DNA from: Planctomycetota bacterium
GTDB taxonomy: Bacteria > Planctomycetota > Phycisphaerae > UBA1845 > UTPLA1
Length of the DNA: 64,000 nt
Direction of reading: 5' to 3'
Assembly: GCA_015654675.1 (NCBI GenBank)
Contig: JAATGM010000059.1
Span: 1-64,000 of the forward strand
Under the pieces are notes generated by a model, which was not told where the DNA came from, did not search any database, and saw only the letters and a program-made list of their open reading frames with translations. Made by a program: the position numbers and the translations under genes. Below are positions 1 through 64,000 of this stretch, in pieces (positions within the stretch are counted from its first letter, which is position 1; each line of letters begins with the position of its first letter).

Positions 1-220
1 ATGATCAAACGCCGACTGAGCGAAACCCTCAACGCCAAATCCTTCCACCGACAGAGCCGATCGCTGCACTTGAAAGTCATTACCCACAATCTGATGATCG
101 TCAGGCGAATTGCGGGTTTTCTACAGAGCAAGAATGTCCCCTTTCCGCCGCAACACCGGAGTTCTCGCCGATTGACGCACGGCCCGGTCTTGAAGCCCTA
201 CAGCTATCAATGAGGTACGC
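1..220. other. no supported gene
   Basis: An open frame at 1-213 has no family resemblance and an Arg/His/Pro-rich composition typical of non-coding frames in GC-rich DNA. I see no credible gene here. The last bases hold the ribosome-binding site (TGAGGT) of the next gene. Confidence 0.4.
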
Positions 221-469
221 ATGATTGAACGCACTGTACGCATGTGGTCGCCATGGGCGGTGACAACCTGGCTCCTGTTCTTTATGGCTCTTGGTATGGT
301 CTTGTCGCTCGGCGCGCGCGGCGCGCTACAACCGATCCTCTTAATCGGGTATGCAGGAATCATCGCCGGATTCGTATTCGGCGCGTGCCGGCACGATCTG
401 CGTGCCCTTGAGCGGCGAATCGCGGAGCTAGAAGCGCATCACGAGCGCGGCGACGAAAAATTGTCGTGA
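221..469 (+). CDS. small two-helix membrane protein, hypothetical
   Basis: An 82-residue protein starting at an ATG preceded by TGAGGT. Two hydrophobic stretches (about residues 12-30 and 38-56) look like membrane helices. The charged C-terminal tail (about 58-82, rich in Arg, Glu, Ala, Leu) could form a short cytoplasmic helix or coiled coil. I do not recognise a family. The next gene on this strand is 1.2 kb away, so it probably stands alone. The hydrophobic pattern plus the Shine-Dalgarno sequence make it likely real. Confidence 0.6.
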   Translation: MIERTVRMWSPWAVTTWLLFFMALGMVLSLGARGALQPILLIGYAGIIAGFVFGACRHDLRALERRIAELEAHHERGDEKLS

Positions 470-1673
470 TGAAGCTGGCCCCGGTCACGTAAGCGAAGGC
501 CCTCAACACTTCAACGCCCTCGGACTACCTCGCAAAACATGAGGGGGTCATTCAAGATTGATTGCCGATGACCGCTTGTTTCTTGCCGCCTTCGGCCCCA
601 TTGGCCCGTGCCTTCCGGGGCGACCACCTATTTCCTGAAGTTTGCGGACATTTTGCATCTTTGCCATCGTGGAACCACGGGACAGCCGCCAATAAAACCC
701 AATCCAAACTCCCGTACCCCACCACCATGAACCGCCCCACCCCCAGTTCCCGCCCCCGCCCACGCTGCCGCTCTCCTCTCAACATTCAAATCGCTTTTTT
801 TGGGGCCGCAGGATTTTTGCGTTTTGGCGTATTGACTTGTTGATGTTTTGGCGTTTCACCCCGCTCCCCCTTCCTCTGTGCCCGCAGGGCAAGCGACCGT
901 TGCCAGTCGGCTTCAGCCACTGGAACCCGCCCGAGAATTTCCCCTTGACTTCCCAGCTGGAGCATACTAAACAATATCCAAACATCGCCCATTTGAAGCG
1001 TAAGGGGGCGATCAACGCGGACTCCGCGCCAATCCCGAAAAATCGGGACGCGCCAGGATTCCGCGCCGGCTCGAAATGCTGCTCATGGGGCATTCAATGT
1101 GCCTAGTCTCGAAAATCTCATCCAGAAAAGTCGCCGCGTCTGGGAGTCGCCTTGGCGACGCGACCATCACAACCGCCCCCGAAAACGCACCGCCCCAAAT
1201 CTCACCGATCTCAATTCGCCGTCTCATCAGTCTCAGCCCCAATCCGCATTTCTACCCGGCAAAGGAGGGTCGTCTCGAAAATCTCACGAATCTCATCGGC
1301 CAGTCTCGCAAGTCTCAATCCCCCTGCGCCTCAATGCCGCAGCGGACCCGCAGCGCCGGACGCCTCGGCCCCAAAACTTCTACCAAACAAACCGGACCGC
1401 CCCAAATCTCAAAAATCTCATCCCCCATCTCACGCGCGTCTCACAAGCCGTGTTCCCAGCGGCCTTCGTGCCCGCGTTCCGTCGGGCCTCGCGATCGAAT
1501 TATCACTTTTATCACCACTCCGCGCATCCACCCATCCACCCGCCTGCCACACGCACCGCGTACCCTCTCCAATCCCGATCTTCGTCATTCCCCGCAAACA
1601 TTTCACAGGCATCATTTCCCGCCCGCTTCGCCCCGATTGCCAACCTGCTCCGCGCTCGTACAATCCAACCCCA
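470..1673. other. gene-poor, pyrimidine-rich intergenic stretch
   Basis: About 1.2 kb without a convincing gene. Long frames run through it on both strands, but their products are Pro/Arg/Ser-rich and continue past the obvious signal-peptide start of the next gene. The plus strand is C- and CT-rich around 700-780. A 10-base direct repeat, GTTTTGGCGT, occurs at 821-830 and 845-854. From about 1,108 to 1,450 there is a cluster of TCTCA-type repeats, listed separately. Confidence 0.5.
1108..1453. repeat. cluster of degenerate TCTCA repeats
   Basis: The pentamer TCTCA/TCTCG recurs many times with spacing near 9-13 bases in patches at about 1,108-1,123, 1,189-1,246, 1,271-1,320 and 1,396-1,453. 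Two patches share an identical 16-base opening, ACCGCCCCAAATCTCA, at 1189 and 1396, 207 bases apart, and then continue with a similar comb of TCTCA units. Read on the minus strand the unit is about TGAGATTTN. Function is unknown; it is not a CRISPR, because repeats and spacings are too short and irregular. Confidence 0.5.
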
Positions 1674-2996
1674 ATGGCCGGTCGCGCAGCTTCTACCGTC
1701 GTACTCCTTCTTCTCACATCGATTGTCGCAACAGCATTCGCCGCCGAAAACACAAATGCCGACCGCAATCGTCTCATCTTCGATCCCAAGACCAACGATT
1801 GGATCGACGTCCCCGCACCGGAGCCCGGGACGGAAAACGGCGACCTCGACATCGCCCGCGCCCTGCTCGCCGAGCGAAAATACGTCCAGGCCCGCAAGGC
1901 CTTCCGCGAGTGGTTCAAGCGCTATCCCGACTCGCCGCGCCGCCCCGAGGCCCTCTTCTACGCCGCCGACGTCGAAACCTACGCCGCCAACGAGGGCAAG
2001 CCAAACGATCTCTGGCAGGCCCACGAGTGGTACGAAGAAATCTTGAACGGCTGGGCCGGCACCGAATGGGCCGAGCGCGCCCTCCGCCGCGAGCTCGTCG
2101 TTGCCGAGCTGTTCCTCTTCAAGGGCCAGAAGCGAAAAATATGGAAAGGGTTCCTCCGCGTTTCGGCCACCGAAGAAGCCCTTGAAATTCTCGACCGCAT
2201 CGTCGTCGATCGCGCTCCCGGCACGCTGCTCGCCGAGCAGGCCCTCCTGATGCAGGCCAACTACCACTTCGACCATGGCGAATTCGACGAGGCCGAAAAG
2301 GCCTACGCCCGCCTCTCTCGTGATTACCCACGCGGCAAATACGTCCGCCTCGCCCTCGAGCGCTCCGCCGACTCGGCCTTGGCCAGCTTCGCCGGCATTG
2401 AGTTCGACGACGCCCCGCTCCTCGAAGCCGAAGAGCGCTATCGCCAATTCGAAGACCGCTTCCCGAAGGCCGCCCAGGAAGACGACGTTCCCGCCACGCT
2501 CGCCAACATCCGCAACCGTCGCGCCGAAAAGGAGTACTCCATCGCCGAGTACTACCTCCGAGCGAAACATCCCCAGGCCGCGCTTTACTACTTTAAGTCA
2601 GTCGCCGCCAACTGGCCCGACACGGTGTGGGCCGAAAAAGCCCGCCTCAAGTTAGAGGCGCTCGGCCCCGGTGCCCCCCCGCCGCAGCTTAACGAGCCAA
2701 CTACGGGAACCACCCAGCCAACAAGCGATGTCGCCCCCGCCCCCACCGAAATCGACGCCAGTGCTAACTTGAAAGAGGCGCCTGCCGCACCGCCGAAAAA
2801 GATTGAGCCGCCGCGTCCAACCCCCATACCCGATTCCGCCCAGATCGAAACAGTACCAGTCGAGTCTGCACCGGCTTCGCCCCCGCCACCGAAGCCCGCG
2901 CCAAGCGCACCCCCGCACGTCGAACCGATCCATCCCGTGCCAACCTCAGCTCCAAACGAACCCGTCGAGCTCGAAACCGTCCCCATCAGCCCCTGA
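1674..2996 (+). CDS. secreted TPR protein, BamD/YbgF-like
   Basis: A 440-residue protein. The ATG at 1674 is chosen because it opens a signal peptide (hydrophobic residues 8-22 ending in TAFAAEN); the frame stays open far upstream but that part is low-complexity. Residues about 55-290 contain degenerate tetratricopeptide repeats of the outer-membrane lipoprotein/tol-pal type (LAERKYVQARKAF, GEFDEAEKAYARLSRDYPRG). The last 110 residues are Pro/Ala/Glu-rich and probably disordered. Family knowledge suggests a periplasmic scaffold for envelope assembly or protein interactions; there is no lipobox cysteine. It ends 3 bases before the converging hydantoinase-type gene. Confidence 0.75.
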   Translation: MAGRAASTVVLLLLTSIVATAFAAENTNADRNRLIFDPKTNDWIDVPAPEPGTENGDLDIARALLAERKYVQARKAFREWFKRYPDSPRRPEALFYAADVETYAANEGKPNDLWQAHEWYEEILNGWAGTEWAERALRRELVVAELFLFKGQKRKIWKGFLRVSATEEALEILDRIVVDRAPGTLLAEQALLMQANYHFDHGEFDEAEKAYARLSRDYPRGKYVRLALERSADSALASFAGIEFDDAPLLEAEERYRQFEDRFPKAAQEDDVPATLANIRNRRAEKEYSIAEYYLRAKHPQAALYYFKSVAANWPDTVWAEKARLKLEALGPGAPPPQLNEPTTGTTQPTSDVAPAPTEIDASANLKEAPAAPPKKIEPPRPTPIPDSAQIETVPVESAPASPPPPKPAPSAPPHVEPIHPVPTSAPNEPVELETVPISP

Positions 2997-2999
2997 CGG

Positions 3000-4997
3000 C
3001 TACTTCCCAGCGCGCATCATTCGCAAGTGCCCCAGCTGCTCGATCCGCGAAATCCACCCAGGCGGCACCAGCGTGGTAGCATGCGCCTCGACGATCACCG
3101 CCGGCCCGTCGATCACATGCCCCGCCAGCAAAGTCGCTCGCTCAAACACCCCAGCCGACACTGCCCCCTCGAACACGATCGACCCGCTCCGAATCGGCGC
3201 CGCCCGCTGGCCGCCCGCCTCACCCAATCGCGCCGGCCGCATCTTCTCCGTCCGCACCACTGCCCGAACCCGCGCCGTCACCGCCTCGACCGGCAATAAC
3301 TCGTCCGCCGTGCCATACCGCTCGCGATGTGCCCGGTGAAATGGCACCGCGAGTAAGCCCACATCCGTCAGCGACTCCAACGGCACCGTCAACTCATACG
3401 CCTGCCCGCGATACCGCAAATCGATCATCCGCTCGCATTCCGCATCATCCAGGTCAAACCCATCTCGAAACAATCCCTCTGCCGCCCGATCCATTAACCG
3501 CCCAAACGAACTCCGCAGCCCTGCCAGATCAATCCCCTCGCCCGTCCGCGCCAGCGACACCGAGTAATCATTCACCACATCCGCCAGCACCATCCCGGTC
3601 GCCGACAGAATCCCCGGATCCGGCGGCACGATCACGCCCTGCAGATTCATCGCCTCCGCCAGCGCCGCCGCATGCAATCCCCCTGCCCCTCCGAAAGAAA
3701 CCAGCCAGCACTCCGCGGGATCAATCCCGCGCCGCGAGCTCACCACCTGCAACGCATGCTCCATTCCCGCGTTCGCCACGGCCACAATCGCCTTCGCCGC
3801 CTCGACCGCCGAACAACCCAGCCGCACGCCGACTCGCTCAACAGCCCGAACGGCTCGATCAGAATCCAGCCGCATCCGTCCACCCAGAAAATGATCGGCC
3901 TGCAAACGCCCAAGTACCAGGTTGGCGTCCGTCACAGTCGCCTCATCGCCGCGCCCGTAGCAGGCCGGCCCCGGAACCGCTCCCGCCGAACGCGGCCCGA
4001 CCTGCAGCGCCCCGCCCGCGTCCACGCTCGCGATCGACCCGCCCCCCTGCCCAACCGTATGAATCTCGAGCTGCGAAACGCGTACCGGCCATCCATCGAT
4101 GACCGTCTCGTTGGTGAGCGCCACATTGCCATCGCAGAGCGCTACATCCGTACTGGTGCCGCCCATGTCGTACGTCAGTGCCCGCCGAACTCCGACCAGA
4201 TTCGCTGCGTACGCCGCGGCAATCGCCCCGCCCGCCGGCCCCGACAAAATCGTCCGCACCGGCTGCGCCGCCATCTCATCCGGCGACGCCTGTCCGCCAT
4301 TCGACTGCATGACGCGTACGTCGGCCGCTCCGGCCGCGCGCCCCGTCACTGCCAACTTCTGAAGATACGCCCCGGTCTGCGGCGCGACGTACGCATTCAC
4401 GATGGTGGTCGCCGCTCGCTCAAACTCCCGGAACTCCGGCAAGATGCGGCTGCTGCAATGCACGCCCAACCCGGCCGCCTCCGCAATCGCCGCAACGCGC
4501 TCCTCATGCGCCGGATTCAAAAACGAAAACAGCAGGCACACCGCAACCGACTCGATGCCGCGCCCTCGAATCGCCGCAATCGCCTCTCGAACGCTCCCCT
4601 CATCCAGCCCGGCAATTACCTCCCCCGTCGGACCAACACGCTCCTTCACGCCAAAGCAGTCGCCAGCGCCCACCAGCGGCCGCGGCTTCCGCACGTGCAG
4701 GTCATACAATTTCGGCCGATTTTGTCGCCCGATCAGCGGCACATCCTCGAACCCGTGCGTCCCGATGTACGCCACGCGCGCCCCATTCCGCTCCAGCAGC
4801 GTATTCGTCGCGACGGTCGATCCAGCGACCAGCAGAAAACCCGGCTCAATCCCCAGCATCGCCAGCCAGTCCGCCACGCCGCGCGTCAAATCATCCGGCG
4901 TCGTCAGCGTCTTCGCCCGGCGCAGCACCTCGCCATCCCACGCGCAAAGATCCGTGAAAGTCCCCCCGACATCGATCCCAACCACCCACTTCTGCAT
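3000..4997 (-). CDS. hydantoinase A / oxoprolinase-type protein
   Basis: A 665-residue protein of the HyuA family (N-methylhydantoinase A, acetone carboxylase beta, 5-oxoprolinase). The N-terminus WVVGIDVGGTFTDLCAW is the classic phosphate-binding loop of the ASKHA fold. A second signature, TYDMGGTSTDVALCDG, lies near residue 280, and a glycine-rich segment (SFGGAGGLHAAALAEAM) near residue 435. These enzymes hydrolyse cyclic amides or carboxylate ketones using ATP, usually with a HyuB partner. No hyuB gene is adjacent, so the substrate cannot be named. It is divergent from the membrane-protein pair that begins 70 bases away. Confidence 0.85.
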   Translation of the reverse strand: MQKWVVGIDVGGTFTDLCAWDGEVLRRAKTLTTPDDLTRGVADWLAMLGIEPGFLLVAGSTVATNTLLERNGARVAYIGTHGFEDVPLIGRQNRPKLYDLHVRKPRPLVGAGDCFGVKERVGPTGEVIAGLDEGSVREAIAAIRGRGIESVAVCLLFSFLNPAHEERVAAIAEAAGLGVHCSSRILPEFREFERAATTIVNAYVAPQTGAYLQKLAVTGRAAGAADVRVMQSNGGQASPDEMAAQPVRTILSGPAGGAIAAAYAANLVGVRRALTYDMGGTSTDVALCDGNVALTNETVIDGWPVRVSQLEIHTVGQGGGSIASVDAGGALQVGPRSAGAVPGPACYGRGDEATVTDANLVLGRLQADHFLGGRMRLDSDRAVRAVERVGVRLGCSAVEAAKAIVAVANAGMEHALQVVSSRRGIDPAECWLVSFGGAGGLHAAALAEAMNLQGVIVPPDPGILSATGMVLADVVNDYSVSLARTGEGIDLAGLRSSFGRLMDRAAEGLFRDGFDLDDAECERMIDLRYRGQAYELTVPLESLTDVGLLAVPFHRAHRERYGTADELLPVEAVTARVRAVVRTEKMRPARLGEAGGQRAAPIRSGSIVFEGAVSAGVFERATLLAGHVIDGPAVIVEAHATTLVPPGWISRIEQLGHLRMMRAGK

Positions 4998-5066
4998 CGC
5001 CGAAACTTACGCTCCCCTGCGCTACTTGGCGAGTAGCCGCCGATCCGCGACACTCGCTTCGCCAAA

Positions 5067-6659
5067 ATGGTTGCCACCCCCAAAATCGAATCCGCCGCCG
5101 CAACCCGCCAGACGCGGCTCGCGATAACCATCATCGCTTTCGGCCTCGCCATTACACTCGTCGGCGGATGGCTCTCAGAAGGCATGCACCACTTCGACGA
5201 CCTCGCTCACTTTCTCATGGCAAAATGGGCCTGGCAGGACCCGCGCTACCTCGTCTACGACTGGGCCCGCCCCGGATTCACGATTCTCTACGTCATTCCC
5301 GCCCAGCTCGGTTGGCATGCCGCCCGAAACATGTCCGCCCTGCTCTCCGCCCTCACGGCCTGGCTCGCATTTCGACTCGGCCAGCGATGCCGCATTCGTA
5401 ACGCTGCACTCATCCCGCTGCTTCTCTATGCGCAGCCACTCTTTTTCGAGCTCGCCCTCACGACGCTGACCGAAACCGCCTTCGCCTTTTTCCTCGTCCT
5501 GTCGCTCGATTTGGCTTCCCGCGCCCGCTGGTCACTCTCCGCCGCGGTTCTCTCCATCGCCTTCGTCACCCGCCACGAGGCAATCGCCCTGCTTCCGATC
5601 TGGATCGTCTTCGCCCTCATTCAGCGCGTCCCCGTGTGGCGACTGTGGCCCCTGCCGTGGGCCGTGATCATCGTCAATATCCTTGCCCGCTGTTCAAACC
5701 TGCCACTCGCCGCCGCGCGCTGGATCGATCCATCCCCTCATGCGTGGTACGGCACTGGCGGCTGGCTCACGATGACCGCCCGCGCCCTCCAGGCCTGGGG
5801 CCCGGCCATCGCCGCCCTCGCTTTCGCAGGCCTGCCCATTCTTTGGCAAAGCCGAATCGGTCGGATGCTCGTCGCCTGCCTGGTCGCGCTCTTCACCCTG
5901 CTCACGGCGATCCGCGCACTCGGTCTCTTCGAGTCGGGCGGCTATGCGCGATTTCTTGTGCCCTTATCCCCGCTCATCGCCATCGCCGCCGCGGCCGCGA
6001 TCGAACAACTCTGGAACAATACTCAGCTGCGCCGGAGAACCGCCCTGCTTGCGGCCGTCGCGTTCGCCATCATGCTCGTCGCAGTTGAGCTACAGGCCCG
6101 CCGCCCCGAAACGCCCGCCGGCTATCCACAACTGCACTCAGCCCTGATCGCACTGCGAATCGCGACAGCTGCAACAGTGCTCGTCGCGACACTGATTGCC
6201 CTGACAAATCCAAAGCCAGCCGCTCCATCCCGCGCGTTCTGCGGCCTGCTGATGCTCATAGCGCTCCTCACCGACGCCGCCTTGCTGCGAGTCCTTCGAC
6301 CCGGCCCCGCCGAGCAACTCGTCGTGCAAGAACTAAACTGGCTCCGCCAGTCCGGCCTCTCCGACCGCCCCATCATCTCGGCGCACGTACTCGCCGAATA
6401 TCTCGCCGGAGTCTCCGCCCCCGCGCCCAACCGGCCCGGCCTCGCCGGACGCGTCAAGCTTGCCCCCGCCGGTGCGATTCTTGTATGGGACTCGCAATTC
6501 GCCCCCTCGCCCGGCCAAAACCTCCAACTCGCCGACGTCGAATCCAATCCGGCCCTCAGGCTGCTTCACCAAAGCCAACCCCTCGCCGGCCAAACCGCTC
6601 CCTACGTCTCGCTCTTCGAGGTCACGTCGGCCAGTAACGAAGGGGCGCCGAACAAGTGA
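5067..6659 (+). CDS. multi-pass membrane protein, GT-39/ArnT-like, copy 1
   Basis: A 530-residue integral membrane protein with about ten hydrophobic segments. Near residue 35 a lumenal Asp-Asp motif (HFDDLAHFLMAKWAW), followed by RYLVYDWARPGFTILY, matches the first-loop arrangement of GT-C glycosyltransferases such as dolichyl-phosphate mannosyltransferases and ArnT. Such proteins move a sugar from a polyprenyl-phosphate donor to protein, lipid or glycan at the outer membrane face. The acceptor cannot be inferred. Its stop codon overlaps the start of a paralogue, so the two are translationally coupled. Confidence 0.7.
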   Translation: MVATPKIESAAATRQTRLAITIIAFGLAITLVGGWLSEGMHHFDDLAHFLMAKWAWQDPRYLVYDWARPGFTILYVIPAQLGWHAARNMSALLSALTAWLAFRLGQRCRIRNAALIPLLLYAQPLFFELALTTLTETAFAFFLVLSLDLASRARWSLSAAVLSIAFVTRHEAIALLPIWIVFALIQRVPVWRLWPLPWAVIIVNILARCSNLPLAAARWIDPSPHAWYGTGGWLTMTARALQAWGPAIAALAFAGLPILWQSRIGRMLVACLVALFTLLTAIRALGLFESGGYARFLVPLSPLIAIAAAAAIEQLWNNTQLRRRTALLAAVAFAIMLVAVELQARRPETPAGYPQLHSALIALRIATAATVLVATLIALTNPKPAAPSRAFCGLLMLIALLTDAALLRVLRPGPAEQLVVQELNWLRQSGLSDRPIISAHVLAEYLAGVSAPAPNRPGLAGRVKLAPAGAILVWDSQFAPSPGQNLQLADVESNPALRLLHQSQPLAGQTAPYVSLFEVTSASNEGAPNK

Positions 6660-8266
6660 CGCCAACGATCCCGGCAAATTTGTCGCTGGGCGAAACGTCC
6701 GACTCCGATCGACGCATCGCGCTGCTCCTCATCGCAGTCGGCCTATTCAGTTCAACACTATTCGCGTTGCAATCCACCGGCGCATACCAACTCGACGACC
6801 TCGGCCACTACGCCATGGCGAACTGGTCCTGGACCTATCCAAAGTACTTGTTGCACGAGTGGGGCCGGCCGGGCTTCACCATCCTCTATGCCATCCCAGC
6901 CCGCTTCGGATGGACTGCCGCGCGCCTGCTGACCGCCATCATTTGCGCCATCACCGCCTGGTACACCTTCATCATCGCCCGCCGCATGTGCGTGCCACGC
7001 TCGTGGATAACCATCCTTTTGCTCTACGCCCAACCCCTCTTCTTCCAACTCTCTTTCGCTACGCTGACCGAAACGCTGCTAGCCCTGATCCTCTGCATCG
7101 CCGTTGACTTGGCTCAGCGTGGCCGCTGGACGGCCTCCTCGGCGGTGCTGGCCCTGGCCCTCATCACGCGCCACGAGGCCGTCCTCTTCGTCCCGCTCTG
7201 GGCCTGGGTCGCGTGGCGAAGCAGCGTGTCGCTATGGCGGCTGACGCCGGTCGTCTGGGCCTTCGTCGCCCAGCATCTGCTCTCTCCGCTTAGCCCATCG
7301 GAAACCATTCTTCATCGCATGTTGCACGCCAGGCCAACCGACTTCTACGGCCACGGCGGTTGGCTCTCGATGCTCTGCCGCTCGCTCGAGGCCTGGGGTC
7401 CGGCCATCGCCATCCTCGCCTTCTGCGGTGTCGGCAAAGCCCGCACTCGCCCCCACGGCGACCTCGTCGTCGGAACATTCCTCGTCTACTTTGCCGCCCA
7501 CACCCTTATTTGGGCCACCGGACTTTTCGGCGGCGGCGGGCTGCCGCGCTATCTCGTCCCGGTCGCGCCGTTCGTCGCCATCTGCGCAGCATCCGCGCTG
7601 AATGAGCTTTTCGCTGCGCCTGACGAAACGCGCCGCCGATTTACCGCGCTGTTGGCGGCCATACTTCTCGTCGTCGAGCTTGCTGTCGAGCTTCAGGTGA
7701 AAACGCAGGCAGTCCCCTTCTATGTTCCCCATTCCCACCACGTTGTCTGGCTCATGCGAGCTACCGTCGCCGCCGTCCTGCTGTGCTGCGCGGTGGTTTT
7801 CCTGCGAGCGCGCGATCCCGGCGAACTTCAGCGCCGCCGCCGATCGGCAATCGCCCTCGCAGTCTCAATTCTGCTGCTGACTCAGCTTGTCGCGTGGAAC
7901 TACATCGTCAAGGTCGCCAAGCCGCTGCCCCAGGAACAGATCGCACGCCAGACGCTCGATTGGATCAGCAAACAGGGCTTCGCCGATCGACCGCTCCTCT
8001 ACGCCGATCTCTGCATCGCCCATCTGCGCAACGAAATCCAGCCGCCCGTCCCCGAATTGCTCTGCGACCGCGTCGCGAAATCCCCTGACGGCTCGCTCGT
8101 TCTGTGGGACCAGTTCTACGCCGAGCAGGGCTGGAACAAGCTTCCCCGAACCGGGCTCGACCAGTCGCCCTCGTTCCGGCTGATCTACGAAAGCCCGCCC
8201 ATCCAATTTTCGCCCGAAGCCCGAATTCGACTCTACGAGAAGATCGGCCCCTGGAATCCCGACTAG
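6656..8266 (+). CDS. multi-pass membrane protein, GT-39/ArnT-like, copy 2
   Basis: A 536-residue paralogue of the preceding gene, starting at a GTG that shares four bases (GTGA) with that gene's stop. The same landmarks are present: the Asp-Asp loop (QLDDLGHYAMANWSW), then YLLHEWGRPGFTILYAIPA, ATLTETLLA, ITRHEAVLFVPLW and a GGWLSML segment before a late helix cluster. The conserved C-terminal lumenal part (about 410-536) ends in a beta-rich region. A tandem, coupled pair suggests two enzymes acting on related substrates, or a heterodimer. Confidence 0.7.
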   Translation: MTPTIPANLSLGETSDSDRRIALLLIAVGLFSSTLFALQSTGAYQLDDLGHYAMANWSWTYPKYLLHEWGRPGFTILYAIPARFGWTAARLLTAIICAITAWYTFIIARRMCVPRSWITILLLYAQPLFFQLSFATLTETLLALILCIAVDLAQRGRWTASSAVLALALITRHEAVLFVPLWAWVAWRSSVSLWRLTPVVWAFVAQHLLSPLSPSETILHRMLHARPTDFYGHGGWLSMLCRSLEAWGPAIAILAFCGVGKARTRPHGDLVVGTFLVYFAAHTLIWATGLFGGGGLPRYLVPVAPFVAICAASALNELFAAPDETRRRFTALLAAILLVVELAVELQVKTQAVPFYVPHSHHVVWLMRATVAAVLLCCAVVFLRARDPGELQRRRRSAIALAVSILLLTQLVAWNYIVKVAKPLPQEQIARQTLDWISKQGFADRPLLYADLCIAHLRNEIQPPVPELLCDRVAKSPDGSLVLWDQFYAEQGWNKLPRTGLDQSPSFRLIYESPPIQFSPEARIRLYEKIGPWNPD

Positions 8267-8283
8267 CACGCCTCGAACGCCCG

Positions 8284-8712
8284 CTACTTCCGATAGGCCT
8301 TGTGGCATGAACTGCAAACCTGATTGATGGCCGTCAGCCCTGCGGAAGCCGCTTTCGCGTCCTTGTTCTTGAGCGTTCCGGCGAGTTCCATCGACTTGCT
8401 CACCATCTCGCCCGCCAGCTCCGAATACTTCGCGTCGCGCGCATGTTGCTGGTTCACGTTCGCCAGTTCCGCCAGCAACCACGAATACTTCCGCGCATCC
8501 TGCCACTTGCTGTCGATGATCGCCGTTTTCAGTCCCTTGAACGCGATCTCCTGGTCCTCCATCAGTTGCTCAACTTCGAGAACCGGCTTGAACGGCACCG
8601 GCAGTCCCGCCGATTGCGGCCCACCCAGCGCACACAGTGAAGTCACGCCGATGGCGCCGAGAAGTCCGATCCCAAGTGCTCGTCCCGATTGAAGCCGAGG
8701 AAAAATCCGCAT
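8284..8712 (-). CDS. cytochrome c'-like haem protein
   Basis: A 142-residue secreted protein, starting at ATG 8712 (a GTG directly before it is also possible; AAGGAG lies upstream). Residues 10-35 form a signal peptide. The mature part is predicted all-helical, and the haem site CSSCH is only six residues from the C-terminus, the arrangement seen in cytochrome c' and related four-helix-bundle cytochromes. The likely role is periplasmic electron transfer or gas binding. It converges tail-to-tail with the membrane-protein pair, with an 18-base gap. Confidence 0.75.
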   Translation of the reverse strand: MRIFPRLQSGRALGIGLLGAIGVTSLCALGGPQSAGLPVPFKPVLEVEQLMEDQEIAFKGLKTAIIDSKWQDARKYSWLLAELANVNQQHARDAKYSELAGEMVSKSMELAGTLKNKDAKAASAGLTAINQVCSSCHKAYRK

Positions 8713-8829
8713 CACGCTTCGCTCCTTTTTTCCAAATCCCGTAATTGCGCAGATTGTGTCGCCTCGGCCCCGGCCGTCAAGTCAGGCGCCGATTGACTCC
8801 TCGTTCCCGCGCCGCTAGAAGAAATCTCA

Positions 8830-9414
8830 ATGAAGCTGTCGATCATCGGAGGCGTCGCCGTCGCGGCCTTAGCGGCCTGCGGACTGCATGAGTGGCTGGA
8901 ACGCAGGCGCGGCGTCGCGCGTCGCGACAAGGCCATCGAAACCTGGCACGATGTCGATCCCAGCGTCCGCGCCGACCGTCTTCAGCGGCTGACTTCGTCC
9001 GATCCGTCCAACGCCCTCGCCTGGTATCTGCGCGGATGCGAGGCCTTTCGGCTCCGCGACCTCTCCGCCGCGGCCCGATACTTCGGCATGGCGCATCACC
9101 TCGATCCCGACCTGATCTCTGCCGCCCTGCTGACCTTCACCGCGCTAAAGAGCGCACACAGCTACGCACCCGACTCCGACGCATGGCTGCGTGAGCTCGT
9201 CGAGACGTGGCGAGAGATGAAGCTGCCGCACAACGCCCTTGATCTCGTGAGCGACGCCGACGGCGTGCTCGACAAAGAATTTCGCAGTGCGCCCGAATCG
9301 CTCTCATCGCTCGGCCGGCTGGCATGGATGGTGGATGCCCGGCTGGATCGCGCCGCCATCCGCGAACTCATTCAGAGTCGCCCGACCTGGGCCTCGCCGC
9401 TCTTCCAATCCTGA
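8830..9414 (+). CDS. membrane-anchored TPR-like protein, hypothetical
   Basis: A 194-residue protein with an N-terminal hydrophobic segment (residues 3-19, IIGGVAVAALAACGL), then a soluble part with a TPR-like pair of helices (NALAWYLRGCEAFRLRDLSA). The Cys at residue 17 does not sit in a convincing lipobox. No enzyme motifs are visible. It is divergent from the cytochrome gene across about 115 bases, where both promoters must lie, and converges on the protease gene with an 11-base gap. Confidence 0.6.
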   Translation: MKLSIIGGVAVAALAACGLHEWLERRRGVARRDKAIETWHDVDPSVRADRLQRLTSSDPSNALAWYLRGCEAFRLRDLSAAARYFGMAHHLDPDLISAALLTFTALKSAHSYAPDSDAWLRELVETWREMKLPHNALDLVSDADGVLDKEFRSAPESLSSLGRLAWMVDARLDRAAIRELIQSRPTWASPLFQS

Positions 9415-9425
9415 TCCGGTCTTCG

Positions 9426-12400
9426 CTAGGGACACGAAACCCCCAGAAGACAGTTCACGAATTGGCTGACGTCCGCCGCCGAGAAAATTCCGTTGGAATC
9501 CATGTCGGCGCACCGGCACCCGGCCGCGACCGGCGACTGCAACAAGTAGCAATTGGCGAACTGCGCGACATCGGCTCCGTCCACCTTGGCATCGACTGTC
9601 AGGTCGCCGCGCATTCCGTTGCAACCGAGCTGCCCGCACCAGTTGACCATGACATTCATCACCGCCGCTCGATCGGCCGGCGACGAAATCGCCTCCAGAG
9701 GGAAGCCCCAGAAACTCGAACGATAGACGCCCGAATCCTTGCTCACAGCCGCGTCCCCCGAGTTACCGGTGAATACCACCTGGCCGCTCGCACCCGCTGA
9801 TATCCGATCGCTGAAATTCGTGAACGGGTATGAAAGCGCAAACGGACCATATCCCGTAAAGAGCGTTCCGGTGCCCGTGACGCTCGTCTGCGCTACGTCG
9901 CTCGTAAACGTGGACACCCCCAGGTAATTCTGCATGAATTGGGTCAGTCCACGATCATAAAGATAATCCTGGCTGACAATGAAAAGACATTTTCCGCTGT
10001 TCAGGTAACTTGCCAGCGCCGCTTCGCTGCTCGCGCTCGGACCGCAGGCCCCGCCGAATTCATCGCCGGTAAACCAGATGACTGTCGAATACGGGCTCAA
10101 CTGCGCCGCGGTCGGTTCGTTGTCAGTGTTATTCGTATCCCAGACGTCGTAATCCTGGCCAATGGCCGCCAGCGCTGCTGTGTAATACGATCGCACATCC
10201 GGCGAATTGTCATCATCGTCAACCAGCAGGATCTTGGGAACCAGTCGCGTCACGAACGAAAACGGAGCTGAATACGCGCCCGGCCCGCACGGGTTCTGCC
10301 CGCGAACGCGCCAGTAGTGAGTCGTTCCAATCGCGAGACTCGCCCCGGGCGTAAAGGTCGTGCCGCCCAATCCGGATCCGCTTGCGACGATATTCGCGAA
10401 GCCCGCATCCGTCGCGACCTGCACGTCATACGACACCGCCTGTGCCGCCGGCGACCACGTCAGAATCGGCTGCAACGAAACGCCGGTCGCCCCGTCCGGC
10501 GGTCCGCTCAGCGCCACCGCCCCCGGTGCTGACGAATAAATGTCCAGGCCGGCTGTTACCTGCCGCGTCAGCGCGCCCGAAGTGCCCGTAACGGTCAGGA
10601 CGTACGACCCCGCTGAAGCCGCGCCAGTGTTCGAAATTGTGAGCGTCGCTGTCCCGGGCGTGGAAACTGGATTGATATCAAATGCGGCTGTCGTTCCCGC
10701 CGGCGCTCCAGACACGCTCAGCGTCACCGGGTCCGCAAAGCCCGATACTTGTCCCACGTCGATCTGATAAGTTGCGTTCGAAGGCGAACAGATGCTCCGC
10801 TGATTCGGTGTCGCCGCGAGCGTGAAAGTCGGCGTCTGAGCGCAGTTGTAGCACACCAGCGCAAAATCCTGATCCAGCGGATCGGCGTTGTTCGGCACTC
10901 CGTCCGAATTGATGTTCGACGCGATGACACGCACCGTGAACGCCCCGGGTGATGTGGGGCCCACGAACACACCCTCGGTATTGTTGCGCGCATCCGCCGT
11001 GCCGCCCGTTTGCGACCAACCGCTCGGACCAAAATTGTTTCCACGGTAGGTATTCGCGCCCGACTCCACCACAAGGTCCAGATTGTTATTCCAGGCTGGT
11101 GTGCTCCCACCCAGGCCGTGGCCCGGAGCGTCGGTCCAGACCAGCATGATACGCATCGGCTTTGACGGGTCCTGGGCCGAGACAACCCGCGTCCACTGCT
11201 GTCCGGTCGCCGTGAACCGTTGCGGGTCGTCGAAATAGACCACTGAAACGGCCGGATGCACGGCCGCCGCCGTGTCCATTCGTCCCCAACCCTGCTTGCT
11301 GTCGAACGGATTCCCCAGCGTCACGCCGTCCGCATCCACATTGCCCGCCAAACTTCGCGCGCACGCCAGAAACGCCGCTTTAACGAGCGCTGGGCTCGGG
11401 TCCGCCGTCACCCCCGGCAATAATCGATAGTACTGAATGAACAGCGCTACAGCCCCGCTTACGTGGGGCGAAGCCATGCTGGTTCCGCAATTTAGTCCGT
11501 AGGCATTCGTCGGAAGCGTCGAATCGACGTAGCAACCCGGTGCAACCATATGTGGAATCGTCCGCCCATCCAGCGCCGGTCCATGCGCCGAGTTCGACGA
11601 AACATCGTTGATCTGAAGTATCTGAGATCCACCGCTCGTCTGCATCTTCGTCGAGCCGATCGTGAAGATATTCTTGCCCTCGTCAGGCGTTCCCTGCGAG
11701 CTCACGCCGCCGTTGCCATTCATGAATGAGAGCACGTAGGTCAGTGGCTGGTTACCCAGCGCCGACGGATCCGCGTCACGTACGCCAACGTCCACCTGCC
11801 GAGTGTCGCCGTCATATCCAAGCGGCGATCCGGCTGGTCCCCAACTGTTGCCCGAAAGCGACGCGCCATTGCGGAACGACTGCGTCATCAACAGCAGCAT
11901 TCCACCCGCCTGCTGGAAGAATGGGCTGTAAACCTGTTCGATCAGCTTCGCCCCCGGCGCCATGCCCAGTCCGCGCTGGAAACCGAATCCATCCACCGTG
12001 CCGGAGGTTCCGTCCGCCGCCATGATGCCCGCCGTGTGCGTTCCATGGCTGCTGCTTGTCGCTCCCGCGCAGGTCGACCCGCTGCAGGGCAGCATCCGAT
12101 TGACCAGATTCGGATGCGTATCCTGCACTCCGCCGTCCACATCCGCGATGATCACTCCATTCCCGCTCAGGCCGACGCTCGCCAGCCAGGTCAGATATCC
12201 TGGAAACGCCTGATTGCTCACATTCACGTTGTTGACGTTGACCTGGTCGCTCATCTCGCCACGCAGGCCGCCGTCCGTCGGAACCGGCTGAATGCTGTAC
12301 ACGCCCGGGATGCCGGCCAGTTGCCGCAATGCCGAGCCCGCCACCCGCACGGTGACCACCTCGAAAGTCTCGTCAATGACGGCCCGCGAATGCCGCGCCG

Positions 12401-13058
12401 CGACGATTCCGTCGATGCTCCGCACCACCGCCGAAACGTCCGCACCGCGATACACCATCACATGCGCCTGAATCAACTGCTCGCCAAGGTTCTGCCAACG
12501 TGGGAGCACCCGATGTGCCGGCAGCAATGACCCTGTCCAGCGCACATCCGCACCGCGCGCCGCAGTTCCCAGCGTCGCCGCGTCACTCCAGACAACATAC
12601 GTAAACGGATGGATGTATTGAACGACTTTTACACCGCGCGCCCGCAGCGAGTCCAGCCATTCCACGCGCGACGGCCCCTGAAACTGAACCAGTCGTAGGT
12701 CGGTCCCCTCCGTCGGTGGCGAGTTCCACCCCGAACGATACGAAGCAACGTCACGTAACGGATCGAATGATTGCTCCCCCAGTGTCAGGACAAATGCGTC
12801 GCGTTGCTCCTCAAACTGGATCCCGGCCGCCCTGAGCTTCTCGAGCGAACCCGCAGGCAGTTCAATCCAGGCAAACGAGCCATAGTCCAGTGTCCGAATC
12901 GGTTGAAGGTTCAGCCCGGCGGTTGCCGCAAGACCATTGCGTTCCAGCCGAACGACGCACGACGCACGGTCAACCGGAGCCGCCGAGGCACATAGAGAAT
13001 TGACCAAAACGCAACTAACGATCAGGAAATGATTTAGAGAGGCAAGCCCATGAGACAT
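9426..13058 (-). CDS. secreted subtilisin-like protease with dockerin-like tail
   Basis: A 1,210-residue protein. The ATG at 13058 is preferred because AGGAG lies 6-7 bases before it and a signal peptide follows. After a long propeptide region the S8 triad is visible: Asp in ADVDGG (about 306-308), His in SSHGTHTAG (about 338) and Ser in GTSMASPHVSG (about 527), with the oxyanion Asn in SGNSWGP. Further on are a fibronectin-III-like domain (PILTWSPAAQAVSYDVQVA), a domain opening KILLVDDDDN that resembles the ThuA/GATase-like fold, and two calcium-loop repeats at the C-terminus (VDAKVDGADVAQFANC and DMDSNGIFSAADVSQFVNC) of dockerin type. It is probably an extracellular or surface peptidase. 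Confidence 0.88.
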   Translation of the reverse strand: MSHGLASLNHFLIVSCVLVNSLCASAAPVDRASCVVRLERNGLAATAGLNLQPIRTLDYGSFAWIELPAGSLEKLRAAGIQFEEQRDAFVLTLGEQSFDPLRDVASYRSGWNSPPTEGTDLRLVQFQGPSRVEWLDSLRARGVKVVQYIHPFTYVVWSDAATLGTAARGADVRWTGSLLPAHRVLPRWQNLGEQLIQAHVMVYRGADVSAVVRSIDGIVAARHSRAVIDETFEVVTVRVAGSALRQLAGIPGVYSIQPVPTDGGLRGEMSDQVNVNNVNVSNQAFPGYLTWLASVGLSGNGVIIADVDGGVQDTHPNLVNRMLPCSGSTCAGATSSSHGTHTAGIMAADGTSGTVDGFGFQRGLGMAPGAKLIEQVYSPFFQQAGGMLLLMTQSFRNGASLSGNSWGPAGSPLGYDGDTRQVDVGVRDADPSALGNQPLTYVLSFMNGNGGVSSQGTPDEGKNIFTIGSTKMQTSGGSQILQINDVSSNSAHGPALDGRTIPHMVAPGCYVDSTLPTNAYGLNCGTSMASPHVSGAVALFIQYYRLLPGVTADPSPALVKAAFLACARSLAGNVDADGVTLGNPFDSKQGWGRMDTAAAVHPAVSVVYFDDPQRFTATGQQWTRVVSAQDPSKPMRIMLVWTDAPGHGLGGSTPAWNNNLDLVVESGANTYRGNNFGPSGWSQTGGTADARNNTEGVFVGPTSPGAFTVRVIASNINSDGVPNNADPLDQDFALVCYNCAQTPTFTLAATPNQRSICSPSNATYQIDVGQVSGFADPVTLSVSGAPAGTTAAFDINPVSTPGTATLTISNTGAASAGSYVLTVTGTSGALTRQVTAGLDIYSSAPGAVALSGPPDGATGVSLQPILTWSPAAQAVSYDVQVATDAGFANIVASGSGLGGTTFTPGASLAIGTTHYWRVRGQNPCGPGAYSAPFSFVTRLVPKILLVDDDDNSPDVRSYYTAALAAIGQDYDVWDTNNTDNEPTAAQLSPYSTVIWFTGDEFGGACGPSASSEAALASYLNSGKCLFIVSQDYLYDRGLTQFMQNYLGVSTFTSDVAQTSVTGTGTLFTGYGPFALSYPFTNFSDRISAGASGQVVFTGNSGDAAVSKDSGVYRSSFWGFPLEAISSPADRAAVMNVMVNWCGQLGCNGMRGDLTVDAKVDGADVAQFANCYLLQSPVAAGCRCADMDSNGIFSAADVSQFVNCLLGVSCP

Positions 13059-13160
13059 CGGCGACTCCTGAAGTGAACAAATCACTCTCGAAGCCACCTA
13101 GTCTAACAGCTAGGAAGCGCAATCCGAAATCTTTTTGCGTAGGTGGTGCGGGCAGTTACG

Positions 13161-15158
13161 TCAATCGCCGTCGTCGTCATCATCGCTCGACTTCTTGTCG
13201 CGCGATTTTGGCGTTTTCGCCTTTTCTTCAGAGTTCGGCTTCGACGGCTTGGCGCGATGTTCCCCATTGTCATCGTCGTCGTCCGACGGCTCCTTCAACG
13301 TCGCCGGGTCCTTGTAGTTCGCATAGGCCGTGCAGCGCCACCCCTTCGCGTCAAACGTCGAAAGCTCCGCCTCCGACTGGAAAAAGTTCATCTTGTCCGC
13401 GACCTTGATGAGCTTCCCCGTGATCGATGGAATCGCCTTTAGAATCTTCCCGCCTTCTTCATCGGGTACCGGCGCGAACGCCGTCATCATGCCCAGCCCC
13501 ATCGTGATCGCGCTCAAACCGCTCTGCATTTCTTCAGCCGTCCGTGACGTATCGGAAAACGACGCCCTGACGAACGGTCCTTTCGGCATGATCCCTTCGC
13601 TTTGGAATCGCGCATTCCCGCTGATCCCCGTACCCTTACCGGCCATCGTCTTCAGACACAACCCGATCGGTTTTGCGCTCGACCCAAAAATGAGATAGCC
13701 GTCGGCCGTGCCCCAGACGATGGGTTGCATTTGCATCATCATGAACATCGGATGCGAAACACTGTGAAACGAATCATGCCCCGCTACTTCAAGATCCGCG
13801 ATGATCAGCGACTTCTGATCGCCGAGCTGCGCTTGCACAAAATCGACCAGCCGCTGCACCAGTGCCTCGGCCTTCTTTTCGTCGCGCACTTTCGCCAGCA
13901 TGACCCACTGGTCCGGACCGGAGCCGCCGCCCGAGATCGATGCCGAAATGACCGATCCCTCCATTAACCCCAGAACATCGCGGCGGACGTCCAGCTTCAT
14001 GTCATTCTGGACCGACTTCCATTGCGAGAGCATCGCCCCGCCGTCCGGAACAACCTCTTTAATCAAGCCGATCGCATAGTCATACAGGGCCGCAAGCTGC
14101 ATCCCTTCGCTGACGTTGAATCCGGTCGCCTCGCGCGGAACCAGCCGGTCGAGGTCGGCGAACTTCGCCTGCGGCACAAAAATCTTGTACCCAGCGCGCG
14201 ACTTCGCGTCGGCCATCAGCGCTACGCGCGACTCTTCGATCACGCGGAACCCCTCCGTCCGGCTCGTTTCTGCGATGTAGTCCCAGATCACGATATCATC
14301 GATCACGCGGGTCAATACGTCGAAAAACTTCCCATCCGGCCCGCCCCCGCCGTTGACCGTATCCGTGTCTTTTTCCTGCGACGCCTGTTTCTTGATCGTC
14401 GCCAACATCTGCTTTACGTCGCCCGCGAGCCGCTTCGCATCCAGAAACATGATCGAATCGTCGGCAGCTGGAAGCTCGCCCAATGCCGACTTGAATCGGC
14501 TAGACTTCACAATTGACGACTTTTTCGATTTACCTGCAAACATCGCCAAACTGTCATCTAGAAGCGCATCGCCCATCGCAATCGCCAGCACTTCACCGCG
14601 CCGCGCGACTGAAAGATGAAACGGTGCGTCCTCGAATACCAGTCGTGCGACCTTGGCTCCGTGGATCTCAACGTCCTCGACTCGCACCGCGCCACCCGAC
14701 ATCTTGGCCAATTCCCCCAGAATCTCCCGCAACCCCTTGAAGTTGCTCGATGTCGACGCCTCAGTATTCTGTGTTAAGAACACGTTATCCCAGATCGGGA
14801 ATCCCGCCCGCCCCATGTAGACGGTTTGCTGCGAACACAAGTCTCCCCATTTCACCTTTTCAATCAGCTGCTTCGCCGTGTCCGCCATCTGTTCGACATG
14901 CTTGAGCTCGCCATCGCCCATCGTCGGCGTGACCAGCCCCCATACCTCCTCCATCACGCCGCAATTCATGAACGAATCAATAACCTTCGCCCAGTATTGC
15001 TTCAGAAACTCCCGCTTCGGGTTGTGCCGGCTGGCGATGAAAATGTACACATCGTCCGGAACGCCTTCGCTCAACGAATAGCGGCTCGCGTCCGCCGCCA
15101 GTGCGATACCCGGACATGAAAATGCCAGAATCCACGCCAATCGACTCAACTTACGCAT
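13161..15158 (-). CDS. secreted protein of unknown function
   Basis: A 665-residue protein. The start at 15158 has GGAG eight bases upstream and opens a signal peptide (residues 1-22, ending IALAADA); the longer open frame upstream is antisense to the kinase gene. The mature protein is a large alpha/beta polypeptide without recognisable catalytic motifs, and ends in a strongly acidic, lysine-rich tail (KSSDDDDDGD). It might belong to one of the DUF families common in planctomycete secretomes, but I cannot name one. It is divergent from the CHASE2 kinase. Confidence 0.65.
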   Translation of the reverse strand: MRKLSRLAWILAFSCPGIALAADASRYSLSEGVPDDVYIFIASRHNPKREFLKQYWAKVIDSFMNCGVMEEVWGLVTPTMGDGELKHVEQMADTAKQLIEKVKWGDLCSQQTVYMGRAGFPIWDNVFLTQNTEASTSSNFKGLREILGELAKMSGGAVRVEDVEIHGAKVARLVFEDAPFHLSVARRGEVLAIAMGDALLDDSLAMFAGKSKKSSIVKSSRFKSALGELPAADDSIMFLDAKRLAGDVKQMLATIKKQASQEKDTDTVNGGGGPDGKFFDVLTRVIDDIVIWDYIAETSRTEGFRVIEESRVALMADAKSRAGYKIFVPQAKFADLDRLVPREATGFNVSEGMQLAALYDYAIGLIKEVVPDGGAMLSQWKSVQNDMKLDVRRDVLGLMEGSVISASISGGGSGPDQWVMLAKVRDEKKAEALVQRLVDFVQAQLGDQKSLIIADLEVAGHDSFHSVSHPMFMMMQMQPIVWGTADGYLIFGSSAKPIGLCLKTMAGKGTGISGNARFQSEGIMPKGPFVRASFSDTSRTAEEMQSGLSAITMGLGMMTAFAPVPDEEGGKILKAIPSITGKLIKVADKMNFFQSEAELSTFDAKGWRCTAYANYKDPATLKEPSDDDDDNGEHRAKPSKPNSEEKAKTPKSRDKKSSDDDDDGD

Positions 15159-15393
15159 CAGTACAACTCCATGGCGACGCTCCTGAATGGGCGCCGCCCC
15201 AAGCAACAAAAAACGAATTCCAGCCCGCGACTTCACGCGCCGAACGCCACGCTTCCCCACGCAACGCGGCTCGCCGCAGTATAGGCGGCCCCGGTGCCTG
15301 GCGGAATTGCCCGCCTCTTCCTTCGACATTCCCCGAATCAGCGATACAATCCCTCTGCAAGATCGGTTTTTGCTCCTACACTCGGAGCCGCAC

Positions 15394-17754
15394 ATGTCTC
15401 CCGAAGATGGCGGCAGGACCAACACTCGCTCGCCCGACAGTATTGAGATCACCCTCGCTCCGCTGAGCGACTCGACTTGGCTCTCGCCTTCGAGTTCGAC
15501 CGGCGCCAGCTTCGTCCAGCACGACTTCCTTCCCGGATATGAAATCATCCGCGAACTCCACCGCGGCGGTCAGGGCATCGTCTTTCTTGCAAACCAGAAG
15601 TCGATGCAGCGCAATGTTGCCATCAAGGTGATGAAGGAAGGTCCCTTCGCCGACCCAACCGATCGCGCCCGCTTCGACCGCGAAGTACACATCCTCGCCC
15701 AGCTCAAACACCCCAACATCGTCACGATCCACGACTCCGGCCGCATCGCCGGCTGCGACTATTTCGTCATGGATTATGTGGAGGGTCTCTCGCTGGACGA
15801 GTATGTAGCACAGAAGAAGCCCTCACTGGGCGAGCTGCTGAAGCTATTCATCTCGATCTGCGAAACCGTCGAAATCGCCCACGCCAGAAACATCATCCAC
15901 CGCGACCTGAAACCCGGAAACATCCGCGTCGACACCGAAGGCCGCCCCCGCGTCCTCGACTTCGGACTCGCCAAAGTAGTCGGCGCCCCGCGCTCTACAA
16001 ACGCCACCGAACAAGGCATGTTCGTCGGCTCCATCCCCTGGGCCTCCCCCGAACAAGCCCGTGGTCAAATGGAATCCCTGGATCCGCGTACCGACGTATA
16101 TTCTCTCGGGGTGATCCTTTATCAGCTCCTAACCAACCACTTCCCGTACGACATCACCGGCCAGCCACACCAAGTACTAGTCCGTATTCGAAACGATTTA
16201 CCGATGGACCCGCACGCGATGCGAAGAGACATCGACCGCGACCTTTCGACGATCGTACTGAAGTGCCTCGCAAAGGAGCGAAATCGGCGCTATGTGTCGG
16301 CTGGCATCGTGGCTAACGACTTGAAGCGCTTCGTGCACGGTGACCCAATCGACGCGCGCCGCGACAGCGTTTCCTATACTCTCGTCGCCCGAGGTCGCGT
16401 ATTCGGCCGCCGACATCCGACCATTCGTCGCCTCGCAGTCTTCATCTTGGCGGTGCTCATCACGGTCCGCCTGCCAGTAAGCTTGTTTATATTTCGCAAG
16501 ACGCCACTGCCGACTGCGTACCGAAACTTTGCGATTCGGCTCGCGAGCACAATTAACCCACCTCCTAAACTAGACTGTCTCCGCGTCATCGCGATAGACG
16601 AGAAAACTAACCTGGCCGAGCTTGCTCGAAGTGAACAGCTTGTCGGCGTCTCGACCGACCCGAAGAAACGCGCTTCATTACGGCGGCTTCATGGCCGCTT
16701 CATGGAGCGCCTGGCTGCCGCGCATCCACGGGCGGTAGTTTGGGATTTTTATTTTGCCAGTTCGAGTCCCTTTGACGCCGACTTCGTTCGCGGCGTGCGA
16801 GCCCTTAAGCGAATCGGCGCTGAAGTTATCGTCGGCACGAAGACATGGACACTTTTGCCGTCGGGTTTGCCGGAGGTTGCTCCGGAAATTCTAGCCGAAA
16901 CTCGATGGGGCACCTTGCGCGCCAATTTCGACGATCAGAACCCGTGGACGATCGAATTGTTCATGAAACGACCCGAGAGCGATCCATATCCGTCGCTGGC
17001 CTTATCGACTCTGGCCGCGTCTCGCGATTCGCGCGCCGAGTACACGATTGATATTGACGCAGACTCGGGTGTCATAAACTTAACATATGCCGTCCCCGTT
17101 CCCCGCGCGCGGCTCAAGCTTCCATTGCCCGTCGTCGATCGCGTCGCCCTCGCTTCAATCAAGGAATTCGAACAGGACAGCAAAGACGGGGATATCCGAA
17201 TCGAAGATATTGTGGGGTACTATCCCGTCCTGCTGCCCGACGACGCAACCCTTAGGGCGGCCACCATGAACTATGCGGACTTTTTCGCGCTCACGCCCGA
17301 TGCCCTTCGCGCTCAGATCGGTGGCCGAATCGTTTTGATTGCTGACGCGAACAATTTGAAGGATACCTGCAAATATCCAGGTGGGCGCGTTGTAAAGGCG
17401 TATTACGGCCACGCGCTGGCTCTTGAACAATTGGTCCAGGGTCGGGGCATCAGCGCCGCCACGCCGCACCTCGCCACGCTGCAAAATGCGATAAGCGCCG
17501 CTCTCGGAAGCATCGCGGGGTTGATCTTTGCGCGCCGCTTCGTCGCGCGGGCCATTGCGATGCTTGTGCTGGCGGTTGCTATCGTCGTCGCATGCCTAAC
17601 CGCTCTATTGCTCGCCCGGTATCTTGCCGTGCCGTATATGCCGATTATTTCTGCAATTATTGGATGCGAACTGACCGCGCTGATTGAACGGCTCACTAGC
17701 GCGCAGCTCAATTCGGACACTTCGACCGGAGAATTGATGTGCTCAAACACCTGA
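15394..17754 (+). CDS. Ser/Thr protein kinase with CHASE2-like sensor
   Basis: A 786-residue transmembrane kinase. The ATG at 15394 is preceded by CGGAG. The kinase domain spans about 49-320: glycine loop (RGGQGIVFLA), catalytic Lys in VAIKVMK, HRDLKPGN (HRD at about 169-171), DFGLAK (Asp about 189) and SPEQARG. A membrane helix (about 348-368) leads to an extracytoplasmic CHASE2-type domain (AAHPRAVVWDFYFA; later YYGHALALEQL), followed by two C-terminal helices. In CHASE2 kinases the sensor domain is thought to detect an unknown external cue and control cytoplasmic phosphorylation. It overlaps the start of the next gene by 16 bases. Confidence 0.9.
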   Translation: MSPEDGGRTNTRSPDSIEITLAPLSDSTWLSPSSSTGASFVQHDFLPGYEIIRELHRGGQGIVFLANQKSMQRNVAIKVMKEGPFADPTDRARFDREVHILAQLKHPNIVTIHDSGRIAGCDYFVMDYVEGLSLDEYVAQKKPSLGELLKLFISICETVEIAHARNIIHRDLKPGNIRVDTEGRPRVLDFGLAKVVGAPRSTNATEQGMFVGSIPWASPEQARGQMESLDPRTDVYSLGVILYQLLTNHFPYDITGQPHQVLVRIRNDLPMDPHAMRRDIDRDLSTIVLKCLAKERNRRYVSAGIVANDLKRFVHGDPIDARRDSVSYTLVARGRVFGRRHPTIRRLAVFILAVLITVRLPVSLFIFRKTPLPTAYRNFAIRLASTINPPPKLDCLRVIAIDEKTNLAELARSEQLVGVSTDPKKRASLRRLHGRFMERLAAAHPRAVVWDFYFASSSPFDADFVRGVRALKRIGAEVIVGTKTWTLLPSGLPEVAPEILAETRWGTLRANFDDQNPWTIELFMKRPESDPYPSLALSTLAASRDSRAEYTIDIDADSGVINLTYAVPVPRARLKLPLPVVDRVALASIKEFEQDSKDGDIRIEDIVGYYPVLLPDDATLRAATMNYADFFALTPDALRAQIGGRIVLIADANNLKDTCKYPGGRVVKAYYGHALALEQLVQGRGISAATPHLATLQNAISAALGSIAGLIFARRFVARAIAMLVLAVAIVVACLTALLLARYLAVPYMPIISAIIGCELTALIERLTSAQLNSDTSTGELMCSNT

Positions 17755-18218
17755 AGTTCCCAATTGGAGTGCAGGTTCGCGGCTCGCTAGTACCTCTTGC
17801 TGGTGGGGGCTTTGACCCTGAAAGCGGTGAATTCTGCAATATGAACAAAAATGGCGCGTCGGATCCCCTCACTTCATTTGCGACTTGGTCAGACGTCATC
17901 GAGAGCGAGTGCTTTGTCATCCGAAATTCTGACGTCTCCACAATATGCAATAGGATGGCGAAGCATGCTCGCTCCGATGGTTCATTCGTCGCCGACGATT
18001 CGGTCACGCGCTCCGATTCCTCCAGGACGGCGCTTCCGGTTGGCAGGTCATCCGGACACGATGAGCGGTTTTTCACGTCACTGCCAATCAACCGCATCAA
18101 GGGGAGCAAGCGGACGGCTTGCAGGCTTGGGAACCGCTTCTCAACTGTTCACCATTCGATTTGCACAGCGATTGTTGTTGCCGTTGGGGGGGGCGAAATC
18201 TCCGTCCCATCCTGGTAG
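17739..18218 (+). CDS. hypothetical protein coupled to the kinase gene
   Basis: A 159-residue frame starting at a GTG that overlaps the end of the kinase gene; GGAG lies 7 bases upstream inside that gene. I do not recognise the product and see no membrane segment or catalytic motif. The later part (after residue about 95) is Ser/Arg-rich and less gene-like, so a frameshift or a shorter real product is possible. The spacing suggests it is translated with the kinase and might be an accessory or substrate. Confidence 0.45.
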   Translation: MLKHLKFPIGVQVRGSLVPLAGGGFDPESGEFCNMNKNGASDPLTSFATWSDVIESECFVIRNSDVSTICNRMAKHARSDGSFVADDSVTRSDSSRTALPVGRSSGHDERFFTSLPINRIKGSKRTACRLGNRFSTVHHSICTAIVVAVGGGEISVPSW

Positions 18219-18257
18219 GCATATCGTTTTCTTGTTCCTCGCAGCAAAGGATTTATT

Positions 18258-19079
18258 GTGAAACACTCACGATTGAGTTCGCTCACCACGTGCCTTCTAG
18301 TCTCAGCATCAATGCAATCGGTCCGAGCGGCCGGAGCTCGCAGCTTTGATTCCTTCAAGACTTCAGGCGGCACCACGTCAACTGAACCATGCTCGCAACC
18401 GATTACCACCGGCGCCTTGGCGGAATCTTTTTGCGTGACATTTCATTACAAGGTACAGCCCGACAAAAAGTATCAATATGCTGGCGTTGCGGGTCCGAAT
18501 TCCGTCGTCTGGTTCAGGGACGATGGCTCCGTCTATCTGAAATCCGGTTGGGTCTTCGTGCGGCATGCCGCATTCGGAGCATGTTCCGCTCCTCCACCCT
18601 GCCCGTGCACCAGCCAACCCGCAGCAGCGCAACCGGCATGGCGGGTTGTTGAGCCCGTCACCGAGGATTGGGTAGTGACATCTCGCATTACCGCGGGAGC
18701 TGAGGGTAGCAACATTTTGGTCTGGATCGACCCCGATTCAGATGACCACAAAATGATTCTTCTGGACGGAAACATAAACGGCGGTGCGCAACCTTGGCTA
18801 AAAGAGGTTTCCGATTGCGCACAGCTCGGAGAAAAGGGCCAAGAAAAACGGTGGGGCGAGTCACGACGCTATTATTCGACGACGCAGCCGGATGGGAAAC
18901 GTTTCGTCGGGTCCGACCCGAGGAAAGAGTTCAGGATTGCTTGCGAATTTATTCCCGTGGTACGTGGTGCTGGATTCCCGGACGCGGCTTGGAGTGCTGT
19001 CGTCTGCGATCGCTCTAATTCCGATCCGCCGCATACGTCCAACGCGCCGAAGTCCTCCACGCCATCCAATTCACGTTGA
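18258..19079 (+). CDS. secreted protein of unknown function
   Basis: A 273-residue protein beginning at GTG 18258 with AAAGGA six bases upstream. Residues 1-25 form a signal peptide (LTTCLLVSASMQSVRAAGA). The mature part contains several cysteines (including CSAPPPCPC) and short beta-strand-like stretches, suggesting a disulfide-stabilised extracytoplasmic domain. No family recognised. As the third gene of the kinase cluster it could interact with the CHASE2 domain. It is the last host gene before the tRNA. Confidence 0.6.
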   Translation: MKHSRLSSLTTCLLVSASMQSVRAAGARSFDSFKTSGGTTSTEPCSQPITTGALAESFCVTFHYKVQPDKKYQYAGVAGPNSVVWFRDDGSVYLKSGWVFVRHAAFGACSAPPPCPCTSQPAAAQPAWRVVEPVTEDWVVTSRITAGAEGSNILVWIDPDSDDHKMILLDGNINGGAQPWLKEVSDCAQLGEKGQEKRWGESRRYYSTTQPDGKRFVGSDPRKEFRIACEFIPVVRGAGFPDAAWSAVVCDRSNSDPPHTSNAPKSSTPSNSR

Positions 19080-19122
19080 GGATTGACAGCGACTAACCTG
19101 CTCGATCTAATCGTTGGCAGCC

Positions 19123-19196
19123 CGGGGCGTGGCGCAGTCCGGCAGCGCGTCTGCATGGGGTGCAGAAGGTCGCAGGTTCGAATCCTGTCGCCCCGA
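19123..19196 (+). tRNA. tRNA-Pro (anticodon GGG)
   Basis: A 74-base cloverleaf: acceptor arm CGGGGCG (19123-19129) pairs with CGCCCCG (19189-19195), then discriminator A; CCA is not encoded. The anticodon stem TCTGC/GCAGA encloses loop ATGGGGT, giving anticodon GGG (proline). The T arm GCAGG-TTCGAAT-CCTGT is canonical. The integrase gene follows after 89 bases, so the 3' half of the tRNA is the likely attachment site and its 3' end was probably restored by phage DNA. Confidence 0.95.
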
Positions 19197-19285
19197 TTCG
19201 AAATCCAAATATTGCAGTAGGTTACAGCTCGCGGGATGATTCCCGCCCGTTGGATATCTGTCCTTTTCGTGCGAGGACTGTCCTT

Positions 19286-20437
19286 ATGGGCCGGCCGAAT
19301 CACCCTCATCAAGTCTCCGATGGCGGCTACCGCTTCACCGTTCGCGGCAAGAAATACTGGCGAAAGAACATCGCCGCCGCGTGGGTCACGATTCACAAAC
19401 TCAAAGCAACGGATCCCGACGCACCGGCCCCGCGGCTGATCGTCGGCCTCATCCGCTCGTATGTCGCGCACCACGACAACGACCATTCGTCCGAGATGCT
19501 CGAGGAGCTTGAGACCTGGTCGGAGTCCGCCGGCGGCGTCCGCGAGCTGCAGGACGTCGATCGCGACACCCTGGTCAAGTTCTACAACTTCGTTCGCACG
19601 CGACTGAGCAGACGCGTCAAGAAGGGGAAAGAGGCCAAGCCACTCGGCCGCGAGACGATTCGAAAAAAGGTGCTGCACGCGGCTGCGTGCTTTCGATGGG
19701 CCCACAATCGCGGCCTGATTGACGTCATGCCGGATGTCCCGCGGCTGAAGAAGCAGCCGCCCAACCCGAAGGCGCTCACGTCTGAAGAGCTGGGGAAGGT
19801 TTTCGAAAGTCTCGAAGCTTCCACGAAAACGAAGCACGCGACGCCGCTACTCCGGTTCATTCTGGAAGTCGGGTGCCGGCCGAAGGAGGCCCGGCGCCTG
19901 CGTTGGACTCAGATCGACTTCGCCCGAAAGTGCATCACCCTGACCGAGCACAAGACCGACGCCGGCGGCGACTCGCGCGTCATCCACCTGGCCAAGACGG
20001 CGATCGAGATCCTGAAAGCCCAGCCCCGCACAAATAGATTTGTGTTCCTGAGCTCACTCAAGAAGCCCTACACCCGGGACGGATTTGCCAGCATCCTCGA
20101 GCGCCACGGCCTGACCCCCTACCGATTGCGGCATACCTGGTGCCAGAATGCGACGGACCGGTGCGTCGACGACAAGGCGATCATCGCGATGATGGGCCAT
20201 CGCTCATCTAGGATGGTTGAAATGTATCGTCGGATCTCTGACGAGCGCGTGCGAGCTGCCGCCGCTCTGCTAGATGGGCTCTCGCGGCCTGAGCTTCACA
20301 TTCAAGGTCGGAAGCCGAAGGCCCCCGAAGGCGAGCCCCACCCTTCCTCAGATACCGCTCCACCGCCTCCCGCTCAAACCGATATGTCACGCGAGTCGGC
20401 TTCCCATCCGCCCGGCGAACTCCGTGCAGCCGGATAG
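19286..20437 (+). CDS. int: phage tyrosine integrase
   Basis: A 383-residue site-specific recombinase. The frame is open back into the tRNA, but the ATG at 19286 gives the usual N-terminal arm-binding region (SDGGYRFTVRGKKYWRKN). After the SAM-like core-binding domain (about 55-150) come the catalytic residues: Arg198 (GCRPKEARRLRW), Arg282 in PYRLRHTW (the first His of the HxxR box is Tyr here), the GH of MMGHRSS, and nucleophile Tyr314 in VEMYRRI. It would insert and excise the phage at tRNA-Pro. Its Pro-rich last 30-odd residues lie antisense to the excisionase gene. Confidence 0.93.
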   Translation: MGRPNHPHQVSDGGYRFTVRGKKYWRKNIAAAWVTIHKLKATDPDAPAPRLIVGLIRSYVAHHDNDHSSEMLEELETWSESAGGVRELQDVDRDTLVKFYNFVRTRLSRRVKKGKEAKPLGRETIRKKVLHAAACFRWAHNRGLIDVMPDVPRLKKQPPNPKALTSEELGKVFESLEASTKTKHATPLLRFILEVGCRPKEARRLRWTQIDFARKCITLTEHKTDAGGDSRVIHLAKTAIEILKAQPRTNRFVFLSSLKKPYTRDGFASILERHGLTPYRLRHTWCQNATDRCVDDKAIIAMMGHRSSRMVEMYRRISDERVRAAAALLDGLSRPELHIQGRKPKAPEGEPHPSSDTAPPPPAQTDMSRESASHPPGELRAAG

Positions 20438-20531
20438 CGGCGATCACGCCGTCGCGCGCGAGCGTGCAGACGCGCTTCACCGGCATGTTCAGCCAGTGGG
20501 CGACTTCGCGACTCGTGAGGAGCGGGGTCAC
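20208..20531 (-). CDS. excisionase-like helix-turn-helix protein
   Basis: A 107-residue protein whose first 62 residues form a MerR/excisionase-type winged helix (LLTSREVAHWLNMPVKRVCTLARDG, then YRFEREAVERYLRKGG). Such proteins bend attachment-site DNA and push the integrase toward excision. It is the last gene of the early minus-strand operon, sharing ATGA with the gene before it, and overlaps the integrase tail-to-tail by 230 bases. The Arg/Ala-rich tail after residue 65 may be non-essential. Confidence 0.75.
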   Translation of the reverse strand: MTPLLTSREVAHWLNMPVKRVCTLARDGVIAAIRLHGVRRADGKPTRVTYRFEREAVERYLRKGGARLRGPSASDLECEAQAARAHLAERRQLARARQRSDDTFQPS

Positions 20532-20923
20532 GGTTTCTCAGATGGCTCAATCTTCGGCGCCAGCTCCGGCCGCAGGCACGCGATCAGCGCTTCGCGCACG
20601 CTGTCGTATCCGCGCTCCGTCTCGTGCAGCCGCCAGCCCTTGCCGAGCCCGCTATCGACTAGCCGCACCTTTCGGCCCTTCGTGCGCCGCTTCTCGAGGT
20701 AGTCGAGCAGCTCGGCGTCGCAGGGCTTGTCCGAGGGTACGGCCGCGAGAATCTCCTCGGCCTTTTTGACCAGCTTGTGCTCGTCGGTCTCTGGGCCCCA
20801 GACCGTCGACGGGCCGCACATGCCGACGATTTCCGCCGCCATCCCGATCGCCTTCGACTGCCATTGCGACGGATCGATCGTGTTCGGCTCAACCTTGGCT
20901 TGCGTCGGTTCTTCTGTTTTCAT
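20528..20923 (-). CDS. hypothetical phage protein
   Basis: A 131-residue acidic protein. ATG 20923 is chosen because AAGGA stands five bases upstream; an ATG five codons earlier is possible. A helical core (PSQWQSKAIGMAAEIVGM; HKLVKKAEEILAAV) and a basic patch (KRRTKGRKVRLVD) are visible. No family recognised. It is coupled to the excisionase gene by a 4-base overlap. Confidence 0.6.
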   Translation of the reverse strand: MKTEEPTQAKVEPNTIDPSQWQSKAIGMAAEIVGMCGPSTVWGPETDEHKLVKKAEEILAAVPSDKPCDAELLDYLEKRRTKGRKVRLVDSGLGKGWRLHETERGYDSVREALIACLRPELAPKIEPSEKP

Positions 20924-21134
20924 TGGGATCCTTTCCATTGTTAAGCAGCTTGACCAGTTCGCGGAATGGCCCGCTCTGGTGCCCGCCCAACAGGATGTAG
21001 CCCGCGAAAGCGTCGCGTTGCGCCACCACCCGCGCGAGGCACGCGCCTTTGAGATGGCACTGCCACGTCCCGTGGGACTCGCAGCCGGGGTTCGTCGTGC
21101 CGTTGATCTCCGCGAAGCAGTGTTTGCAGTTCAT
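20889..21134 (-). CDS. small zinc-binding protein, hypothetical
   Basis: An 81-residue protein starting at ATG 21134, which overlaps the stop of the upstream gene (ATGA). It opens with CKHCFAEI followed by Cys-x-x-x-His and WQCHLKGAC, giving enough Cys/His ligands for one treble-clef or ribbon-like zinc site. Short zinc proteins of this sort are common in phage early operons; the target is unknown. Confidence 0.6.
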   Translation of the reverse strand: MNCKHCFAEINGTTNPGCESHGTWQCHLKGACLARVVAQRDAFAGYILLGGHQSGPFRELVKLLNNGKDPNENRRTDASQG

Positions 21135-21469
21135 GACGCCGTCCCCTTCGCGTCCATCCGCAAAATCGTCGTCCGATCGCAGCGCAGTACGGCCGCGATG
21201 ATGCCAACGCCGATCGGGCGCCACGTTCCATCCGCCGGCTTCTCGCCGACATGCCAACGCGCGCCCACTCCACCAAGCCGCTGATTCCCTAGTGCCCAGA
21301 TTCGAGCGCGGCAGCGCGCAGTGAAATCGCGTCGAAACTCCATCGCCAGCGCCCACGGCTGCAGCGCGTGCGATAGGTACAGCCCGGTTGCCTTTGCTGA
21401 TGCGATGAGCAATTCATCGAGCGCCGCCCAGACCTCGTTTGGCAGACTGGTGGGATAGACGCGCTTCAT
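21131..21469 (-). CDS. phage protein with DnaA-C-like HTH motif
   Basis: A 112-residue protein; the start at 21469 has a perfect AAGGAG five bases upstream. The C-terminal segment RPIGVGIIAAVLRCDRTTIL looks like the helix-turn-helix signature of the DnaA C-terminal domain (position of the DHTT box), preceded by an N-terminal helical part. It may bind DNA at the phage origin; this is inference from one motif. Confidence 0.6.
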   Translation of the reverse strand: MKRVYPTSLPNEVWAALDELLIASAKATGLYLSHALQPWALAMEFRRDFTARCRARIWALGNQRLGGVGARWHVGEKPADGTWRPIGVGIIAAVLRCDRTTILRMDAKGTAS

Positions 21470-21603
21470 TCCGGCTCCTTCGCTCCCCAGAAATATCCAA
21501 CCGCCGCCAGCCAAGCGCGTCGCAGAAGACACCAGCATTCGAACCAGAGGCGGTCTGGCACATAGAGCGTCGTGCGCTGGATGTAGTCGCGCGGTTTCCA
21601 CAT
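21466..21603 (-). CDS. small Trp-rich protein (45 aa)
   Basis: A 45-residue frame that fits between its neighbours: its ATG at 21603 directly follows another ATG (21606) overlapping the upstream stop, and its own stop overlaps the ATG of the next gene. It reads MWKPRDYIQ at the start, with five tryptophans and a hydrophobic stretch (about 20-40) that may be membrane-associated. The exact start/stop fit in a chain of coupled genes is the main evidence; it is below usual gene-calling length. Confidence 0.55.
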   Translation of the reverse strand: MWKPRDYIQRTTLYVPDRLWFECWCLLRRAWLAAVGYFWGAKEPE

Positions 21604-21848
21604 CATGCCTTCACGCGCTCCTCAAACGGCACCGGCCATCCGGCCTTGCGGAGCCGGCGCTTTGCTTCCCAATCCCAGCCGATGCACGTCACCCTGAGCA
21701 CGCGCCGAACATGATGCGGGTGGAACTTGGCTCCGATCAGCGAGTGCGGGGAATGCCGCGTCAGCGTGCCGTCCGCGCGGAACGTCCCGCGCAACAACAC
21801 CCGATGCCCCTCGGTCGTCTCGACGATCATTTGAAACCAGCGGTCCAT
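21603..21848 (-). CDS. hypothetical phage protein
   Basis: An 81-residue protein from ATG 21848; a TTG five codons earlier (21863) is an alternative that overlaps the upstream gene more. The predicted fold is mostly beta (MIVETTEGHRVLLRGTFRADG) with a basic end (WEAKRRLRKAGW). It resembles no family I know. Its stop overlaps the small Trp-rich gene. Confidence 0.55.
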   Translation of the reverse strand: MDRWFQMIVETTEGHRVLLRGTFRADGTLTRHSPHSLIGAKFHPHHVRRVLRVTCIGWDWEAKRRLRKAGWPVPFEERVKA

Positions 21849-22078
21849 CCGAGCATCCGCCAAATCGCGTTTTCTGTTTCTCGTTCACGACGCATGATCT
21901 CGGGCGACCGCACCCGCAGGATCGTCTCCCGCGTGTCGATGCGTGCATCACAGTCGCCGCACACGTAGACCCGCCGGCGCTGCTGCTTGCTCTGCGTCCA
22001 CCGGGAATCGACGCTCGAAAGTCGATCGCCGCCGCACGCCGGGCATGGCATCACCGATGGAGTCGTTCGCGCTCTCAC
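21827..22078 (-). CDS. zinc-ribbon protein, hypothetical
   Basis: An 83-residue protein from GTG 22078, with GGAG eight bases before it and a four-base overlap (GTGA) with the HerA stop; ATG 22051 is an alternative without a good ribosome-binding site. MPCPACGG and VCGDCDAR provide a four-cysteine zinc ribbon, followed by a basic helix (EIMRRERETENAIW). Possibly a nucleic-acid-binding accessory to the ATPase gene upstream. Confidence 0.6.
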   Translation of the reverse strand: MRARTTPSVMPCPACGGDRLSSVDSRWTQSKQQRRRVYVCGDCDARIDTRETILRVRSPEIMRRERETENAIWRMLGWTAGFK

Positions 22079-23811
22079 GCCAGGGTCTCCGACATCCGGC
22101 ACTCGCGCTGCTCGATGAGCTGCCGCGACCGAAGCCGCTGCAGGTATGTATCCCGGCTGGAGCGCTTGTAGTTCGTGGCCTCGCTGATCGATTCGCGATC
22201 GACGGCCTTCGGATAGGCGTTGGCGATGATTTCGAGGATGCGGCGTTCGCCCTCGGGAAGTTCCTTCAGCCAATAGGCCAGCAGCTCGGCACCCGTCGGC
22301 AACGGCTCGAAGCTGCTTCCCAGCGCGGCGACGCCTTCCGTTGTCGCCATGATCGGATCGTTCCCGTCGACGTATCCCCGCTCACGGAGGCGTTGCAGGT
22401 AGGTGTCGCGACTACTGCGCTTGTAGCCAGTCAGCACGGTGAGCTGCTCTCGCGTCGCGCCCTTCGGGTATTGAGCGACGGCGGTCAGGACAATGCGCTC
22501 GCCCTTGGGGAGTGCCCCGCTGGAGTCGCGCGAAAATGAAGTCGTCCGAGGGGGTGAAACTGCGGGGCCGCTGGGTTTGGCGGGGCTTTTTGATGGAAAC
22601 TTTTCAGGAAACTTTTCGCCTGTTTTTGCGCACCCGGCTCGGATCGCGGCTGAAAGCTCGGCGAGTTGCGCGGCCGTGCTCCTCTGAATCTCTTGGACTG
22701 ATCCAGCCGACCGCATGGCGACGCCAACCGCATCCTCCAGCCGCTTAGCCAGCTTCTCGCACGTCGCTTCAAGCCGGCTGACCTGCGCGTCCTTCAGGAT
22801 GAATCGCTCGACCGTCTTCGTCTCGACCTTCGCGGCTGGCGCTGCCTTCGCCTGCTTCTCCAGTTCGGCTATGCGGCGCTTCAGCTCCTTCGGGTCGTTC
22901 GCCTTCGCCTCCTCGACCGTCTGCCGAATGCGATCCGTCAGCTTGGCGATGTCGATTTGAGCCAGCGTCTTCGGAACGATCCGCCGCTCGCCCGCCTTCG
23001 GTGTCGCGGACGAATTGAATGTGCGGCGGAGTGGGATCTGAATCCGCGCGAGGCGCCGAAGCCAGCCTGGCGAATAGACCCACGCCTCACCCTGCTGGAA
23101 GCCTGGCAGCGTTTTGAGGATTTCGTCGCGATGGCCCTTGTCTGAGTGGTGCTCCAACCAGCTCTCGATCGCGGCGATATCTTGCGGCCCGGTCGTCTGA
23201 AGCGCGACCAGGCACTCCGTCTGCGTGAGAACCGACTTATTGAGCACTGCCGACCTCTGGGTTATCAGAGTCACGCCGATGCCGCGAGCCCGGCCGCGGC
23301 GGACGACGTTCTGCATCGCCCCCAGCGACTTCGCGGCGTCGCCGGTCATTCCAGACTGCGGCGCGAATTCGTCGGCCTCATCCACGAACAAGTGGACGGC
23401 GTCGCGATTGAGCCGATAGAAGGTCGCCGCGAAGTCCGCGACGAACCGCTTCATCTCACCCTCGCCCATGAGCGAGATATCGAGGATCGTCGAGACGCGA
23501 TCGCGTACAAGGAATTCCGCGACCATCTTGCCGGCTGTCGGCTCAAGCGGCACGTCGGCGTGCTCGCCGCCCATGATGAGAACCTTGTAGCCCTCGTGCT
23601 TTCCGTCGGCGGATGATTTCAGACCCCACCAGGCGGTTCCGACCGGGTCGATCGCGATAATGAACTGTTCCTGGTCGAGGAACTGCTCCGCCATCACGAC
23701 GGCGGCGTTGCTCTTGCCGGCCCCTCGTCGCGCCAACAAAGCGAACGTCTGCGTCACCGCGTCGGCGGGCAGCTTGAAGTCCTTACCGTCCTGGGTCTTA
23801 CCGAGAATCAC
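22075..23811 (-). CDS. HerA-like ATPase with duplicated winged helix
   Basis: A 578-residue FtsK/HerA-superfamily ATPase. Walker A is ARRGAGKSN (about 27-35), Walker B is HLFVDEADEF (about 145), and NVVRRGRARGIGVTLITQR forms the sensor region typical of HerA and related DUF87 pumps. A helical/coiled linker (330-400) leads to two tandem winged-helix-like repeats, each containing the identical 14 residues YKRSSRDTYLQRLR. HerA proteins are hexameric DNA translocases that work with nucleases. A phage role in DNA processing or defence is likely; a PD-(D/E)XK-like gene lies 1.4 kb upstream in the same operon. Confidence 0.85.
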   Translation of the reverse strand: MILGKTQDGKDFKLPADAVTQTFALLARRGAGKSNAAVVMAEQFLDQEQFIIAIDPVGTAWWGLKSSADGKHEGYKVLIMGGEHADVPLEPTAGKMVAEFLVRDRVSTILDISLMGEGEMKRFVADFAATFYRLNRDAVHLFVDEADEFAPQSGMTGDAAKSLGAMQNVVRRGRARGIGVTLITQRSAVLNKSVLTQTECLVALQTTGPQDIAAIESWLEHHSDKGHRDEILKTLPGFQQGEAWVYSPGWLRRLARIQIPLRRTFNSSATPKAGERRIVPKTLAQIDIAKLTDRIRQTVEEAKANDPKELKRRIAELEKQAKAAPAAKVETKTVERFILKDAQVSRLEATCEKLAKRLEDAVGVAMRSAGSVQEIQRSTAAQLAELSAAIRAGCAKTGEKFPEKFPSKSPAKPSGPAVSPPRTTSFSRDSSGALPKGERIVLTAVAQYPKGATREQLTVLTGYKRSSRDTYLQRLRERGYVDGNDPIMATTEGVAALGSSFEPLPTGAELLAYWLKELPEGERRILEIIANAYPKAVDRESISEATNYKRSSRDTYLQRLRSRQLIEQRECRMSETLA

Positions 23812-24119
23812 GCTGGCTCCTTGGTGAGCGAGAGGATGCGCTTGGCCAGGTGTTGCATATCTGACGCGGAGTAATGCTCGGCATCGTCGATCATCTGCGC
23901 CAGTTCTTTAGCCAGCCGCGCCCAGTTCTCTCCCCGGGGACTGTCGATCGGTTTTTCATCCCACCAGAACCGGCACCGCTGGCAGGTCCGGCGGATGTGC
24001 TCGTGCGGGATGGTCCGGCACGTCTTGTTGTCCCACCGATGGTCGGCCGGTGCGTAGTGCGAGCTGATTGTGTCGTGGCCGCACTTCTCGCATGTTGCCT
24101 TCACGTCAAAGGGCTTCAT
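23808..24119 (-). CDS. zinc-finger protein, hypothetical
   Basis: A 103-residue protein with CEKCGH near the N-terminus and CQRCRFWW about 45 residues in, a probable four-cysteine zinc site, followed by two helices (LAKELAQMIDDAEHY, MQHLAKRILS). It overlaps the start of the HerA gene by four bases, so the two should be made together. Specific role unknown. Confidence 0.6.
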   Translation of the reverse strand: MKPFDVKATCEKCGHDTISSHYAPADHRWDNKTCRTIPHEHIRRTCQRCRFWWDEKPIDSPRGENWARLAKELAQMIDDAEHYSASDMQHLAKRILSLTKEPA

Positions 24120-24421
24120 TGAGCCTGTTCTCCAATCGCCGTCTGCAGCGCGAGCACAGCCCGCAGGACTTCCTGATATTTCCGCCCGTTCTCGAACCGC
24201 ACGCCGTTGAGATAAGCGGTGGGATTGAGCATCGGCCCGATGGATATCTCGTGCTCAATGCGACCGATGGCGTCCGCGATCGCCTCACTCGGGACCATCA
24301 CCATGGCCGCTAGGGCCATCCGTAGAATCGAGCCCATCGGTCCGACGATCGCAATCCAGACGTCATCCGAAAGCCAGCCGGCGTCGTTCCACTTCTGGGT
24401 GGGCTGGGTCGTGGCGCTCAT
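24116..24421 (-). CDS. hypothetical phage protein
   Basis: A 101-residue protein starting at ATG 24421, with AAGGG seven bases upstream. The sequence is helical and moderately hydrophobic (WIAIVGPMGSILRMALAAM) but not clearly transmembrane. No family recognised. Coupled to both neighbours through ATGA overlaps. Confidence 0.55.
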   Translation of the reverse strand: MSATTQPTQKWNDAGWLSDDVWIAIVGPMGSILRMALAAMVMVPSEAIADAIGRIEHEISIGPMLNPTAYLNGVRFENGRKYQEVLRAVLALQTAIGEQAQ

Positions 24422-24666
24422 CGCTTGCCCTTTCGTGGTCGATCGACGGCCTGGAGCGGAGCGGGTTGCGTCGTCGCCGGCGGAAGCCAGCGCCACTGAC
24501 GTTCGTGGTTCGCGTCGAGATAAAACTCGGCGTGGCCGGCGTCGACTGCCGCTAGCTCCCACTGGCCCGACCGGTACCGGTTCTGCAACATCACGGCCCA
24601 GGCAGCGAGCACCATTCCGACAACCGTGGTGATGAGCGACCGCATGAACTCTTTGTCCTTCAACAT
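24418..24666 (-). CDS. small single-pass membrane protein
   Basis: An 82-residue protein with one hydrophobic segment (about 9-26, RSLITTVVGMVLAAWAVM) followed by a polar C-terminal part. The topology suggests a membrane-anchored accessory protein. It overlaps the adjacent genes by 4-7 bases. No function can be assigned. Confidence 0.55.
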   Translation of the reverse strand: MLKDKEFMRSLITTVVGMVLAAWAVMLQNRYRSGQWELAAVDAGHAEFYLDANHERQWRWLPPATTQPAPLQAVDRPRKGKR

Positions 24667-24881
24667 CCGATCACCGCCGCGAGCTGGGCTCGCCGGGCCA
24701 GTTCCGCCTCAATCACTCTGACGAATCCGAGGTTCTTGTCGCGCCGATCCATCACCGATCCGCCGGAGTAGGTGGTGATGCCCTGCTGTAGCGCGAATTC
24801 GCAGGTGATGACGTCAGTCTTCGAGTCGAGGAGATCGCGTCGAAGCCGGTCGTCAGGGATCGTCGTGATATCAACCGCCAT
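24660..24881 (-). CDS. hypothetical phage protein
   Basis: A 73-residue protein with helical character (TTIPDDRLRRDLLDSKTDVI; VRVIEAELARRAQLA). No family recognised. It follows a 173-base gap that contains a strong hairpin, so its expression may depend on that structure or on a local promoter. Confidence 0.5.
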   Translation of the reverse strand: MAVDITTIPDDRLRRDLLDSKTDVITCEFALQQGITTYSGGSVMDRRDKNLGFVRVIEAELARRAQLAAVIGC

Positions 24882-24894
24882 AGATCACCAATGT

Positions 24895-24930
24895 GCCCGG
24901 CGCGTCGCCGTGGCCGTTGACGCGCCGGGC
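24895..24930. other. perfect 12-bp hairpin in early operon
   Basis: GCCCGGCGCGTC (24895-24906) is the exact inverse of 24919-24930, with a 12-base loop. Neither strand has a T run after it, so it is not a simple terminator; it may stabilise mRNA ends or pause transcription. Just upstream on the minus strand (25023 to 24949) a GGAGG-preceded GTG opens a 24-codon frame that could be a leader peptide, but this is weak. Confidence 0.5.
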
Positions 24931-25054
24931 GGATAAGTCTGCACAGGACTACGGCCGCTCAACTTGATGCCGCTTTTCGCGAGCTCCGCGGCTCCACTCG
25001 CTACTTGCGGCTGCCACAGTCACATCGATCCTCCGTGCTAGAAGGCCACGCGTT

Positions 25055-25378
25055 TCAACGTCGCTTTGCGTTGGCTCGCTTCTTCAACGCCCGCCGCGCC
25101 TTCCGGAGTGCTGGGCTCTTCGGATCGACCATCCAGCCGGACTTGGGCTTGATGGAAATAGTCGCGGTCGCCTGGACCTGCTCCCCGCCAATCTCGACGG
25201 TGTGCGGCACGGCCTCGATGATGTCACGGTGCAGCCGGACCAGAGACGACGCGGGCACGCCGTCGCGGGCGAAACCCAACAGGTATCCGAGCAGCATCGA
25301 GTCCCGGAGCGTGCTCTGGTGAACGGGCGCTGGGCTTGGACTGACAATCGTTGGTGCTCGAAGAATCTGACTCAGCAT
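25055..25378 (-). CDS. hypothetical phage protein
   Basis: A 107-residue protein; the start at 25378 has AAAGG closely upstream. A central helical part (LRDSMLLGYLLGFARDG; LVRLHRDIIEAV) is followed by a short beta segment and a very basic tail (KARRALKKRANAKRR) suited to nucleic-acid contact. Its first 155 bases overlap, in another frame of the same strand, the end of the nuclease-like gene. Confidence 0.55.
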   Translation of the reverse strand: MLSQILRAPTIVSPSPAPVHQSTLRDSMLLGYLLGFARDGVPASSLVRLHRDIIEAVPHTVEIGGEQVQATATISIKPKSGWMVDPKSPALRKARRALKKRANAKRR

Positions 25379-25841
25379 TGGCCTTTCCTTTCTTGAAGAA
25401 TCGGGGTTTCCACTCACAGGCATCCCCGCGCCGCGGCTCGAAGTCCTCGAGACGGAGCTGCCGACATTTCATTCTGATACGCAGGCCACGCTCTCGCGGC
25501 CGGTCCCAGGCGAGCACGACGATGCGGTTGCTCGGATCGTGAATGAGGAAGTCGTGCGCCGATGACAGGAGCCGGAACTTCTCGACGTGCAGACGAAGCT
25601 CGTGCATCCCCTTGCACGAGTTGATCCCGACGAAGCCCGGTTTGCCGACCTTGAAGGCAATGTGATCGGCCCAGCCCCACGCATCGACGGACCGCGTGAT
25701 CCGTCCCATCCATGGCGTGTGCATCTTGAACGACCGCTGGACGTATGCGATGTGATATCCGCGGGCTTCGTAATAGTCCTTCGTGAGTGACGTGGCTCGA
25801 CGCCATGGCCGTCGCCTCTTCTTCTTCGTCGCAGTCGTCAT
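25224..25841 (-). CDS. PD-(D/E)XK nuclease-like protein
   Basis: A 205-residue protein from ATG 25841. Residues about 45-110 follow the pattern of small restriction-endonuclease-like phage proteins: DAWGWADHIAF (acidic residue after a strand), then GFVGINSCKG, where Gln/Glu-x-Lys is usual but Asn-Ser-Cys-Lys is found. A basic N-terminus (TKKKRRRPWRR) could bind DNA. The last 50 residues overlap the next gene and have an unusual Arg/Pro composition, so the true end may be earlier or a frameshift may be present. Confidence 0.55.
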   Translation of the reverse strand: MTTATKKKRRRPWRRATSLTKDYYEARGYHIAYVQRSFKMHTPWMGRITRSVDAWGWADHIAFKVGKPGFVGINSCKGMHELRLHVEKFRLLSSAHDFLIHDPSNRIVVLAWDRPRERGLRIRMKCRQLRLEDFEPRRGDACEWKPRFFKKGKANAESDSSSTNDCQSKPSARSPEHAPGLDAARIPVGFRPRRRARVVSGPAAP

Positions 25842-25877
25842 AGCAGTAGCAGCACGCACGACACAGGCCGCACTCGC

Positions 25878-26576
25878 CTACTCCGTTGGATCGTCGCCCT
25901 GCTGGCCTTCCTCGCCGTTCGACTTCGCATCGCCGATCCGTTCGACCTCGATCTGACCGTGCGAGTTGGCAAACCGTAGAAGGTGCTCGGCGTCGGTGTT
26001 CCGCTTGTCGCGGTCGATGCTCAGGCCGAAGGTGAACCGATCCGTCTTCATGCTGACCGCCCCCGTGACGGCGACGACGTTGGCGTCGAGGTTGTCGTCG
26101 GTGAACTTTTGCTGGCCCGGCGTGTCGTCCGCGGAGTTCGGATCGCACGTCATCCGAATCCGCAGCTCGCTCGCGACAAACAATGCGTTCGCGGCTTCGA
26201 GAGAGCAGGACGGCCGCGCGACGGTCACGCCGATGGCGACCTTGTTTGTCGTCACGTTGACGCTGGCAAACTTCGCCGGGAACGTGCCGGCCGTTTTCTC
26301 GACCTTGCGGGTTTCCGGTTCGGGGGCGAGCACCTCGGGAGCGGGATTCGCCTTTGGCTTTCGGGCTTTCTTACTCGGCTTCGGAGCTGTCTTCGTCGCG
26401 GCCATGTTCTTCCTTTCTGAGTAGAGGTTGAAGTGAATCTCTCGGAGCCACACGTATTCTCCGGGCAGACACTTCCCGGCCGCGTGGCGTTCGCAGACGT
26501 TCTTGAATTGCGGCACCAACTGCGGGTGCATCTCGCTGACGACGGCGCTTAGCTCGGTGATGATTTGGTCGATCAT
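25878..26576 (-). CDS. phage protein of unknown function, possible internal start
   Basis: A 232-residue frame. Codon 58 (ATG 26405) has a better ribosome-binding site (AAGGAAGAAC) than the first ATG, so a 175-residue product is possible or both are made. The N-terminal 57 residues are helical (YVWLREIHFNLY); then comes a Lys/Pro/Ala linker and a beta-rich domain (KFASVNVTTNKVAIGVTVA). The acidic C-terminus suggests a DNA-mimic or single-strand-binding-type tail, but this is only a guess. Confidence 0.55.
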   Translation of the reverse strand: MIDQIITELSAVVSEMHPQLVPQFKNVCERHAAGKCLPGEYVWLREIHFNLYSERKNMAATKTAPKPSKKARKPKANPAPEVLAPEPETRKVEKTAGTFPAKFASVNVTTNKVAIGVTVARPSCSLEAANALFVASELRIRMTCDPNSADDTPGQQKFTDDNLDANVVAVTGAVSMKTDRFTFGLSIDRDKRNTDAEHLLRFANSHGQIEVERIGDAKSNGEEGQQGDDPTE

Positions 26577-26615
26577 GCGAACACCACTTCCGAAACGCGG
26601 CTACAATCGCGCGCA

Positions 26616-26822
26616 ATGGACGATCGTTTTCTCATCAAAGTCGACATTGAGCGCCTGAAACTGACGCTCTCACGCTCTGAACGCCGCCAGTGGAGCGACC
26701 AAGAGGTTTGCGATTGGCTGGGGCGCAATGGGTTTCTTGCGGGGCCCGAGGGCTGGACGGTGGAGGCGAAAAACATAGGGCTGCTGGACGCCACGGAATA
26801 CGCTCTCATTCGACAGCTCTGA
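26616..26822 (+). CDS. small plus-strand protein in the early region
   Basis: A 68-residue frame from ATG 26616; a TTG at 26565 would add 17 residues. It reads like a small alpha/beta protein (RFLIKVDIERLKLTL; WSDQEVCDWLGRNGF). It is the only plausible gene on this strand inside the minus-strand operon, divergent from the previous gene by about 40 bases and converging on the primase gene with a 7-base gap. It may be an independently transcribed regulator. Confidence 0.5.
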   Translation: MDDRFLIKVDIERLKLTLSRSERRQWSDQEVCDWLGRNGFLAGPEGWTVEAKNIGLLDATEYALIRQL

Positions 26823-26829
26823 GTCGGCG

Positions 26830-27657
26830 TCATACGACACACGCATTCTTGATCAGCGATTCGACCACCAACCGGAGCCGGCCCGGCCCGATCTCGCCGA
26901 TTCGCTTCTGGACGTAGGCCCGGATGTCCTTCTCGCTCGGCGGCTGGATCACTTTCACAACGCGGCCGACCATCTCGAGTTCCGACGCGAGCTGTCTGGC
27001 GCCACGCCGACCCGGTTCGTCCGCGTCGCTCACGACGACGCAATCGCGGTTCCCCACGAGCTGCTTGACGATCTCGCGTCCGCCCAGGCATGACGGACGG
27101 CCGACCGCGACAAACCCCAGAGTCATCAGAGCGGCGGTGTCAGTCGGGCCTTCAGGAAGCAGGATCCAATCTCTCCCGCCGATCGCGTTCGGGTCGTAGA
27201 ACAGGCCCTCATGCCCACCCTTCACCGAGAGCTTGCGACCGTCCTGCAGGCGGCGGCGGATGCCCGTTACTCGCTTCTGCGCGTCACGCATGGGGAACGT
27301 CCAGGCACCCTCGCTGTCCGATCCGACGTTCAGCCGGCGAAGCGACAATGCCGAAACGCCGAGCGACTTCGCGAAAAGCCGGATCCGGTCATCGCCGACG
27401 GCCTTCGCATATCGATCCGCCAGGTGCCCGAACTCGGCGGCGGGAACGACGGGATCCGGTCGGCGTTTTGTCTTCACCGCGGGAAGCGGATCCGACAGCC
27501 GGTGCAGCCATCCGCCGTTCTTCATGGTCTTCTGGGATTCGGTTCGCATGCAGCAGGCGACCGTTCCGTCTGCGGCGCGAGTGCACCAGTCACCGTGCTC
27601 ACAGATCGGGCACGGCTGGGCCTTCGTTACGCGAATCCACTTGCTCGTCGCCGTCAT
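26830..27657 (-). CDS. phage DNA primase with zinc finger and Toprim domain
   Basis: A 275-residue protein. The first 40 residues hold a zinc-binding motif (CPICEHGDWC, then ACCMR). Residues about 160-245 form a Toprim domain: ILLPEGPTDTAALM (catalytic Glu) and CVVVSDADEPGRRGA (DxD). It is about half the length of bacterial DnaG and lacks a helicase domain, like many phage primases. GAGG stands seven bases before ATG 27657. It would make primers for phage replication. Confidence 0.85.
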   Translation of the reverse strand: MTATSKWIRVTKAQPCPICEHGDWCTRAADGTVACCMRTESQKTMKNGGWLHRLSDPLPAVKTKRRPDPVVPAAEFGHLADRYAKAVGDDRIRLFAKSLGVSALSLRRLNVGSDSEGAWTFPMRDAQKRVTGIRRRLQDGRKLSVKGGHEGLFYDPNAIGGRDWILLPEGPTDTAALMTLGFVAVGRPSCLGGREIVKQLVGNRDCVVVSDADEPGRRGARQLASELEMVGRVVKVIQPPSEKDIRAYVQKRIGEIGPGRLRLVVESLIKNACVV

Positions 27658-27983
27658 CTCGCGTCCTCATTCGTCCCGGAGCCGGAGGGAACCCACTCCA
27701 AAGACGACCCCCCAGCCCCCCTATTCATTGGGGATTCGTGGGGTCGATTGGGTTCGTTTCAGCCGCTCCCCGGTCGCACAGACCGTTTCGCGGCGGGAAC
27801 GCTCAAAGCGCTATGTTCGTTCGCGCTTGCGCGACCCAGCGGGGCAAAAGGCGGTTTGGTTCACCGCACATACCCGGCGTCAGTTGTCCCGTTTGCCATC
27901 GGGCCCAACTCCTGAATCCCTGCCGACCCGCCACGATTTGGTCCCGGCGTGGCAGGGTTCGACCCGCCGGGCGTGCCCGTATT
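27658..27983. other. non-coding gap with hairpins, candidate origin
   Basis: A 326-base gap between the helicase and primase genes in an otherwise gapless operon. No frame looks coding. It contains G-rich direct-repeat-like text near 27,725-27,755 (GGGGATTCGTGGGGTCGATT), a short hairpin TCGCGC/GCGCGA near 27,817-27,832, and an imperfect inverted repeat near 27,917-27,955 (CCTGCC...GGCAGG). Phage origins often lie beside primase and helicase genes. It could instead be a leader or promoter region for the primase. Confidence 0.4.
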
Positions 27984-29651
27984 TCATGCAACCGCGTCTT
28001 CCGCTGGTCGCTTCCATCCGTTTTCTTTGATCGCGTCGATGATCCGGCTGGCCTCGGCGCGTTTGACGTTCGTGTCGTAGCCGTAGCGGCGAAGCAGCTT
28101 CGCCTGCCCGAATGAGCACCGGCCGTCTTTGAACCGCGAGATGATGTTGCCGATGATCTGTTTCGCCTGGGTGTAGGTCAGCTCGTCGACGTTCGGGATC
28201 CGCTGCTTCAGGAGCAGCTCGCGCATCTTGTCGCTGATCTCCCTGCCCTTGTTCCAGCCGGTCTCGCGGGCGGGCTTGATGTCGAGAATGTCGAAGGGGT
28301 TCACCGACTGCGTGCTGTATCGCGCGGCGAACTTCAGCGTGCGACGCTTGGCCTCTTCGAGCTTGCGGTTTTCTTCTTCCTGCTCGACCTGGGCGCGCTT
28401 CAATTCCTCGGAGACGTTCGCGGCGTCGCCCTTCTTCTCGATCTCTCGCTTCGCCCGCTCGACGACGATGTCTTCGTAGTTCCCGCCAAGGATGTCGGCG
28501 GTGGTGATCAGCTTGTGGCTTCCGCTGTTGCCGACGAAGTCGAGCACGAGGAGGTGGCTCTTATCAGAGTTGCCGATGGCGTTGCGGCGTTCGTCGGCGT
28601 CTTCGAAGGGATCGACCACCCCCGCGAGCGGCCGCGTCCCGCGTCCGAGCATCTGGGCGTAAAGCGCCCGGCTCTTCGTCGGCCGGCCCATGACGACGAC
28701 GTCGATGTCGGGCGCGTCGAATCCTTCGGTGGCGACGCCGACGTTCACGAGGAACTGGAATTGCCCGGTCGCGTACTGCCGGAGCAGCTCCCGCCGGCGA
28801 TCCTTGTCGGTGTTGCCGAAGATGCACTCGGCCGCACCGGGCTTGTGTCGATTGATGATCTCGGCGACCCGCTCCGCCTGAAGAACGGACGCCGCGAAGA
28901 AGAGGGTCTTGCGGTTTCCGACGATCTGCAGAGTCGGATGAACCATGCCGTGCAGCGGCTCTTCGAACTCGAGGACGCGGGCCAGGTCGGCGCCATTCAA
29001 GTCCCCAGCCGTTGTCCGGACGCTGCTGATATCCAAGCCGGAGACCGGCACGAACTGCTGATCAATGGGAACGAGCCAGCCGTCGGCGATCATTTCGACG
29101 ATGCCGTAGTCTTCGCCGAACGCGACAGACTCGAAAATCTTCCCGAGTGCCTCTTCGTCATGCCGATCGGGCGTCGCCGTGAATCCGCAGATCTTCAGCT
29201 TCGGATTCTGGCGGTAATAATCGAGCACTCGGCGAAACGACGTGCTGGTGTAGTGATGGGCCTCGTCGGGAATGACGAGTGAGAACTCTTCGGGCTTGAA
29301 CCGCGACATGCGGCCGTCGCCATTGCTCCCGGAGTTTTGCGTCTGAACCGTGCTGACGATGATCGGCGACCGCTCGCCGAAGAGGCCGCGTTCATTCGCC
29401 CACTGCCCGGCCATCTCGACGTCAGCCTTAATGCCCGTGACCGTTTGGATTTTCTGCCTCGCTTGGAAGATCAGCTCTTCGCGATGGGCGAGGACGAGAC
29501 AACGGCCGTGCTGCATGAAATGCTTGATCAGGTGCGAGAATACGACCGTCTTGCCGCCGCCCGTTGGCATCACCACGAGCGTCGACTGCACGCGCTGGAG
29601 CTCATCCAGCACGGCGTCGAAACAGCGGCTCTGATACGGACGGAGTTCCAT
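27984..29651 (-). CDS. superfamily 2 DEAD/H helicase
   Basis: A 555-residue helicase. Motif I is MPTGGGKT (about 28-35), motif II PDEAHHY, motif III FTATPDR, and motif VI ends in QMLGRGTRPL. The overall layout (LRPYQSRCFDAVLDELQ start) resembles the SSL2/RAD25-type and type III restriction helicase branch, without a nuclease domain. A C-terminal helical region (about 410-555) is phage-specific. It probably unwinds DNA during phage replication or recombination. Its start shares one base with the stop of the ParB-like gene. Confidence 0.9.
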   Translation of the reverse strand: MELRPYQSRCFDAVLDELQRVQSTLVVMPTGGGKTVVFSHLIKHFMQHGRCLVLAHREELIFQARQKIQTVTGIKADVEMAGQWANERGLFGERSPIIVSTVQTQNSGSNGDGRMSRFKPEEFSLVIPDEAHHYTSTSFRRVLDYYRQNPKLKICGFTATPDRHDEEALGKIFESVAFGEDYGIVEMIADGWLVPIDQQFVPVSGLDISSVRTTAGDLNGADLARVLEFEEPLHGMVHPTLQIVGNRKTLFFAASVLQAERVAEIINRHKPGAAECIFGNTDKDRRRELLRQYATGQFQFLVNVGVATEGFDAPDIDVVVMGRPTKSRALYAQMLGRGTRPLAGVVDPFEDADERRNAIGNSDKSHLLVLDFVGNSGSHKLITTADILGGNYEDIVVERAKREIEKKGDAANVSEELKRAQVEQEEENRKLEEAKRRTLKFAARYSTQSVNPFDILDIKPARETGWNKGREISDKMRELLLKQRIPNVDELTYTQAKQIIGNIISRFKDGRCSFGQAKLLRRYGYDTNVKRAEASRIIDAIKENGWKRPAEDAVA

Positions 29652-30502
29652 TACGCCCTCAGCTCCTCAGCGGCGGCGGTGAAGCGGGCCTTCCCGACCC
29701 AGCCGAGCTTTTTGCACAGCTCGCAGCCGTCGGCCCGGCATTGCGGACACGGCGCGTATGGCGCCGCGAACTTCACGGCTCGAATGGCGTTGTCGATGTC
29801 GGAGGTGACACCCTGATGATGGAGATGCTTTCCAAGCGGCGTACCACAGAGTGCTGTGACGGCCCTCTTCGCGCGATTCAGCTCAGAGACGATCGAGTCG
29901 AAAGCATCGGACCGGAACGCGGGCCAGAGCTTCTTCTCCTCGACCGGCTTGCCGAGTCCATCCGTCGGCGGCTGCTCTTGGACTTCGGGCCCCTCTGTGA
30001 TCTCCTGCTCCGCCTGTCTGAGTGATTTCTTACCCGCCTCAACCTCAGCGGCCTTTTTCGGGTCGGCGTTCGCCACTCGCTTCGCGCGACCAACCTGCCT
30101 GGCACTGGCGCCGGTGGCCTCGGCGGCGACCTTGGTTGATCGTTCAGCGTGCTCACCAATTGGCGACGACTTCGGACGCTTCTTGCGCGCCGCCGCTTCC
30201 TGCTCGAGGATCGGCAGCATCTTCTGCGCGATCATCGCCCGCTGACTCGGCGTCATGTGTCTGCGATGGAGGTTTCGAGAGATGGACCAGAGCACGAGCG
30301 AATCGCCGCCCTCCCATGCGACGGTTGGGCATTCGACGCCGAGTTCTTTGCAGGCCCGCAGACGGTTCTTGCCGTCGACGAGATAGCCCTCGTGCGTCAC
30401 GATCGGTTCGCGCACGCCGTGCTGCTTGATATCAGCCTTGAGCTTGCCGAACTCATCGTCCGACATCGGTGGAAATAGTTCACAAACGGGGTGAATCTTC
30501 AC
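29651..30502 (-). CDS. ParB-like nuclease-domain protein
   Basis: A 283-residue protein from GTG 30502 (GAGGGA upstream; an in-frame ATG at 30541 would add 13 residues). Residues 1-90 form a ParB/sulfiredoxin-like domain (HGVREPIVTHEGYLVDGKNR, with the GxxR-like loop), followed by a KorB-like HTH (TKVAAEATGASARQVGRAKR) and a C-terminal four-cysteine site (CPQCRADGCELC). Such phage proteins act as DNA-binding regulators, partition proteins or CTPase-type clamps. Confidence 0.8.
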   Translation of the reverse strand: MKIHPVCELFPPMSDDEFGKLKADIKQHGVREPIVTHEGYLVDGKNRLRACKELGVECPTVAWEGGDSLVLWSISRNLHRRHMTPSQRAMIAQKMLPILEQEAAARKKRPKSSPIGEHAERSTKVAAEATGASARQVGRAKRVANADPKKAAEVEAGKKSLRQAEQEITEGPEVQEQPPTDGLGKPVEEKKLWPAFRSDAFDSIVSELNRAKRAVTALCGTPLGKHLHHQGVTSDIDNAIRAVKFAAPYAPCPQCRADGCELCKKLGWVGKARFTAAAEELRA

Positions 30503-30547
30503 GGTGCGTCCCTCGCAATACCGCCCGCGCCAACGGGCCATCCTTGC

Positions 30548-30721
30548 CTACGATCGCGTCTCAGCCAGCTTCCGCTCCCGAACCTTCTCCCGATCGATCT
30601 TGATCTTCTCGGGAGCTGTGAAGCCGATCCGCGCCTTGTCCCCGCGGATGTCCACAAGCGTCACTTCGATTTCGTCGCCGATGAAAACCTTGCCGTCTCT
30701 CTCAACCGATAGAACCAACAT
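30548..30721 (-). CDS. csrA: CsrA family RNA-binding regulator
   Basis: A 57-residue protein, short enough to be missed by gene finders. It starts MLVLSVERDGKVFIGDEIEV and continues with ARIGFTAP and IKIDREKVRERK, matching CsrA/RsmA along its whole length. Leu4 and Arg44, key RNA-binding residues in E. coli CsrA, are at the same positions. AGGGAG lies six bases before the ATG. CsrA dimers bind GGA motifs in mRNA leaders and block or stabilise translation. Here it sits between a LexA-like gene and a ParB-like gene in the phage early operon, so it may act on phage or host mRNAs. Confidence 0.93.
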   Translation of the reverse strand: MLVLSVERDGKVFIGDEIEVTLVDIRGDKARIGFTAPEKIKIDREKVRERKLAETRS

Positions 30722-30751
30722 TTCGACTCCCTTCGAGTAAGTGGCGATCCG

Positions 30752-31141
30752 TCACTTCGAACAAGTTTCGATTGCAGCTCTGAGTCTCTTCATCACCGGT
30801 CCGGATGGCCGACCGTTCGCATCTTCAAACCACGCCAACGCCTCGCGCGCGATAGCCAACCACTCGACCTGGCTTGGGCCTTGCGGCTTCGGCAGGACGA
30901 CACCGTCGGCGAGCTCGATCGACCGGAGCTCGTAGCGTTTCGCGGGCTTCAAGATGCCGCGCAACTGCATGTTTCGAACGTGGCCCCAAATGGTGATCTT
31001 CTTTCGGCCAGACGCTTCCGCCAGTTCCTGCAGCGTCGGGTTCATTCCGTTTGCGGAACGGAAGTCGGCGATGAGCTTCGCGAGTCGCAATTGGCTCGGA
31101 CTGAAGAAGCTGATTGATGTACGAACGCGGCTCGTCTTCAT
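30752..31141 (-). CDS. LexA-type DNA-binding domain without protease
   Basis: A 129-residue protein. Residues 10-75 match the LexA N-terminal winged helix (SPSQLRLAKLIADF; PTLQELAEASGRKKITIWGHV). The autoproteolytic S24 domain is absent; instead there is a short C-terminal helical part (WLAIAREALAWFED). It could bind host SOS boxes or phage operators without being cleaved by RecA. ATG 31141 overlaps the helicase stop, with GGGAG seven bases upstream. Confidence 0.75.
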   Translation of the reverse strand: MKTSRVRTSISFFSPSQLRLAKLIADFRSANGMNPTLQELAEASGRKKITIWGHVRNMQLRGILKPAKRYELRSIELADGVVLPKPQGPSQVEWLAIAREALAWFEDANGRPSGPVMKRLRAAIETCSK

Positions 31142-32997
31142 TTGAGCACTCCCGCTTCCGCCAGGAACCGCGACGGCGGCTTGATGCCCCACTCGCCGTT
31201 CTGGTCTTCCTCACGGCGCCAGTGAAGGGCGAGAACTTCCTTCGCCCGCGTGAATGCGACGTAGCCGACGTTTCGCTCTTCCGAATCGCATTCACCGCGG
31301 CTGATGCTCTGCGAGCTGGGGAACTCGCCGTCGTTGAGGTTGGCGACGATGACCGCCGGCCATTCGAGGCCCTTGGCGGCGTGGACGGTGAGTAGCGTGA
31401 CGACGTTGTCGCTGGGGAGATCGGCCTGGGCATCGCGCGTGCCGAACCATTCGAGGGCTTCGGCGAAGGTCATGCCGGAGCAGTTATCAATCCAGAAGCT
31501 CGAAACCGGCCGGGTGTCCAGCGCCTGAGACAGCGCGATCACGTCGAACGGGATATGGCCCGGCGGGTCTTCGCACTTCTCCCCCCGCTCTCGGATTTCC
31601 TTGACGTCCTGAATCTCCTCCGCCGACTGGATATGCCCGCCGCACTCGATGAGGCGCTCCAACTCGGTGGGCTGCCCAACGCGCATGAACCTCATAGCCC
31701 GGAAGTGCGAAACGCCGCCCTGTGCTGTCGCTCGGCGAACCTCAGCGTAGTCCGTCGCCGACAGTCCGAACTTGTCCACCAGTCGCAGGAATGCCAGATT
31801 GTCCGAATGATTCACGCACAGCCGCATGGCCGCGTGCAGTCTCCGAAACTCCTCCGTATCGCAGATGTCGAAACCAGCCCCGACGCGATGACGTGGGATG
31901 TTGGCCTCATCACAGGCCGCGGCGATTCCAGTGAGGGCGCGGTGGGTACGAGCCATCACCGCGATATCCCGCCAGGCGAAGCCCTTCTCGCGGACAGCAT
32001 TGATTCTCGCGACGACGTCGGCCGATCGGCCGTTGAAGTCCTCCACCACGCCGTTGCGGCCCGTGGCGGCGATCATCGGCTCGGAGACGTCGGCGCCGTT
32101 GTGGGCGATGAGGGTGTTCGCGACGTGGACGATGGCGGCGCCGCTTCGAAAGTTCTCACGAAGCTGGATCAGCTCGGCGGACGGGTGGCGCTTCAGACAG
32201 AGAGCCGGACGCGCCCCGCGCCAGCCGTAGATCGATTGTCGGAAGTCACCTACCGCGAAGAACGTCGCCGGCGGCGAGAAGAAATCATGGAGATCGAATT
32301 GCGTTTCGTCGGAGTCCTGAATCTCGTCAACGACGACGTGGCGGATCTGTGCCCGGTAGGACTCAAGGACATTCGGATGTTCCGCCAGCAGCCGCCGGCA
32401 CTCGGCGAGGATGCTGCCAAAGTCCAGCGCGTTGAGCTGAATCATCCGCGATCGATATTCGGCCAGGATGCGGTCCCCCTCGACCGTTCGCGTCCCCTCG
32501 CTGAGCTGGCCGGTGTAGAGCGCCTCGCGGTAGCCGCTCACGGACTTCCACGAGAGGCCTGACTTAAACTTGTCGCCCTTCATGTAGCCGAAGTCGCGGC
32601 AGACTTGCTTGAGCAGCACGTCGGCGTCGCTGGGATCGATGATGGTGATGGACGGGCCGTCGAGGCCGATCTTGTCGCCGTCGCGCCGCAGGATCCGCAG
32701 CGCGGCCGAGTGGAACGTGCCCAGCATCATGTAAGCCACGATGCGGTCGGCGTTTTCGTGGCCATCTTCGGTGAGCCCGCGGATGAGCCGTTCGCGCATT
32801 TCGCCGGCGGCCCGTCGGGTGAACGTCAGGACCATGAAATCGTGCGGCGATGCCCCATCGGCGAACAGTCGGCGGAGGCGAGCGACCATGACGCTCGTCT
32901 TGCCGGATCCCGCTCCGGCCAGGACCAGCACTTCGCGCGAGTCCGTCACAATGGCTCGCGTTTGCGCTGCGGTGAATCGTGCGAGGTCGAGCTTCAT
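31138..32997 (-). CDS. UvrD/Rep-type superfamily 1 helicase
   Basis: A 619-residue helicase starting at ATG 32997 (GGAG six bases upstream). Motif I is VLAGAGSGKTS, motif Ia TFTRRAAGEM, motif II is modified (VVDEIQDSDE), motif IV YGWRGARP, motif V LTVHAAKGLEW, motif VI VAFTRAKEVL. Complete motif set, so an active 3'-5' DNA helicase is likely, serving replication restart or recombination. The 2B region is shorter than in host UvrD. Confidence 0.92.
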   Translation of the reverse strand: MKLDLARFTAAQTRAIVTDSREVLVLAGAGSGKTSVMVARLRRLFADGASPHDFMVLTFTRRAAGEMRERLIRGLTEDGHENADRIVAYMMLGTFHSAALRILRRDGDKIGLDGPSITIIDPSDADVLLKQVCRDFGYMKGDKFKSGLSWKSVSGYREALYTGQLSEGTRTVEGDRILAEYRSRMIQLNALDFGSILAECRRLLAEHPNVLESYRAQIRHVVVDEIQDSDETQFDLHDFFSPPATFFAVGDFRQSIYGWRGARPALCLKRHPSAELIQLRENFRSGAAIVHVANTLIAHNGADVSEPMIAATGRNGVVEDFNGRSADVVARINAVREKGFAWRDIAVMARTHRALTGIAAACDEANIPRHRVGAGFDICDTEEFRRLHAAMRLCVNHSDNLAFLRLVDKFGLSATDYAEVRRATAQGGVSHFRAMRFMRVGQPTELERLIECGGHIQSAEEIQDVKEIRERGEKCEDPPGHIPFDVIALSQALDTRPVSSFWIDNCSGMTFAEALEWFGTRDAQADLPSDNVVTLLTVHAAKGLEWPAVIVANLNDGEFPSSQSISRGECDSEERNVGYVAFTRAKEVLALHWRREEDQNGEWGIKPPSRFLAEAGVLK

Positions 32998-33248
32998 GCT
33001 GGCTCCCGCGTCCCCTCGCATGGCGCGACCGTTTCAATTTCGCTGGCCTTGATCTTCCGCTTCCGTCGCACGCGTGCTGTCTTCACGACGAGGTCCGTGC
33101 AGTCGTTGCAGAGGTCGCTGCTGTGGAAGGCCTTCGTCAGCGGATCGCGGCGGTCGACGAATATCTCGACCTTGAGCGCCGGGGCTCGGCCGCAGCGATC
33201 ACAACAGACCGCCTCTACCTCCGTTTTTGTCGTGATCATCTTCTTCAT
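32994..33248 (-). CDS. small zinc-binding protein
   Basis: An 84-residue protein from ATG 33248 (GGAG nine bases upstream). CDRCGR and CNDCTD, 33 residues apart, make a four-cysteine zinc site, followed by a basic stretch (RVRRKRKIKA). A DNA-binding accessory of the neighbouring helicase is plausible. Overlaps the helicase start by ATGA. Confidence 0.6.
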   Translation of the reverse strand: MKKMITTKTEVEAVCCDRCGRAPALKVEIFVDRRDPLTKAFHSSDLCNDCTDLVVKTARVRRKRKIKASEIETVAPCEGTREPA

Positions 33249-33292
33249 GCGGCAATGCTCCAAAGTGCTCGCGCCGGCGTCTCTCTGAATTC

Positions 33293-33700
33293 TCAACTAA
33301 CTCCGCCGGCGCGAGCGGGTTCCGGTTCAAGGCGGATTTCGGTCTCATAGACAGCGACGCTTCGCCCCGCGATCAGCCCGATCATCTTGAGAGGCGGATG
33401 CGGTGCGTCGCAGATGGAATCGAGCCGCGCGGTCACGCGCTCGAATTGTGGGATGGTCCCGGGAGTGCCGTAGCCGAAGCTGGCCGAGACGGTGCAGCGG
33501 CCTTCGGAGACACTGATGACTAGCCGGATCCCGTCTTCGAAATCAAAGACGTGCTTCCGCTGCCGACCCGGTTGAGTCTGCAGGCAGAGCTTGACGGCCT
33601 CGTCGTCGTAGTTGTCTTCGACGGCCCGGTGGAAGCGCGCCCGCATTGATGCGATCGACTCGGGTCGCCAGTCGATTTGTCCCGCGTGCAGACGCATCAT
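33293..33700 (-). CDS. hypothetical phage protein
   Basis: A 135-residue protein with an alternating beta pattern (HVFDFEDGIRLVISVSEGRC; RSVAVYETEIRLEP). No motif I recognise. Its ATG overlaps the stop of the SMC-like gene, so the pair is probably co-translated. Confidence 0.55.
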   Translation of the reverse strand: MMRLHAGQIDWRPESIASMRARFHRAVEDNYDDEAVKLCLQTQPGRQRKHVFDFEDGIRLVISVSEGRCTVSASFGYGTPGTIPQFERVTARLDSICDAPHPPLKMIGLIAGRSVAVYETEIRLEPEPARAGGVS

Positions 33701-36237
33701 GCCGCCACCGTTTCGCTCAGTGTGATCTGATTCCAGCCCTCGATATCAGTGGAGAATCCCTCGTTGCAGGTGGCGACGAGGATGTTGCCCACGTCCCCAG
33801 CGACAGCTCGCAGCCCGTTGAGCAGGTGCGTCATGTGATTGCTGTCCACTTCGGCGGCTTCGATCAGTAGCAGCCTGAGCGGAGGGTTCGCGATGCACAC
33901 GAGGGCGTAAGCGAGTGCCCCGCCGAAGAGAGCAGCTTCCCCGCCGGAAAGCGCCGGGAGCGGAACGCGGTACATGCCGTCCACCTCCCAGCCGATTTCG
34001 AAGATTGGCTTGCGCGTCTCGCCCTTGACCTGTTCAAGCTCGCAGTACGCGACGCGACCGGGCGCTGCGACACTGAGGAACTTGTTCATCCGCTCCAGCA
34101 GCGGCCGAACCAGCTCGCCCATGAGTCCGTCCCGCAGCGCCCGGATCGCCGCCGCGATCTGCTTGGCGACGTCGTGGCGGACCGTCTCGGATTCCGTCGC
34201 GACGATGGCCTTCTGCAACTCTGCTTCGAGTGCCTGGAATCGGTTCTTGAGGTCGAGGTCCGCGTCGACGTTCGCGATCTGCTCCGTCAACGCCGTCCGC
34301 TGGGCTTCGACCTGCTCCGCCGGCACCCACCCCCCCGCCGACCGGAGCTCGTTCATCTGCCGCTCGGTCTCAATGCGGTTCTTGCGCTTCGCTTCGAGGT
34401 CGGCCAGGTTCTGATCGTGCAGCTTGATCGCCGCCGCGATGCCGTCGGCCCTCCGCTCCAAGTCGGTCGCGAGCGTCTCGATCGCCTGCTGCTCAAGCCG
34501 CTCGACGTCTTGCATCGCCGTCTTGGCAGCGCGGAGCGTGTCCCACTTCTGGCGGGCGCTCGTCAGCTTGGCATTGAGGTCCGCCGTCAGTGAGCGAGCC
34601 GCCGCCGCCTTACCTTCGACGGCCTGCGCGGCGTTGGCGGCGTCGTGGGCCGTCTTCTCTGTGGCCGAGACGCCAGCGTCCGCTTCAGTTAGCCGCGCCC
34701 GCATCGCGTCGACAACCGTCGTCGCTGAGTTAAGGCGGCTCGTCAGCTCGGCTTCCCGCCCGACGACGGCGCCGGTCTCGATGATCGTCTGCAGCTCGTT
34801 GATGATCTGGAACTGCGGCGCGGTGAGCGTCGGGCCTTCCGCGAGAAACGACTTGAGCTTGGCCAGCGCCCGCGACCATGGGCCCGAGCGGTATTCCTCG
34901 ATCGCCAGCTCCGCCGACTGCCGCGCCGCCTCGGCCTTCTGCAGCTCCGCCCCGATCGTGTCGCGCTGGCGGACCGCCTCGCGCCGCACTTCGTCGGCAG
35001 CGTGGTATGCCCGCGTTGCGGCTTGCACGTCCGGATGAATGACGGCCTTGAGGTCAGCCTCGATGCCAGCGATCGCCCGCTCGGCGTCGGCAAACTCTTC
35101 GCTGGTGGGGTTCGCCAGCTTCCGCCGCTTCTCTGCGGCCTGAGCGAATAGCGGCGCCCCGGCACAATCAGTGAACCGCGCGACGGTCTCGGCGACTCGG
35201 GCGTTGTCTGTGCGGATCGACTTCGCCGCGACCCGCAGCACTTCCGCGTCCGCCGCCGTCTGAATCTTCACGCCAGCCAGCGTCTGCTCGAGGCGGTGGA
35301 TTTCGGTGGTGGCGTTGTCGAGCCGGTTCTGCAGCGAGCGGAGCGACTCCTCGCGGCCCTTCTGATTCTCGATCTGCCCGACGATCTGTTCGCGTTGCTT
35401 GAGCAGGCCCTCCCGATCCGCCTTCATTGTCTCGACGGTCGCTGCCACGACTCGCATGGCATTCTTCTGGTCGGCCAGCCGGGCCTTGGCCGCGTTCGCC
35501 TGGTCGCAGGCCGACTTCGACGCGTTCTCGACCGACTTGGCCTTGGCGAGCGCCGCACCGATCGACTCCGTCAGCTCGCCGACGATCTCTTCACGGACCG
35601 CCGCCATGATCGAATCGAATGCCTCGCGTCGATCCTTGGCGAGGTCGGCCTTGAGGAAATCGATCAGCTCTGCCTGGGTGCCCCGGTGCATTTTGATCGC
35701 CATGTCGACGGTGCCGGCGCCGCGTTCCAGCTTGAGCCACTCGATCGAGATGCGCCGAACGATGCCGTCGACGTCGAGCTCCGCCGACTTCTGAGCCCGG
35801 CCGCAGAGGTCGAGGATTTTGGATCGCTGCTTGTCCTGTGACAGCCCCGTGAAGAGTGAGAGGTTATACATCTCGGCCAGCTCGCCGACGCGCGTCTTCA
35901 CGAGCGGCTCGGTGTCCTTGAGCTTCACCGAATCGTTGCCCGTGACTTCTAGCGTCTGCGTGATCGTTCCCGACCGGGAATCACGTCGCAGTCCCCGCTC
36001 GAATGAAAATCCGTCATCGAGCCGGACGCGGACGCTCGCCTCGCCGTTGCGGATGAGCTGGGCCGTCGCTTCGGGTCGATCGCCGAGAGCGGTACGCCCC
36101 TCGATGGCGAACTGGATGGCTTGGAGAACCCCAGTCTTTCCGGATCCGTTCTCGTCGGCCATTAGGTTGCAGCCGGACAGACGGATGCTGGAGTCCAGAT
36201 TCTTGAAGCCGGAGATGTGAAGTTCTTCGATCCTCAC
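33697..36237 (-). CDS. SMC/RecN/SbcC-like ATPase
   Basis: An 846-residue protein from GTG 36237, which overlaps the upstream stop (GTGA). It begins RIEELHISGFKNLDS with Walker A DENGSGKT (about 28-35), continues with a long coiled coil (about 230-740), and ends with the ABC signature PALSGGEAALF (about 761) and a Walker B-like LRLLLIEAAEVD in which the usual Asp before Glu is Ile. The architecture is that of SbcC/Rad50 or RecF-like phage recombination ATPases. No SbcD-type nuclease is adjacent; the next gene may be its partner. Confidence 0.85.
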   Translation of the reverse strand: MRIEELHISGFKNLDSSIRLSGCNLMADENGSGKTGVLQAIQFAIEGRTALGDRPEATAQLIRNGEASVRVRLDDGFSFERGLRRDSRSGTITQTLEVTGNDSVKLKDTEPLVKTRVGELAEMYNLSLFTGLSQDKQRSKILDLCGRAQKSAELDVDGIVRRISIEWLKLERGAGTVDMAIKMHRGTQAELIDFLKADLAKDRREAFDSIMAAVREEIVGELTESIGAALAKAKSVENASKSACDQANAAKARLADQKNAMRVVAATVETMKADREGLLKQREQIVGQIENQKGREESLRSLQNRLDNATTEIHRLEQTLAGVKIQTAADAEVLRVAAKSIRTDNARVAETVARFTDCAGAPLFAQAAEKRRKLANPTSEEFADAERAIAGIEADLKAVIHPDVQAATRAYHAADEVRREAVRQRDTIGAELQKAEAARQSAELAIEEYRSGPWSRALAKLKSFLAEGPTLTAPQFQIINELQTIIETGAVVGREAELTSRLNSATTVVDAMRARLTEADAGVSATEKTAHDAANAAQAVEGKAAAARSLTADLNAKLTSARQKWDTLRAAKTAMQDVERLEQQAIETLATDLERRADGIAAAIKLHDQNLADLEAKRKNRIETERQMNELRSAGGWVPAEQVEAQRTALTEQIANVDADLDLKNRFQALEAELQKAIVATESETVRHDVAKQIAAAIRALRDGLMGELVRPLLERMNKFLSVAAPGRVAYCELEQVKGETRKPIFEIGWEVDGMYRVPLPALSGGEAALFGGALAYALVCIANPPLRLLLIEAAEVDSNHMTHLLNGLRAVAGDVGNILVATCNEGFSTDIEGWNQITLSETVAA

Positions 36238-37709
36238 GCGAGCACCCACCCTTCCGCGACGTCCTTCGCCGCTGCGAGCCATTCCTCAGTCGTCTTGGGC
36301 CGATCTTTCTTCTTCGATGCGATTTGAGTTTCGAGCGCACGCGCGGTCTTGATCGCCGCCAGGGCGCGGCCCGGTGAGATACTCGCGGCGTCGTCGCCGA
36401 TGAGCGCTTTCGTGAGCGCGTCGCGCGTCGTGATGTCACCGACGATCTTGACGATGAGCCGCCGCGTATCAGAAACCATCCCCGCCACGTCGATGCTCAA
36501 CGCGTTCACCGCGGCTTCGAGCTGTTCGATCTCGCCGCACTCGCCGATCCATGCCAGACCGGCCGGCAATTGGGCCGTGATGAGGATGTCGTCGGCGACC
36601 GCGTGATCGAGCTTGCCGTACAGGTCACGGACCTTCGCTCGTAGCTCATCGACCCGCTTAGCTTGCCCGTTGTCCTTGACCGGCGGCGCGCCAACTGGGA
36701 CGCCGATGCCACTCGGCTCGGGCTCGCCGTCGGGCTCCGGATGCTGCATGTCTTCGTCAGCATCCCCAGCGAGCGCCGCGTCGATATCCTCGCCACCGAC
36801 AACTTCGGCATCGCGTTGAAGCTCCAGCTCTTCGCCGCCGACTTCGACTTTCCCGGCGGCGGCATCGGCCGCGACCTTCGCGAGCTGCACGATGTCGCGA
36901 TCGACGGTCTGCCAGGAGACGACGGGGACCGTCAGGTTGTTGGGATTGAGCTGAGCGGCGGCGTAGAACTTCTTGAGGATGTTCCTCTCGCAGATCGTCC
37001 ACGCGTTTCGCTCGCCGAACTTCTGGCGCCCGATGTGCTCACTGATAAGGACGATCGCCTCTTTCTTCGTGAGGTCGATCGCGAGAACGACGCCCCCGGG
37101 GCATGCGACGAGCTTGCGCTTGCCGTTTTTCTTGACCTCTTCGGGGACTGCGTCGGCGTCGTAGATTTCGCCCCAATTGGCGAACGTCGCGTCCTTCTTC
37201 TTGCCGGTCCACTTGGCGAAGACGTCTTGAGCGAAGTAGTCGCGGATGTTGTAGGTGACCGTGAGATCGATCGCGATCAGATTACCGACCGCGTTCCGCC
37301 CGATGCCGATGCGTCGGCATTTGACGTACATGATCTCGCCCTTCTCGCGGTGAAAATACGGGTTCGATGTGGGCTTGCCGTCTTCGGCGACCAGTGTCTC
37401 CGGCGTCGCGAAGCTCATCCCGCCGAATTGATTCAGCTTGTTGTAGCCCGCGGCGGTGATGGCGCAGCGCGCCTTTGGGTTCCACTGCTCGCCGACGAAT
37501 GCCCCCATGTGCCAGATTTCGCCGCGCGCTTCGGAGAGTGGGACGTGGACGAGCGTCGACTTCACGAGCCCGTTCGCCGTGCTCTTAACGATGGCTGTGA
37601 GCGGCGGGCCGTCTTTCGTCTCTCCGGGGAAGACCGCGAGAACCGCTTCGCCGGGCTTCAGAGTGGGCGGCTTCTGTTCTTGCCGCGTGATTGCAGTTGT
37701 GCTGGACAT
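36234..37709 (-). CDS. unrecognised early protein, possible recombination partner
   Basis: A 491-residue protein, the first of the recombination block. It has a folded N-terminal part (about 30-280; SEHIGRQKFGERNAWTICER and NNLTVPVVSWQT), an acidic linker (about 300-350), and a helical C-terminus. Position next to an SMC-like ATPase suggests a recombination or single-strand-annealing function, but I cannot match it to RecT, Erf or Rad52. Its ribosome-binding site is one of two identical AGGAGTCGT copies. Confidence 0.65.
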   Translation of the reverse strand: MSSTTAITRQEQKPPTLKPGEAVLAVFPGETKDGPPLTAIVKSTANGLVKSTLVHVPLSEARGEIWHMGAFVGEQWNPKARCAITAAGYNKLNQFGGMSFATPETLVAEDGKPTSNPYFHREKGEIMYVKCRRIGIGRNAVGNLIAIDLTVTYNIRDYFAQDVFAKWTGKKKDATFANWGEIYDADAVPEEVKKNGKRKLVACPGGVVLAIDLTKKEAIVLISEHIGRQKFGERNAWTICERNILKKFYAAAQLNPNNLTVPVVSWQTVDRDIVQLAKVAADAAAGKVEVGGEELELQRDAEVVGGEDIDAALAGDADEDMQHPEPDGEPEPSGIGVPVGAPPVKDNGQAKRVDELRAKVRDLYGKLDHAVADDILITAQLPAGLAWIGECGEIEQLEAAVNALSIDVAGMVSDTRRLIVKIVGDITTRDALTKALIGDDAASISPGRALAAIKTARALETQIASKKKDRPKTTEEWLAAAKDVAEGWVLA

Positions 37710-37711
37710 GA

Positions 37712-37742
37712 ACGACTCCTATGCTGTTGGACGACTCCTATG
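37712..37742 (-). promoter_or_regulatory. tandem GGA-containing ribosome-binding elements
   Basis: On the minus strand, CATAGGAGTCGT occurs twice with a 19-base period, just before the ATG at 37709. The proximal copy is the ribosome-binding site; the distal copy serves no visible start. Two GGA sites at about this spacing, one covering the Shine-Dalgarno, is the layout of CsrA-repressed leaders, and a csrA gene lies in the same operon. Confidence 0.6.
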
Positions 37743-37744
37743 AC

Positions 37745-37779
37745 ACGCCCCCGTCCCTGACCGGACTCGGGCGTTTTTT
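37745..37779 (+). terminator. plus-strand intrinsic terminator-like hairpin
   Basis: ACGCCC (37745-37750) pairs with GGGCGT (37769-37774), continuing into TTTTTT. No plus-strand gene ends here, so it may stop an antisense transcript, or act in the leader of the early operon. Confidence 0.5.
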
Positions 37780-37785
37780 GTTGGT

Positions 37786-37820
37786 GAAGAGAAAACCCGC
37801 GCCGTCGGGTTCGGCGCGGG
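37786..37820 (-). terminator. minus-strand intrinsic terminator or attenuator
   Basis: Perfect 8-bp stem, CCCGCGCC (37796-37803) with GGCGCGGG (37813-37820), 9-base loop; on the minus strand it is followed by TTTTCTCTTC. It stands between the regulator genes and the recombination operon. I see no promoter between it and ATG 37709, so read-through or antitermination could control the operon. Confidence 0.6.
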
Positions 37821-38073
37821 GTCGAGCGACGGGGAGTCGCTCGTTCGAGGGAAGGAAAAGGATCGTTGATCGCCCGCGCGCCACGCGACGCACGGGGGTC
37901 TTTGGAACCCCGCAGTGACGCGGGGGCAATCGACGAACCGCCAAGGGGCCGACGCCGCGCGATTCTTCAAAAAACGCGGCGTGGCGACGATACCGGCCAC
38001 CAACAAGGCGCCGGCCCGCGGGCGGTGAGTAATCATCGGAGTTCCCCTCGTCGCGTCGAATCGCAAACCGCGT
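37821..38073. other. hairpin-rich non-coding region, possible structured RNA
   Basis: No gene. Hairpins: CGAGCGAC/GTCGCTCG with loop GGGGA (37823-37843), GGGGT/ACCCC with a loop ending TGGA (about 37,886-37,905), and CGCCGCG/CGCGGCG (37953-37981). On the plus strand several GGA motifs fall in loops or in the unpaired text between hairpins (GGGAAGGAAAAGGATC). Confidence 0.45.
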
Positions 38074-38358
38074 TCAACTCGGCCCACGCGTTTCGGAGGT
38101 CTCGGAGGAGAGCTGACGTGCGGGGCGATCGGCGCGGCCAGTGAGCATCGCCTCCCGATGCGGCAATTCGGCCTGGAGGCGATCCTGCTCTACCTCGTCC
38201 GCCAGCATCGACACCAACCGAACAACCCGCGCAAGATCGAACCTGACGAGGGCCTTGAGCTTCTCGCGAAACGGTGGCCAAGCCTGCCCCCCTGCGTGCG
38301 TATCGCTTTCCATCCGCCATGCGGTCCCCAATTCCTTGCACCGAAACGGCTCTGGCAT
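38074..38358 (-). CDS. hypothetical small protein near the immunity region
   Basis: A 94-residue protein from ATG 38358, with GGGGA eight bases upstream. A helical centre (FDLARVVRLVSMLADEVEQD) is visible; otherwise nothing diagnostic. It follows the ribbon-helix-helix gene in the presumed early left transcript and precedes the terminator, so it may be a delayed-early regulator. Confidence 0.5.
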   Translation of the reverse strand: MPEPFRCKELGTAWRMESDTHAGGQAWPPFREKLKALVRFDLARVVRLVSMLADEVEQDRLQAELPHREAMLTGRADRPARQLSSETSETRGPS

Positions 38359-38464
38359 TGGACTTATCCCCGGGCGGTAATAATTCCCGGCTGTCCGTAG
38401 CCCCCGATAAGGTCCGTCTCGCTCTATTCATTCGCGCACCAATTCCACTCGCGTAAGCTGAATC

Positions 38465-38716
38465 TCAGACTTGGGGATTCGTGGTCCCGCCGGGCTCCGG
38501 TGCCGCCTGTTTCGCTGCATCCGGCACGGCCCCGGCGGGCGATTGCTGTTGCTCGTCCAGCATCCGAACGAACTGGACGAGCGCGTATCGGAGGATGTCG
38601 CTCTTGGCCCGACCTACCCCGTCAGCCCTCGCAACGGCCGAAAGCCGCTCGAAAAGCTCCTCCGGGATGTCCGTCACCTGGATCGTCATCAACCGCATTC
38701 GCTTTGTTGACTGCAT
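38465..38716 (-). CDS. ribbon-helix-helix regulator
   Basis: An 83-residue protein. MTIQVTDIPEELFERLSAVA followed by a helix (RAKSDILRYALVQF) is a ribbon-helix-helix (CopG/MetJ-like) DNA-binding domain; the strand starts at residue 10, so ATG 38689 is an alternative start. No ribosome-binding site is obvious for any start. It diverges from the CI-like repressor across 91 AT-rich bases, the position of a Cro-type regulator. Its last 30 residues are Pro/Ala-rich and probably disordered. Confidence 0.7.
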   Translation of the reverse strand: MQSTKRMRLMTIQVTDIPEELFERLSAVARADGVGRAKSDILRYALVQFVRMLDEQQQSPAGAVPDAAKQAAPEPGGTTNPQV

Positions 38717-38807
38717 GACGGAAGAATATCGACTTTAGTTGTATATGCCAAGACTAAAAATGATAATCTTACGGTTTTGGTTGTAACTTGCGGACAAACA
38801 AAGCTTT
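38717..38807. promoter_or_regulatory. divergent operator/promoter region of the lysogeny switch
   Basis: A 91-base, AT-rich island in GC-rich DNA between divergent regulators. An inverted repeat TTTAGT (38734-38739) and ACTAAA (38753-38758) with a 13-base spacer is a candidate operator. Two similar direct elements, TAGTTGTATATG and TGGTTGTAACTT, lie about 43 bases apart. Promoters for both genes must be here, though no consensus pair is clean. Confidence 0.6.
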
Positions 38808-39209
38808 ATGCACAATGAAATTGTGGATTGGATACAGAAATTCGAAGCGGTTTTGGGCGACAAATCGTATGCCCAAATCGAGCGCGCGGTGGGGTGGAGG
38901 CCGAACACGCTTTCGACAAAGATCAAAAAGCGACAGACTCCCGCCGCCGACGCGGGAATCCGCCTCGCGCGAGCCCTGCGCGTCTCTCCCGACTGGCTAT
39001 TTGACGACAGCCGCGAACTACCCGCGGACCCGCCCTATGCCGAAATCAAGCAGATTGCTGATCTGGCGATGGCGCTATCCGGAAAACAAACTCCCGCTGA
39101 TCAGATAACTCCGGCTGAGCGAGCCGCAGAATTGGCCCGGAAGGCAAAGAAGGCAGGCATCCCAGCTCAACAGCGAACGCGGAAAGCGTCTCGCCGTCGA
39201 ACTGGCTGA
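38808..39209 (+). CDS. CI-like phage repressor
   Basis: A 133-residue protein. Residues 5-68 are a Cro/CI-type helix-turn-helix (KSYAQIERAVGWRPNTLSTKIKKRQTP is broken by a loop; then ADAGIRLARALRVSPDWL, a hallmark of XRE repressors). The C-terminal part is Lys/Ala-rich, without a LexA-like peptidase domain, so it would need an antirepressor rather than RecA cleavage. It is divergent from the ribbon-helix-helix gene. Confidence 0.8.
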   Translation: MHNEIVDWIQKFEAVLGDKSYAQIERAVGWRPNTLSTKIKKRQTPAADAGIRLARALRVSPDWLFDDSRELPADPPYAEIKQIADLAMALSGKQTPADQITPAERAAELARKAKKAGIPAQQRTRKASRRRTG

Positions 39210-39276
39210 GATACTCGACGATGGCTCGCAGTGCATCAGACTTCCGGAGATCTGAAAACGTCGGCTGTGGGGGCAT
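39046..39276 (-). CDS. possible small antisense gene
   Basis: A 76-residue frame with a strong GGAGG eight bases before ATG 39276 and gene-like helices (DLRKSDALRAIVEYLSQFDG, AFAVELGC). It overlaps the 3' end of the repressor gene on the other strand by 164 bases, so it may be a chance frame. Confidence 0.3.
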   Translation of the reverse strand: MPPQPTFSDLRKSDALRAIVEYLSQFDGETLSAFAVELGCLPSLPSGPILRLAQPELSDQREFVFRIAPSPDQQSA

Positions 39277-39448
39277 GGACCGCGCCTCCGTGCTGCCCGG
39301 CCGCATCCGTGCGACCCCGATTCCGTGGCCCATGGCAGACGTTCGATTGGGTGGCATCCGGCAGAGTGTCCCGATCCGGATCAGCTCTCAATTTAGCAGA
39401 ATGTTCGGGTGAAAGTCAAGGCACCTTTTGTAATTGTTAGGGTCTCAA

Positions 39449-40156
39449 GTGACCGACACGCTCCTGCTTCACTGCTCCGGCTGCGGACGTCAACTCAGTG
39501 TTCCAAAGTCGCTGATTGGCCGACGCTTTCGGTGCCCCGGATGCAAGGCGGTGACGCGGGCGGAGGAGCCGCGACCCGGTCCGGCCGAGGTTATTGCCGA
39601 ACACATGCAATCCCCGCTCAAGGTGGGTCCAGAGGCATGGTCGGAATCGACGCACAGACGACTGATTGTTGGCACTGGCGTTGTTCTCTTTGCCATTCTC
39701 ATTTCGTTTCCCTTCTGGCTCTACTCGCAGCACGCCGAGCGAGCCAGGGCACAGCGAGCTGAAGCCGAAGCGGACGAGGCGATGCGTCAGAGAATCGCGG
39801 CGATGCGAACTCATCAGGACGCTCCAACACCATCCCCGGCCGCAGCATCTGTGAGCCGCGGCGGAAATATCCGCACGGGCGGACCAGCCAAGCTGCGCGC
39901 CACCGGCGGCGACCCGTGGGTTCCGATGGGCGCCACACTCGACGACCTAACGCGCGCGAAGCAGCTATTTGCTGCTCGAGATACGCGCGGCCTGGCGGAA
40001 ATGGCCCGCGACGGCAAGCTCATAATGGAAATTGAGAATCGGACACGGGTGACCGTGATAGACTTCGGGCCTTTCAACTCGGAGGTCCGAATCGAAGAGG
40101 GCCCCGCGGCCGGCAGAAGCGGCTGGGTCTCAACCGACTGGATTGAGGCTAACTAG
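39449..40156 (+). CDS. zinc-ribbon membrane protein
   Basis: A 235-residue protein from GTG 39449 (AGGG six bases upstream). It starts with a four-cysteine ribbon (HCSGCGRQLSVP, FRCPGCKA) like the MJ0042/planctomycete zinc-ribbon type, followed by one membrane helix (about 76-95, VVLFAILISFPFWLY), a charged helix, and a C-terminal SH3-like module (VTVIDFGPFNSEVRIEEGPA). Such domain pairs are common in planctomycete chromosomes, so this is probably host-derived prophage cargo. Confidence 0.65.
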   Translation: MTDTLLLHCSGCGRQLSVPKSLIGRRFRCPGCKAVTRAEEPRPGPAEVIAEHMQSPLKVGPEAWSESTHRRLIVGTGVVLFAILISFPFWLYSQHAERARAQRAEAEADEAMRQRIAAMRTHQDAPTPSPAAASVSRGGNIRTGGPAKLRATGGDPWVPMGATLDDLTRAKQLFAARDTRGLAEMARDGKLIMEIENRTRVTVIDFGPFNSEVRIEEGPAAGRSGWVSTDWIEAN

Positions 40157-40157
40157 G

Positions 40158-40376
40158 ATGCCTGACCTCACTCCCGTACAACGCTTTGTGCAGCATGTCG
40201 AGGGCCTAGGCGAAGTCGGCCTGGCGAACTTCCTGAAGCGGATGCACGCGGATCCCAAGACGCTGGCGGATGACGTGTTCGACGAGATCCGGGATGAAGA
40301 TCCGAAGGTCATCATCGAGCGGATTCGGGCGATGACGGCGGAGTTGCGGGCGGTGTCCGAGCGAAATAGTCGCTAA
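40158..40376 (+). CDS. small helical protein, cargo
   Basis: A 72-residue, highly charged helical protein (MPDLTPVQRFVQHVEGLGEV; IIERIRAMTAELRAV) with GAGG about nine bases upstream, overlapping the end of the previous gene's operon. No family recognised. It ends four bases inside the converging alpha-CTD-like gene. Confidence 0.5.
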   Translation: MPDLTPVQRFVQHVEGLGEVGLANFLKRMHADPKTLADDVFDEIRDEDPKVIIERIRAMTAELRAVSERNSR

Positions 40377-41194
40377 ACGCCCGGCGGAGAAAGCTGCGAC
40401 GGGGGTGGTTGCTGGCCCTTGATGTGAGGCGGGGTGTCGGAATCCTCCCGCGGTTGCAGCGCTTCTACGCGGAGGTGGGCCCTCGCCCAATGATCTGGAA
40501 TTGGCACTCCCATTTCTCGAAATCTTGCGATCAGCTCGTTCACGGTCGTCAGCCCGACATCCGATGTTTGTTCGTCGATCTGATCAGCCTCGAAGATTAA
40601 CTGCTTCAGTGTCATTATTCCCAATCGCTTGAGGATCTTCGTCGTTCGGTCGGTGAACTTGAGTTCATCGAGCAATACTTTTGAATAGTCTGGTTTGGCG
40701 TCCGACTCGAGCTTCAGAACCTCGCTGGCGCCAAGCATCGCTGCGTCCTCAACAAGTTCAGGTCGAGTTGCGGAGATGATCCATCGACCGCCGTCCTGTA
40801 TGAGACGAACAGCCAGGCCTTTCGCTTGAAGCGCCCGCATGACCAGTTCCAGATTCTCAATTGCGGAATCGAATTGTGCCGGATCGTGCGGTGCGTGAGA
40901 AATCGCGAGCTGCGTTTTCGATTCAACCTCATCCGCCCGTCGCTGCACACCCTCGATCCGCTTTCCCACCTGTTCGGGGAGTCGAGCAACACCACGCACG
41001 ACGCCTTCAGTTCCCCTGACTGTGGATATCGCGAGGTTTACCAGATCGGGTAGAAGGCCGACCAGGTTCTTCAGGCCCTGATGCAGGCGATTTACAACAT
41101 CGCGCCATGATCCTGGGTCTGGATCATGTTCTCGGTGGCGTGGTTTGACCTTCAGAATCTCCACAACGATAGCGGCGACCTCTTTTTCAGTCAT
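40373..41194 (-). CDS. protein with RNA polymerase alpha-CTD-like domain
   Basis: A 273-residue protein. The first 100 residues are amphipathic helices with a hydrophobic patch (NLVGLLPDLVNLAIS), the middle is alpha/beta (LAVRLIQDGGRWIISAT), and residues about 185-240 (DELKFTDRTTKILKRLGIMT then LKQLIFEADQIDE...GLTTVNELIARFREMGV) match the paired helix-hairpin-helix of the bacterial RNA polymerase alpha C-terminal domain, with the final Gly-Leu-Thr-Thr-x-x-Glu-Leu signature. It might recruit or block polymerase at particular promoters. Coupled to the upstream gene by an 8-base overlap. Confidence 0.7.
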   Translation of the reverse strand: MTEKEVAAIVVEILKVKPRHREHDPDPGSWRDVVNRLHQGLKNLVGLLPDLVNLAISTVRGTEGVVRGVARLPEQVGKRIEGVQRRADEVESKTQLAISHAPHDPAQFDSAIENLELVMRALQAKGLAVRLIQDGGRWIISATRPELVEDAAMLGASEVLKLESDAKPDYSKVLLDELKFTDRTTKILKRLGIMTLKQLIFEADQIDEQTSDVGLTTVNELIARFREMGVPIPDHWARAHLRVEALQPREDSDTPPHIKGQQPPPSQLSPPGV

Positions 41195-41672
41195 AGCTCG
41201 CCACCCCCGCGCCAATTTGAAGACCGGTGCTGTCGCCGCTTACACGCTCAAGGCCGGCAGCGCCAGCCGCGCGGGCAACGTCGCCCAACGCCGCCCTAAG
41301 AGCGAGATAGTCCTCCTCCTCCACCGCTTCGGCATCCCAGACAATCGCGACGATAAGATCGTCGTTGTCGGAAAAGACTGGATCCGGGAATGGCTTGCTC
41401 GGAGTTACTCTTAACATCGGCCCGGAGGGGCGAATCGAGCTCACATCGACGATCTTGATCGATTCCGGGGAGTGCTCGAGGGATACATATAGATTCCTCC
41501 CAGATTCCAACTGAACCGCAAGACAGCGGACTGGACCCGGCGCGTCATTCGGGAATCGGATACTGCTCCTGATGTACTGTATGAAATCAGTTGCGACGCG
41601 ATTGTCCCAAAGAGTGATGCTCAGAAGCTTATTCGCGAAGTCTGCTCCGAATAACACGTTTTCATCTGGCAT
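41187..41672 (-). CDS. unknown partner of the alpha-CTD-like protein
   Basis: A 161-residue protein; the start at 41672 has GGAG seven bases upstream (an ATG 16 codons earlier is also possible). Alternating strands and helices (NKLLSITLWDNRVATDFIQY; RNLYVSLEHSPESIKIVDVS) suggest a compact alpha/beta fold; no known motif. It is the first gene of a two-gene minus-strand unit preceded by two perfect palindromes. Confidence 0.6.
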   Translation of the reverse strand: MPDENVLFGADFANKLLSITLWDNRVATDFIQYIRSSIRFPNDAPGPVRCLAVQLESGRNLYVSLEHSPESIKIVDVSSIRPSGPMLRVTPSKPFPDPVFSDNDDLIVAIVWDAEAVEEEDYLALRAALGDVARAAGAAGLERVSGDSTGLQIGAGVASYD

Positions 41673-41728
41673 CGATACGCTCCGTTCGAGTGACAACGTG
41701 CGCTGAGTTGGCAGGATCATCCTAACAT

Positions 41729-41745
41729 CCGTCCAATTTGGACGG
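41729..41745. promoter_or_regulatory. perfect inverted repeat, candidate operator
   Basis: CCGTCCAA (41729-41736) and TTGGACGG (41738-41745) form an exact 8-1-8 inverted repeat, 56 bases upstream of the ATG of the alpha-CTD module. It could bind that module's own regulator. Confidence 0.5.
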
Positions 41746-41763
41746 AAGTCGGCAACAATTCAC

Positions 41764-41789
41764 AAGTGTGAGCCCATGGGCTCACACTT
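41764..41789. promoter_or_regulatory. 26-bp perfect palindrome
   Basis: A 13-base half, AAGTGTGAGCCCA, is followed at once by its exact reverse complement. It is far longer than expected by chance. It could be a strong dimer operator or a hairpin; there is no T run directly after it, so a simple terminator is less likely. Confidence 0.6.
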
Positions 41790-42016
41790 CAAATTGGCAA
41801 AAAGCCGCTACAGGTGAAACTTCGTCCGGAAAATTCCCAAAACGGCCGTCCAAAAAAACGCGCGGCGGGGCTGTAAATCACAGGTGGATTCCGACGCGTC
41901 GCGACCTGCCCGTCGCGCCCCGTCTTGACACACGGTGTATATTCACACGCATCCCGCCGCCGCGATGGACCGCGTGAACGGAGGCAGAGCTTACCCGGGA
42001 CCGGAGACGCTCTGCC
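41790..42016. other. non-coding leader of the late region
   Basis: About 230 bases between the palindrome and the exonuclease frame. A near-palindromic GTGTATATTCACAC lies at 41,936-41,949 and could be a regulator site. TTGACA (41925) and TATATT (41938) are too close together for a sigma-70 promoter. No other gene is seen. Confidence 0.4.
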
Positions 42017-42565
42017 CTGCGGCTCGCTGTTTACGACATTGAGACGACCGGACTCTCTATCCACGAATGCGGATATCGGTGCGGCGTCGCCTGGTTCTTT
42101 CCGGAGGATAGTCTCCGCCTTTACCCCCACGTCCAGGAAATCATCCGCGATCTGAACTGCTGCCAGCTCGTCGTCGGTCACAACAACCTCGCCTTCGACA
42201 ACCCCATCCTTAAGCGGCTCGCCGGCGCCGTCACCGCCCCCGTCTTCGACCTGCTCGCCGCCATCCGCGCCGCCTCAGAAGGCCGCACATCCGGCTGGTC
42301 TCTCGACGGCATCGCCTCGGCCATGCTCCCCCACCAGTCCAAGTTCGCCCGATCGATCGAACCGCCCGAGCCTTGGAAGTCGAACGACCCGCTCGTGGCG
42401 TGGCAGCACTGCATCAACGACGTCCAGCTCCTCCGCCTGATTCTGCGGCTGTGCATCCGCAATGGAGGCCGGGTTGTGAATAGCGAGGGGGACGTCGTCA
42501 ACATCGGCCTGGGACCGCTGGCCCCCATCATCCGCCGGCACGCCATGAGTGGAGTCACGCTGTGA
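42017..42565 (+). CDS. DEDD-family 3'-5' exonuclease, start uncertain
   Basis: The frame is open from 41978 to 42565 and clearly encodes a DnaQ-like exonuclease: AVYDIETTGL (motif I, DxE), VVGHNNLAFDNPI (motif II) and WQHCINDVQLL (motif III Asp). There is no ATG, GTG or TTG before motif I. The best guess is CTG 42017, ten bases after GGAG; a frameshift from the out-of-frame ATG at 41965 is another possibility. It shares four bases with the next gene. Proofreading-type or recycling nuclease for phage DNA. Confidence 0.7.
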   Translation: MRLAVYDIETTGLSIHECGYRCGVAWFFPEDSLRLYPHVQEIIRDLNCCQLVVGHNNLAFDNPILKRLAGAVTAPVFDLLAAIRAASEGRTSGWSLDGIASAMLPHQSKFARSIEPPEPWKSNDPLVAWQHCINDVQLLRLILRLCIRNGGRVVNSEGDVVNIGLGPLAPIIRRHAMSGVTL

Positions 42566-42762
42566 ACGATCAGCCCACCCCGCCGGTCATCCGCACCTTC
42601 AACAAGCGCCGCACCCGCGTCGACATGTTCATCGACCTGCTGAAGGCGCTCACCGAGGCCGAGCTGGTCGAGGCGATCGCTCGTGCGAAGGAGTACCTGA
42701 AGGGCTACGGCGAGGACCGCCGCCGCCACTGGGCCGGCTGGCTGAAGAAGATTCGCCTATGA
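42562..42762 (+). CDS. small helical phage protein
   Basis: A 66-residue protein from GTG 42562, overlapping the exonuclease stop (GTGA). Basic N-terminus (RTFNKRRTRVDMFIDLL) and a helical body (EAELVEAIARAKEYLKGYG). No family known. Part of a coupled chain leading into the packaging genes. Confidence 0.6.
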   Translation: MNDQPTPPVIRTFNKRRTRVDMFIDLLKALTEAELVEAIARAKEYLKGYGEDRRRHWAGWLKKIRL

Positions 42763-43079
42763 GTTTGTGCATGGCAGAGGAACGCGAATGGCTCATTGAA
42801 CTGCTGCCGTTCATTCGCCACCTGGCGAACTCGGAATACCGCCGCTACCCCATCGAATGCGTCCAATCCGCCGACGACATCATCAACGACGCCGCCCTCG
42901 AGCTGATCAGCTACGTCGACCGCCGCGCCCGCATCCCCTCCCGCTCATCCCTCGAAAACAAGGTCCGCCTGATCATCCGGCGAATCATTCAGGGAAACAG
43001 CCGACTTGGCCTGGTCGCCCGCGACGGCTGCGAGCTCCCCGGCGCCGAGAGCTGGCAAGGAGAAGAAGACCGTGAGTGA
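42759..43079 (+). CDS. putative sigma-region-2-like regulator
   Basis: A 106-residue protein from ATG 42759 (ATGA overlap). The segment PFIRHLANSEYRRY then VQSADDIINDAALELISYV loosely follows the sigma-70 region 2 pattern (conserved DDIxxxxxLxL), and a basic helix (VRLIIRRIIQG) follows. It is much shorter than an ECF sigma factor and lacks region 4, so a late-gene co-activator is only a hypothesis. Confidence 0.45.
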   Translation: MSLCMAEEREWLIELLPFIRHLANSEYRRYPIECVQSADDIINDAALELISYVDRRARIPSRSSLENKVRLIIRRIIQGNSRLGLVARDGCELPGAESWQGEEDRE

Positions 43080-43719
43080 GCTTCAAAGCACCACCCCGAT
43101 GCCCGCCGACACCTGGTCCGAAGGCGACTTGATTGCCTACGTCCGCCGGAGCACGGCGGAGATCGATCGCAATTCGGAGAGCATCGCCGTCGCTCTCCGC
43201 AACACGGCACAGCTCGCCTGGTTCGCCGGCCTTGCCCTGGCGATCCTCAAGGACCGCGTCGGACACGGCAAATGGCTCCCATGGCGGGCCCAGAACATCC
43301 CCGACATCAGCGAACGGGCCGTCAGGAACTACATGCGGATCTACACCCACTGGTCAAATCGGCAGAGCATTGCCGATTTGAGCGTCGCGAAAGCTTTGCG
43401 AATGATTCAGGCCGCGTACACGGCGGAGCCAGCCGCCCCCTCTTCCGCCGGCTCCCCGAGGATCCGCCGGCTCCCCGGAGCTGACTACGAGCCCCCTCCC
43501 GAGCCCATCGACGCGACGTCAGAAAGCGAGGCACGGGACACCGTTGAAGCCATCTGCCAGCGCCTCTCGCTGGACGACATCGGAACCATCATCGCCCGCC
43601 GCATCATGGCCGGCATGGGCGATAGCGAAATCGCGAAGGAATTGACCCGCCGGGCGTCCGAAGTGCCCACCATCCACGAACGCATCAAGGCCGTCGCAAC
43701 GGAGATCGGGCTTGGCTAG
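43072..43719 (+). CDS. DUF3102-like phage protein
   Basis: A 215-residue protein from GTG 43072, with AAGGAG nine bases upstream. The segment AWFAGLALAILKDRVGHGKW then ISERAVRNYMRIYTHW resembles the DUF3102 domain found in phage DNA-binding proteins. The C-terminal third has an HTH-like stretch (MGDSEIAKELTRRASEV). Its place just before the terminase genes suggests a late regulator or packaging-related role. Confidence 0.6.
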   Translation: MSELQSTTPMPADTWSEGDLIAYVRRSTAEIDRNSESIAVALRNTAQLAWFAGLALAILKDRVGHGKWLPWRAQNIPDISERAVRNYMRIYTHWSNRQSIADLSVAKALRMIQAAYTAEPAAPSSAGSPRIRRLPGADYEPPPEPIDATSESEARDTVEAICQRLSLDDIGTIIARRIMAGMGDSEIAKELTRRASEVPTIHERIKAVATEIGLG

Positions 43720-44224
43720 GGAGATATGGAATCCAACCAGCGAACAGGTCGAAAAGTTCGCCAACATGATCGCCAACGGCGACTCCGCCGAGGCAATCGC
43801 GACCGCGCTCGGGATCAGCATTTATGTCGTCTCCCACGTCCGCCGCGGCAATGCCCATCGTGAAATCCTCGAACTTGCCAATGCCATCAGCGAGGCCCAT
43901 GCCGAACGTGTCATCCGCATCGCCCAGCGCGACGCCGCCGGCATGTACGGGGAGCTGCGCAAGATTGCGCGAAACGATTCCAAAGGCATCCCCCCGGAGG
44001 TTCAACGCGCCGCCATCGTCGACACCCTCAACCTGGCCCTCTCCCGCAGCACCACCGGCGAGCAAACCGGCGGTGGCGGCGGCCTGGGTCCGACGGACCT
44101 GGCCTCTTTCGTAAAGGCACTCATCACCGATGACAGCGTCGATCCGGAACAGGATGAACCGGGTAGTGGGCCACAAGCAGATACGCCCGGGGCTCCTCCT
44201 CCAGCAGAGAACCCGGTCGGCTGA
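43712..44224 (+). CDS. putative small terminase subunit
   Basis: A 170-residue protein from TTG 43712 (GGAG seven bases upstream, overlapping the previous stop). Residues 9-50 form an HTH (NGDSAEAIATALGISIYVVS), followed by long helices (ISEAHAERVIRIAQR) and a Gly/Pro-rich tail, as in TerS oligomers that recognise pac or cos DNA. The large terminase gene follows. Identification rests on position and HTH rather than on a clear family match. Confidence 0.65.
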   Translation: MAREIWNPTSEQVEKFANMIANGDSAEAIATALGISIYVVSHVRRGNAHREILELANAISEAHAERVIRIAQRDAAGMYGELRKIARNDSKGIPPEVQRAAIVDTLNLALSRSTTGEQTGGGGGLGPTDLASFVKALITDDSVDPEQDEPGSGPQADTPGAPPPAENPVG

Positions 44225-45707
44225 ATACCCCACCCCGCCGGCTGAAGACGCCGACCTCATTCGGCGCGTGAACGCCGATCCCGTCGCATACGCCCAGCTC
44301 TGGTGTGGCCGCTGGCTGTGGCGCAAGCAGCGGGAAGTCCTCGACTCGATCCGCCTCAACAAGAAAACGGCCGTCGCTTCCGGTCACGGCGTCGGGAAAT
44401 CCGAAATCGGTGGAATCGCGGCCTCGTGGTGGATGCCCACGCACCCCTCGGGAATGATCGTCACCACCGCCCCCACCGAGCGGCAAAACGTCAAGATTCT
44501 CTGGGCCCGCATCCGAACCCTCCACGCGCTCGCAGCTCGCAAGCGGATCAGGTTGCCCAGCGGCGCCGTCCTGGATTCTGGGCTTGGGGGCGAACTGCTC
44601 ATCAAGGAATGGAAGTTCGCGCCGGACTGGTTCGGCGTCGCCGTCTCGGCCAAGCAGCCCGAGAACTTCGCCGGCTGGCACGCCGACGGCGGCGTTCTCA
44701 TGATCATCGAGGAGGCCAGCGGCGTCTCCGACAGCGTCTACGAAGTCGCCAATGCATGCGTCACCGGCACAAAGGACCGCATGCTGGCCATCGGCAATCC
44801 CACCAAGCCGACGGGTTACTTCCACAGCATCTGGCACAACTCAACGGTCATGGAGCAGTGGCACCGCATCCACATGAGCTGCGAGGACCTCACAGCGGAT
44901 GACCGCAAGAAGATTCCCGGCCTCGTGGGCGAGCAGTGGATCAAGGACCTCGAGAAGGAATGGGGACGAGAAAGCGACATCTTCCGGGTCCGGGCGCTGG
45001 GCCTGTTCCCCCGCGGCGTCGGCATGATCCTGATGCAAATGGACGACATTTGCTACGCGATGGCGCGCGACGACCTGTCCGAGGCGCTCACTGAGCTCAA
45101 GCCGGAAGACCCCCGGCCCATCGTCGGCATCGGTGTGGACTGCTCGCGCGGCGGCGAGGATGAGTTCGTCATCACGCGCTTCGTCGGCGAGGTCCAGACC
45201 CACATGGAGACCTACGTCGGCGACGAAACCAGCGACTCGGCCTTGATGCGAAAGCGGGTGCAGGACTTCTACCACAAGCACGGCGCCGACATCATCGGCA
45301 TGGACACCCTCGGACTGGGCGGTCCGATCTTCGACGAGCTCAAGGACCTCAACTATCCGGTGGATTCGTTCGTCGCCAACGCCAAACCGGAGGAAGAGCC
45401 CACCGCGCAAGCCACCTTCTGCGACCTGAAGACCGAGGCGTATTACATCGTGGCAATGGATGTTAAGGAGCGGCTGATCCAACTCATCGAGGACGACAAG
45501 CTCCTCGGCCAACTGCACGATCAGCCCTACGAATGGAAGAACGGCTTGATGCGGGTGCTCAGCAAGGAAGATCGCCGGCGAAAACTGATGAAATCCCCCG
45601 ACCGAGCTGAAGCCGTGATGATCTGCCGCTGGGCTCAACGGCGACACATGCGAGCACTCATCGAAGGGCCGAAGGGCCTCAACATCGTAGGTTACAACAC
45701 CACATGA
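44154..45707 (+). CDS. large terminase subunit
   Basis: A 517-residue packaging motor. Walker A SGHGVGKSE (about 75-83), Walker B VLMIIEEASG (about 181-190), and the RNase H-like nuclease domain from about 320 with GIGVDCSRGGEDEFVI (catalytic Asp about 329) and IIGMDTLGLGG. The start is uncertain: ATG 44130, ATG 44154 and GTG 44166 are all in frame; 44154 has a short GGA five bases upstream. All overlap the TerS gene. It pumps and cuts phage DNA at the portal. Confidence 0.92.
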   Translation: MNRVVGHKQIRPGLLLQQRTRSAEYPTPPAEDADLIRRVNADPVAYAQLWCGRWLWRKQREVLDSIRLNKKTAVASGHGVGKSEIGGIAASWWMPTHPSGMIVTTAPTERQNVKILWARIRTLHALAARKRIRLPSGAVLDSGLGGELLIKEWKFAPDWFGVAVSAKQPENFAGWHADGGVLMIIEEASGVSDSVYEVANACVTGTKDRMLAIGNPTKPTGYFHSIWHNSTVMEQWHRIHMSCEDLTADDRKKIPGLVGEQWIKDLEKEWGRESDIFRVRALGLFPRGVGMILMQMDDICYAMARDDLSEALTELKPEDPRPIVGIGVDCSRGGEDEFVITRFVGEVQTHMETYVGDETSDSALMRKRVQDFYHKHGADIIGMDTLGLGGPIFDELKDLNYPVDSFVANAKPEEEPTAQATFCDLKTEAYYIVAMDVKERLIQLIEDDKLLGQLHDQPYEWKNGLMRVLSKEDRRRKLMKSPDRAEAVMICRWAQRRHMRALIEGPKGLNIVGYNTT

Positions 45708-47251
45708 GCCGCAAGTCGCGCAAGATCACAGAGACCGCCCCCACCAACGGCGATACACGCATCCACGAAGTGGAGTTCCAGTCGCTTCGAGACGCCCTCA
45801 GCGAACTCACGCCGCAGACGAGCGGCCAGCGCAAGCTTTTCGAAATGGTCGAGAAGCTCTGCGAGTCATACGCCGCAGACGTCGACGCGCAAGGCCGCAC
45901 CTGGCTTCCCATCTCCGGCGGCAAGACATTCGACGCCGCCAACTGCATTGAAAACCTCGAAGTCATCCGCAATCAATCCCGCTGGCTCTATACCTTCAAC
46001 GGGCTGGCCAAGGGCATCATCGACCTGATCGCCGACTACTGCTGTGGCCGGTCCCCAAAGGTCACGATCACCCACGAATCCGAAGTGGCCCAAAAAGCGC
46101 TTCGCGAGGCATGGGACGAGGAATCGCTTTCCGACGACGTGAACTTCGAGAAGGGTGGATACGAGGGCGCCATCCGCGCCATGCGGGACGGCGAAGTCTT
46201 TCACCGCCGCGTCATGCTCCCGGCCATCACCATCGGTGAAACCCAGCTCCCCGATCGCGTCGGCTGGCGATTCATGGACCCGGAGGACGTCAAGGCGCCG
46301 GACGATCAGCGCTCCAAGCCACCCGAAGAGGACTGGACTCACGGCGTAATCACGCGCGCCGACGACGCCATGACCGTGCTCGGCTACTGGTACATGGGAA
46401 CCCAGCGGATCCCGGCCGACGAAGTCATCCACGTCAAGATCGGCGTCGACAGCAATCGGAAACGTGGGCTCCCGTTCTTGCTCGCCGCCGCGCCAGACAT
46501 CCTGGACTACGGCAAGTTCCGGAAGTCGCGCACGCTGCTGAACATTATGCGATCGGCGCTGGCCATCATCGCCGAATTGAAGGACGCCGCGCCCGGCGCC
46601 GTCGTCCGCAAAGCGAACGCACTCCGAGCGCAGACGACCAGCCCCACTACTTACGCGAGCAACCCGGCAACTGCGCAGAAGACGGCATGGCAGCCCGGAA
46701 CGACGCTCGTTGCTGGTCCGGGCACCGAATACAAGATGCTCGATGCCAAGATCGCGGCAGACGACGCGAAGGAGGACGGCCGCGGGATCCTGCTCATGAT
46801 CGCCGCCGCCACGAACCTTCCCGAATACATGGTCTCGCGAGATTGCAGCAACGCTGCCCTCGCATCCCTGCAATGTGCCGAGGCGCCGGGGATTGTTTCT
46901 CTGATCTCCTGGCAGGGCGAATTCATGGGCGTCGAGGCCAAGCGCATCCGCATGACGCTGGCCAAACGCGATGAACTGAAGGATTACCTCAAGGGCGCCA
47001 AGATCGAAGTCGTGGGCCCACCGATCGCGATCGTCGACGAGGAAAAGCAGACGAAGGCCCTCGCCGTCGAGAAGCAGAACAGCATCATCGGCCGGCGGAC
47101 CTGGCGGAACATCCGCGGCTACAACTCAGAGACCGAGGACTCGGACATCGCCGACGACCAGGCCAACGAGATCGTCCCCGACCCGGCCGCAGACCCGACT
47201 GGCATCGCCAATGAAATCCGGAAGAAAGATGCCAGCAAGAAGCCCAAGTGA
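45704..47251 (+). CDS. phage portal protein
   Basis: A 515-residue protein overlapping the terminase by ATGA. Position, length and the central part (WLYTFNGLAKGIIDLIADYC; VDSNRKRGLPFLLAAAPDIL) fit a portal of the lambda B/SPP1-like group, the dodecameric ring through which DNA is packaged. The lysine-rich C-terminus may be flexible. No sequence match was possible here, so the call relies on synteny and pattern. Confidence 0.82.
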   Translation: MSRKSRKITETAPTNGDTRIHEVEFQSLRDALSELTPQTSGQRKLFEMVEKLCESYAADVDAQGRTWLPISGGKTFDAANCIENLEVIRNQSRWLYTFNGLAKGIIDLIADYCCGRSPKVTITHESEVAQKALREAWDEESLSDDVNFEKGGYEGAIRAMRDGEVFHRRVMLPAITIGETQLPDRVGWRFMDPEDVKAPDDQRSKPPEEDWTHGVITRADDAMTVLGYWYMGTQRIPADEVIHVKIGVDSNRKRGLPFLLAAAPDILDYGKFRKSRTLLNIMRSALAIIAELKDAAPGAVVRKANALRAQTTSPTTYASNPATAQKTAWQPGTTLVAGPGTEYKMLDAKIAADDAKEDGRGILLMIAAATNLPEYMVSRDCSNAALASLQCAEAPGIVSLISWQGEFMGVEAKRIRMTLAKRDELKDYLKGAKIEVVGPPIAIVDEEKQTKALAVEKQNSIIGRRTWRNIRGYNSETEDSDIADDQANEIVPDPAADPTGIANEIRKKDASKKPK

Positions 47252-48345
47252 ACCGAAACGATCGACTTCACGACGCGTGGATTCGCCGAGCGCATGACCT
47301 CGTCCGCATCGAAAACGGCCTGACCGCCCATATACGCAGCGCCCTCCAAGCCGCCATCACCTCGCTCATAGCAGAGCTCCGCGACGCCAACATTCAGCCT
47401 GCCCAATGGGATCATCGCGCTGTTTCCCTGCTCATTTACCAGCGGATATTCATCGCCGCCCAACGCGCCGCACAGCATGTCGCCGGCGAACTCGACCAGC
47501 TCGCCCCGCGATGGTTCGCCGTGCAGGCCCGAACACTTTTCGCCAAGCTCGGACCGACGCGAATCCGGCGCCTCGCCCCCACTTTCCAGCGCACGCTCGC
47601 GCGGCGAATCGCCGACCGGCTCACCGAGGAAGAGTTCACGATCTCGGCCACACTCAACCCCGCCGACATCCTCGACGATTTCTTCAAGCTGATCGGTGAC
47701 CACGAAATGGCCGGCTTCTCGCGGTCTGTGGTGGCTGACTATTCGGCCCGGTTCGAGCGGTTCGGCGACCGCATGGCGACCCGCATCGTCAACACGGTCG
47801 GGCTCACCATCGAAGAACAGCGGGATCTGCTCGACGCCCTCGCCGAGCTGGAAGCAACCCTGCAGGCCGTCGTCCGCGACCTCGAGGCCGTGACCGGCGA
47901 CGCGGTCCAACAGCTCGCCTTCGACTCGGAAAACATGCTGCTCGACTACGTCGGAACGGAAGTGGGGCGCGTGCTCCGCGTCGCAGTCCTGGACCTTCGA
48001 ACCTGCCTCATCTGCGCCAGGTCTCACGCCGTCATCTACCGCGTCGACGCCCCGCGCCCGCCCCTGCCCACGCACCCCCGATGCCGATGCACATACGTCC
48101 CCATCATCGACGGCGAAGACCCGCCGGAGCAGACCACCTACGAAGAGTGGCTCCGCCGCCAACACTGGACCCGCCAGCGCAAGACGCTCGGAGCAACCCG
48201 GTATCGGCTGTACCGCGCCGGCGTCCCAATTTCCCGATTCGTGAACGACCGCGGCCGCATCCTCCGCGTCAGTGAATTGCCCGACCCCGGCAAGGTGCCG
48301 AACGCCTGGCGGCAATCGCGACAGCGGAGGCGCAAGCGTGGCTAA
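47248..48345 (+). CDS. Mu F-like minor head protein
   Basis: A 365-residue protein from GTG 47248 (GTGA overlap). The C-terminal segment RTCLICARSHAVIYRV with PPLPTHPRCRCTYVPI is the conserved Cys/His region of phage Mu gpF/SPP1 gp7-like head morphogenesis proteins. The N-terminal two-thirds is helical. Such proteins enter the head with portal complexes and may guide DNA exit. Confidence 0.82.
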   Translation: MNRNDRLHDAWIRRAHDLVRIENGLTAHIRSALQAAITSLIAELRDANIQPAQWDHRAVSLLIYQRIFIAAQRAAQHVAGELDQLAPRWFAVQARTLFAKLGPTRIRRLAPTFQRTLARRIADRLTEEEFTISATLNPADILDDFFKLIGDHEMAGFSRSVVADYSARFERFGDRMATRIVNTVGLTIEEQRDLLDALAELEATLQAVVRDLEAVTGDAVQQLAFDSENMLLDYVGTEVGRVLRVAVLDLRTCLICARSHAVIYRVDAPRPPLPTHPRCRCTYVPIIDGEDPPEQTTYEEWLRRQHWTRQRKTLGATRYRLYRAGVPISRFVNDRGRILRVSELPDPGKVPNAWRQSRQRRRKRG

Positions 48346-48535
48346 GCCGGAGATCCTTCCCGTCGTCACGCTCAACCTCAAGTGCACCTGCGGCAAGCTT
48401 CGCGGCGACGTCTCCCCCACCATCATCCCCAACGAAGCCGGCGACTGCGTTTCGGTCCACTACATCTGCCCGATGTGCGGCGCTGAAATCCTCAACCCAC
48501 GCCCCTACCGCCTTGCGCCCTTCAACCGGCAATAG
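48338..48535 (+). CDS. small zinc-ribbon protein
   Basis: A 65-residue protein from GTG 48338 (GGAGG seven bases upstream, overlapping the previous stop). KCTCGK and CPMCGAEI form a four-cysteine ribbon. It sits between the minor head protein and the protease, so may be a minor structural or regulatory factor. Confidence 0.6.
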   Translation: MAKPEILPVVTLNLKCTCGKLRGDVSPTIIPNEAGDCVSVHYICPMCGAEILNPRPYRLAPFNRQ

Positions 48536-48542
48536 CGGGGGC

Positions 48543-49775
48543 ATGTCCATCCGAATCCGCGAGACGGTCGCTCTCATGGAGGGCGCCACGATCAAGAAAT
48601 CCGAAGACGGCAAGACCGGCGTCATCGAGAACGTCGCCGTCCTCCACCCCACGTCGAAGAACCGCCGCCGCTATTCGGAATCCGCCCGCCAGGACGCCGT
48701 CAAGGTATTTGAAGGCGCCCGCGTCAACATCGACCACAAGCCCGACAAGCCCGGCGAAACCCGCGTTAAAGACTTGGCCGGATCGCTCCATGGGCTCCAC
48801 GTCGACGAAAAAGGCGTCGTCCGGGCGAAAGAGTTTCGGGTTCGTGGCCCGGAGGCCGCAACCGCCATCAATCTCGCCGAAACCGCCGCCGACCTCTGCG
48901 GCCTGAGCATCAACGCCGACGGCTCGGGAAAGATCGCGAAAGATGGCTGGACCGACATCGAGCGAATAACGCAGTCCTACTCGGTCGACATCGTCGATCG
49001 CCCCGGCTCGACCATCAACCTCCACGAGTCGTTCACCCTTTTCGAGGGCCCCATCGCCGACAAGATCGCCGCCGACAAGGCCCTCAAGTCCATCTACGAA
49101 AAAACCTCCGCCGCCTGGTCACTGGTTTACGAGTCCCTCGGCAACGACGAGCTGACGACCGCCGAACGCAAAGCGCGGGTGGTGTCTGTCTGCAATGACC
49201 TCGCGAAGGAACTCGGCGGCGATAGCGGGGGGACTTCTGAATCGCTCAGCGAATCTCAACAGGAGACGACGGACATGGACATCAAGACGCTCGACATGGC
49301 CACGCTCACCAAGGACCGGCCCGACCTGGTCAAGTCGATCACTGAATCGGCCGTCGCGGAAGCAAACAAGGCGACCGACGCGGCCAGGGCCGAAGCCGCC
49401 ACGGCGAAGGCCCAGCTCACCGAGCACAACAGGCGCGTCGCGGCCAAGACCATCGTCGACGCCGTCCTCCTCGAGGAGAAGCTCTCGACCGTCCCCCAGT
49501 TCAACACCTCGGCATTCGTCGAGTCGCTCGTTTCAGCCGCATCCGGCCTCGAGGGCGACGCCGCCAAGGCCGCGATCAAGCGCCTGATCGACGATCGCAA
49601 GGCCCTCATCAGCACGAACCCCGTCCGCGAATCCGCCGCCCCGATCTATCCGGCGCGCGAGCCTCTGCCGCAGGGCAACGGCACCGGCAACCAGCCGGCG
49701 TGGAAAGACCCCAAGGAGCGCGACGCGCTCTACGACAGCGTCGTCAAGGAATCGGCCCGCGCGCTGGCCTGCTAG
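48543..49775 (+). CDS. prohead protease fused to scaffold
   Basis: A 410-residue protein from ATG 48543. Residues about 1-170 look like a phage prohead serine protease of the herpes/T4 gp21/HK97 gp4 type: His65 in VNIDHKP, Ser122 in CGLSINADG, and SYSVDIVDRPGST. The C-terminal half is a coiled, Ala/Glu/Lys-rich scaffold (EANKATDAARAEAATAKA) ending in a conserved-looking helix. A nested start (49275) probably gives free scaffold. The fusion would build and then digest the procapsid core. Confidence 0.8.
   Translation: MSIRIRETVALMEGATIKKSEDGKTGVIENVAVLHPTSKNRRRYSESARQDAVKVFEGARVNIDHKPDKPGETRVKDLAGSLHGLHVDEKGVVRAKEFRVRGPEAATAINLAETAADLCGLSINADGSGKIAKDGWTDIERITQSYSVDIVDRPGSTINLHESFTLFEGPIADKIAADKALKSIYEKTSAAWSLVYESLGNDELTTAERKARVVSVCNDLAKELGGDSGGTSESLSESQQETTDMDIKTLDMATLTKDRPDLVKSITESAVAEANKATDAARAEAATAKAQLTEHNRRVAAKTIVDAVLLEEKLSTVPQFNTSAFVESLVSAASGLEGDAAKAAIKRLIDDRKALISTNPVRESAAPIYPAREPLPQGNGTGNQPAWKDPKERDALYDSVVKESARALAC
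49275..49775 (+). CDS. nested scaffold protein (in-frame internal start)
   Basis: Inside the protease gene, AGGAG (49261-49265) stands nine bases before an in-frame ATG (49275). The 166-residue product MDIKTLDMATLTKDRPDLVK... contains only the scaffold part, just like Nu3 inside the lambda C gene. The strong ribosome-binding site at the domain border is the evidence; expression is not proven. Confidence 0.55.
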   Translation: MDIKTLDMATLTKDRPDLVKSITESAVAEANKATDAARAEAATAKAQLTEHNRRVAAKTIVDAVLLEEKLSTVPQFNTSAFVESLVSAASGLEGDAAKAAIKRLIDDRKALISTNPVRESAAPIYPAREPLPQGNGTGNQPAWKDPKERDALYDSVVKESARALAC

Positions 49776-49808
49776 TCCCGAGCCACAGACCTCTTTTCGG
49801 AGAGTGCC

Positions 49809-50672
49809 ATGATTCATCGCATCGGTAACCCCCTGATCCTCCCTCGGAACGTCGTCGCCGGGTCGACCCTGACCATGAAGGCCGACGCGCTGTTGTGGAT
49901 GGACAAGGCGAACAACGTGGTGAAGCCGGCCTCGGCATTCACCTGGGACACCTCCGAAGCCATCACGGCCCGCAAGTTCGCGAGCCGCTTCTGCGGCATT
50001 TCGGCCGGGGCGCAAATCGCGACCGATCCTGCCCGATCGGTTCCGGTGCTCAACGCCGGCGAGTTCGAATTTCCGTGCGCGTCGGGTGCGTACAAGGCCA
50101 ACAGCCTTCTCCGCGCCAAGAAGGACGCCAGCGCCAACCTGCTCGACGACTTCTATGTCGCCGCGACGACGGGCTGGAACGACGCGATCGCGATGGTTTC
50201 ACGCGATCACCCCGCCGGCTCGACGTCTGTTCGGGCGTTCATCCTCAACCGATTCGTCATGGGGCAGTTCGGCTTCAATCCGCAGGCCCAAATCCACGAG
50301 CTCTCGATCTACATCCGCGACACCAACACCGCGGGCTATGTGGTCGGCGAGAACTCGGCCTCTGCGGGCTACCAGTTCGGCCGACGCATCGCACTCGTCT
50401 CCGCCAGTTTCTTCACCGCGACGGCGATCGGAACGACCAACGAAATCCTCACCATCAACAAGAACAACGTCGCCAACGCTCAGACCTTCACCCTGCCCAC
50501 GGCGACGCTGACCGCCCTCGGAAAGACGGTGTCCCAGACGTTCGATCCGAGCGCTGCCGACTGCCAGTACGAGGCGGACGACTACCTCGGCATCCAGAAC
50601 GACGGCGGAAGCTCGGCGGGCGCCGGCACCCTCGTCCTGCGGTTCATCGATCTGCCCGGAGCAACGCACTAA
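49809..50672 (+). CDS. capsid decoration-like or structural protein
   Basis: A 287-residue protein (GGAG six bases upstream). Mostly beta, with RSVPVLNAGEFEFPCASGAY and a late region rich in Thr/Asn. Between protease/scaffold and major capsid gene, the usual slot of the head decoration or stabilising protein, but it is longer than lambda gpD, so it may combine functions. Confidence 0.6.
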   Translation: MIHRIGNPLILPRNVVAGSTLTMKADALLWMDKANNVVKPASAFTWDTSEAITARKFASRFCGISAGAQIATDPARSVPVLNAGEFEFPCASGAYKANSLLRAKKDASANLLDDFYVAATTGWNDAIAMVSRDHPAGSTSVRAFILNRFVMGQFGFNPQAQIHELSIYIRDTNTAGYVVGENSASAGYQFGRRIALVSASFFTATAIGTTNEILTINKNNVANAQTFTLPTATLTALGKTVSQTFDPSAADCQYEADDYLGIQNDGGSSAGAGTLVLRFIDLPGATH

Positions 50673-50706
50673 ACGCCCCGCCTAACGCGGTGCTTGGAGA
50701 ACGAAC

Positions 50707-51909
50707 ATGAGTTTTGGACTCAAAAGACTGGTCGAGAGCGAGTCGCGAGGCGGGCTCAATATCCACGAAGCCCGCTGCCGTGTCGCCGCCGCAATGTACG
50801 ACCGCGTCATGGACGGTCGCGCGCCGGTCTCGCAGTTCTCAGTCCGCGAGGCGTGGGAAGCGCTGGTCGGTCCCGTCGGCGAGACCCTCGACATGTCCAT
50901 CGGCCGCGATCGGCTCATGATGGAGCAGTACGGTCGCGTGCGGGAATCAGCCCTTCAGACGGGCGCGTTCGTCGTCCTCGCCGGCGCAAACATCGCCAAG
51001 GCGATCATGGAGGAGTTCGACCTCACGCCGAAGATCGGCGACGAGCTCGTTTCGCCCTATCCCTCCGATCTGCCGGTCGAGCGCATGGCCGGAACGCAGG
51101 CGCTCGCCGAGCCGCCCGAGGTCGAGGAAGGCGAGGAGATCCCGGACACCGGCTTCGAAGAGAAGGCCGTCCAGCCGCCGGGTCCGAAGAAGCGCGCCAA
51201 CATCATCGGGATCACGGCTGAGACGATCCAGCAGGATCGGACCAGCAAGATCATGACGAAGGCCAAGTCGATCGGCGAGAAGTTCGCGACCGAACGCGAA
51301 CGCATGATCATCAATTCGGTCACCGAGACCGGCGGTATCATGCGGTTCTATCCCGAAATCAACGGTGCCCCGACACAGACATCCATCTTCCGCTCGACGG
51401 CCGGCAGCCCGGCACTGTGGTACAACCGAAACGTCACGCTGGTCACCAGCAACGGGCTGGTTGGCCAGGAGAACATCGACTCGGCGATGCAGAATTTCGC
51501 CACGCGGACCGACGAGAAGGGCAACGAAATCTACGTCCGCCCGACCATCCAGCTCGTGCCGCTCGCGAAGCGCAAGACGGCCCTGCAGATCAAGAACGGC
51601 ACGCAGTTCAAAACGGAGCCGTCCCTCGGAGCTTCGGTCACGAGCATCGCCGGACCGAGCCAGCTCAACGAGATCGTTGGCGGGGATTACAAGATCCTCA
51701 GCACGCCGCTGCTCGACCGCTACAGCGCGTCCGACTGGTTCTTCGGCGATCCGAAGCGCTGTTTCTTCGAGCACATCATGCAGCGGATCACGGTCGATCG
51801 GGCGATGGAAGGCGACTTCCGACGCGATGTCCCGGTGATGTTCCGCTGCAAGCGCAAGTCGAACATCATCGTCGCCGGCGACGCCTGGTGGCAGAAGAAC
51901 ACGGCCTAA
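50707..51909 (+). CDS. major capsid protein, HK97-like
   Basis: A 400-residue protein with GGAGA seven bases before the ATG. Location, size and features such as the acidic middle (PEVEEGEEIPDTGFE), KIMTKAKSIGEKF, and the C-terminal beta-rich part (NEIVGGDYKILSTPLLDRY) fit an HK97-fold major capsid protein. It is followed directly by a strong terminator, as expected for the most abundant late protein. Confidence 0.75.
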   Translation: MSFGLKRLVESESRGGLNIHEARCRVAAAMYDRVMDGRAPVSQFSVREAWEALVGPVGETLDMSIGRDRLMMEQYGRVRESALQTGAFVVLAGANIAKAIMEEFDLTPKIGDELVSPYPSDLPVERMAGTQALAEPPEVEEGEEIPDTGFEEKAVQPPGPKKRANIIGITAETIQQDRTSKIMTKAKSIGEKFATERERMIINSVTETGGIMRFYPEINGAPTQTSIFRSTAGSPALWYNRNVTLVTSNGLVGQENIDSAMQNFATRTDEKGNEIYVRPTIQLVPLAKRKTALQIKNGTQFKTEPSLGASVTSIAGPSQLNEIVGGDYKILSTPLLDRYSASDWFFGDPKRCFFEHIMQRITVDRAMEGDFRRDVPVMFRCKRKSNIIVAGDAWWQKNTA

Positions 51910-51935
51910 TCAGCCGTCCCAACGAACGACACCCA

Positions 51936-51966
51936 AAGGCCCTGCCATGCCGGCGGGGCCTTTTTT
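51936..51966 (+). terminator. rho-independent terminator after the capsid gene
   Basis: AAGGCCCTGCC (51936-51946) pairs with GGCGGGGCCTT (51952-51962; one G-T wobble) across a 5-base loop, with TTTTTT at 51961-51966. An 11-bp stem plus T run is a textbook terminator. It probably lowers expression of the downstream tail genes relative to the capsid protein. Confidence 0.85.
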
Positions 51967-51981
51967 CTTGGAGACAGGCCC

Positions 51982-52182
51982 ATGGCGAATGTCGAACCGC
52001 AGAGCCCGGAGTGGTACCGCCAGGTCCTCACCGCCGCCGAGCTCCGCCAGTACGAACTCATCCGCCGCGGCAAGGACGTGCCGGCCAGTCTGAGCCGCGA
52101 AATCGATCGACTCCGCGAGCTGGTCACCAGCGGGGAAGCCGACATCGTGCTGACCGACGTCCAATCCGGATGCGTTGAATGA
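51982..52182 (+). CDS. small head-tail protein, hypothetical
   Basis: A 66-residue helical protein (SPEWYRQVLTAAELRQYELI; LSREIDRLRELVTSG) with GGAGA about nine bases upstream, placed just after the terminator. Such small acidic helical proteins often form head-completion or adaptor rings; no family recognised. Overlaps the next gene by ATGA. Confidence 0.6.
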   Translation: MANVEPQSPEWYRQVLTAAELRQYELIRRGKDVPASLSREIDRLRELVTSGEADIVLTDVQSGCVE

Positions 52183-52880
52183 ACTGGCTTGAAACAGTCC
52201 GTGCCGCGATCGAGAGCTGGCTGCTGCACGACTTGATCGATGCCGCCGGCACCGCCACCGCGCCGGATATTCTCACGCTCGCCGGCCCGGGCCTCTTCGA
52301 CACCACCACCGCCGTCGGCCGAACAGTCCGCGTCACTGTGGCCGACGCCGCATTGAACGTCGGCGAATACACCGTTGTCGCCGCGCCAACCTCGAGCACG
52401 CTGCAGCTCTCCCCGGCATGGCCCGGTGCGACGGGCGGCGCCGTCACCTTCCAGCTCAACACGGCGATCGATGCCATCGCACGAAACTGGTACTTTCTCA
52501 GCGAGGCATCCGACAAGCTCCCGCCTGAGTCCTACGTTTCGGACGACTGCCCGGCGATCGTCGTCACGCAGAATAAACTCACTGTTCGCCAGGCAAACAA
52601 CACCGACCTCGAATACGGCTTCAATCTGCACTTCATGTGCACCACCGCCGGCCGCTCGTGCGTGCAGCTCAACAACGTGCTCGGCCGGCTCTACGACCGA
52701 CTCCTTCGCGGCCGCAGCGATCGATTCGGGCTCGATTCGACGTCGGGTCTGCAGGCGAGCATGCCCAGTGCCGCTTCAGCGGATCCCAAGGGAAACAAAG
52801 GAACGGACGGCGGCGTCGTCTGGCAATCAGAGTTCGACTACAACCTGCTGATCAGGCGCGGCATCCAGTCGCTGGCGTAG
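52179..52880 (+). CDS. putative head-tail connector or neck protein
   Basis: A 233-residue protein. N-terminal helix (WLETVRAAIESWLLHDLI), then beta-rich text (RTVRVTVADAALNVGEYTVV; VTFQLNTAIDAIARNWYF). Position between capsid and tail tube genes suggests a connector, neck or tail-terminator role, which I cannot separate by sequence. Confidence 0.6.
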   Translation: MNWLETVRAAIESWLLHDLIDAAGTATAPDILTLAGPGLFDTTTAVGRTVRVTVADAALNVGEYTVVAAPTSSTLQLSPAWPGATGGAVTFQLNTAIDAIARNWYFLSEASDKLPPESYVSDDCPAIVVTQNKLTVRQANNTDLEYGFNLHFMCTTAGRSCVQLNNVLGRLYDRLLRGRSDRFGLDSTSGLQASMPSAASADPKGNKGTDGGVVWQSEFDYNLLIRRGIQSLA

Positions 52881-52901
52881 CGGCGCGGCGATAGCGGGTG
52901 C

Positions 52902-53861
52902 ATGGCTGAACTCGTAACCTCACCGGGCTATAAGGGCAGACTCGCTTTCGGACAGCAAGGCAGCTCGGCAGCCTGGGACGGCGCCGACTCAGTCGCCGGA
53001 ATCCTGGCCGAGTTCACCAGCGAAGACATCAAGCCCGACGTCAAAACCAATTACACCCCGGGCGCCTGCGGTCACATCTCGCAGAGCATCCGCCGCCGCC
53101 GACTCGGCACGAAGGGCGGCATGGGCGGCTTCAAGCTCGGGCTGTGCCACGATCAGGCCATCGCACTGTTTGAAGCCATCCTCGGCAAGAACACGTCGGG
53201 CACGATCACCCTCGACAAGACCACAGAACTCCCGTGCTACACCGCATTCGTCGACAAGGACTACGGCGTCAGCAGCGCCGACACGTTCAAGATGAACAAC
53301 GCGCGCGTGAAGCGGGCTGTCCTCAGCTCCAGTCAGAACGACCAGAGCGTCATGCTCGCCCTCGAGCTGCTCGGATCGACCGTCTCGATCGGTGCGACGT
53401 TCCCGAGCAGCGGTTTCACCGCGCCGGCCGAAGTCATCTTCCAGCACTACGAACTCGCGCTAACGATGGGTGGCGCGACCCAGAAGCCAGTCTCCGTCGA
53501 GCTGACGTTCGACAATGCCCTCGTCGAGGACGTCTTCCGCAACTCGCGCGATCGACTCGCCGCGCCCCGCGGCCGTCGCATCATCAGCGGCGTCGTCGAA
53601 CTCGACTGGAACGCCTCCGCCAAGGCCCTCTACGACCTCTGGCAGGCCGACACCGCCTTCACTTTCTCGATGGTCCTCACGCTCGTCGGCACCACCAAGA
53701 CGGTGACGATTGCGTCAGCGTCCAGCGGCTGCAAGTTCGACGGCGAGGCGCCCGCCATCGACGCCGAGAACTACACGAACACCGTCAAGTTCCCCTTCAC
53801 GTTCTACGCGGTCGCCGCAGGCGGAGACGACGAAGTCTCTGTCGTGGTCGCCAGCTCATAA
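52902..53861 (+). CDS. putative major tail tube protein
   Basis: A 319-residue beta-rich protein (AVLSSSQNDQSVMLALELLG; ALYDLWQADTAFTFSMVLTL) located directly before the tail-assembly chaperone, the conserved place of the tail tube protein in siphophages. The N-terminal GYKGRLAFGQQGS is typical of tube subunits. Unusually, no Shine-Dalgarno is obvious; ATG follows GATAGCGGGTGC, a text also seen before the protease gene. Confidence 0.68.
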   Translation: MAELVTSPGYKGRLAFGQQGSSAAWDGADSVAGILAEFTSEDIKPDVKTNYTPGACGHISQSIRRRRLGTKGGMGGFKLGLCHDQAIALFEAILGKNTSGTITLDKTTELPCYTAFVDKDYGVSSADTFKMNNARVKRAVLSSSQNDQSVMLALELLGSTVSIGATFPSSGFTAPAEVIFQHYELALTMGGATQKPVSVELTFDNALVEDVFRNSRDRLAAPRGRRIISGVVELDWNASAKALYDLWQADTAFTFSMVLTLVGTTKTVTIASASSGCKFDGEAPAIDAENYTNTVKFPFTFYAVAAGGDDEVSVVVASS

Positions 53862-53876
53862 CCCAAGGAGTAAGCC

Positions 53877-54281
53877 GTGAATCTCTCAGAAATCGACCCC
53901 CGCGGCGTCGAGCCGCCCCCGAACGTCCCGAAAATCGGATACATCGACGATTCACTCGTCGTCGACTGCGTCGTTCCCGAAACCGACATCACACCGGCGG
54001 TGCGGTTCAAGTATCACCCGTTGTCCGCCGGCGAATTCTCCGAGTATCTCGGAAAGCTCGACGCAAACCGCAACAAGTCATTGGCTGATCGCGAGCGCGT
54101 CGTGATGCAACACCTCATCTCGAAGAATCTGCGCGAGTGGGATCTGACCAAGCCCAACGGCGAGCCGGTGGATTTCCGGAGGGTTGAAGAGCTTCAGCGC
54201 GTTCCGCTCGCCATCATCGATTTCATCGGCCGCGCGATCACGCGCACGAGCGACGACATCGACAAGCTTCTGGGAAAATAG
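53877..54281 (+). CDS. tail-assembly chaperone, short form (gpG-like)
   Basis: A 134-residue protein from GTG 53877 (AAGGAG six bases upstream). It lies between the tube protein and the tape measure, has the size of lambda gpG, and ends at TAG immediately after the slippery heptamer GGGAAAA (54272-54278). A long form is made by -1 frameshifting. It would bind the tape measure protein and regulate tail polymerisation. Confidence 0.8.
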   Translation: MNLSEIDPRGVEPPPNVPKIGYIDDSLVVDCVVPETDITPAVRFKYHPLSAGEFSEYLGKLDANRNKSLADRERVVMQHLISKNLREWDLTKPNGEPVDFRRVEELQRVPLAIIDFIGRAITRTSDDIDKLLGK

Positions 54282-54700
54282 CAGCGGCCGTCCGGTTCTA
54301 TCGACTGCACCCGGACTGGTCGCGACTCTCATGCAGCGAGTGCGTCCAGTTCCGCCATGACGGGACTAGGCTTGTCCGTGACTCCGACGGGAATCCGATC
54401 CGCAATATCAAGCCGCCCGTCTGCGAGTCGATGCCTTGCGGGAGCTTCGCAGGCAAGCCGCGATTTGAGAACGAGTGGTGGATCGTCTTCACGAAGTACC
54501 AAACATGCCGCGACATGGGCGCCTTGCCGAAGCCAGGCGGAATCAACCAACAGGACAGCTTCGAAATGCGAGTCTTCTCCGCCATGCGTGATGGGGATCG
54601 CGCGGCAGAGGCGGAAACAAACCAGCAGATCGTACGCAAATCCGGCCCGGCCGCGCTTCTGATGATGCCGCTCCTCATGGGAGGCCGCTCGCGTGGCTGA
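53877..54700 (+). CDS. tail-assembly chaperone, -1 frameshift long form (gpGT-like)
   Basis: At 54272-54278 the zero-frame codons G GGA AAA let the ribosome slip back one base before the TAG. The -1 frame continues as IAAAVRFYRLHPDW... for 140 more residues to 54700, giving a 274-residue fusion; the joined text carries several cysteines (CSECVQF, CESMPC) and no usable start of its own before 54431. A downstream stem, GTCCGG (54290-54295) with CCGGAC (54311-54316), could stimulate slippage. This is the standard G/GT arrangement of siphophages. Confidence 0.8.
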
Positions 54701-57437
54701 TGCACCCGTAACAACAACCCTGACCCTCGATGATTTCATGAGCCGCCGACTCGATGAAGTCGAGAGACGCGCGCAACGGTTCGAGCAGCTCATGGAAGCC
54801 GCGAACGCCCGCATCTCGCGTTCCGCGCAACAGGCGGGGTCGATGTACGACCGCATGGGCGGCGCGATCGAACGGGCCGGCCAGCGAGCCGGAGCGTTCG
54901 CCCGCAACGCCGCTCAAGGCGTCAATACGCTCATCAGCTCGACCGCGAAATACACATCGCTCGTCGGCGGATTCGTCGGCGGCGCCGGAGCGCTCCTGGT
55001 TCGACAGGGCATCAAACTCAATTCCGACATGGAGCGGTACAGCAACACCCTGCGAACGGTCACCGGTTCACAGGCTCGGGCCAATTCGCTCATTTCATGG
55101 ATCATCCGGTTTGCGGAGAAGACGCCGTTCCAGGTGCAGGGGCTGGTCGAATCATCGACTCAGCTCGAGGCCCTCGGACTCAGCGCGAGGAAGTGGATCC
55201 CGCTGATCGGCGACGTCGGCGCCGCATTCGGCGGGTCTCAGGAGAAGATCGATCGGATGATCTTCGCCCTGAAGGAGCTCAATGCCGGCTACAGCGGCAG
55301 GGCCATCATGTCGCTCGGGGCGCTTGGCATCACGCGGCGAGACCTGGAGCGCGAGGGCGCTCAATTCAACAAGGGTAACAAACTCACCTCATCGACCGAT
55401 GATGCAATGGGTGCGCTGGAGCGTGTCATTCAGGGGCGGTTCGGCGGACTCATGGAGCGACAGTCGAAAACGCTTTCTGGTGTCCTCTCGAACATTCGCG
55501 ACATGTTCACCAACACGCTTCGCGACACCACCGGGCCGCTGTTCGAATACGTCACACACAAGGCGAACGATTTCCTCTCGACTCTCAATCGAATGCGGGA
55601 CTCGGGACAGCTCGCGGCGATCAGCCGTGCTTTAGGCGGCGACCTACGAAGCATGGGAGAGCGGTTCGGTAATCTGGGCGGGCGGATCGGGAACGCGTTC
55701 ATGGCCGGCGGACTCGGCGGCGCGTTCACCCAGCTATGGGAAGAGGCCCGCGGGCCGGCGGAGAAGTTCATCGGCTGGTTCGCGTCAACGCTCGTCGACG
55801 CGGCCAAGTGGGCGCTCAAGACGCTATGGGAAACGCCGCAGGGCCAAACGCTCGTGATGGCTGGCGCGGCTTCGAAGTGGGGGCCAGCTGCGCTCGGCGC
55901 CGGCGTGCCTCTCGCGTTCAAGGCGGCGGGTTGGGGAGTCCGTGCGATGAGCGGCGCCGGCGGAGCCGCGGCCATGGCCGGAGCCGGATGGGGCGTCCAC
56001 TCGCTCGGAGCCAGTCCACTAGCAGCGGGAGCCGTCGGGCTTGGTGCTATGGGGGCAATTGGCGCCGGCGCGATCATTGCGGCCGTCGAAGCGCTTGAGT
56101 ATCGGAAGAACCCCAACAACTACGTCTCGCCGATCAATCGATTCACGGGACGAGCTCTGAGCTACAACATCCCATTCTTTCGCGGGGGCCAGGCGGATCT
56201 GACGGCTTCGGAGTCGCGGGCGGATCCCACGCCAGCGCTTCAATCCCAGATCGCACAGGAGTCGCTTGGCTTTTTCTCAAAGCAGGCGCGTGGCCGATTC
56301 GGCGAAGCGGGCGTCGATGCATTGCGACAAAACGTCATCGAGATTCGCGCGGCTAACAAGGAGTGGAGCGACACCGTCGTCATCACCGAGGCTTACAACC
56401 ATCTCCTTGAAACAGTTAAGAAAAACGGCATCGAGGCCATCGTTGCCGGATTGCGCGACGCGAAGGTCCAGGCAAGCGCACTGCTCAGTGAGCTTGAACG
56501 CTTCCGCGAGGGTCGGCTGGCCGATCTCTCAATGTCGCTGTCCGGGCAGCAGGATGCGAGCGAATCGCTCCTGAATCGGCACCGGTCGCCCGACGAGCTG
56601 CGCTCGAAGCTGCTTTCGGACCGCGCTGCACTGCGTAACCAAGCCGGAGCGATGGGGCTCGGCAATGTGACCGGTCCGTTTACCCTCGAACAGACTGAAG
56701 GCGCACTCGCCCGCGGAGTCTCTCTCTCCAAAGAACATGAGGTATTGCTCGGGAAAATCGCCGACAAAGATCGTGCCATCCTCGAAATCGACATGAAGCG
56801 GTCCGAGCAATTGGCAGAGCAAAACCGCACGCTGTTCGCGCGGTTCAACGGCATAGATTCCCTCGCCGAACAAGGCCGGCAACTCGATGCAATGAAGGCG
56901 GCTCTTGATATCCGCCGAACCGGCGTCGTCCCCGCTACTCTGAGCCAAAAGCAATTCAACGACGTGGCCGGTACCGGACTCGTCAAACCCGATGTCATCG
57001 CGGAAGAGCAGAAGCGGCGGACGATCGAAATGGCTCGCCAGCTCCGCGGCAACGCGTTTGCCAACGAGCTCGACGCCCTACCGATCACGTCGCCGATCGC
57101 GGCATTCGAATCGCAGGCCAACGCCATCATCGACGCGTTCAAGCGAAATCAGGAAGCGTTCATCGATGGAATCAACGCGAAGATTCAGCCTCTCACAAGG
57201 TCCATCGAAGAGGCCGCACTGACTTCAGCCGACCTTTTCGTCCGTACCGTCGCCGACACGCTCAACCTCGAAATCACGATTGATCCCGACGCCCTAAAAC
57301 TTGTTATGCAGCTCGACCCGAACGACAAGCGGACGCTTCAGCAACTCACGGATGAGATTCGCGAGCAACTCAAGAAGAAGATCACTGGCAAGGAACGAGC
57401 GGCCGGGGCCAACCGTGCATTTGGAGCGACACCCTAA
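54693..57437 (+). CDS. tape measure protein
   Basis: A 914-residue protein from GTG 54693 (GAGG upstream, overlapping the chaperone stop). N-terminal coiled coil (DDFMSRRLDEVERRAQRFEQ), a central membrane-like section (about 410-470, Gly/Ala-rich: AAMAGAGWGVHSL), and helical repeats after it. Length and place are those of the tape measure protein, which sets tail length and forms the DNA channel in the host membrane. At about 1.5 angstrom per residue the tail would be roughly 135 nm, an estimate only. Confidence 0.88.
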   Translation: MADAPVTTTLTLDDFMSRRLDEVERRAQRFEQLMEAANARISRSAQQAGSMYDRMGGAIERAGQRAGAFARNAAQGVNTLISSTAKYTSLVGGFVGGAGALLVRQGIKLNSDMERYSNTLRTVTGSQARANSLISWIIRFAEKTPFQVQGLVESSTQLEALGLSARKWIPLIGDVGAAFGGSQEKIDRMIFALKELNAGYSGRAIMSLGALGITRRDLEREGAQFNKGNKLTSSTDDAMGALERVIQGRFGGLMERQSKTLSGVLSNIRDMFTNTLRDTTGPLFEYVTHKANDFLSTLNRMRDSGQLAAISRALGGDLRSMGERFGNLGGRIGNAFMAGGLGGAFTQLWEEARGPAEKFIGWFASTLVDAAKWALKTLWETPQGQTLVMAGAASKWGPAALGAGVPLAFKAAGWGVRAMSGAGGAAAMAGAGWGVHSLGASPLAAGAVGLGAMGAIGAGAIIAAVEALEYRKNPNNYVSPINRFTGRALSYNIPFFRGGQADLTASESRADPTPALQSQIAQESLGFFSKQARGRFGEAGVDALRQNVIEIRAANKEWSDTVVITEAYNHLLETVKKNGIEAIVAGLRDAKVQASALLSELERFREGRLADLSMSLSGQQDASESLLNRHRSPDELRSKLLSDRAALRNQAGAMGLGNVTGPFTLEQTEGALARGVSLSKEHEVLLGKIADKDRAILEIDMKRSEQLAEQNRTLFARFNGIDSLAEQGRQLDAMKAALDIRRTGVVPATLSQKQFNDVAGTGLVKPDVIAEEQKRRTIEMARQLRGNAFANELDALPITSPIAAFESQANAIIDAFKRNQEAFIDGINAKIQPLTRSIEEAALTSADLFVRTVADTLNLEITIDPDALKLVMQLDPNDKRTLQQLTDEIREQLKKKITGKERAAGANRAFGATP

Positions 57438-58420
57438 TGGCCATCTCGCTCAAATGGGGTTCGTTCACCTTCCCTATCACCCCAAAAATCACCATGCGCA
57501 AAGAGCCGCTGAGCGACGGCCCAGGCCCCGACGCGTGGCGGAAGACCTGGGAACTGCAGGGCGAACTCTACGGCCCGAACACTACTGGCACCGCGGCAGT
57601 CACGGCACTCCGCGACCAGCTCGACGTGCTCGCAACGGCAGCAGTCGTAAAGTCGCTCGTGTTGGTCGACGACGAGGCCGGAATCCTCGACTCACTCGAG
57701 GCCGACGCCGCCGCCGAACCACTCATGGTCTCCGGATACAGCGTTCCGCCGGCAGATGGCACCGAATACGTCACCCACGTCCCGTTCTCGCTCAGCATCT
57801 CCGGCGTCTTTGTTCGCGAAAAGCTCGACACCGACACACCCGCGTCCGCGCTGCAATCCGTCTGGGGCGAATATCAACTCACAGAGTCCATCTCTGGTAA
57901 CAATCGGCGATCGATCGGCGCACAAGGAACGTTCAGGGGACGGACCGAGGAACTCTGCACCGCTGCCATCGACGCGGTCATCGATCTGATCACGACCAGC
58001 CAACGTCGCCTATTGAACAAACGCGTGACGTTCGTTCGCAATCCTCCCGGGCGCGACTCCAACCACCCGCGGGTGGACTTCTCGATCGAGTTCAGCGACT
58101 CGACGGAAGACGGCAATGTCTTCGATTACCAGGAGACGCTCGAATATCAGCCGGCCACGACGCTCACCATCATCAAGCCGGTCGTCGGCGGCGGACCGCC
58201 GGTGTTCCAGCTTGGGATGCTGACTCCATCGATCGTCATCCAATCCGGACAGGCGACCGGTCGTTTCGAATACCCCACTGCGACCGCACCGCTGTTCAAT
58301 CGATTCATCGAACCGCCCGTCACAACGAAGCAACTACCGACAATCGGCCCTGATGGCTCGCTGACCAACTACGGCCTTCGCTGGCGGTACGCGATGGTCA
58401 ATCTCGACGACTACGCATGA
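57437..58420 (+). CDS. distal tail protein, hypothetical
   Basis: A 327-residue protein whose ATG shares one base with the tape measure stop. Beta-rich (ISLKWGSFTFPITPKITMRK; ATTLTIIKPVVGGGPPVFQL), in the place of the distal tail (Dit-like) protein just after the tape measure. No family match was visible. Confidence 0.65.
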   Translation: MAISLKWGSFTFPITPKITMRKEPLSDGPGPDAWRKTWELQGELYGPNTTGTAAVTALRDQLDVLATAAVVKSLVLVDDEAGILDSLEADAAAEPLMVSGYSVPPADGTEYVTHVPFSLSISGVFVREKLDTDTPASALQSVWGEYQLTESISGNNRRSIGAQGTFRGRTEELCTAAIDAVIDLITTSQRRLLNKRVTFVRNPPGRDSNHPRVDFSIEFSDSTEDGNVFDYQETLEYQPATTLTIIKPVVGGGPPVFQLGMLTPSIVIQSGQATGRFEYPTATAPLFNRFIEPPVTTKQLPTIGPDGSLTNYGLRWRYAMVNLDDYA

Positions 58421-61400
58421 CGCCCGTCAACGCCACATTCACGATCGGCGACCGCGTCTATCTGATCGACGCGCTTTCTGGGATCTCGTTTACACGCGGC
58501 CTCGGGATGACGCCGTCGCACAACCAGTTTGATATTGCCTACTCAGACGGGATGCAGCTTCCCAACATCGGCGAATCAGGAACGCTGATCATCCGGGATG
58601 GAATGGCGCCGGAAGGCATAGCGACCTTCACCGATCAAATCGTGGACGATGTCGATTGGGGCAACAGCCCGGACAGCGGCCGCACGGTCAAGATCGTCGT
58701 CAAGGACACTCGCGAGCGGTCGGCTCGGGGATCCATCACGGGCAGCTACAACATTCCGCACAAGGGGCTTGGGTTCGATGACGTCGGCGAAGTATCCGGC
58801 GGAACACTCGAAAACCTCGACCACAAGCGATCACTCAAAGAACTCATCTCGCTTTGCTTCGATGCCCTGGCCGTGACCTACGACGCCAGCATTCTTCCAA
58901 CGGACCAGTACCCCGCCGTCCGATGGGAGTTCGACAACCCCGCCTCCGAAATTGACCGACTCCTCAGCGAATACGGCTATTCCGTGTCTCTGGCGGCGAA
59001 CAACAAGTTTGTGGTGGTGCGGCTAGGCGAGCTCGATGCGCGGCACGGACCCTTCGTCTCGGACGTATCGAACGAAGAGGAGTCTCAGCGATTCACTTCG
59101 ACGGGGCTATCTCCCGACACGATCATCAAGGGCGAACGGATCGTCATCGAGGAGCAGACGCGCGGCCTGATTCCGGTTGGCCTCGACATCGACGGGAAGA
59201 TCAAGCCTCTCGCTCAACTCAGCTACTTCGTGGCGAGGCTGCAGCCGGGAACGACAACCCCGTTGGACTTCGGCGGCTTCCAATTCATCCTCGACCCAGA
59301 CAACCCCGAAGCGTACGTCGATCAGAACACGGTCGCGGTCCCGACAATCAACGGCGAATTGCCCGCCAGAACCCTCGAGCGAGTAAAGGACGCGGCGACC
59401 GCCAGCATCTGGAAATGGTACCGGTTGCCGGATGAGCACCTCTACAAGCTGCCGGTCCTGTCGAACATCGCGAAGACTCGAACCGATCCCATCACGGGGA
59501 AGGTCGCTCGGCGAGAGCCAATTGTCGTAGCGGATTCTTATGTCGAAGAACACATCGACCGAGACACCGGCCAGCCGGTGCGCGCTGGCAACAGCGGCGA
59601 CGTCGAGATCACCGAAGGCTATTCGATCGACACGACGCAAGGCGTGGTAAAATTTCACTCGCCCCGCGTGAAGCTCGTGGTCGGGACCGCCCTGGCCGTA
59701 GAGGCGTTCGTCACGCTCACTTGGGCGTGGAAGAGCGTCCGACTCATCGCTACGGATGCTAACAACCAACCGCTCCCGGCCGCGCAGTGGCTGCCGCAGG
59801 TGGCGGCAGACGACTTCTATTTTTACCCCAAGAATGCGCTCCTCAGAAATTGTAAAAAGATCGAGCATCGCGAGCTGATCCTCTATCGGCGCCGCGAATT
59901 CAACGAAGACGACGAACCGGTCGATACCGATTTGAACCTGACCGAGCTGGACACTTTCGCCACCGATCTCATTGCGAAACACCTATGGTCGGCCCAACCC
60001 GTTGTTGAAGCGGCCTCAGCGACAGTGCCCCGCATCGTGGATTACGAATGCGACGGCCTCGTGCGGCAATTGACGTGGAGCGTCAGTGGACGTGCTGGGG
60101 CATCCACAACTGCCTTTGCCAACCGTGAGGCGGCGGACAACCCCGACCCAATCTTTGAAGAGCGGCTCAAATCGCAGCGAGTGAATGCCCTTCTTCGCAA
60201 TGAAGACCGTTTCGGATTCTCGGAAGGCGCATCGGCCGGTGGCGACATCGTGCGACCCGGACCGGAGAACGCGCAGTCCAAGCCCGGCGGCGTCCCGATC
60301 GTCAACCGCCTCGAAGACGACATACCCGCCTTCAGCTTCGCGCAAATCGACGAATCGGATGCCACGGATACGCCGAAGCGAATTCGCATCAAACGTCCCG
60401 TGCCTAACGATTCGGCCAGCTCGCGCGGCATGCTCGTCACCCTGAAGCCGGTGCCGGCAAATGGAGGGACTGCCCGAGCTGCTCACGACGGCTTCGTTCT
60501 CGTCCGCTGCACGGAAGCGACCGCGATTGGCGACAGCATCGGCCCCGGATCGGACGACCCGTTCGTTGGCGCCCCTGGCATGGGCCCGTACAAAGTCCTC
60601 GGGAAGCCCGCCGACGAGCTGGCTTTTATCCAGCTCAACACGCCAGGCGTGGGCGCCGCGCTGGTATTCGTAAGGATCGCTTCAGCCTACGGCGACGCAA
60701 TGTCTCCGCTTCTCGACGGCCTATTTGTAGCCAATCCGATGAGTCGGGACTCAGAAACCGGAGAATGGACCTACGACCCGCTGACGGAGTTCATCGTTCA
60801 GGCCCAGAACGGGGCATCGCCGTTTATCGGCGCGCGGGTCTATGTTCAAGCACTCACCTCGTACACCCCGCCCGGCCGCGAAGACCCCATCAGCGTCTAT
60901 ACCCCAATCTCGGGTGAGCCGTTCGGATTTCTGGCGAAGGTCTGGCAAACGGAAGAGAACAGCGACGACTTCCATTTTGAGCAGATCGACGCCGGCGAAG
61001 GGATCGAGCCACTGACTGACGCAGTTCTCGACGTGGGTACTGCCCACAACAACGCGGCCGACGGCTATGAAGCCATCGAGGGTGATGAACTCGAACGTGT
61101 GGACCTCCACCGCGACCCGGCCGACGTAGAGGAGAATAGTGACGGCATCACCATCGATTGCTCTCTGCCTGCCGGGGGAACGTCCGCACAACTCACGATC
61201 TACCGCAAGGTGCTTCGCCTGACGATCATCGGCGGTGCCAGCGCGGGCACTCAATACGTCGATTTGAGCGGGAAGACACTGGGTGAAGTCGAATCGACCA
61301 TCAATGACGACATCACAAACTGGGGAGCGACGCTCGTCGGCGATAGCGCAGCCGATGCTGGACTTCTGCAACAACTCTGGAAGCACGCGACGCCCGCAAC

Positions 61401-61509
61401 GGCATACGTCGACCATCGCATCCAGACGACCGTGCGGTACGACACGCCGAACGATCGGTTCTACGTCGAAATCTACCGCGAGCCGAAGTCAACCGTCGGT
61501 TGCAACTAG
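58417..61509 (+). CDS. large tail hub or tip protein
   Basis: A 1,030-residue protein overlapping the previous gene by ATGA. The N-terminal third (FDIAYSDGMQLPNIGESGTL; GRTVKIVVKDTRERSARGSI) and LISLCFDALAVTYD resemble the beta-rich baseplate hub region; the remaining part is long, with repeated beta stretches. Probably the tail tip protein carrying the hub, which docks fibres. The exact family is not recognised. Confidence 0.68.
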   Translation: MTPVNATFTIGDRVYLIDALSGISFTRGLGMTPSHNQFDIAYSDGMQLPNIGESGTLIIRDGMAPEGIATFTDQIVDDVDWGNSPDSGRTVKIVVKDTRERSARGSITGSYNIPHKGLGFDDVGEVSGGTLENLDHKRSLKELISLCFDALAVTYDASILPTDQYPAVRWEFDNPASEIDRLLSEYGYSVSLAANNKFVVVRLGELDARHGPFVSDVSNEEESQRFTSTGLSPDTIIKGERIVIEEQTRGLIPVGLDIDGKIKPLAQLSYFVARLQPGTTTPLDFGGFQFILDPDNPEAYVDQNTVAVPTINGELPARTLERVKDAATASIWKWYRLPDEHLYKLPVLSNIAKTRTDPITGKVARREPIVVADSYVEEHIDRDTGQPVRAGNSGDVEITEGYSIDTTQGVVKFHSPRVKLVVGTALAVEAFVTLTWAWKSVRLIATDANNQPLPAAQWLPQVAADDFYFYPKNALLRNCKKIEHRELILYRRREFNEDDEPVDTDLNLTELDTFATDLIAKHLWSAQPVVEAASATVPRIVDYECDGLVRQLTWSVSGRAGASTTAFANREAADNPDPIFEERLKSQRVNALLRNEDRFGFSEGASAGGDIVRPGPENAQSKPGGVPIVNRLEDDIPAFSFAQIDESDATDTPKRIRIKRPVPNDSASSRGMLVTLKPVPANGGTARAAHDGFVLVRCTEATAIGDSIGPGSDDPFVGAPGMGPYKVLGKPADELAFIQLNTPGVGAALVFVRIASAYGDAMSPLLDGLFVANPMSRDSETGEWTYDPLTEFIVQAQNGASPFIGARVYVQALTSYTPPGREDPISVYTPISGEPFGFLAKVWQTEENSDDFHFEQIDAGEGIEPLTDAVLDVGTAHNNAADGYEAIEGDELERVDLHRDPADVEENSDGITIDCSLPAGGTSAQLTIYRKVLRLTIIGGASAGTQYVDLSGKTLGEVESTINDDITNWGATLVGDSAADAGLLQQLWKHATPATAYVDHRIQTTVRYDTPNDRFYVEIYREPKSTVGCN

Positions 61510-61521
61510 GAGCTCGCGCTA

Positions 61522-62037
61522 ATGGAACTCGTCTCCGGCCTCATCTCCGTCTCCGCTGTCCTGAGTCTGCTCAAGCAGAATCAGGGACTCGACATCCCCA
61601 TCGAGATTTCTCAGAAGATCACCCAGGCGTTCGAGGACGGCAGCGGCGCGAATGAGATCAACAAGATTTTCTACTTGGCTGAGCAGGTGCTCGCCACGAG
61701 CGCAGCCGATTCGCACGACCTGTCGGGAGCGCTGACCGATCCATACGGTGATGCCGTTGTCTTCTCAAAAATACGCCTCATTTGGCTCGTCAACACTTCT
61801 CCGACCCTCGATCCCGCATCCGCCGCCAGCCTGAAAGTCGGAGCCGGTTCGAATCCGCTCGCGGCCTTCTCCGATGTTTCGGACGCGTTGCCAGTCGCGC
61901 CGGGCGGAATGGTACTTCTGATCAACCCGACCCTGGCGGGCGTGACTGTCACCGCGGCCACGGGCGACATCTTCAAAGTCCTCAACCTCTCAGCGTCCGA
62001 ACTAGCTCGCTACATGCTGCTTGTCCTTGGAACGTGA
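61522..62037 (+). CDS. small tail-associated structural protein
   Basis: A 171-residue protein with AGGAG nine bases upstream. N-terminal helix (ELVSGLISVSAVLSLLKQNQ), then a beta-rich C-terminal domain (PVAPGGMVLLINPTLAGVTV; ASELARYMLLVLGT). Such proteins often attach to or chaperone tail fibres. It overlaps the next gene by GTGA. Confidence 0.55.
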   Translation: MELVSGLISVSAVLSLLKQNQGLDIPIEISQKITQAFEDGSGANEINKIFYLAEQVLATSAADSHDLSGALTDPYGDAVVFSKIRLIWLVNTSPTLDPASAASLKVGAGSNPLAAFSDVSDALPVAPGGMVLLINPTLAGVTVTAATGDIFKVLNLSASELARYMLLVLGT

Positions 62038-64000
62038 GACGACGCGTAAAGATCGGTAACAAACTCGCTCGCGTCGGCACCAGGCTCCGCGCCGTCGCGT
62101 CCCTCGACACGATCGCACGCCACGTCCTCTACGTCTTCACCGGAAGCGATCCCCTCAACGGCGAGTTTCGCAGCGAAATCTTCGGATTCGACTGGACCGC
62201 TTGGACCTTCCTCGCGATGCCCACTTACGCGCGGACGCTGGGCGGGCGGATCCCGCGAAACAATTTCTGCGGCCTGCACTTCTGCGACAGCATCAACGCC
62301 GTCGTCTTCGGCGGCGGCAATTACCCCGGCGGAAGCTTCAATGCGGCCCGCGACCTGGTCTCGTGGAACGGGCGACGCTGGTGCCTCATCATCCCCCTGG
62401 ACAACCTCCGCCCCGCGGACTCAGGCGACTACGAAGCTGACTTCTGCCCGGACGATTGCATGAGCCTGCTGACGGCCGGCGATTGCATGGACGAAGAGGT
62501 TGATCTGAAAGCCATCTGGCCGCAGCTCATCAACTATTCCAACCTCGGCATGATGGGCCACACGCACGGCTCCGCCTGCTACGATCAGGTCCGCGACTGT
62601 CTCTACTTCGTAGGCGGCACGACCCAGGCGTTTGGCCAGTCCGTCAACATCGGCGGAGATTGCGACTGGGGCGAGATCAACTCCCCGTTCACGTTCGAGT
62701 TCTCATTCGCCACAAAGAAGTGGCGCGTGATGACTTGCACCGGCCCAGTGTTCAATCGCAACGTCTCGGGGACCATTACAAACATCGGGCGCCGCGCCGC
62801 GTCACCCGGACAGGGCGACATGGTCTATGACCGGGACCGTCAACGCGCCATCCTCTTCGGCGGAACGGACGTTTCGGGCGGCGAGGCCGAGGCCGACTCC
62901 GGATACTTCGGCGACACCTGGGAGCTGGACCCGACCGCGACACCCCACACCGACATGTGGACGAAGACGCGCACGAAGGCGCAAGGGCCCGGCGCGCGGT
63001 TTGAACACGCAATCTGCTATGTCCCCGTCTGGAAGGACGACGACGACGTCTACCATGGCGGCTACATGCTGCTGCACGGTGGGCAGATGGCGTCTGGCGG
63101 GGCGATCAAGAACGAGTGGTGGAAATACGGTTACACGCTCAACGCCGGCACGGGTGAGCTGACGGGCTCGCCAACGTGGACCGACATCACCGGCGACATC
63201 ACCGCCACCGACACCATGCCGGGCCGCATCCGCCACTCGATCGCGTTCGACGAAAACCGGAAGAAGGTCGTCATCGCCGGCGGGGTTCGCTACGACGTTG
63301 ACGAGTTCACCCCGCTCGACAGCCAGGCCGTCGCACTGACGGCGGAGCTGGACGTTCTCACACTTGAGCACGTCGTCGTCGCGCCGGCCACACCGCTCAA
63401 CCCGGGCCTGCGAATCAACGCTGGATTCATCTACGATCGATGCCGCAAGAAGTGTGTCCTGTTCGGCGGGCAGCTCTACACCGATCGCGGGGCCATCACG
63501 GGCGACGCGGGCGTGTGGCCGTGGGATGGAGCCGCATGGGTTCCCGAAGGCGACATCACGGAATCCGTCTCGGACCAGAGCCGCAGCGGGCATGCGCAGC
63601 TACCGATCGGCGGCGGCGTCATGCTCATCCTTGGCGGCGATCCGCTCTTGCAGCTCACGCATCTGTTCTATTTCGGCACCTTCGGCGTGGTGCGCAACTA
63701 CGCCGTCCCGTTTGAGACGGGATTCTTTCCCGTGCTCGCCCAATACAGCGCCCGTGCGGCGGCGGCTGGCGACCTACTCATCCTCGGCCGCAATCCCAGT
63801 AACGAATCTACAATTGAGTTCTGGAAATACGACGCGAGCGTATTCAACCCAGCGACGCCGCCCGACGGCTTCGACCCCTACACCGCCAATCCCTGGGTCG
63901 CATTTACTCCGCAGCCGACCGGCATGGTGGGCGGCGTGTCGAATTGGATGTGGACCGAGTTCGCAATGTGCTACTCGGCCGCGACGGGCAAGCTGATCTG
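62034..64000 (+). CDS. kelch-like beta-propeller tail protein, partial
   Basis: A frame from GTG 62034 that stays open to the end of the window (over 655 residues). Kelch-type blades recur: NAVVFGGGNYPGGSF, LYFVGGTTQAFGQS, AILFGGTDVSGGEA, GYMLLHGGQMASGG, KVVIAGGVRYDV and KCVLFGGQLYTDRG, each a hydrophobic strand followed by Gly-Gly, with Trp-rich text between. A beta-propeller placed after the tail genes may be a receptor-binding protein; its C-terminus lies outside the window. Confidence 0.7.
   Translation, partial: MRRRVKIGNKLARVGTRLRAVASLDTIARHVLYVFTGSDPLNGEFRSEIFGFDWTAWTFLAMPTYARTLGGRIPRNNFCGLHFCDSINAVVFGGGNYPGGSFNAARDLVSWNGRRWCLIIPLDNLRPADSGDYEADFCPDDCMSLLTAGDCMDEEVDLKAIWPQLINYSNLGMMGHTHGSACYDQVRDCLYFVGGTTQAFGQSVNIGGDCDWGEINSPFTFEFSFATKKWRVMTCTGPVFNRNVSGTITNIGRRAASPGQGDMVYDRDRQRAILFGGTDVSGGEAEADSGYFGDTWELDPTATPHTDMWTKTRTKAQGPGARFEHAICYVPVWKDDDDVYHGGYMLLHGGQMASGGAIKNEWWKYGYTLNAGTGELTGSPTWTDITGDITATDTMPGRIRHSIAFDENRKKVVIAGGVRYDVDEFTPLDSQAVALTAELDVLTLEHVVVAPATPLNPGLRINAGFIYDRCRKKCVLFGGQLYTDRGAITGDAGVWPWDGAAWVPEGDITESVSDQSRSGHAQLPIGGGVMLILGGDPLLQLTHLFYFGTFGVVRNYAVPFETGFFPVLAQYSARAAAAGDLLILGRNPSNESTIEFWKYDASVFNPATPPDGFDPYTANPWVAFTPQPTGMVGGVSNWMWTEFAMCYSAATGKLI

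Follow-up and report, generated by a model that had tools for sequence, protein, structure and literature searches.

A prophage of a planctomycete encodes a CsrA predicted to be autoregulated and insensitive to host FliW

Within the stretch of planctomycete DNA analysed here (64,000 nucleotides, hereafter the window), a prophage in the chromosome of a Phycisphaerae-like bacterium carries a small csrA gene in its early operon. Our preferred reading, to which we assign a probability of about one half, is that the product is an autoregulated, FliW-insensitive CsrA that would act mainly on host mRNAs such as that of flagellin. Phage csrA genes are themselves already known; what is new is the host group, the conserved place in the operon, the loss of residues at the FliW contact, the paired occurrence of V6 and K46, and a predicted binding site in the gene's own leader.

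The initial annotation had described the 57-residue product (MLVLSVERDGKVFIGDEIEVTLVDIRGDKARIGFTAPEKIKIDREKVRERKLAETRS) as matching CsrA over its full length, including Leu4 and Arg44, and both profile and fold comparisons place the protein in the CsrA family. The open reading frame occupies exactly the interval then proposed and lies on the minus strand, and no similar protein is encoded on the plus strand of 30548–30721. The profile search that had been suggested as a test returned Pfam CsrA (PF02599) with an E-value of 1.8e-15 and 57.1 bits against a curated cut-off of 27, wherein residues 1–50 of 57 align with positions 1–50 of 53 and hence with the full domain. PHROG 9500 ("CsrA-like regulator") was matched with an E-value of 1.9e-12, and a sequence search of the PDB recovered CsrA/RsmA/RsmE chains (E 3e-8). 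With a single-chain model of medium confidence (pLDDT 75) as the query, the best Foldseek matches were all CsrA/RsmA/RsmE structures, with 2bti at the top (probability 1.00, TM about 0.6). The alignment confirms Leu4 and Arg44 and shows that the RNA-contact residues Leu2, Ala36, and Ile42 (at the V/I42 position) are also kept. The protein would be expected to form a homodimer that binds GGA in hairpin loops.

The element that bears csrA is a complete prophage integrated in tRNA-Pro, as its earlier description as phage-encoded had implied. It spans ~72.6 kb between two exact copies of the 3′ end of the tRNA gene (Table 1) and extends beyond the window; attR is absent within 20 kb of the window and is present on the next stretch. 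The hallmarks of a temperate tailed phage are all there, namely an integrase, att repeats, a repressor, a terminase, a portal protein, and tail genes. The early operon (20528–37709, minus strand) does include csrA, as had been proposed, and terminase, portal, head, and tail genes form a late module on the plus strand. The neighbours of csrA encode a small winged-helix protein on one side and a ParB-like protein on the other, and the gene for a UvrD-type helicase comes shortly before it. The ParB-like assignment of the downstream neighbour holds, but the "LexA DNA-binding protein" named upstream of csrA is a resemblance by eye that gives no significant Pfam or PDB match, and its PHROG matches are two weak families of unknown function. 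Between the repressor and the late genes, a 273-residue protein (40373–41194, minus strand) weakly matches PF03118, the RNA polymerase alpha C-terminal domain, with a score of 22.5 bits that narrowly misses the cut-off of 23.8.

Table 1. Positions of the csrA gene, its leader hairpins, and other prophage features in the window
Feature	Position	Strand	Basis or remark
attL, 44 bp, 3′ end of tRNA-Pro(GGG)	19155..19198	plus	exact copy attR at C5:91746-91789 of the contig
Tyrosine integrase adjoining attL	19286..20437	plus	phrog_1, E 2.6e-39
HerA-like ATPase, early operon	22075..23811	minus	PF01935; 47% to the gene of the related prophage (L070)
ParB-like protein directly downstream of csrA	29651..30541 (start 30541 or 30502)	minus	phrog_4715, E 2.4e-21
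csrA, 57 aa	30548..30721	minus	PF02599 57.1 bits, phrog_9500, PDB CsrA chains
Hairpin TCGA[AGGGAG]TCGA	30723..30736	minus	ANGGAX hexaloop with the csrA Shine-Dalgarno; predicted autoregulatory site
Hairpin AAGTG[ACGGATCGC]CACTT	30739..30757	minus	ACGGA in loop; predicted second CsrA site
Small winged-helix (LexA N-terminal-like) protein upstream of csrA	30752..31192	minus	by eye
UvrD-type helicase	31138..33021	minus	PF00580; 37% to the L070 gene
SMC/SbcC-like ATPase, early operon	33697..36282	minus	PF02463; homologue in L070
CI-like HTH repressor	38808..39209	plus	phrog_4 "transcriptional repressor", E 5.4e-6
Terminase large subunit, late module	44166..45707	plus	phrog_2, E 2e-26
Portal protein, late module	45704..47251	plus	phrog_21, E 8.4e-23

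CsrA prefers ANGGA in the loops of short hairpins, which in SELEX experiments mostly had six-nucleotide loops and stems of at most four pairs, and it can bridge two sites that are 10–63 nt apart (PMC7652899). Two hairpins with such loops are predicted in the csrA leader, the second being 20 nt upstream of the first and overlapping the stop of the upstream gene. This leader is the only one among those of the 65 genes called in the window to have an ANGGAX hexaloop on a stem of at least 3 bp, and when its flanks were permuted 20,000 times, two stemmed loops arose in 0.14% of cases. The inner block of the first hairpin, CGAAGGGAGTCG (30724–30735, 12 nt), is identical in a related prophage whose neighbouring proteins are only 28–47% identical. 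A stemmed ANGGAX loop is present in 30 of the 83 csrA leaders compared versus 18 of 625 background leaders, although the associated p value of 9e-19 overstates the difference because the leaders are related and the enrichment is in part inherited similarity. Given ANGGAX in the Shine-Dalgarno zone, a hairpin is found in 23 of 68 csrA leaders versus 13 of 103 in the comparison set (p 0.001). Note that the whole csrA leader folds no better than shuffled sequences (z 0.07) and that its minimum free energy structure differs from the hexaloop, and therefore the hairpin would need to be selected by the protein. From these patterns we infer that csrA is autoregulated via the hairpin on its own Shine-Dalgarno.

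The same leader survey bears on the proposal, made in the initial annotation, that the protein works inside a prophage switch, wherein it would control the translation of early or immunity genes and hence the choice between lysis and lysogeny. The gene does lie among early replication and recombination genes, much as its counterpart in Pseudomonas phage phi297 lies near recombination genes, and the immunity region that precedes the early operon holds two ANGGAX loops with stems on the minus strand, one near 38393 and the other near 39305. However, among the window genes only csrA itself has a leader hairpin of this type, and the cluster of ANGGA motifs near 39290–39330 is at about chance level for the search space, as estimated from motif counts. 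The proposal is thus left unsupported, and we consider it unlikely. Also in the immunity region, at 39290–39419 on the minus strand, three ACGGA motifs lie within 40 nt behind a promoter-like site, and one of them belongs to a 6-bp stem that is the longest of any ANGGAX loop in the window; the arrangement may be a leader to which CsrA binds or may have arisen by chance. We considered but rejected an RNA from this region that would act as a CsrA sponge, given that the cluster is no denser than expected by chance across the whole window.

The host genome has csrA genes of its own, a matter that had been put forward for checking. A canonical copy (G000:C62:142819) resides in the order flgL-fliW-csrA-flagellin with fliW just upstream, and the remaining copies comprise one CsrA-histidine-kinase fusion and two divergent genes with a loop insertion. 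The only FliW in the genome adjoins the canonical chromosomal csrA, and no fliW is next to the phage gene. FliW-CsrA-flagellin circuits are known in B. subtilis and C. jejuni, and their target hairpins are of the type seen here. The phage protein is 53% identical (30/57) to this canonical CsrA, with which it has Leu2, Leu4, Ala36, and Arg44 in common and from which it differs by Ile in place of Val42, by V6 and K46, and by the lack of I/V51, Asn55, and a C-terminal tail.

These last differences fall on the contact with FliW. Binding of FliW to C. jejuni CsrA depends on V51, on N55, and on the stretch beyond residue 55, and it is reduced by the V51A and N55A substitutions and by a 20-residue C-terminal deletion (PMC7829508); the role of N55 is credited there to earlier work in B. 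subtilis (cited in PMC7829508). Asn55 is present in all 40 sampled chromosomal csrA genes with fliW in the examined flank and in none of the seven CsrAs of the phage group marked by a HerA-like ATPase. Because 23 chromosomal copies that have no fliW in the examined flank also do not carry Asn55, its loss is, as far as these alignments indicate, a mark of leaving FliW control and not of phages as such, and the difference could also reflect general divergence. Since the window protein has K51 and T55 and ends at residue 57, we infer that FliW would be unable to restrain it, and the phage CsrA is probably blind to the FliW of its host.

The histidine-kinase fusion is a chromosomal 302-residue protein (L002:754–1659, minus strand; G000:C48, near 35615–35773) with CsrA (76.8 bits), HisKA, and HATPase domains in one open frame, and a narrow literature search found no report of such a fusion. 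By eye, CsrA is joined to a cytidine-deaminase-like domain in a protein of 235 residues (L074, G121:C73) and to an H-box-like stretch and a receiver-like domain in one of 269 residues (L143, G419). The two divergent host proteins (G000:C30:84754–84900 and 87222–87386) carry an insertion of 6–8 residues after strand 1, and similar proteins are encoded at L069, L071, L072, and L133. Such genes are often paired at a distance of a few kb and accompanied by repeated small genes (whose proteins contain "FEQEYMGRGPKE"); in some of them, a strong ANGGAX hairpin is retained at the start of the gene itself.

An unplanned result concerns the flagellin mRNAs of this class, in which a conserved hairpin of the CsrA type encloses the Shine-Dalgarno, so that the host half of the circuit becomes predictable. 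In the host itself, the leader preceding the flagellin gene (G000:C62, before 143182) reads CAATC[AAGGAG]GATTG, with the Shine-Dalgarno in the hairpin. An ANGGAX hairpin is found in 27 of the 31 flagellin leaders located beside csrA in the host's class, mostly over the Shine-Dalgarno and typically in the form CAATC[ANGGAG]GATTG. Stem pair 4 shows compensatory changes, remaining paired in 26 of 28 cases, and none of 500 shuffles gave as many. By this covariation and conservation, flagellin is the best-supported candidate for a host CsrA target in the class, and it would most likely also be a target of a FliW-blind phage CsrA.

CsrA is a global regulator, and a general takeover of host CsrA targets in metabolism, storage, and motility, for which neither FliW blindness nor flagellin would have special relevance, overlaps with the reading we prefer. 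A precedent is plasmid-encoded RsmQ, which imposes global regulation on the Pseudomonas that carries it (PMC9928087). Such a takeover would, however, leave the loss of the FliW contact unexplained, and no global target set is predictable here, such that we judge it rather unlikely. A narrower purpose would be counter-defence through repression of cas genes: RsmA is a repressor of CRISPR-Cas in Serratia, and an anti-CRISPR role has been proposed for the RsmA of phages (PMC8450108). We rank this as very improbable because no Cas1 was found in the host genome (96% complete); a type III system that lacks Cas1, or a different host, would leave room for it.

Two changes that the initial annotation did not mention are the replacement of Arg6 by Val and of Glu46 by Lys. 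R6 is present in 82 and E46 in 79 of the 83 CsrAs compared, and V6 and K46 each occur once, in the window protein alone. Arg6 (strand 1) and Glu46 (strand 5) are near-universal, yet the PF02599 profile does not require them. Arg6 is one of the positions that contribute more strongly to RNA binding in the E. coli and C. jejuni proteins. For RsmE, the R6–E46 salt bridge has been called indispensable (PMC6692469), and the two residues come from different subunits at one RNA site (Arg6A and Glu46B; PMC4005645). Loss of Arg6 may therefore weaken or alter RNA binding by the window CsrA.

A poor RNA binder that entered mixed dimers could act as an inhibitor and lower the activity of host CsrA, and the uniqueness of both replacements, the contribution of the two contacts by different subunits, and a very long branch in the CsrA tree (1.8 changes per column) are consistent with this. 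Nevertheless, the other contact residues from Leu2 to Arg44 are kept, as are the CsrA-type sites in the protein's own leader, whose Shine-Dalgarno block is unchanged between two diverged prophages, and the charge changes on both sides point to homodimers rather than mixed dimers. An inhibitory role consequently appears quite unlikely to us; the paired replacements may instead bias the protein towards pairing with itself rather than with host CsrA.

The view that csrA genes are mostly chromosomal, which the initial annotation had stated, overstates the rarity of phage copies, given that csrA was reported in 30 of 2517 phage genomes (PMC7366521) and on IMG/VR contigs (PMC8450108). The search of phage proteins that it suggested yielded 60 phage-collection records that match CsrA at the sensitivity used, a few of which are bacterial contigs. 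Salmonella and Acinetobacter records in the collection were rejected on this ground, and the fecal contig MT836588 was left out as probably bacterial. Three records listed as phage (CAKLQH020000034.1, AGRM01000002.1, and MT836588.1) show a bacterial csrA context, with alaS near csrA or fliW beside it, and records of this kind inflate counts of phage csrA.

Among the closest known parallels are the CsrA proteins of Pseudomonas phages F116 and phi297 (PHROG 9500/5527; RsmM type in PMC7366521), which likewise belong to temperate phages, contain a CsrA domain, and are encoded in the early region near recombination genes. They are 123 residues long with an extra C-terminal part, keep Arg6, and are about 36–40% identical to the window protein, whereas the latter has 57 residues, V6, and K46 and comes from a host that bears FliW. 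We know of no use of FliW by the hosts of plasmid RsmQ or of CsrT from a Legionella ICE. Both are CsrA homologues on mobile elements of another type and in other hosts, with a demonstrated or presumed effect on the host (RsmQ, PMC9928087; CsrT, cited in PMC7366521). A functional analogy only is offered by TldR, which is described as a prophage-encoded, RNA-guided factor that sets host flagellin expression (PMC13418256); it is a transcriptional regulator unrelated to CsrA, and flagellin control by the window protein would be a predicted activity.

Direct scans of viral contigs and genome contigs returned no close relatives of the 57-residue protein. The first early gene and the UvrD helicase had no relatives in viral contigs, and the first early gene was found in no prophage but its own among the 298 class genomes searched. 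Relatives were reached via the terminase and then by two-sequence alignment of the HerA-like ATPase, the best conserved marker of the phage group. This ATPase is encoded in 20 viral contigs and several planctomycete genomes (L079–L098). The terminase led to a second prophage (G009:C451, L070) in another genus of the same family, which has terminase, portal, tail, HerA-like, UvrD, and SMC-like proteins in common with the first at 28–47% identity. Its csrA occupies the same operon place, separated from the homologous UvrD helicase upstream by a single gene that looks DEDD-exonuclease-like by eye. With the HerA-like ATPase or the terminase as the query, 21 IMG/VR records were recovered, of which five carry csrA; this can be set against the 30 of 2517 given above, although the two samples differ in hosts and in how they were drawn. 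A tree with host CsrAs, as had been suggested, was built from 78 sequences (60 columns); it gives no resolution of single branches, and the phage label needs about 10 changes. The tree fits, and does not prove, repeated acquisition of csrA by phages, as it suggests, and the prophage gene was most likely taken from a host of the same class.

Of the functions first suggested for the protein, the takeover of host CsrA targets is thus the one we favour, in the form of a CsrA predicted to be autoregulated and FliW-insensitive. The protein would be made when the early operon is transcribed. As a dimer it would bind, in the manner of host CsrA, to ANGGA hairpins located at ribosome-binding sites and would repress translation, and it would limit its own synthesis through the hairpin on its own Shine-Dalgarno. 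Because FliW could not restrain it, host targets would stay repressed in lysogeny or early infection, with flagellin first among them given that its Shine-Dalgarno lies in the same kind of hairpin. A bolder reading, which we hold to be less likely than not, is that the csrA of phages of this class has escaped FliW and remade its dimer interface (R6/E46 to V6/K46), so that it represses host flagellin and further CsrA targets independently while limiting itself.

If the preferred reading is true, the phage uses a host regulator yet escapes the host's control over that regulator, and position 55 and the missing tail should decide whether FliW restrains a CsrA. The findings also extend phage csrA to a phage group of the Planctomycetota, a phylum with little-known phages.
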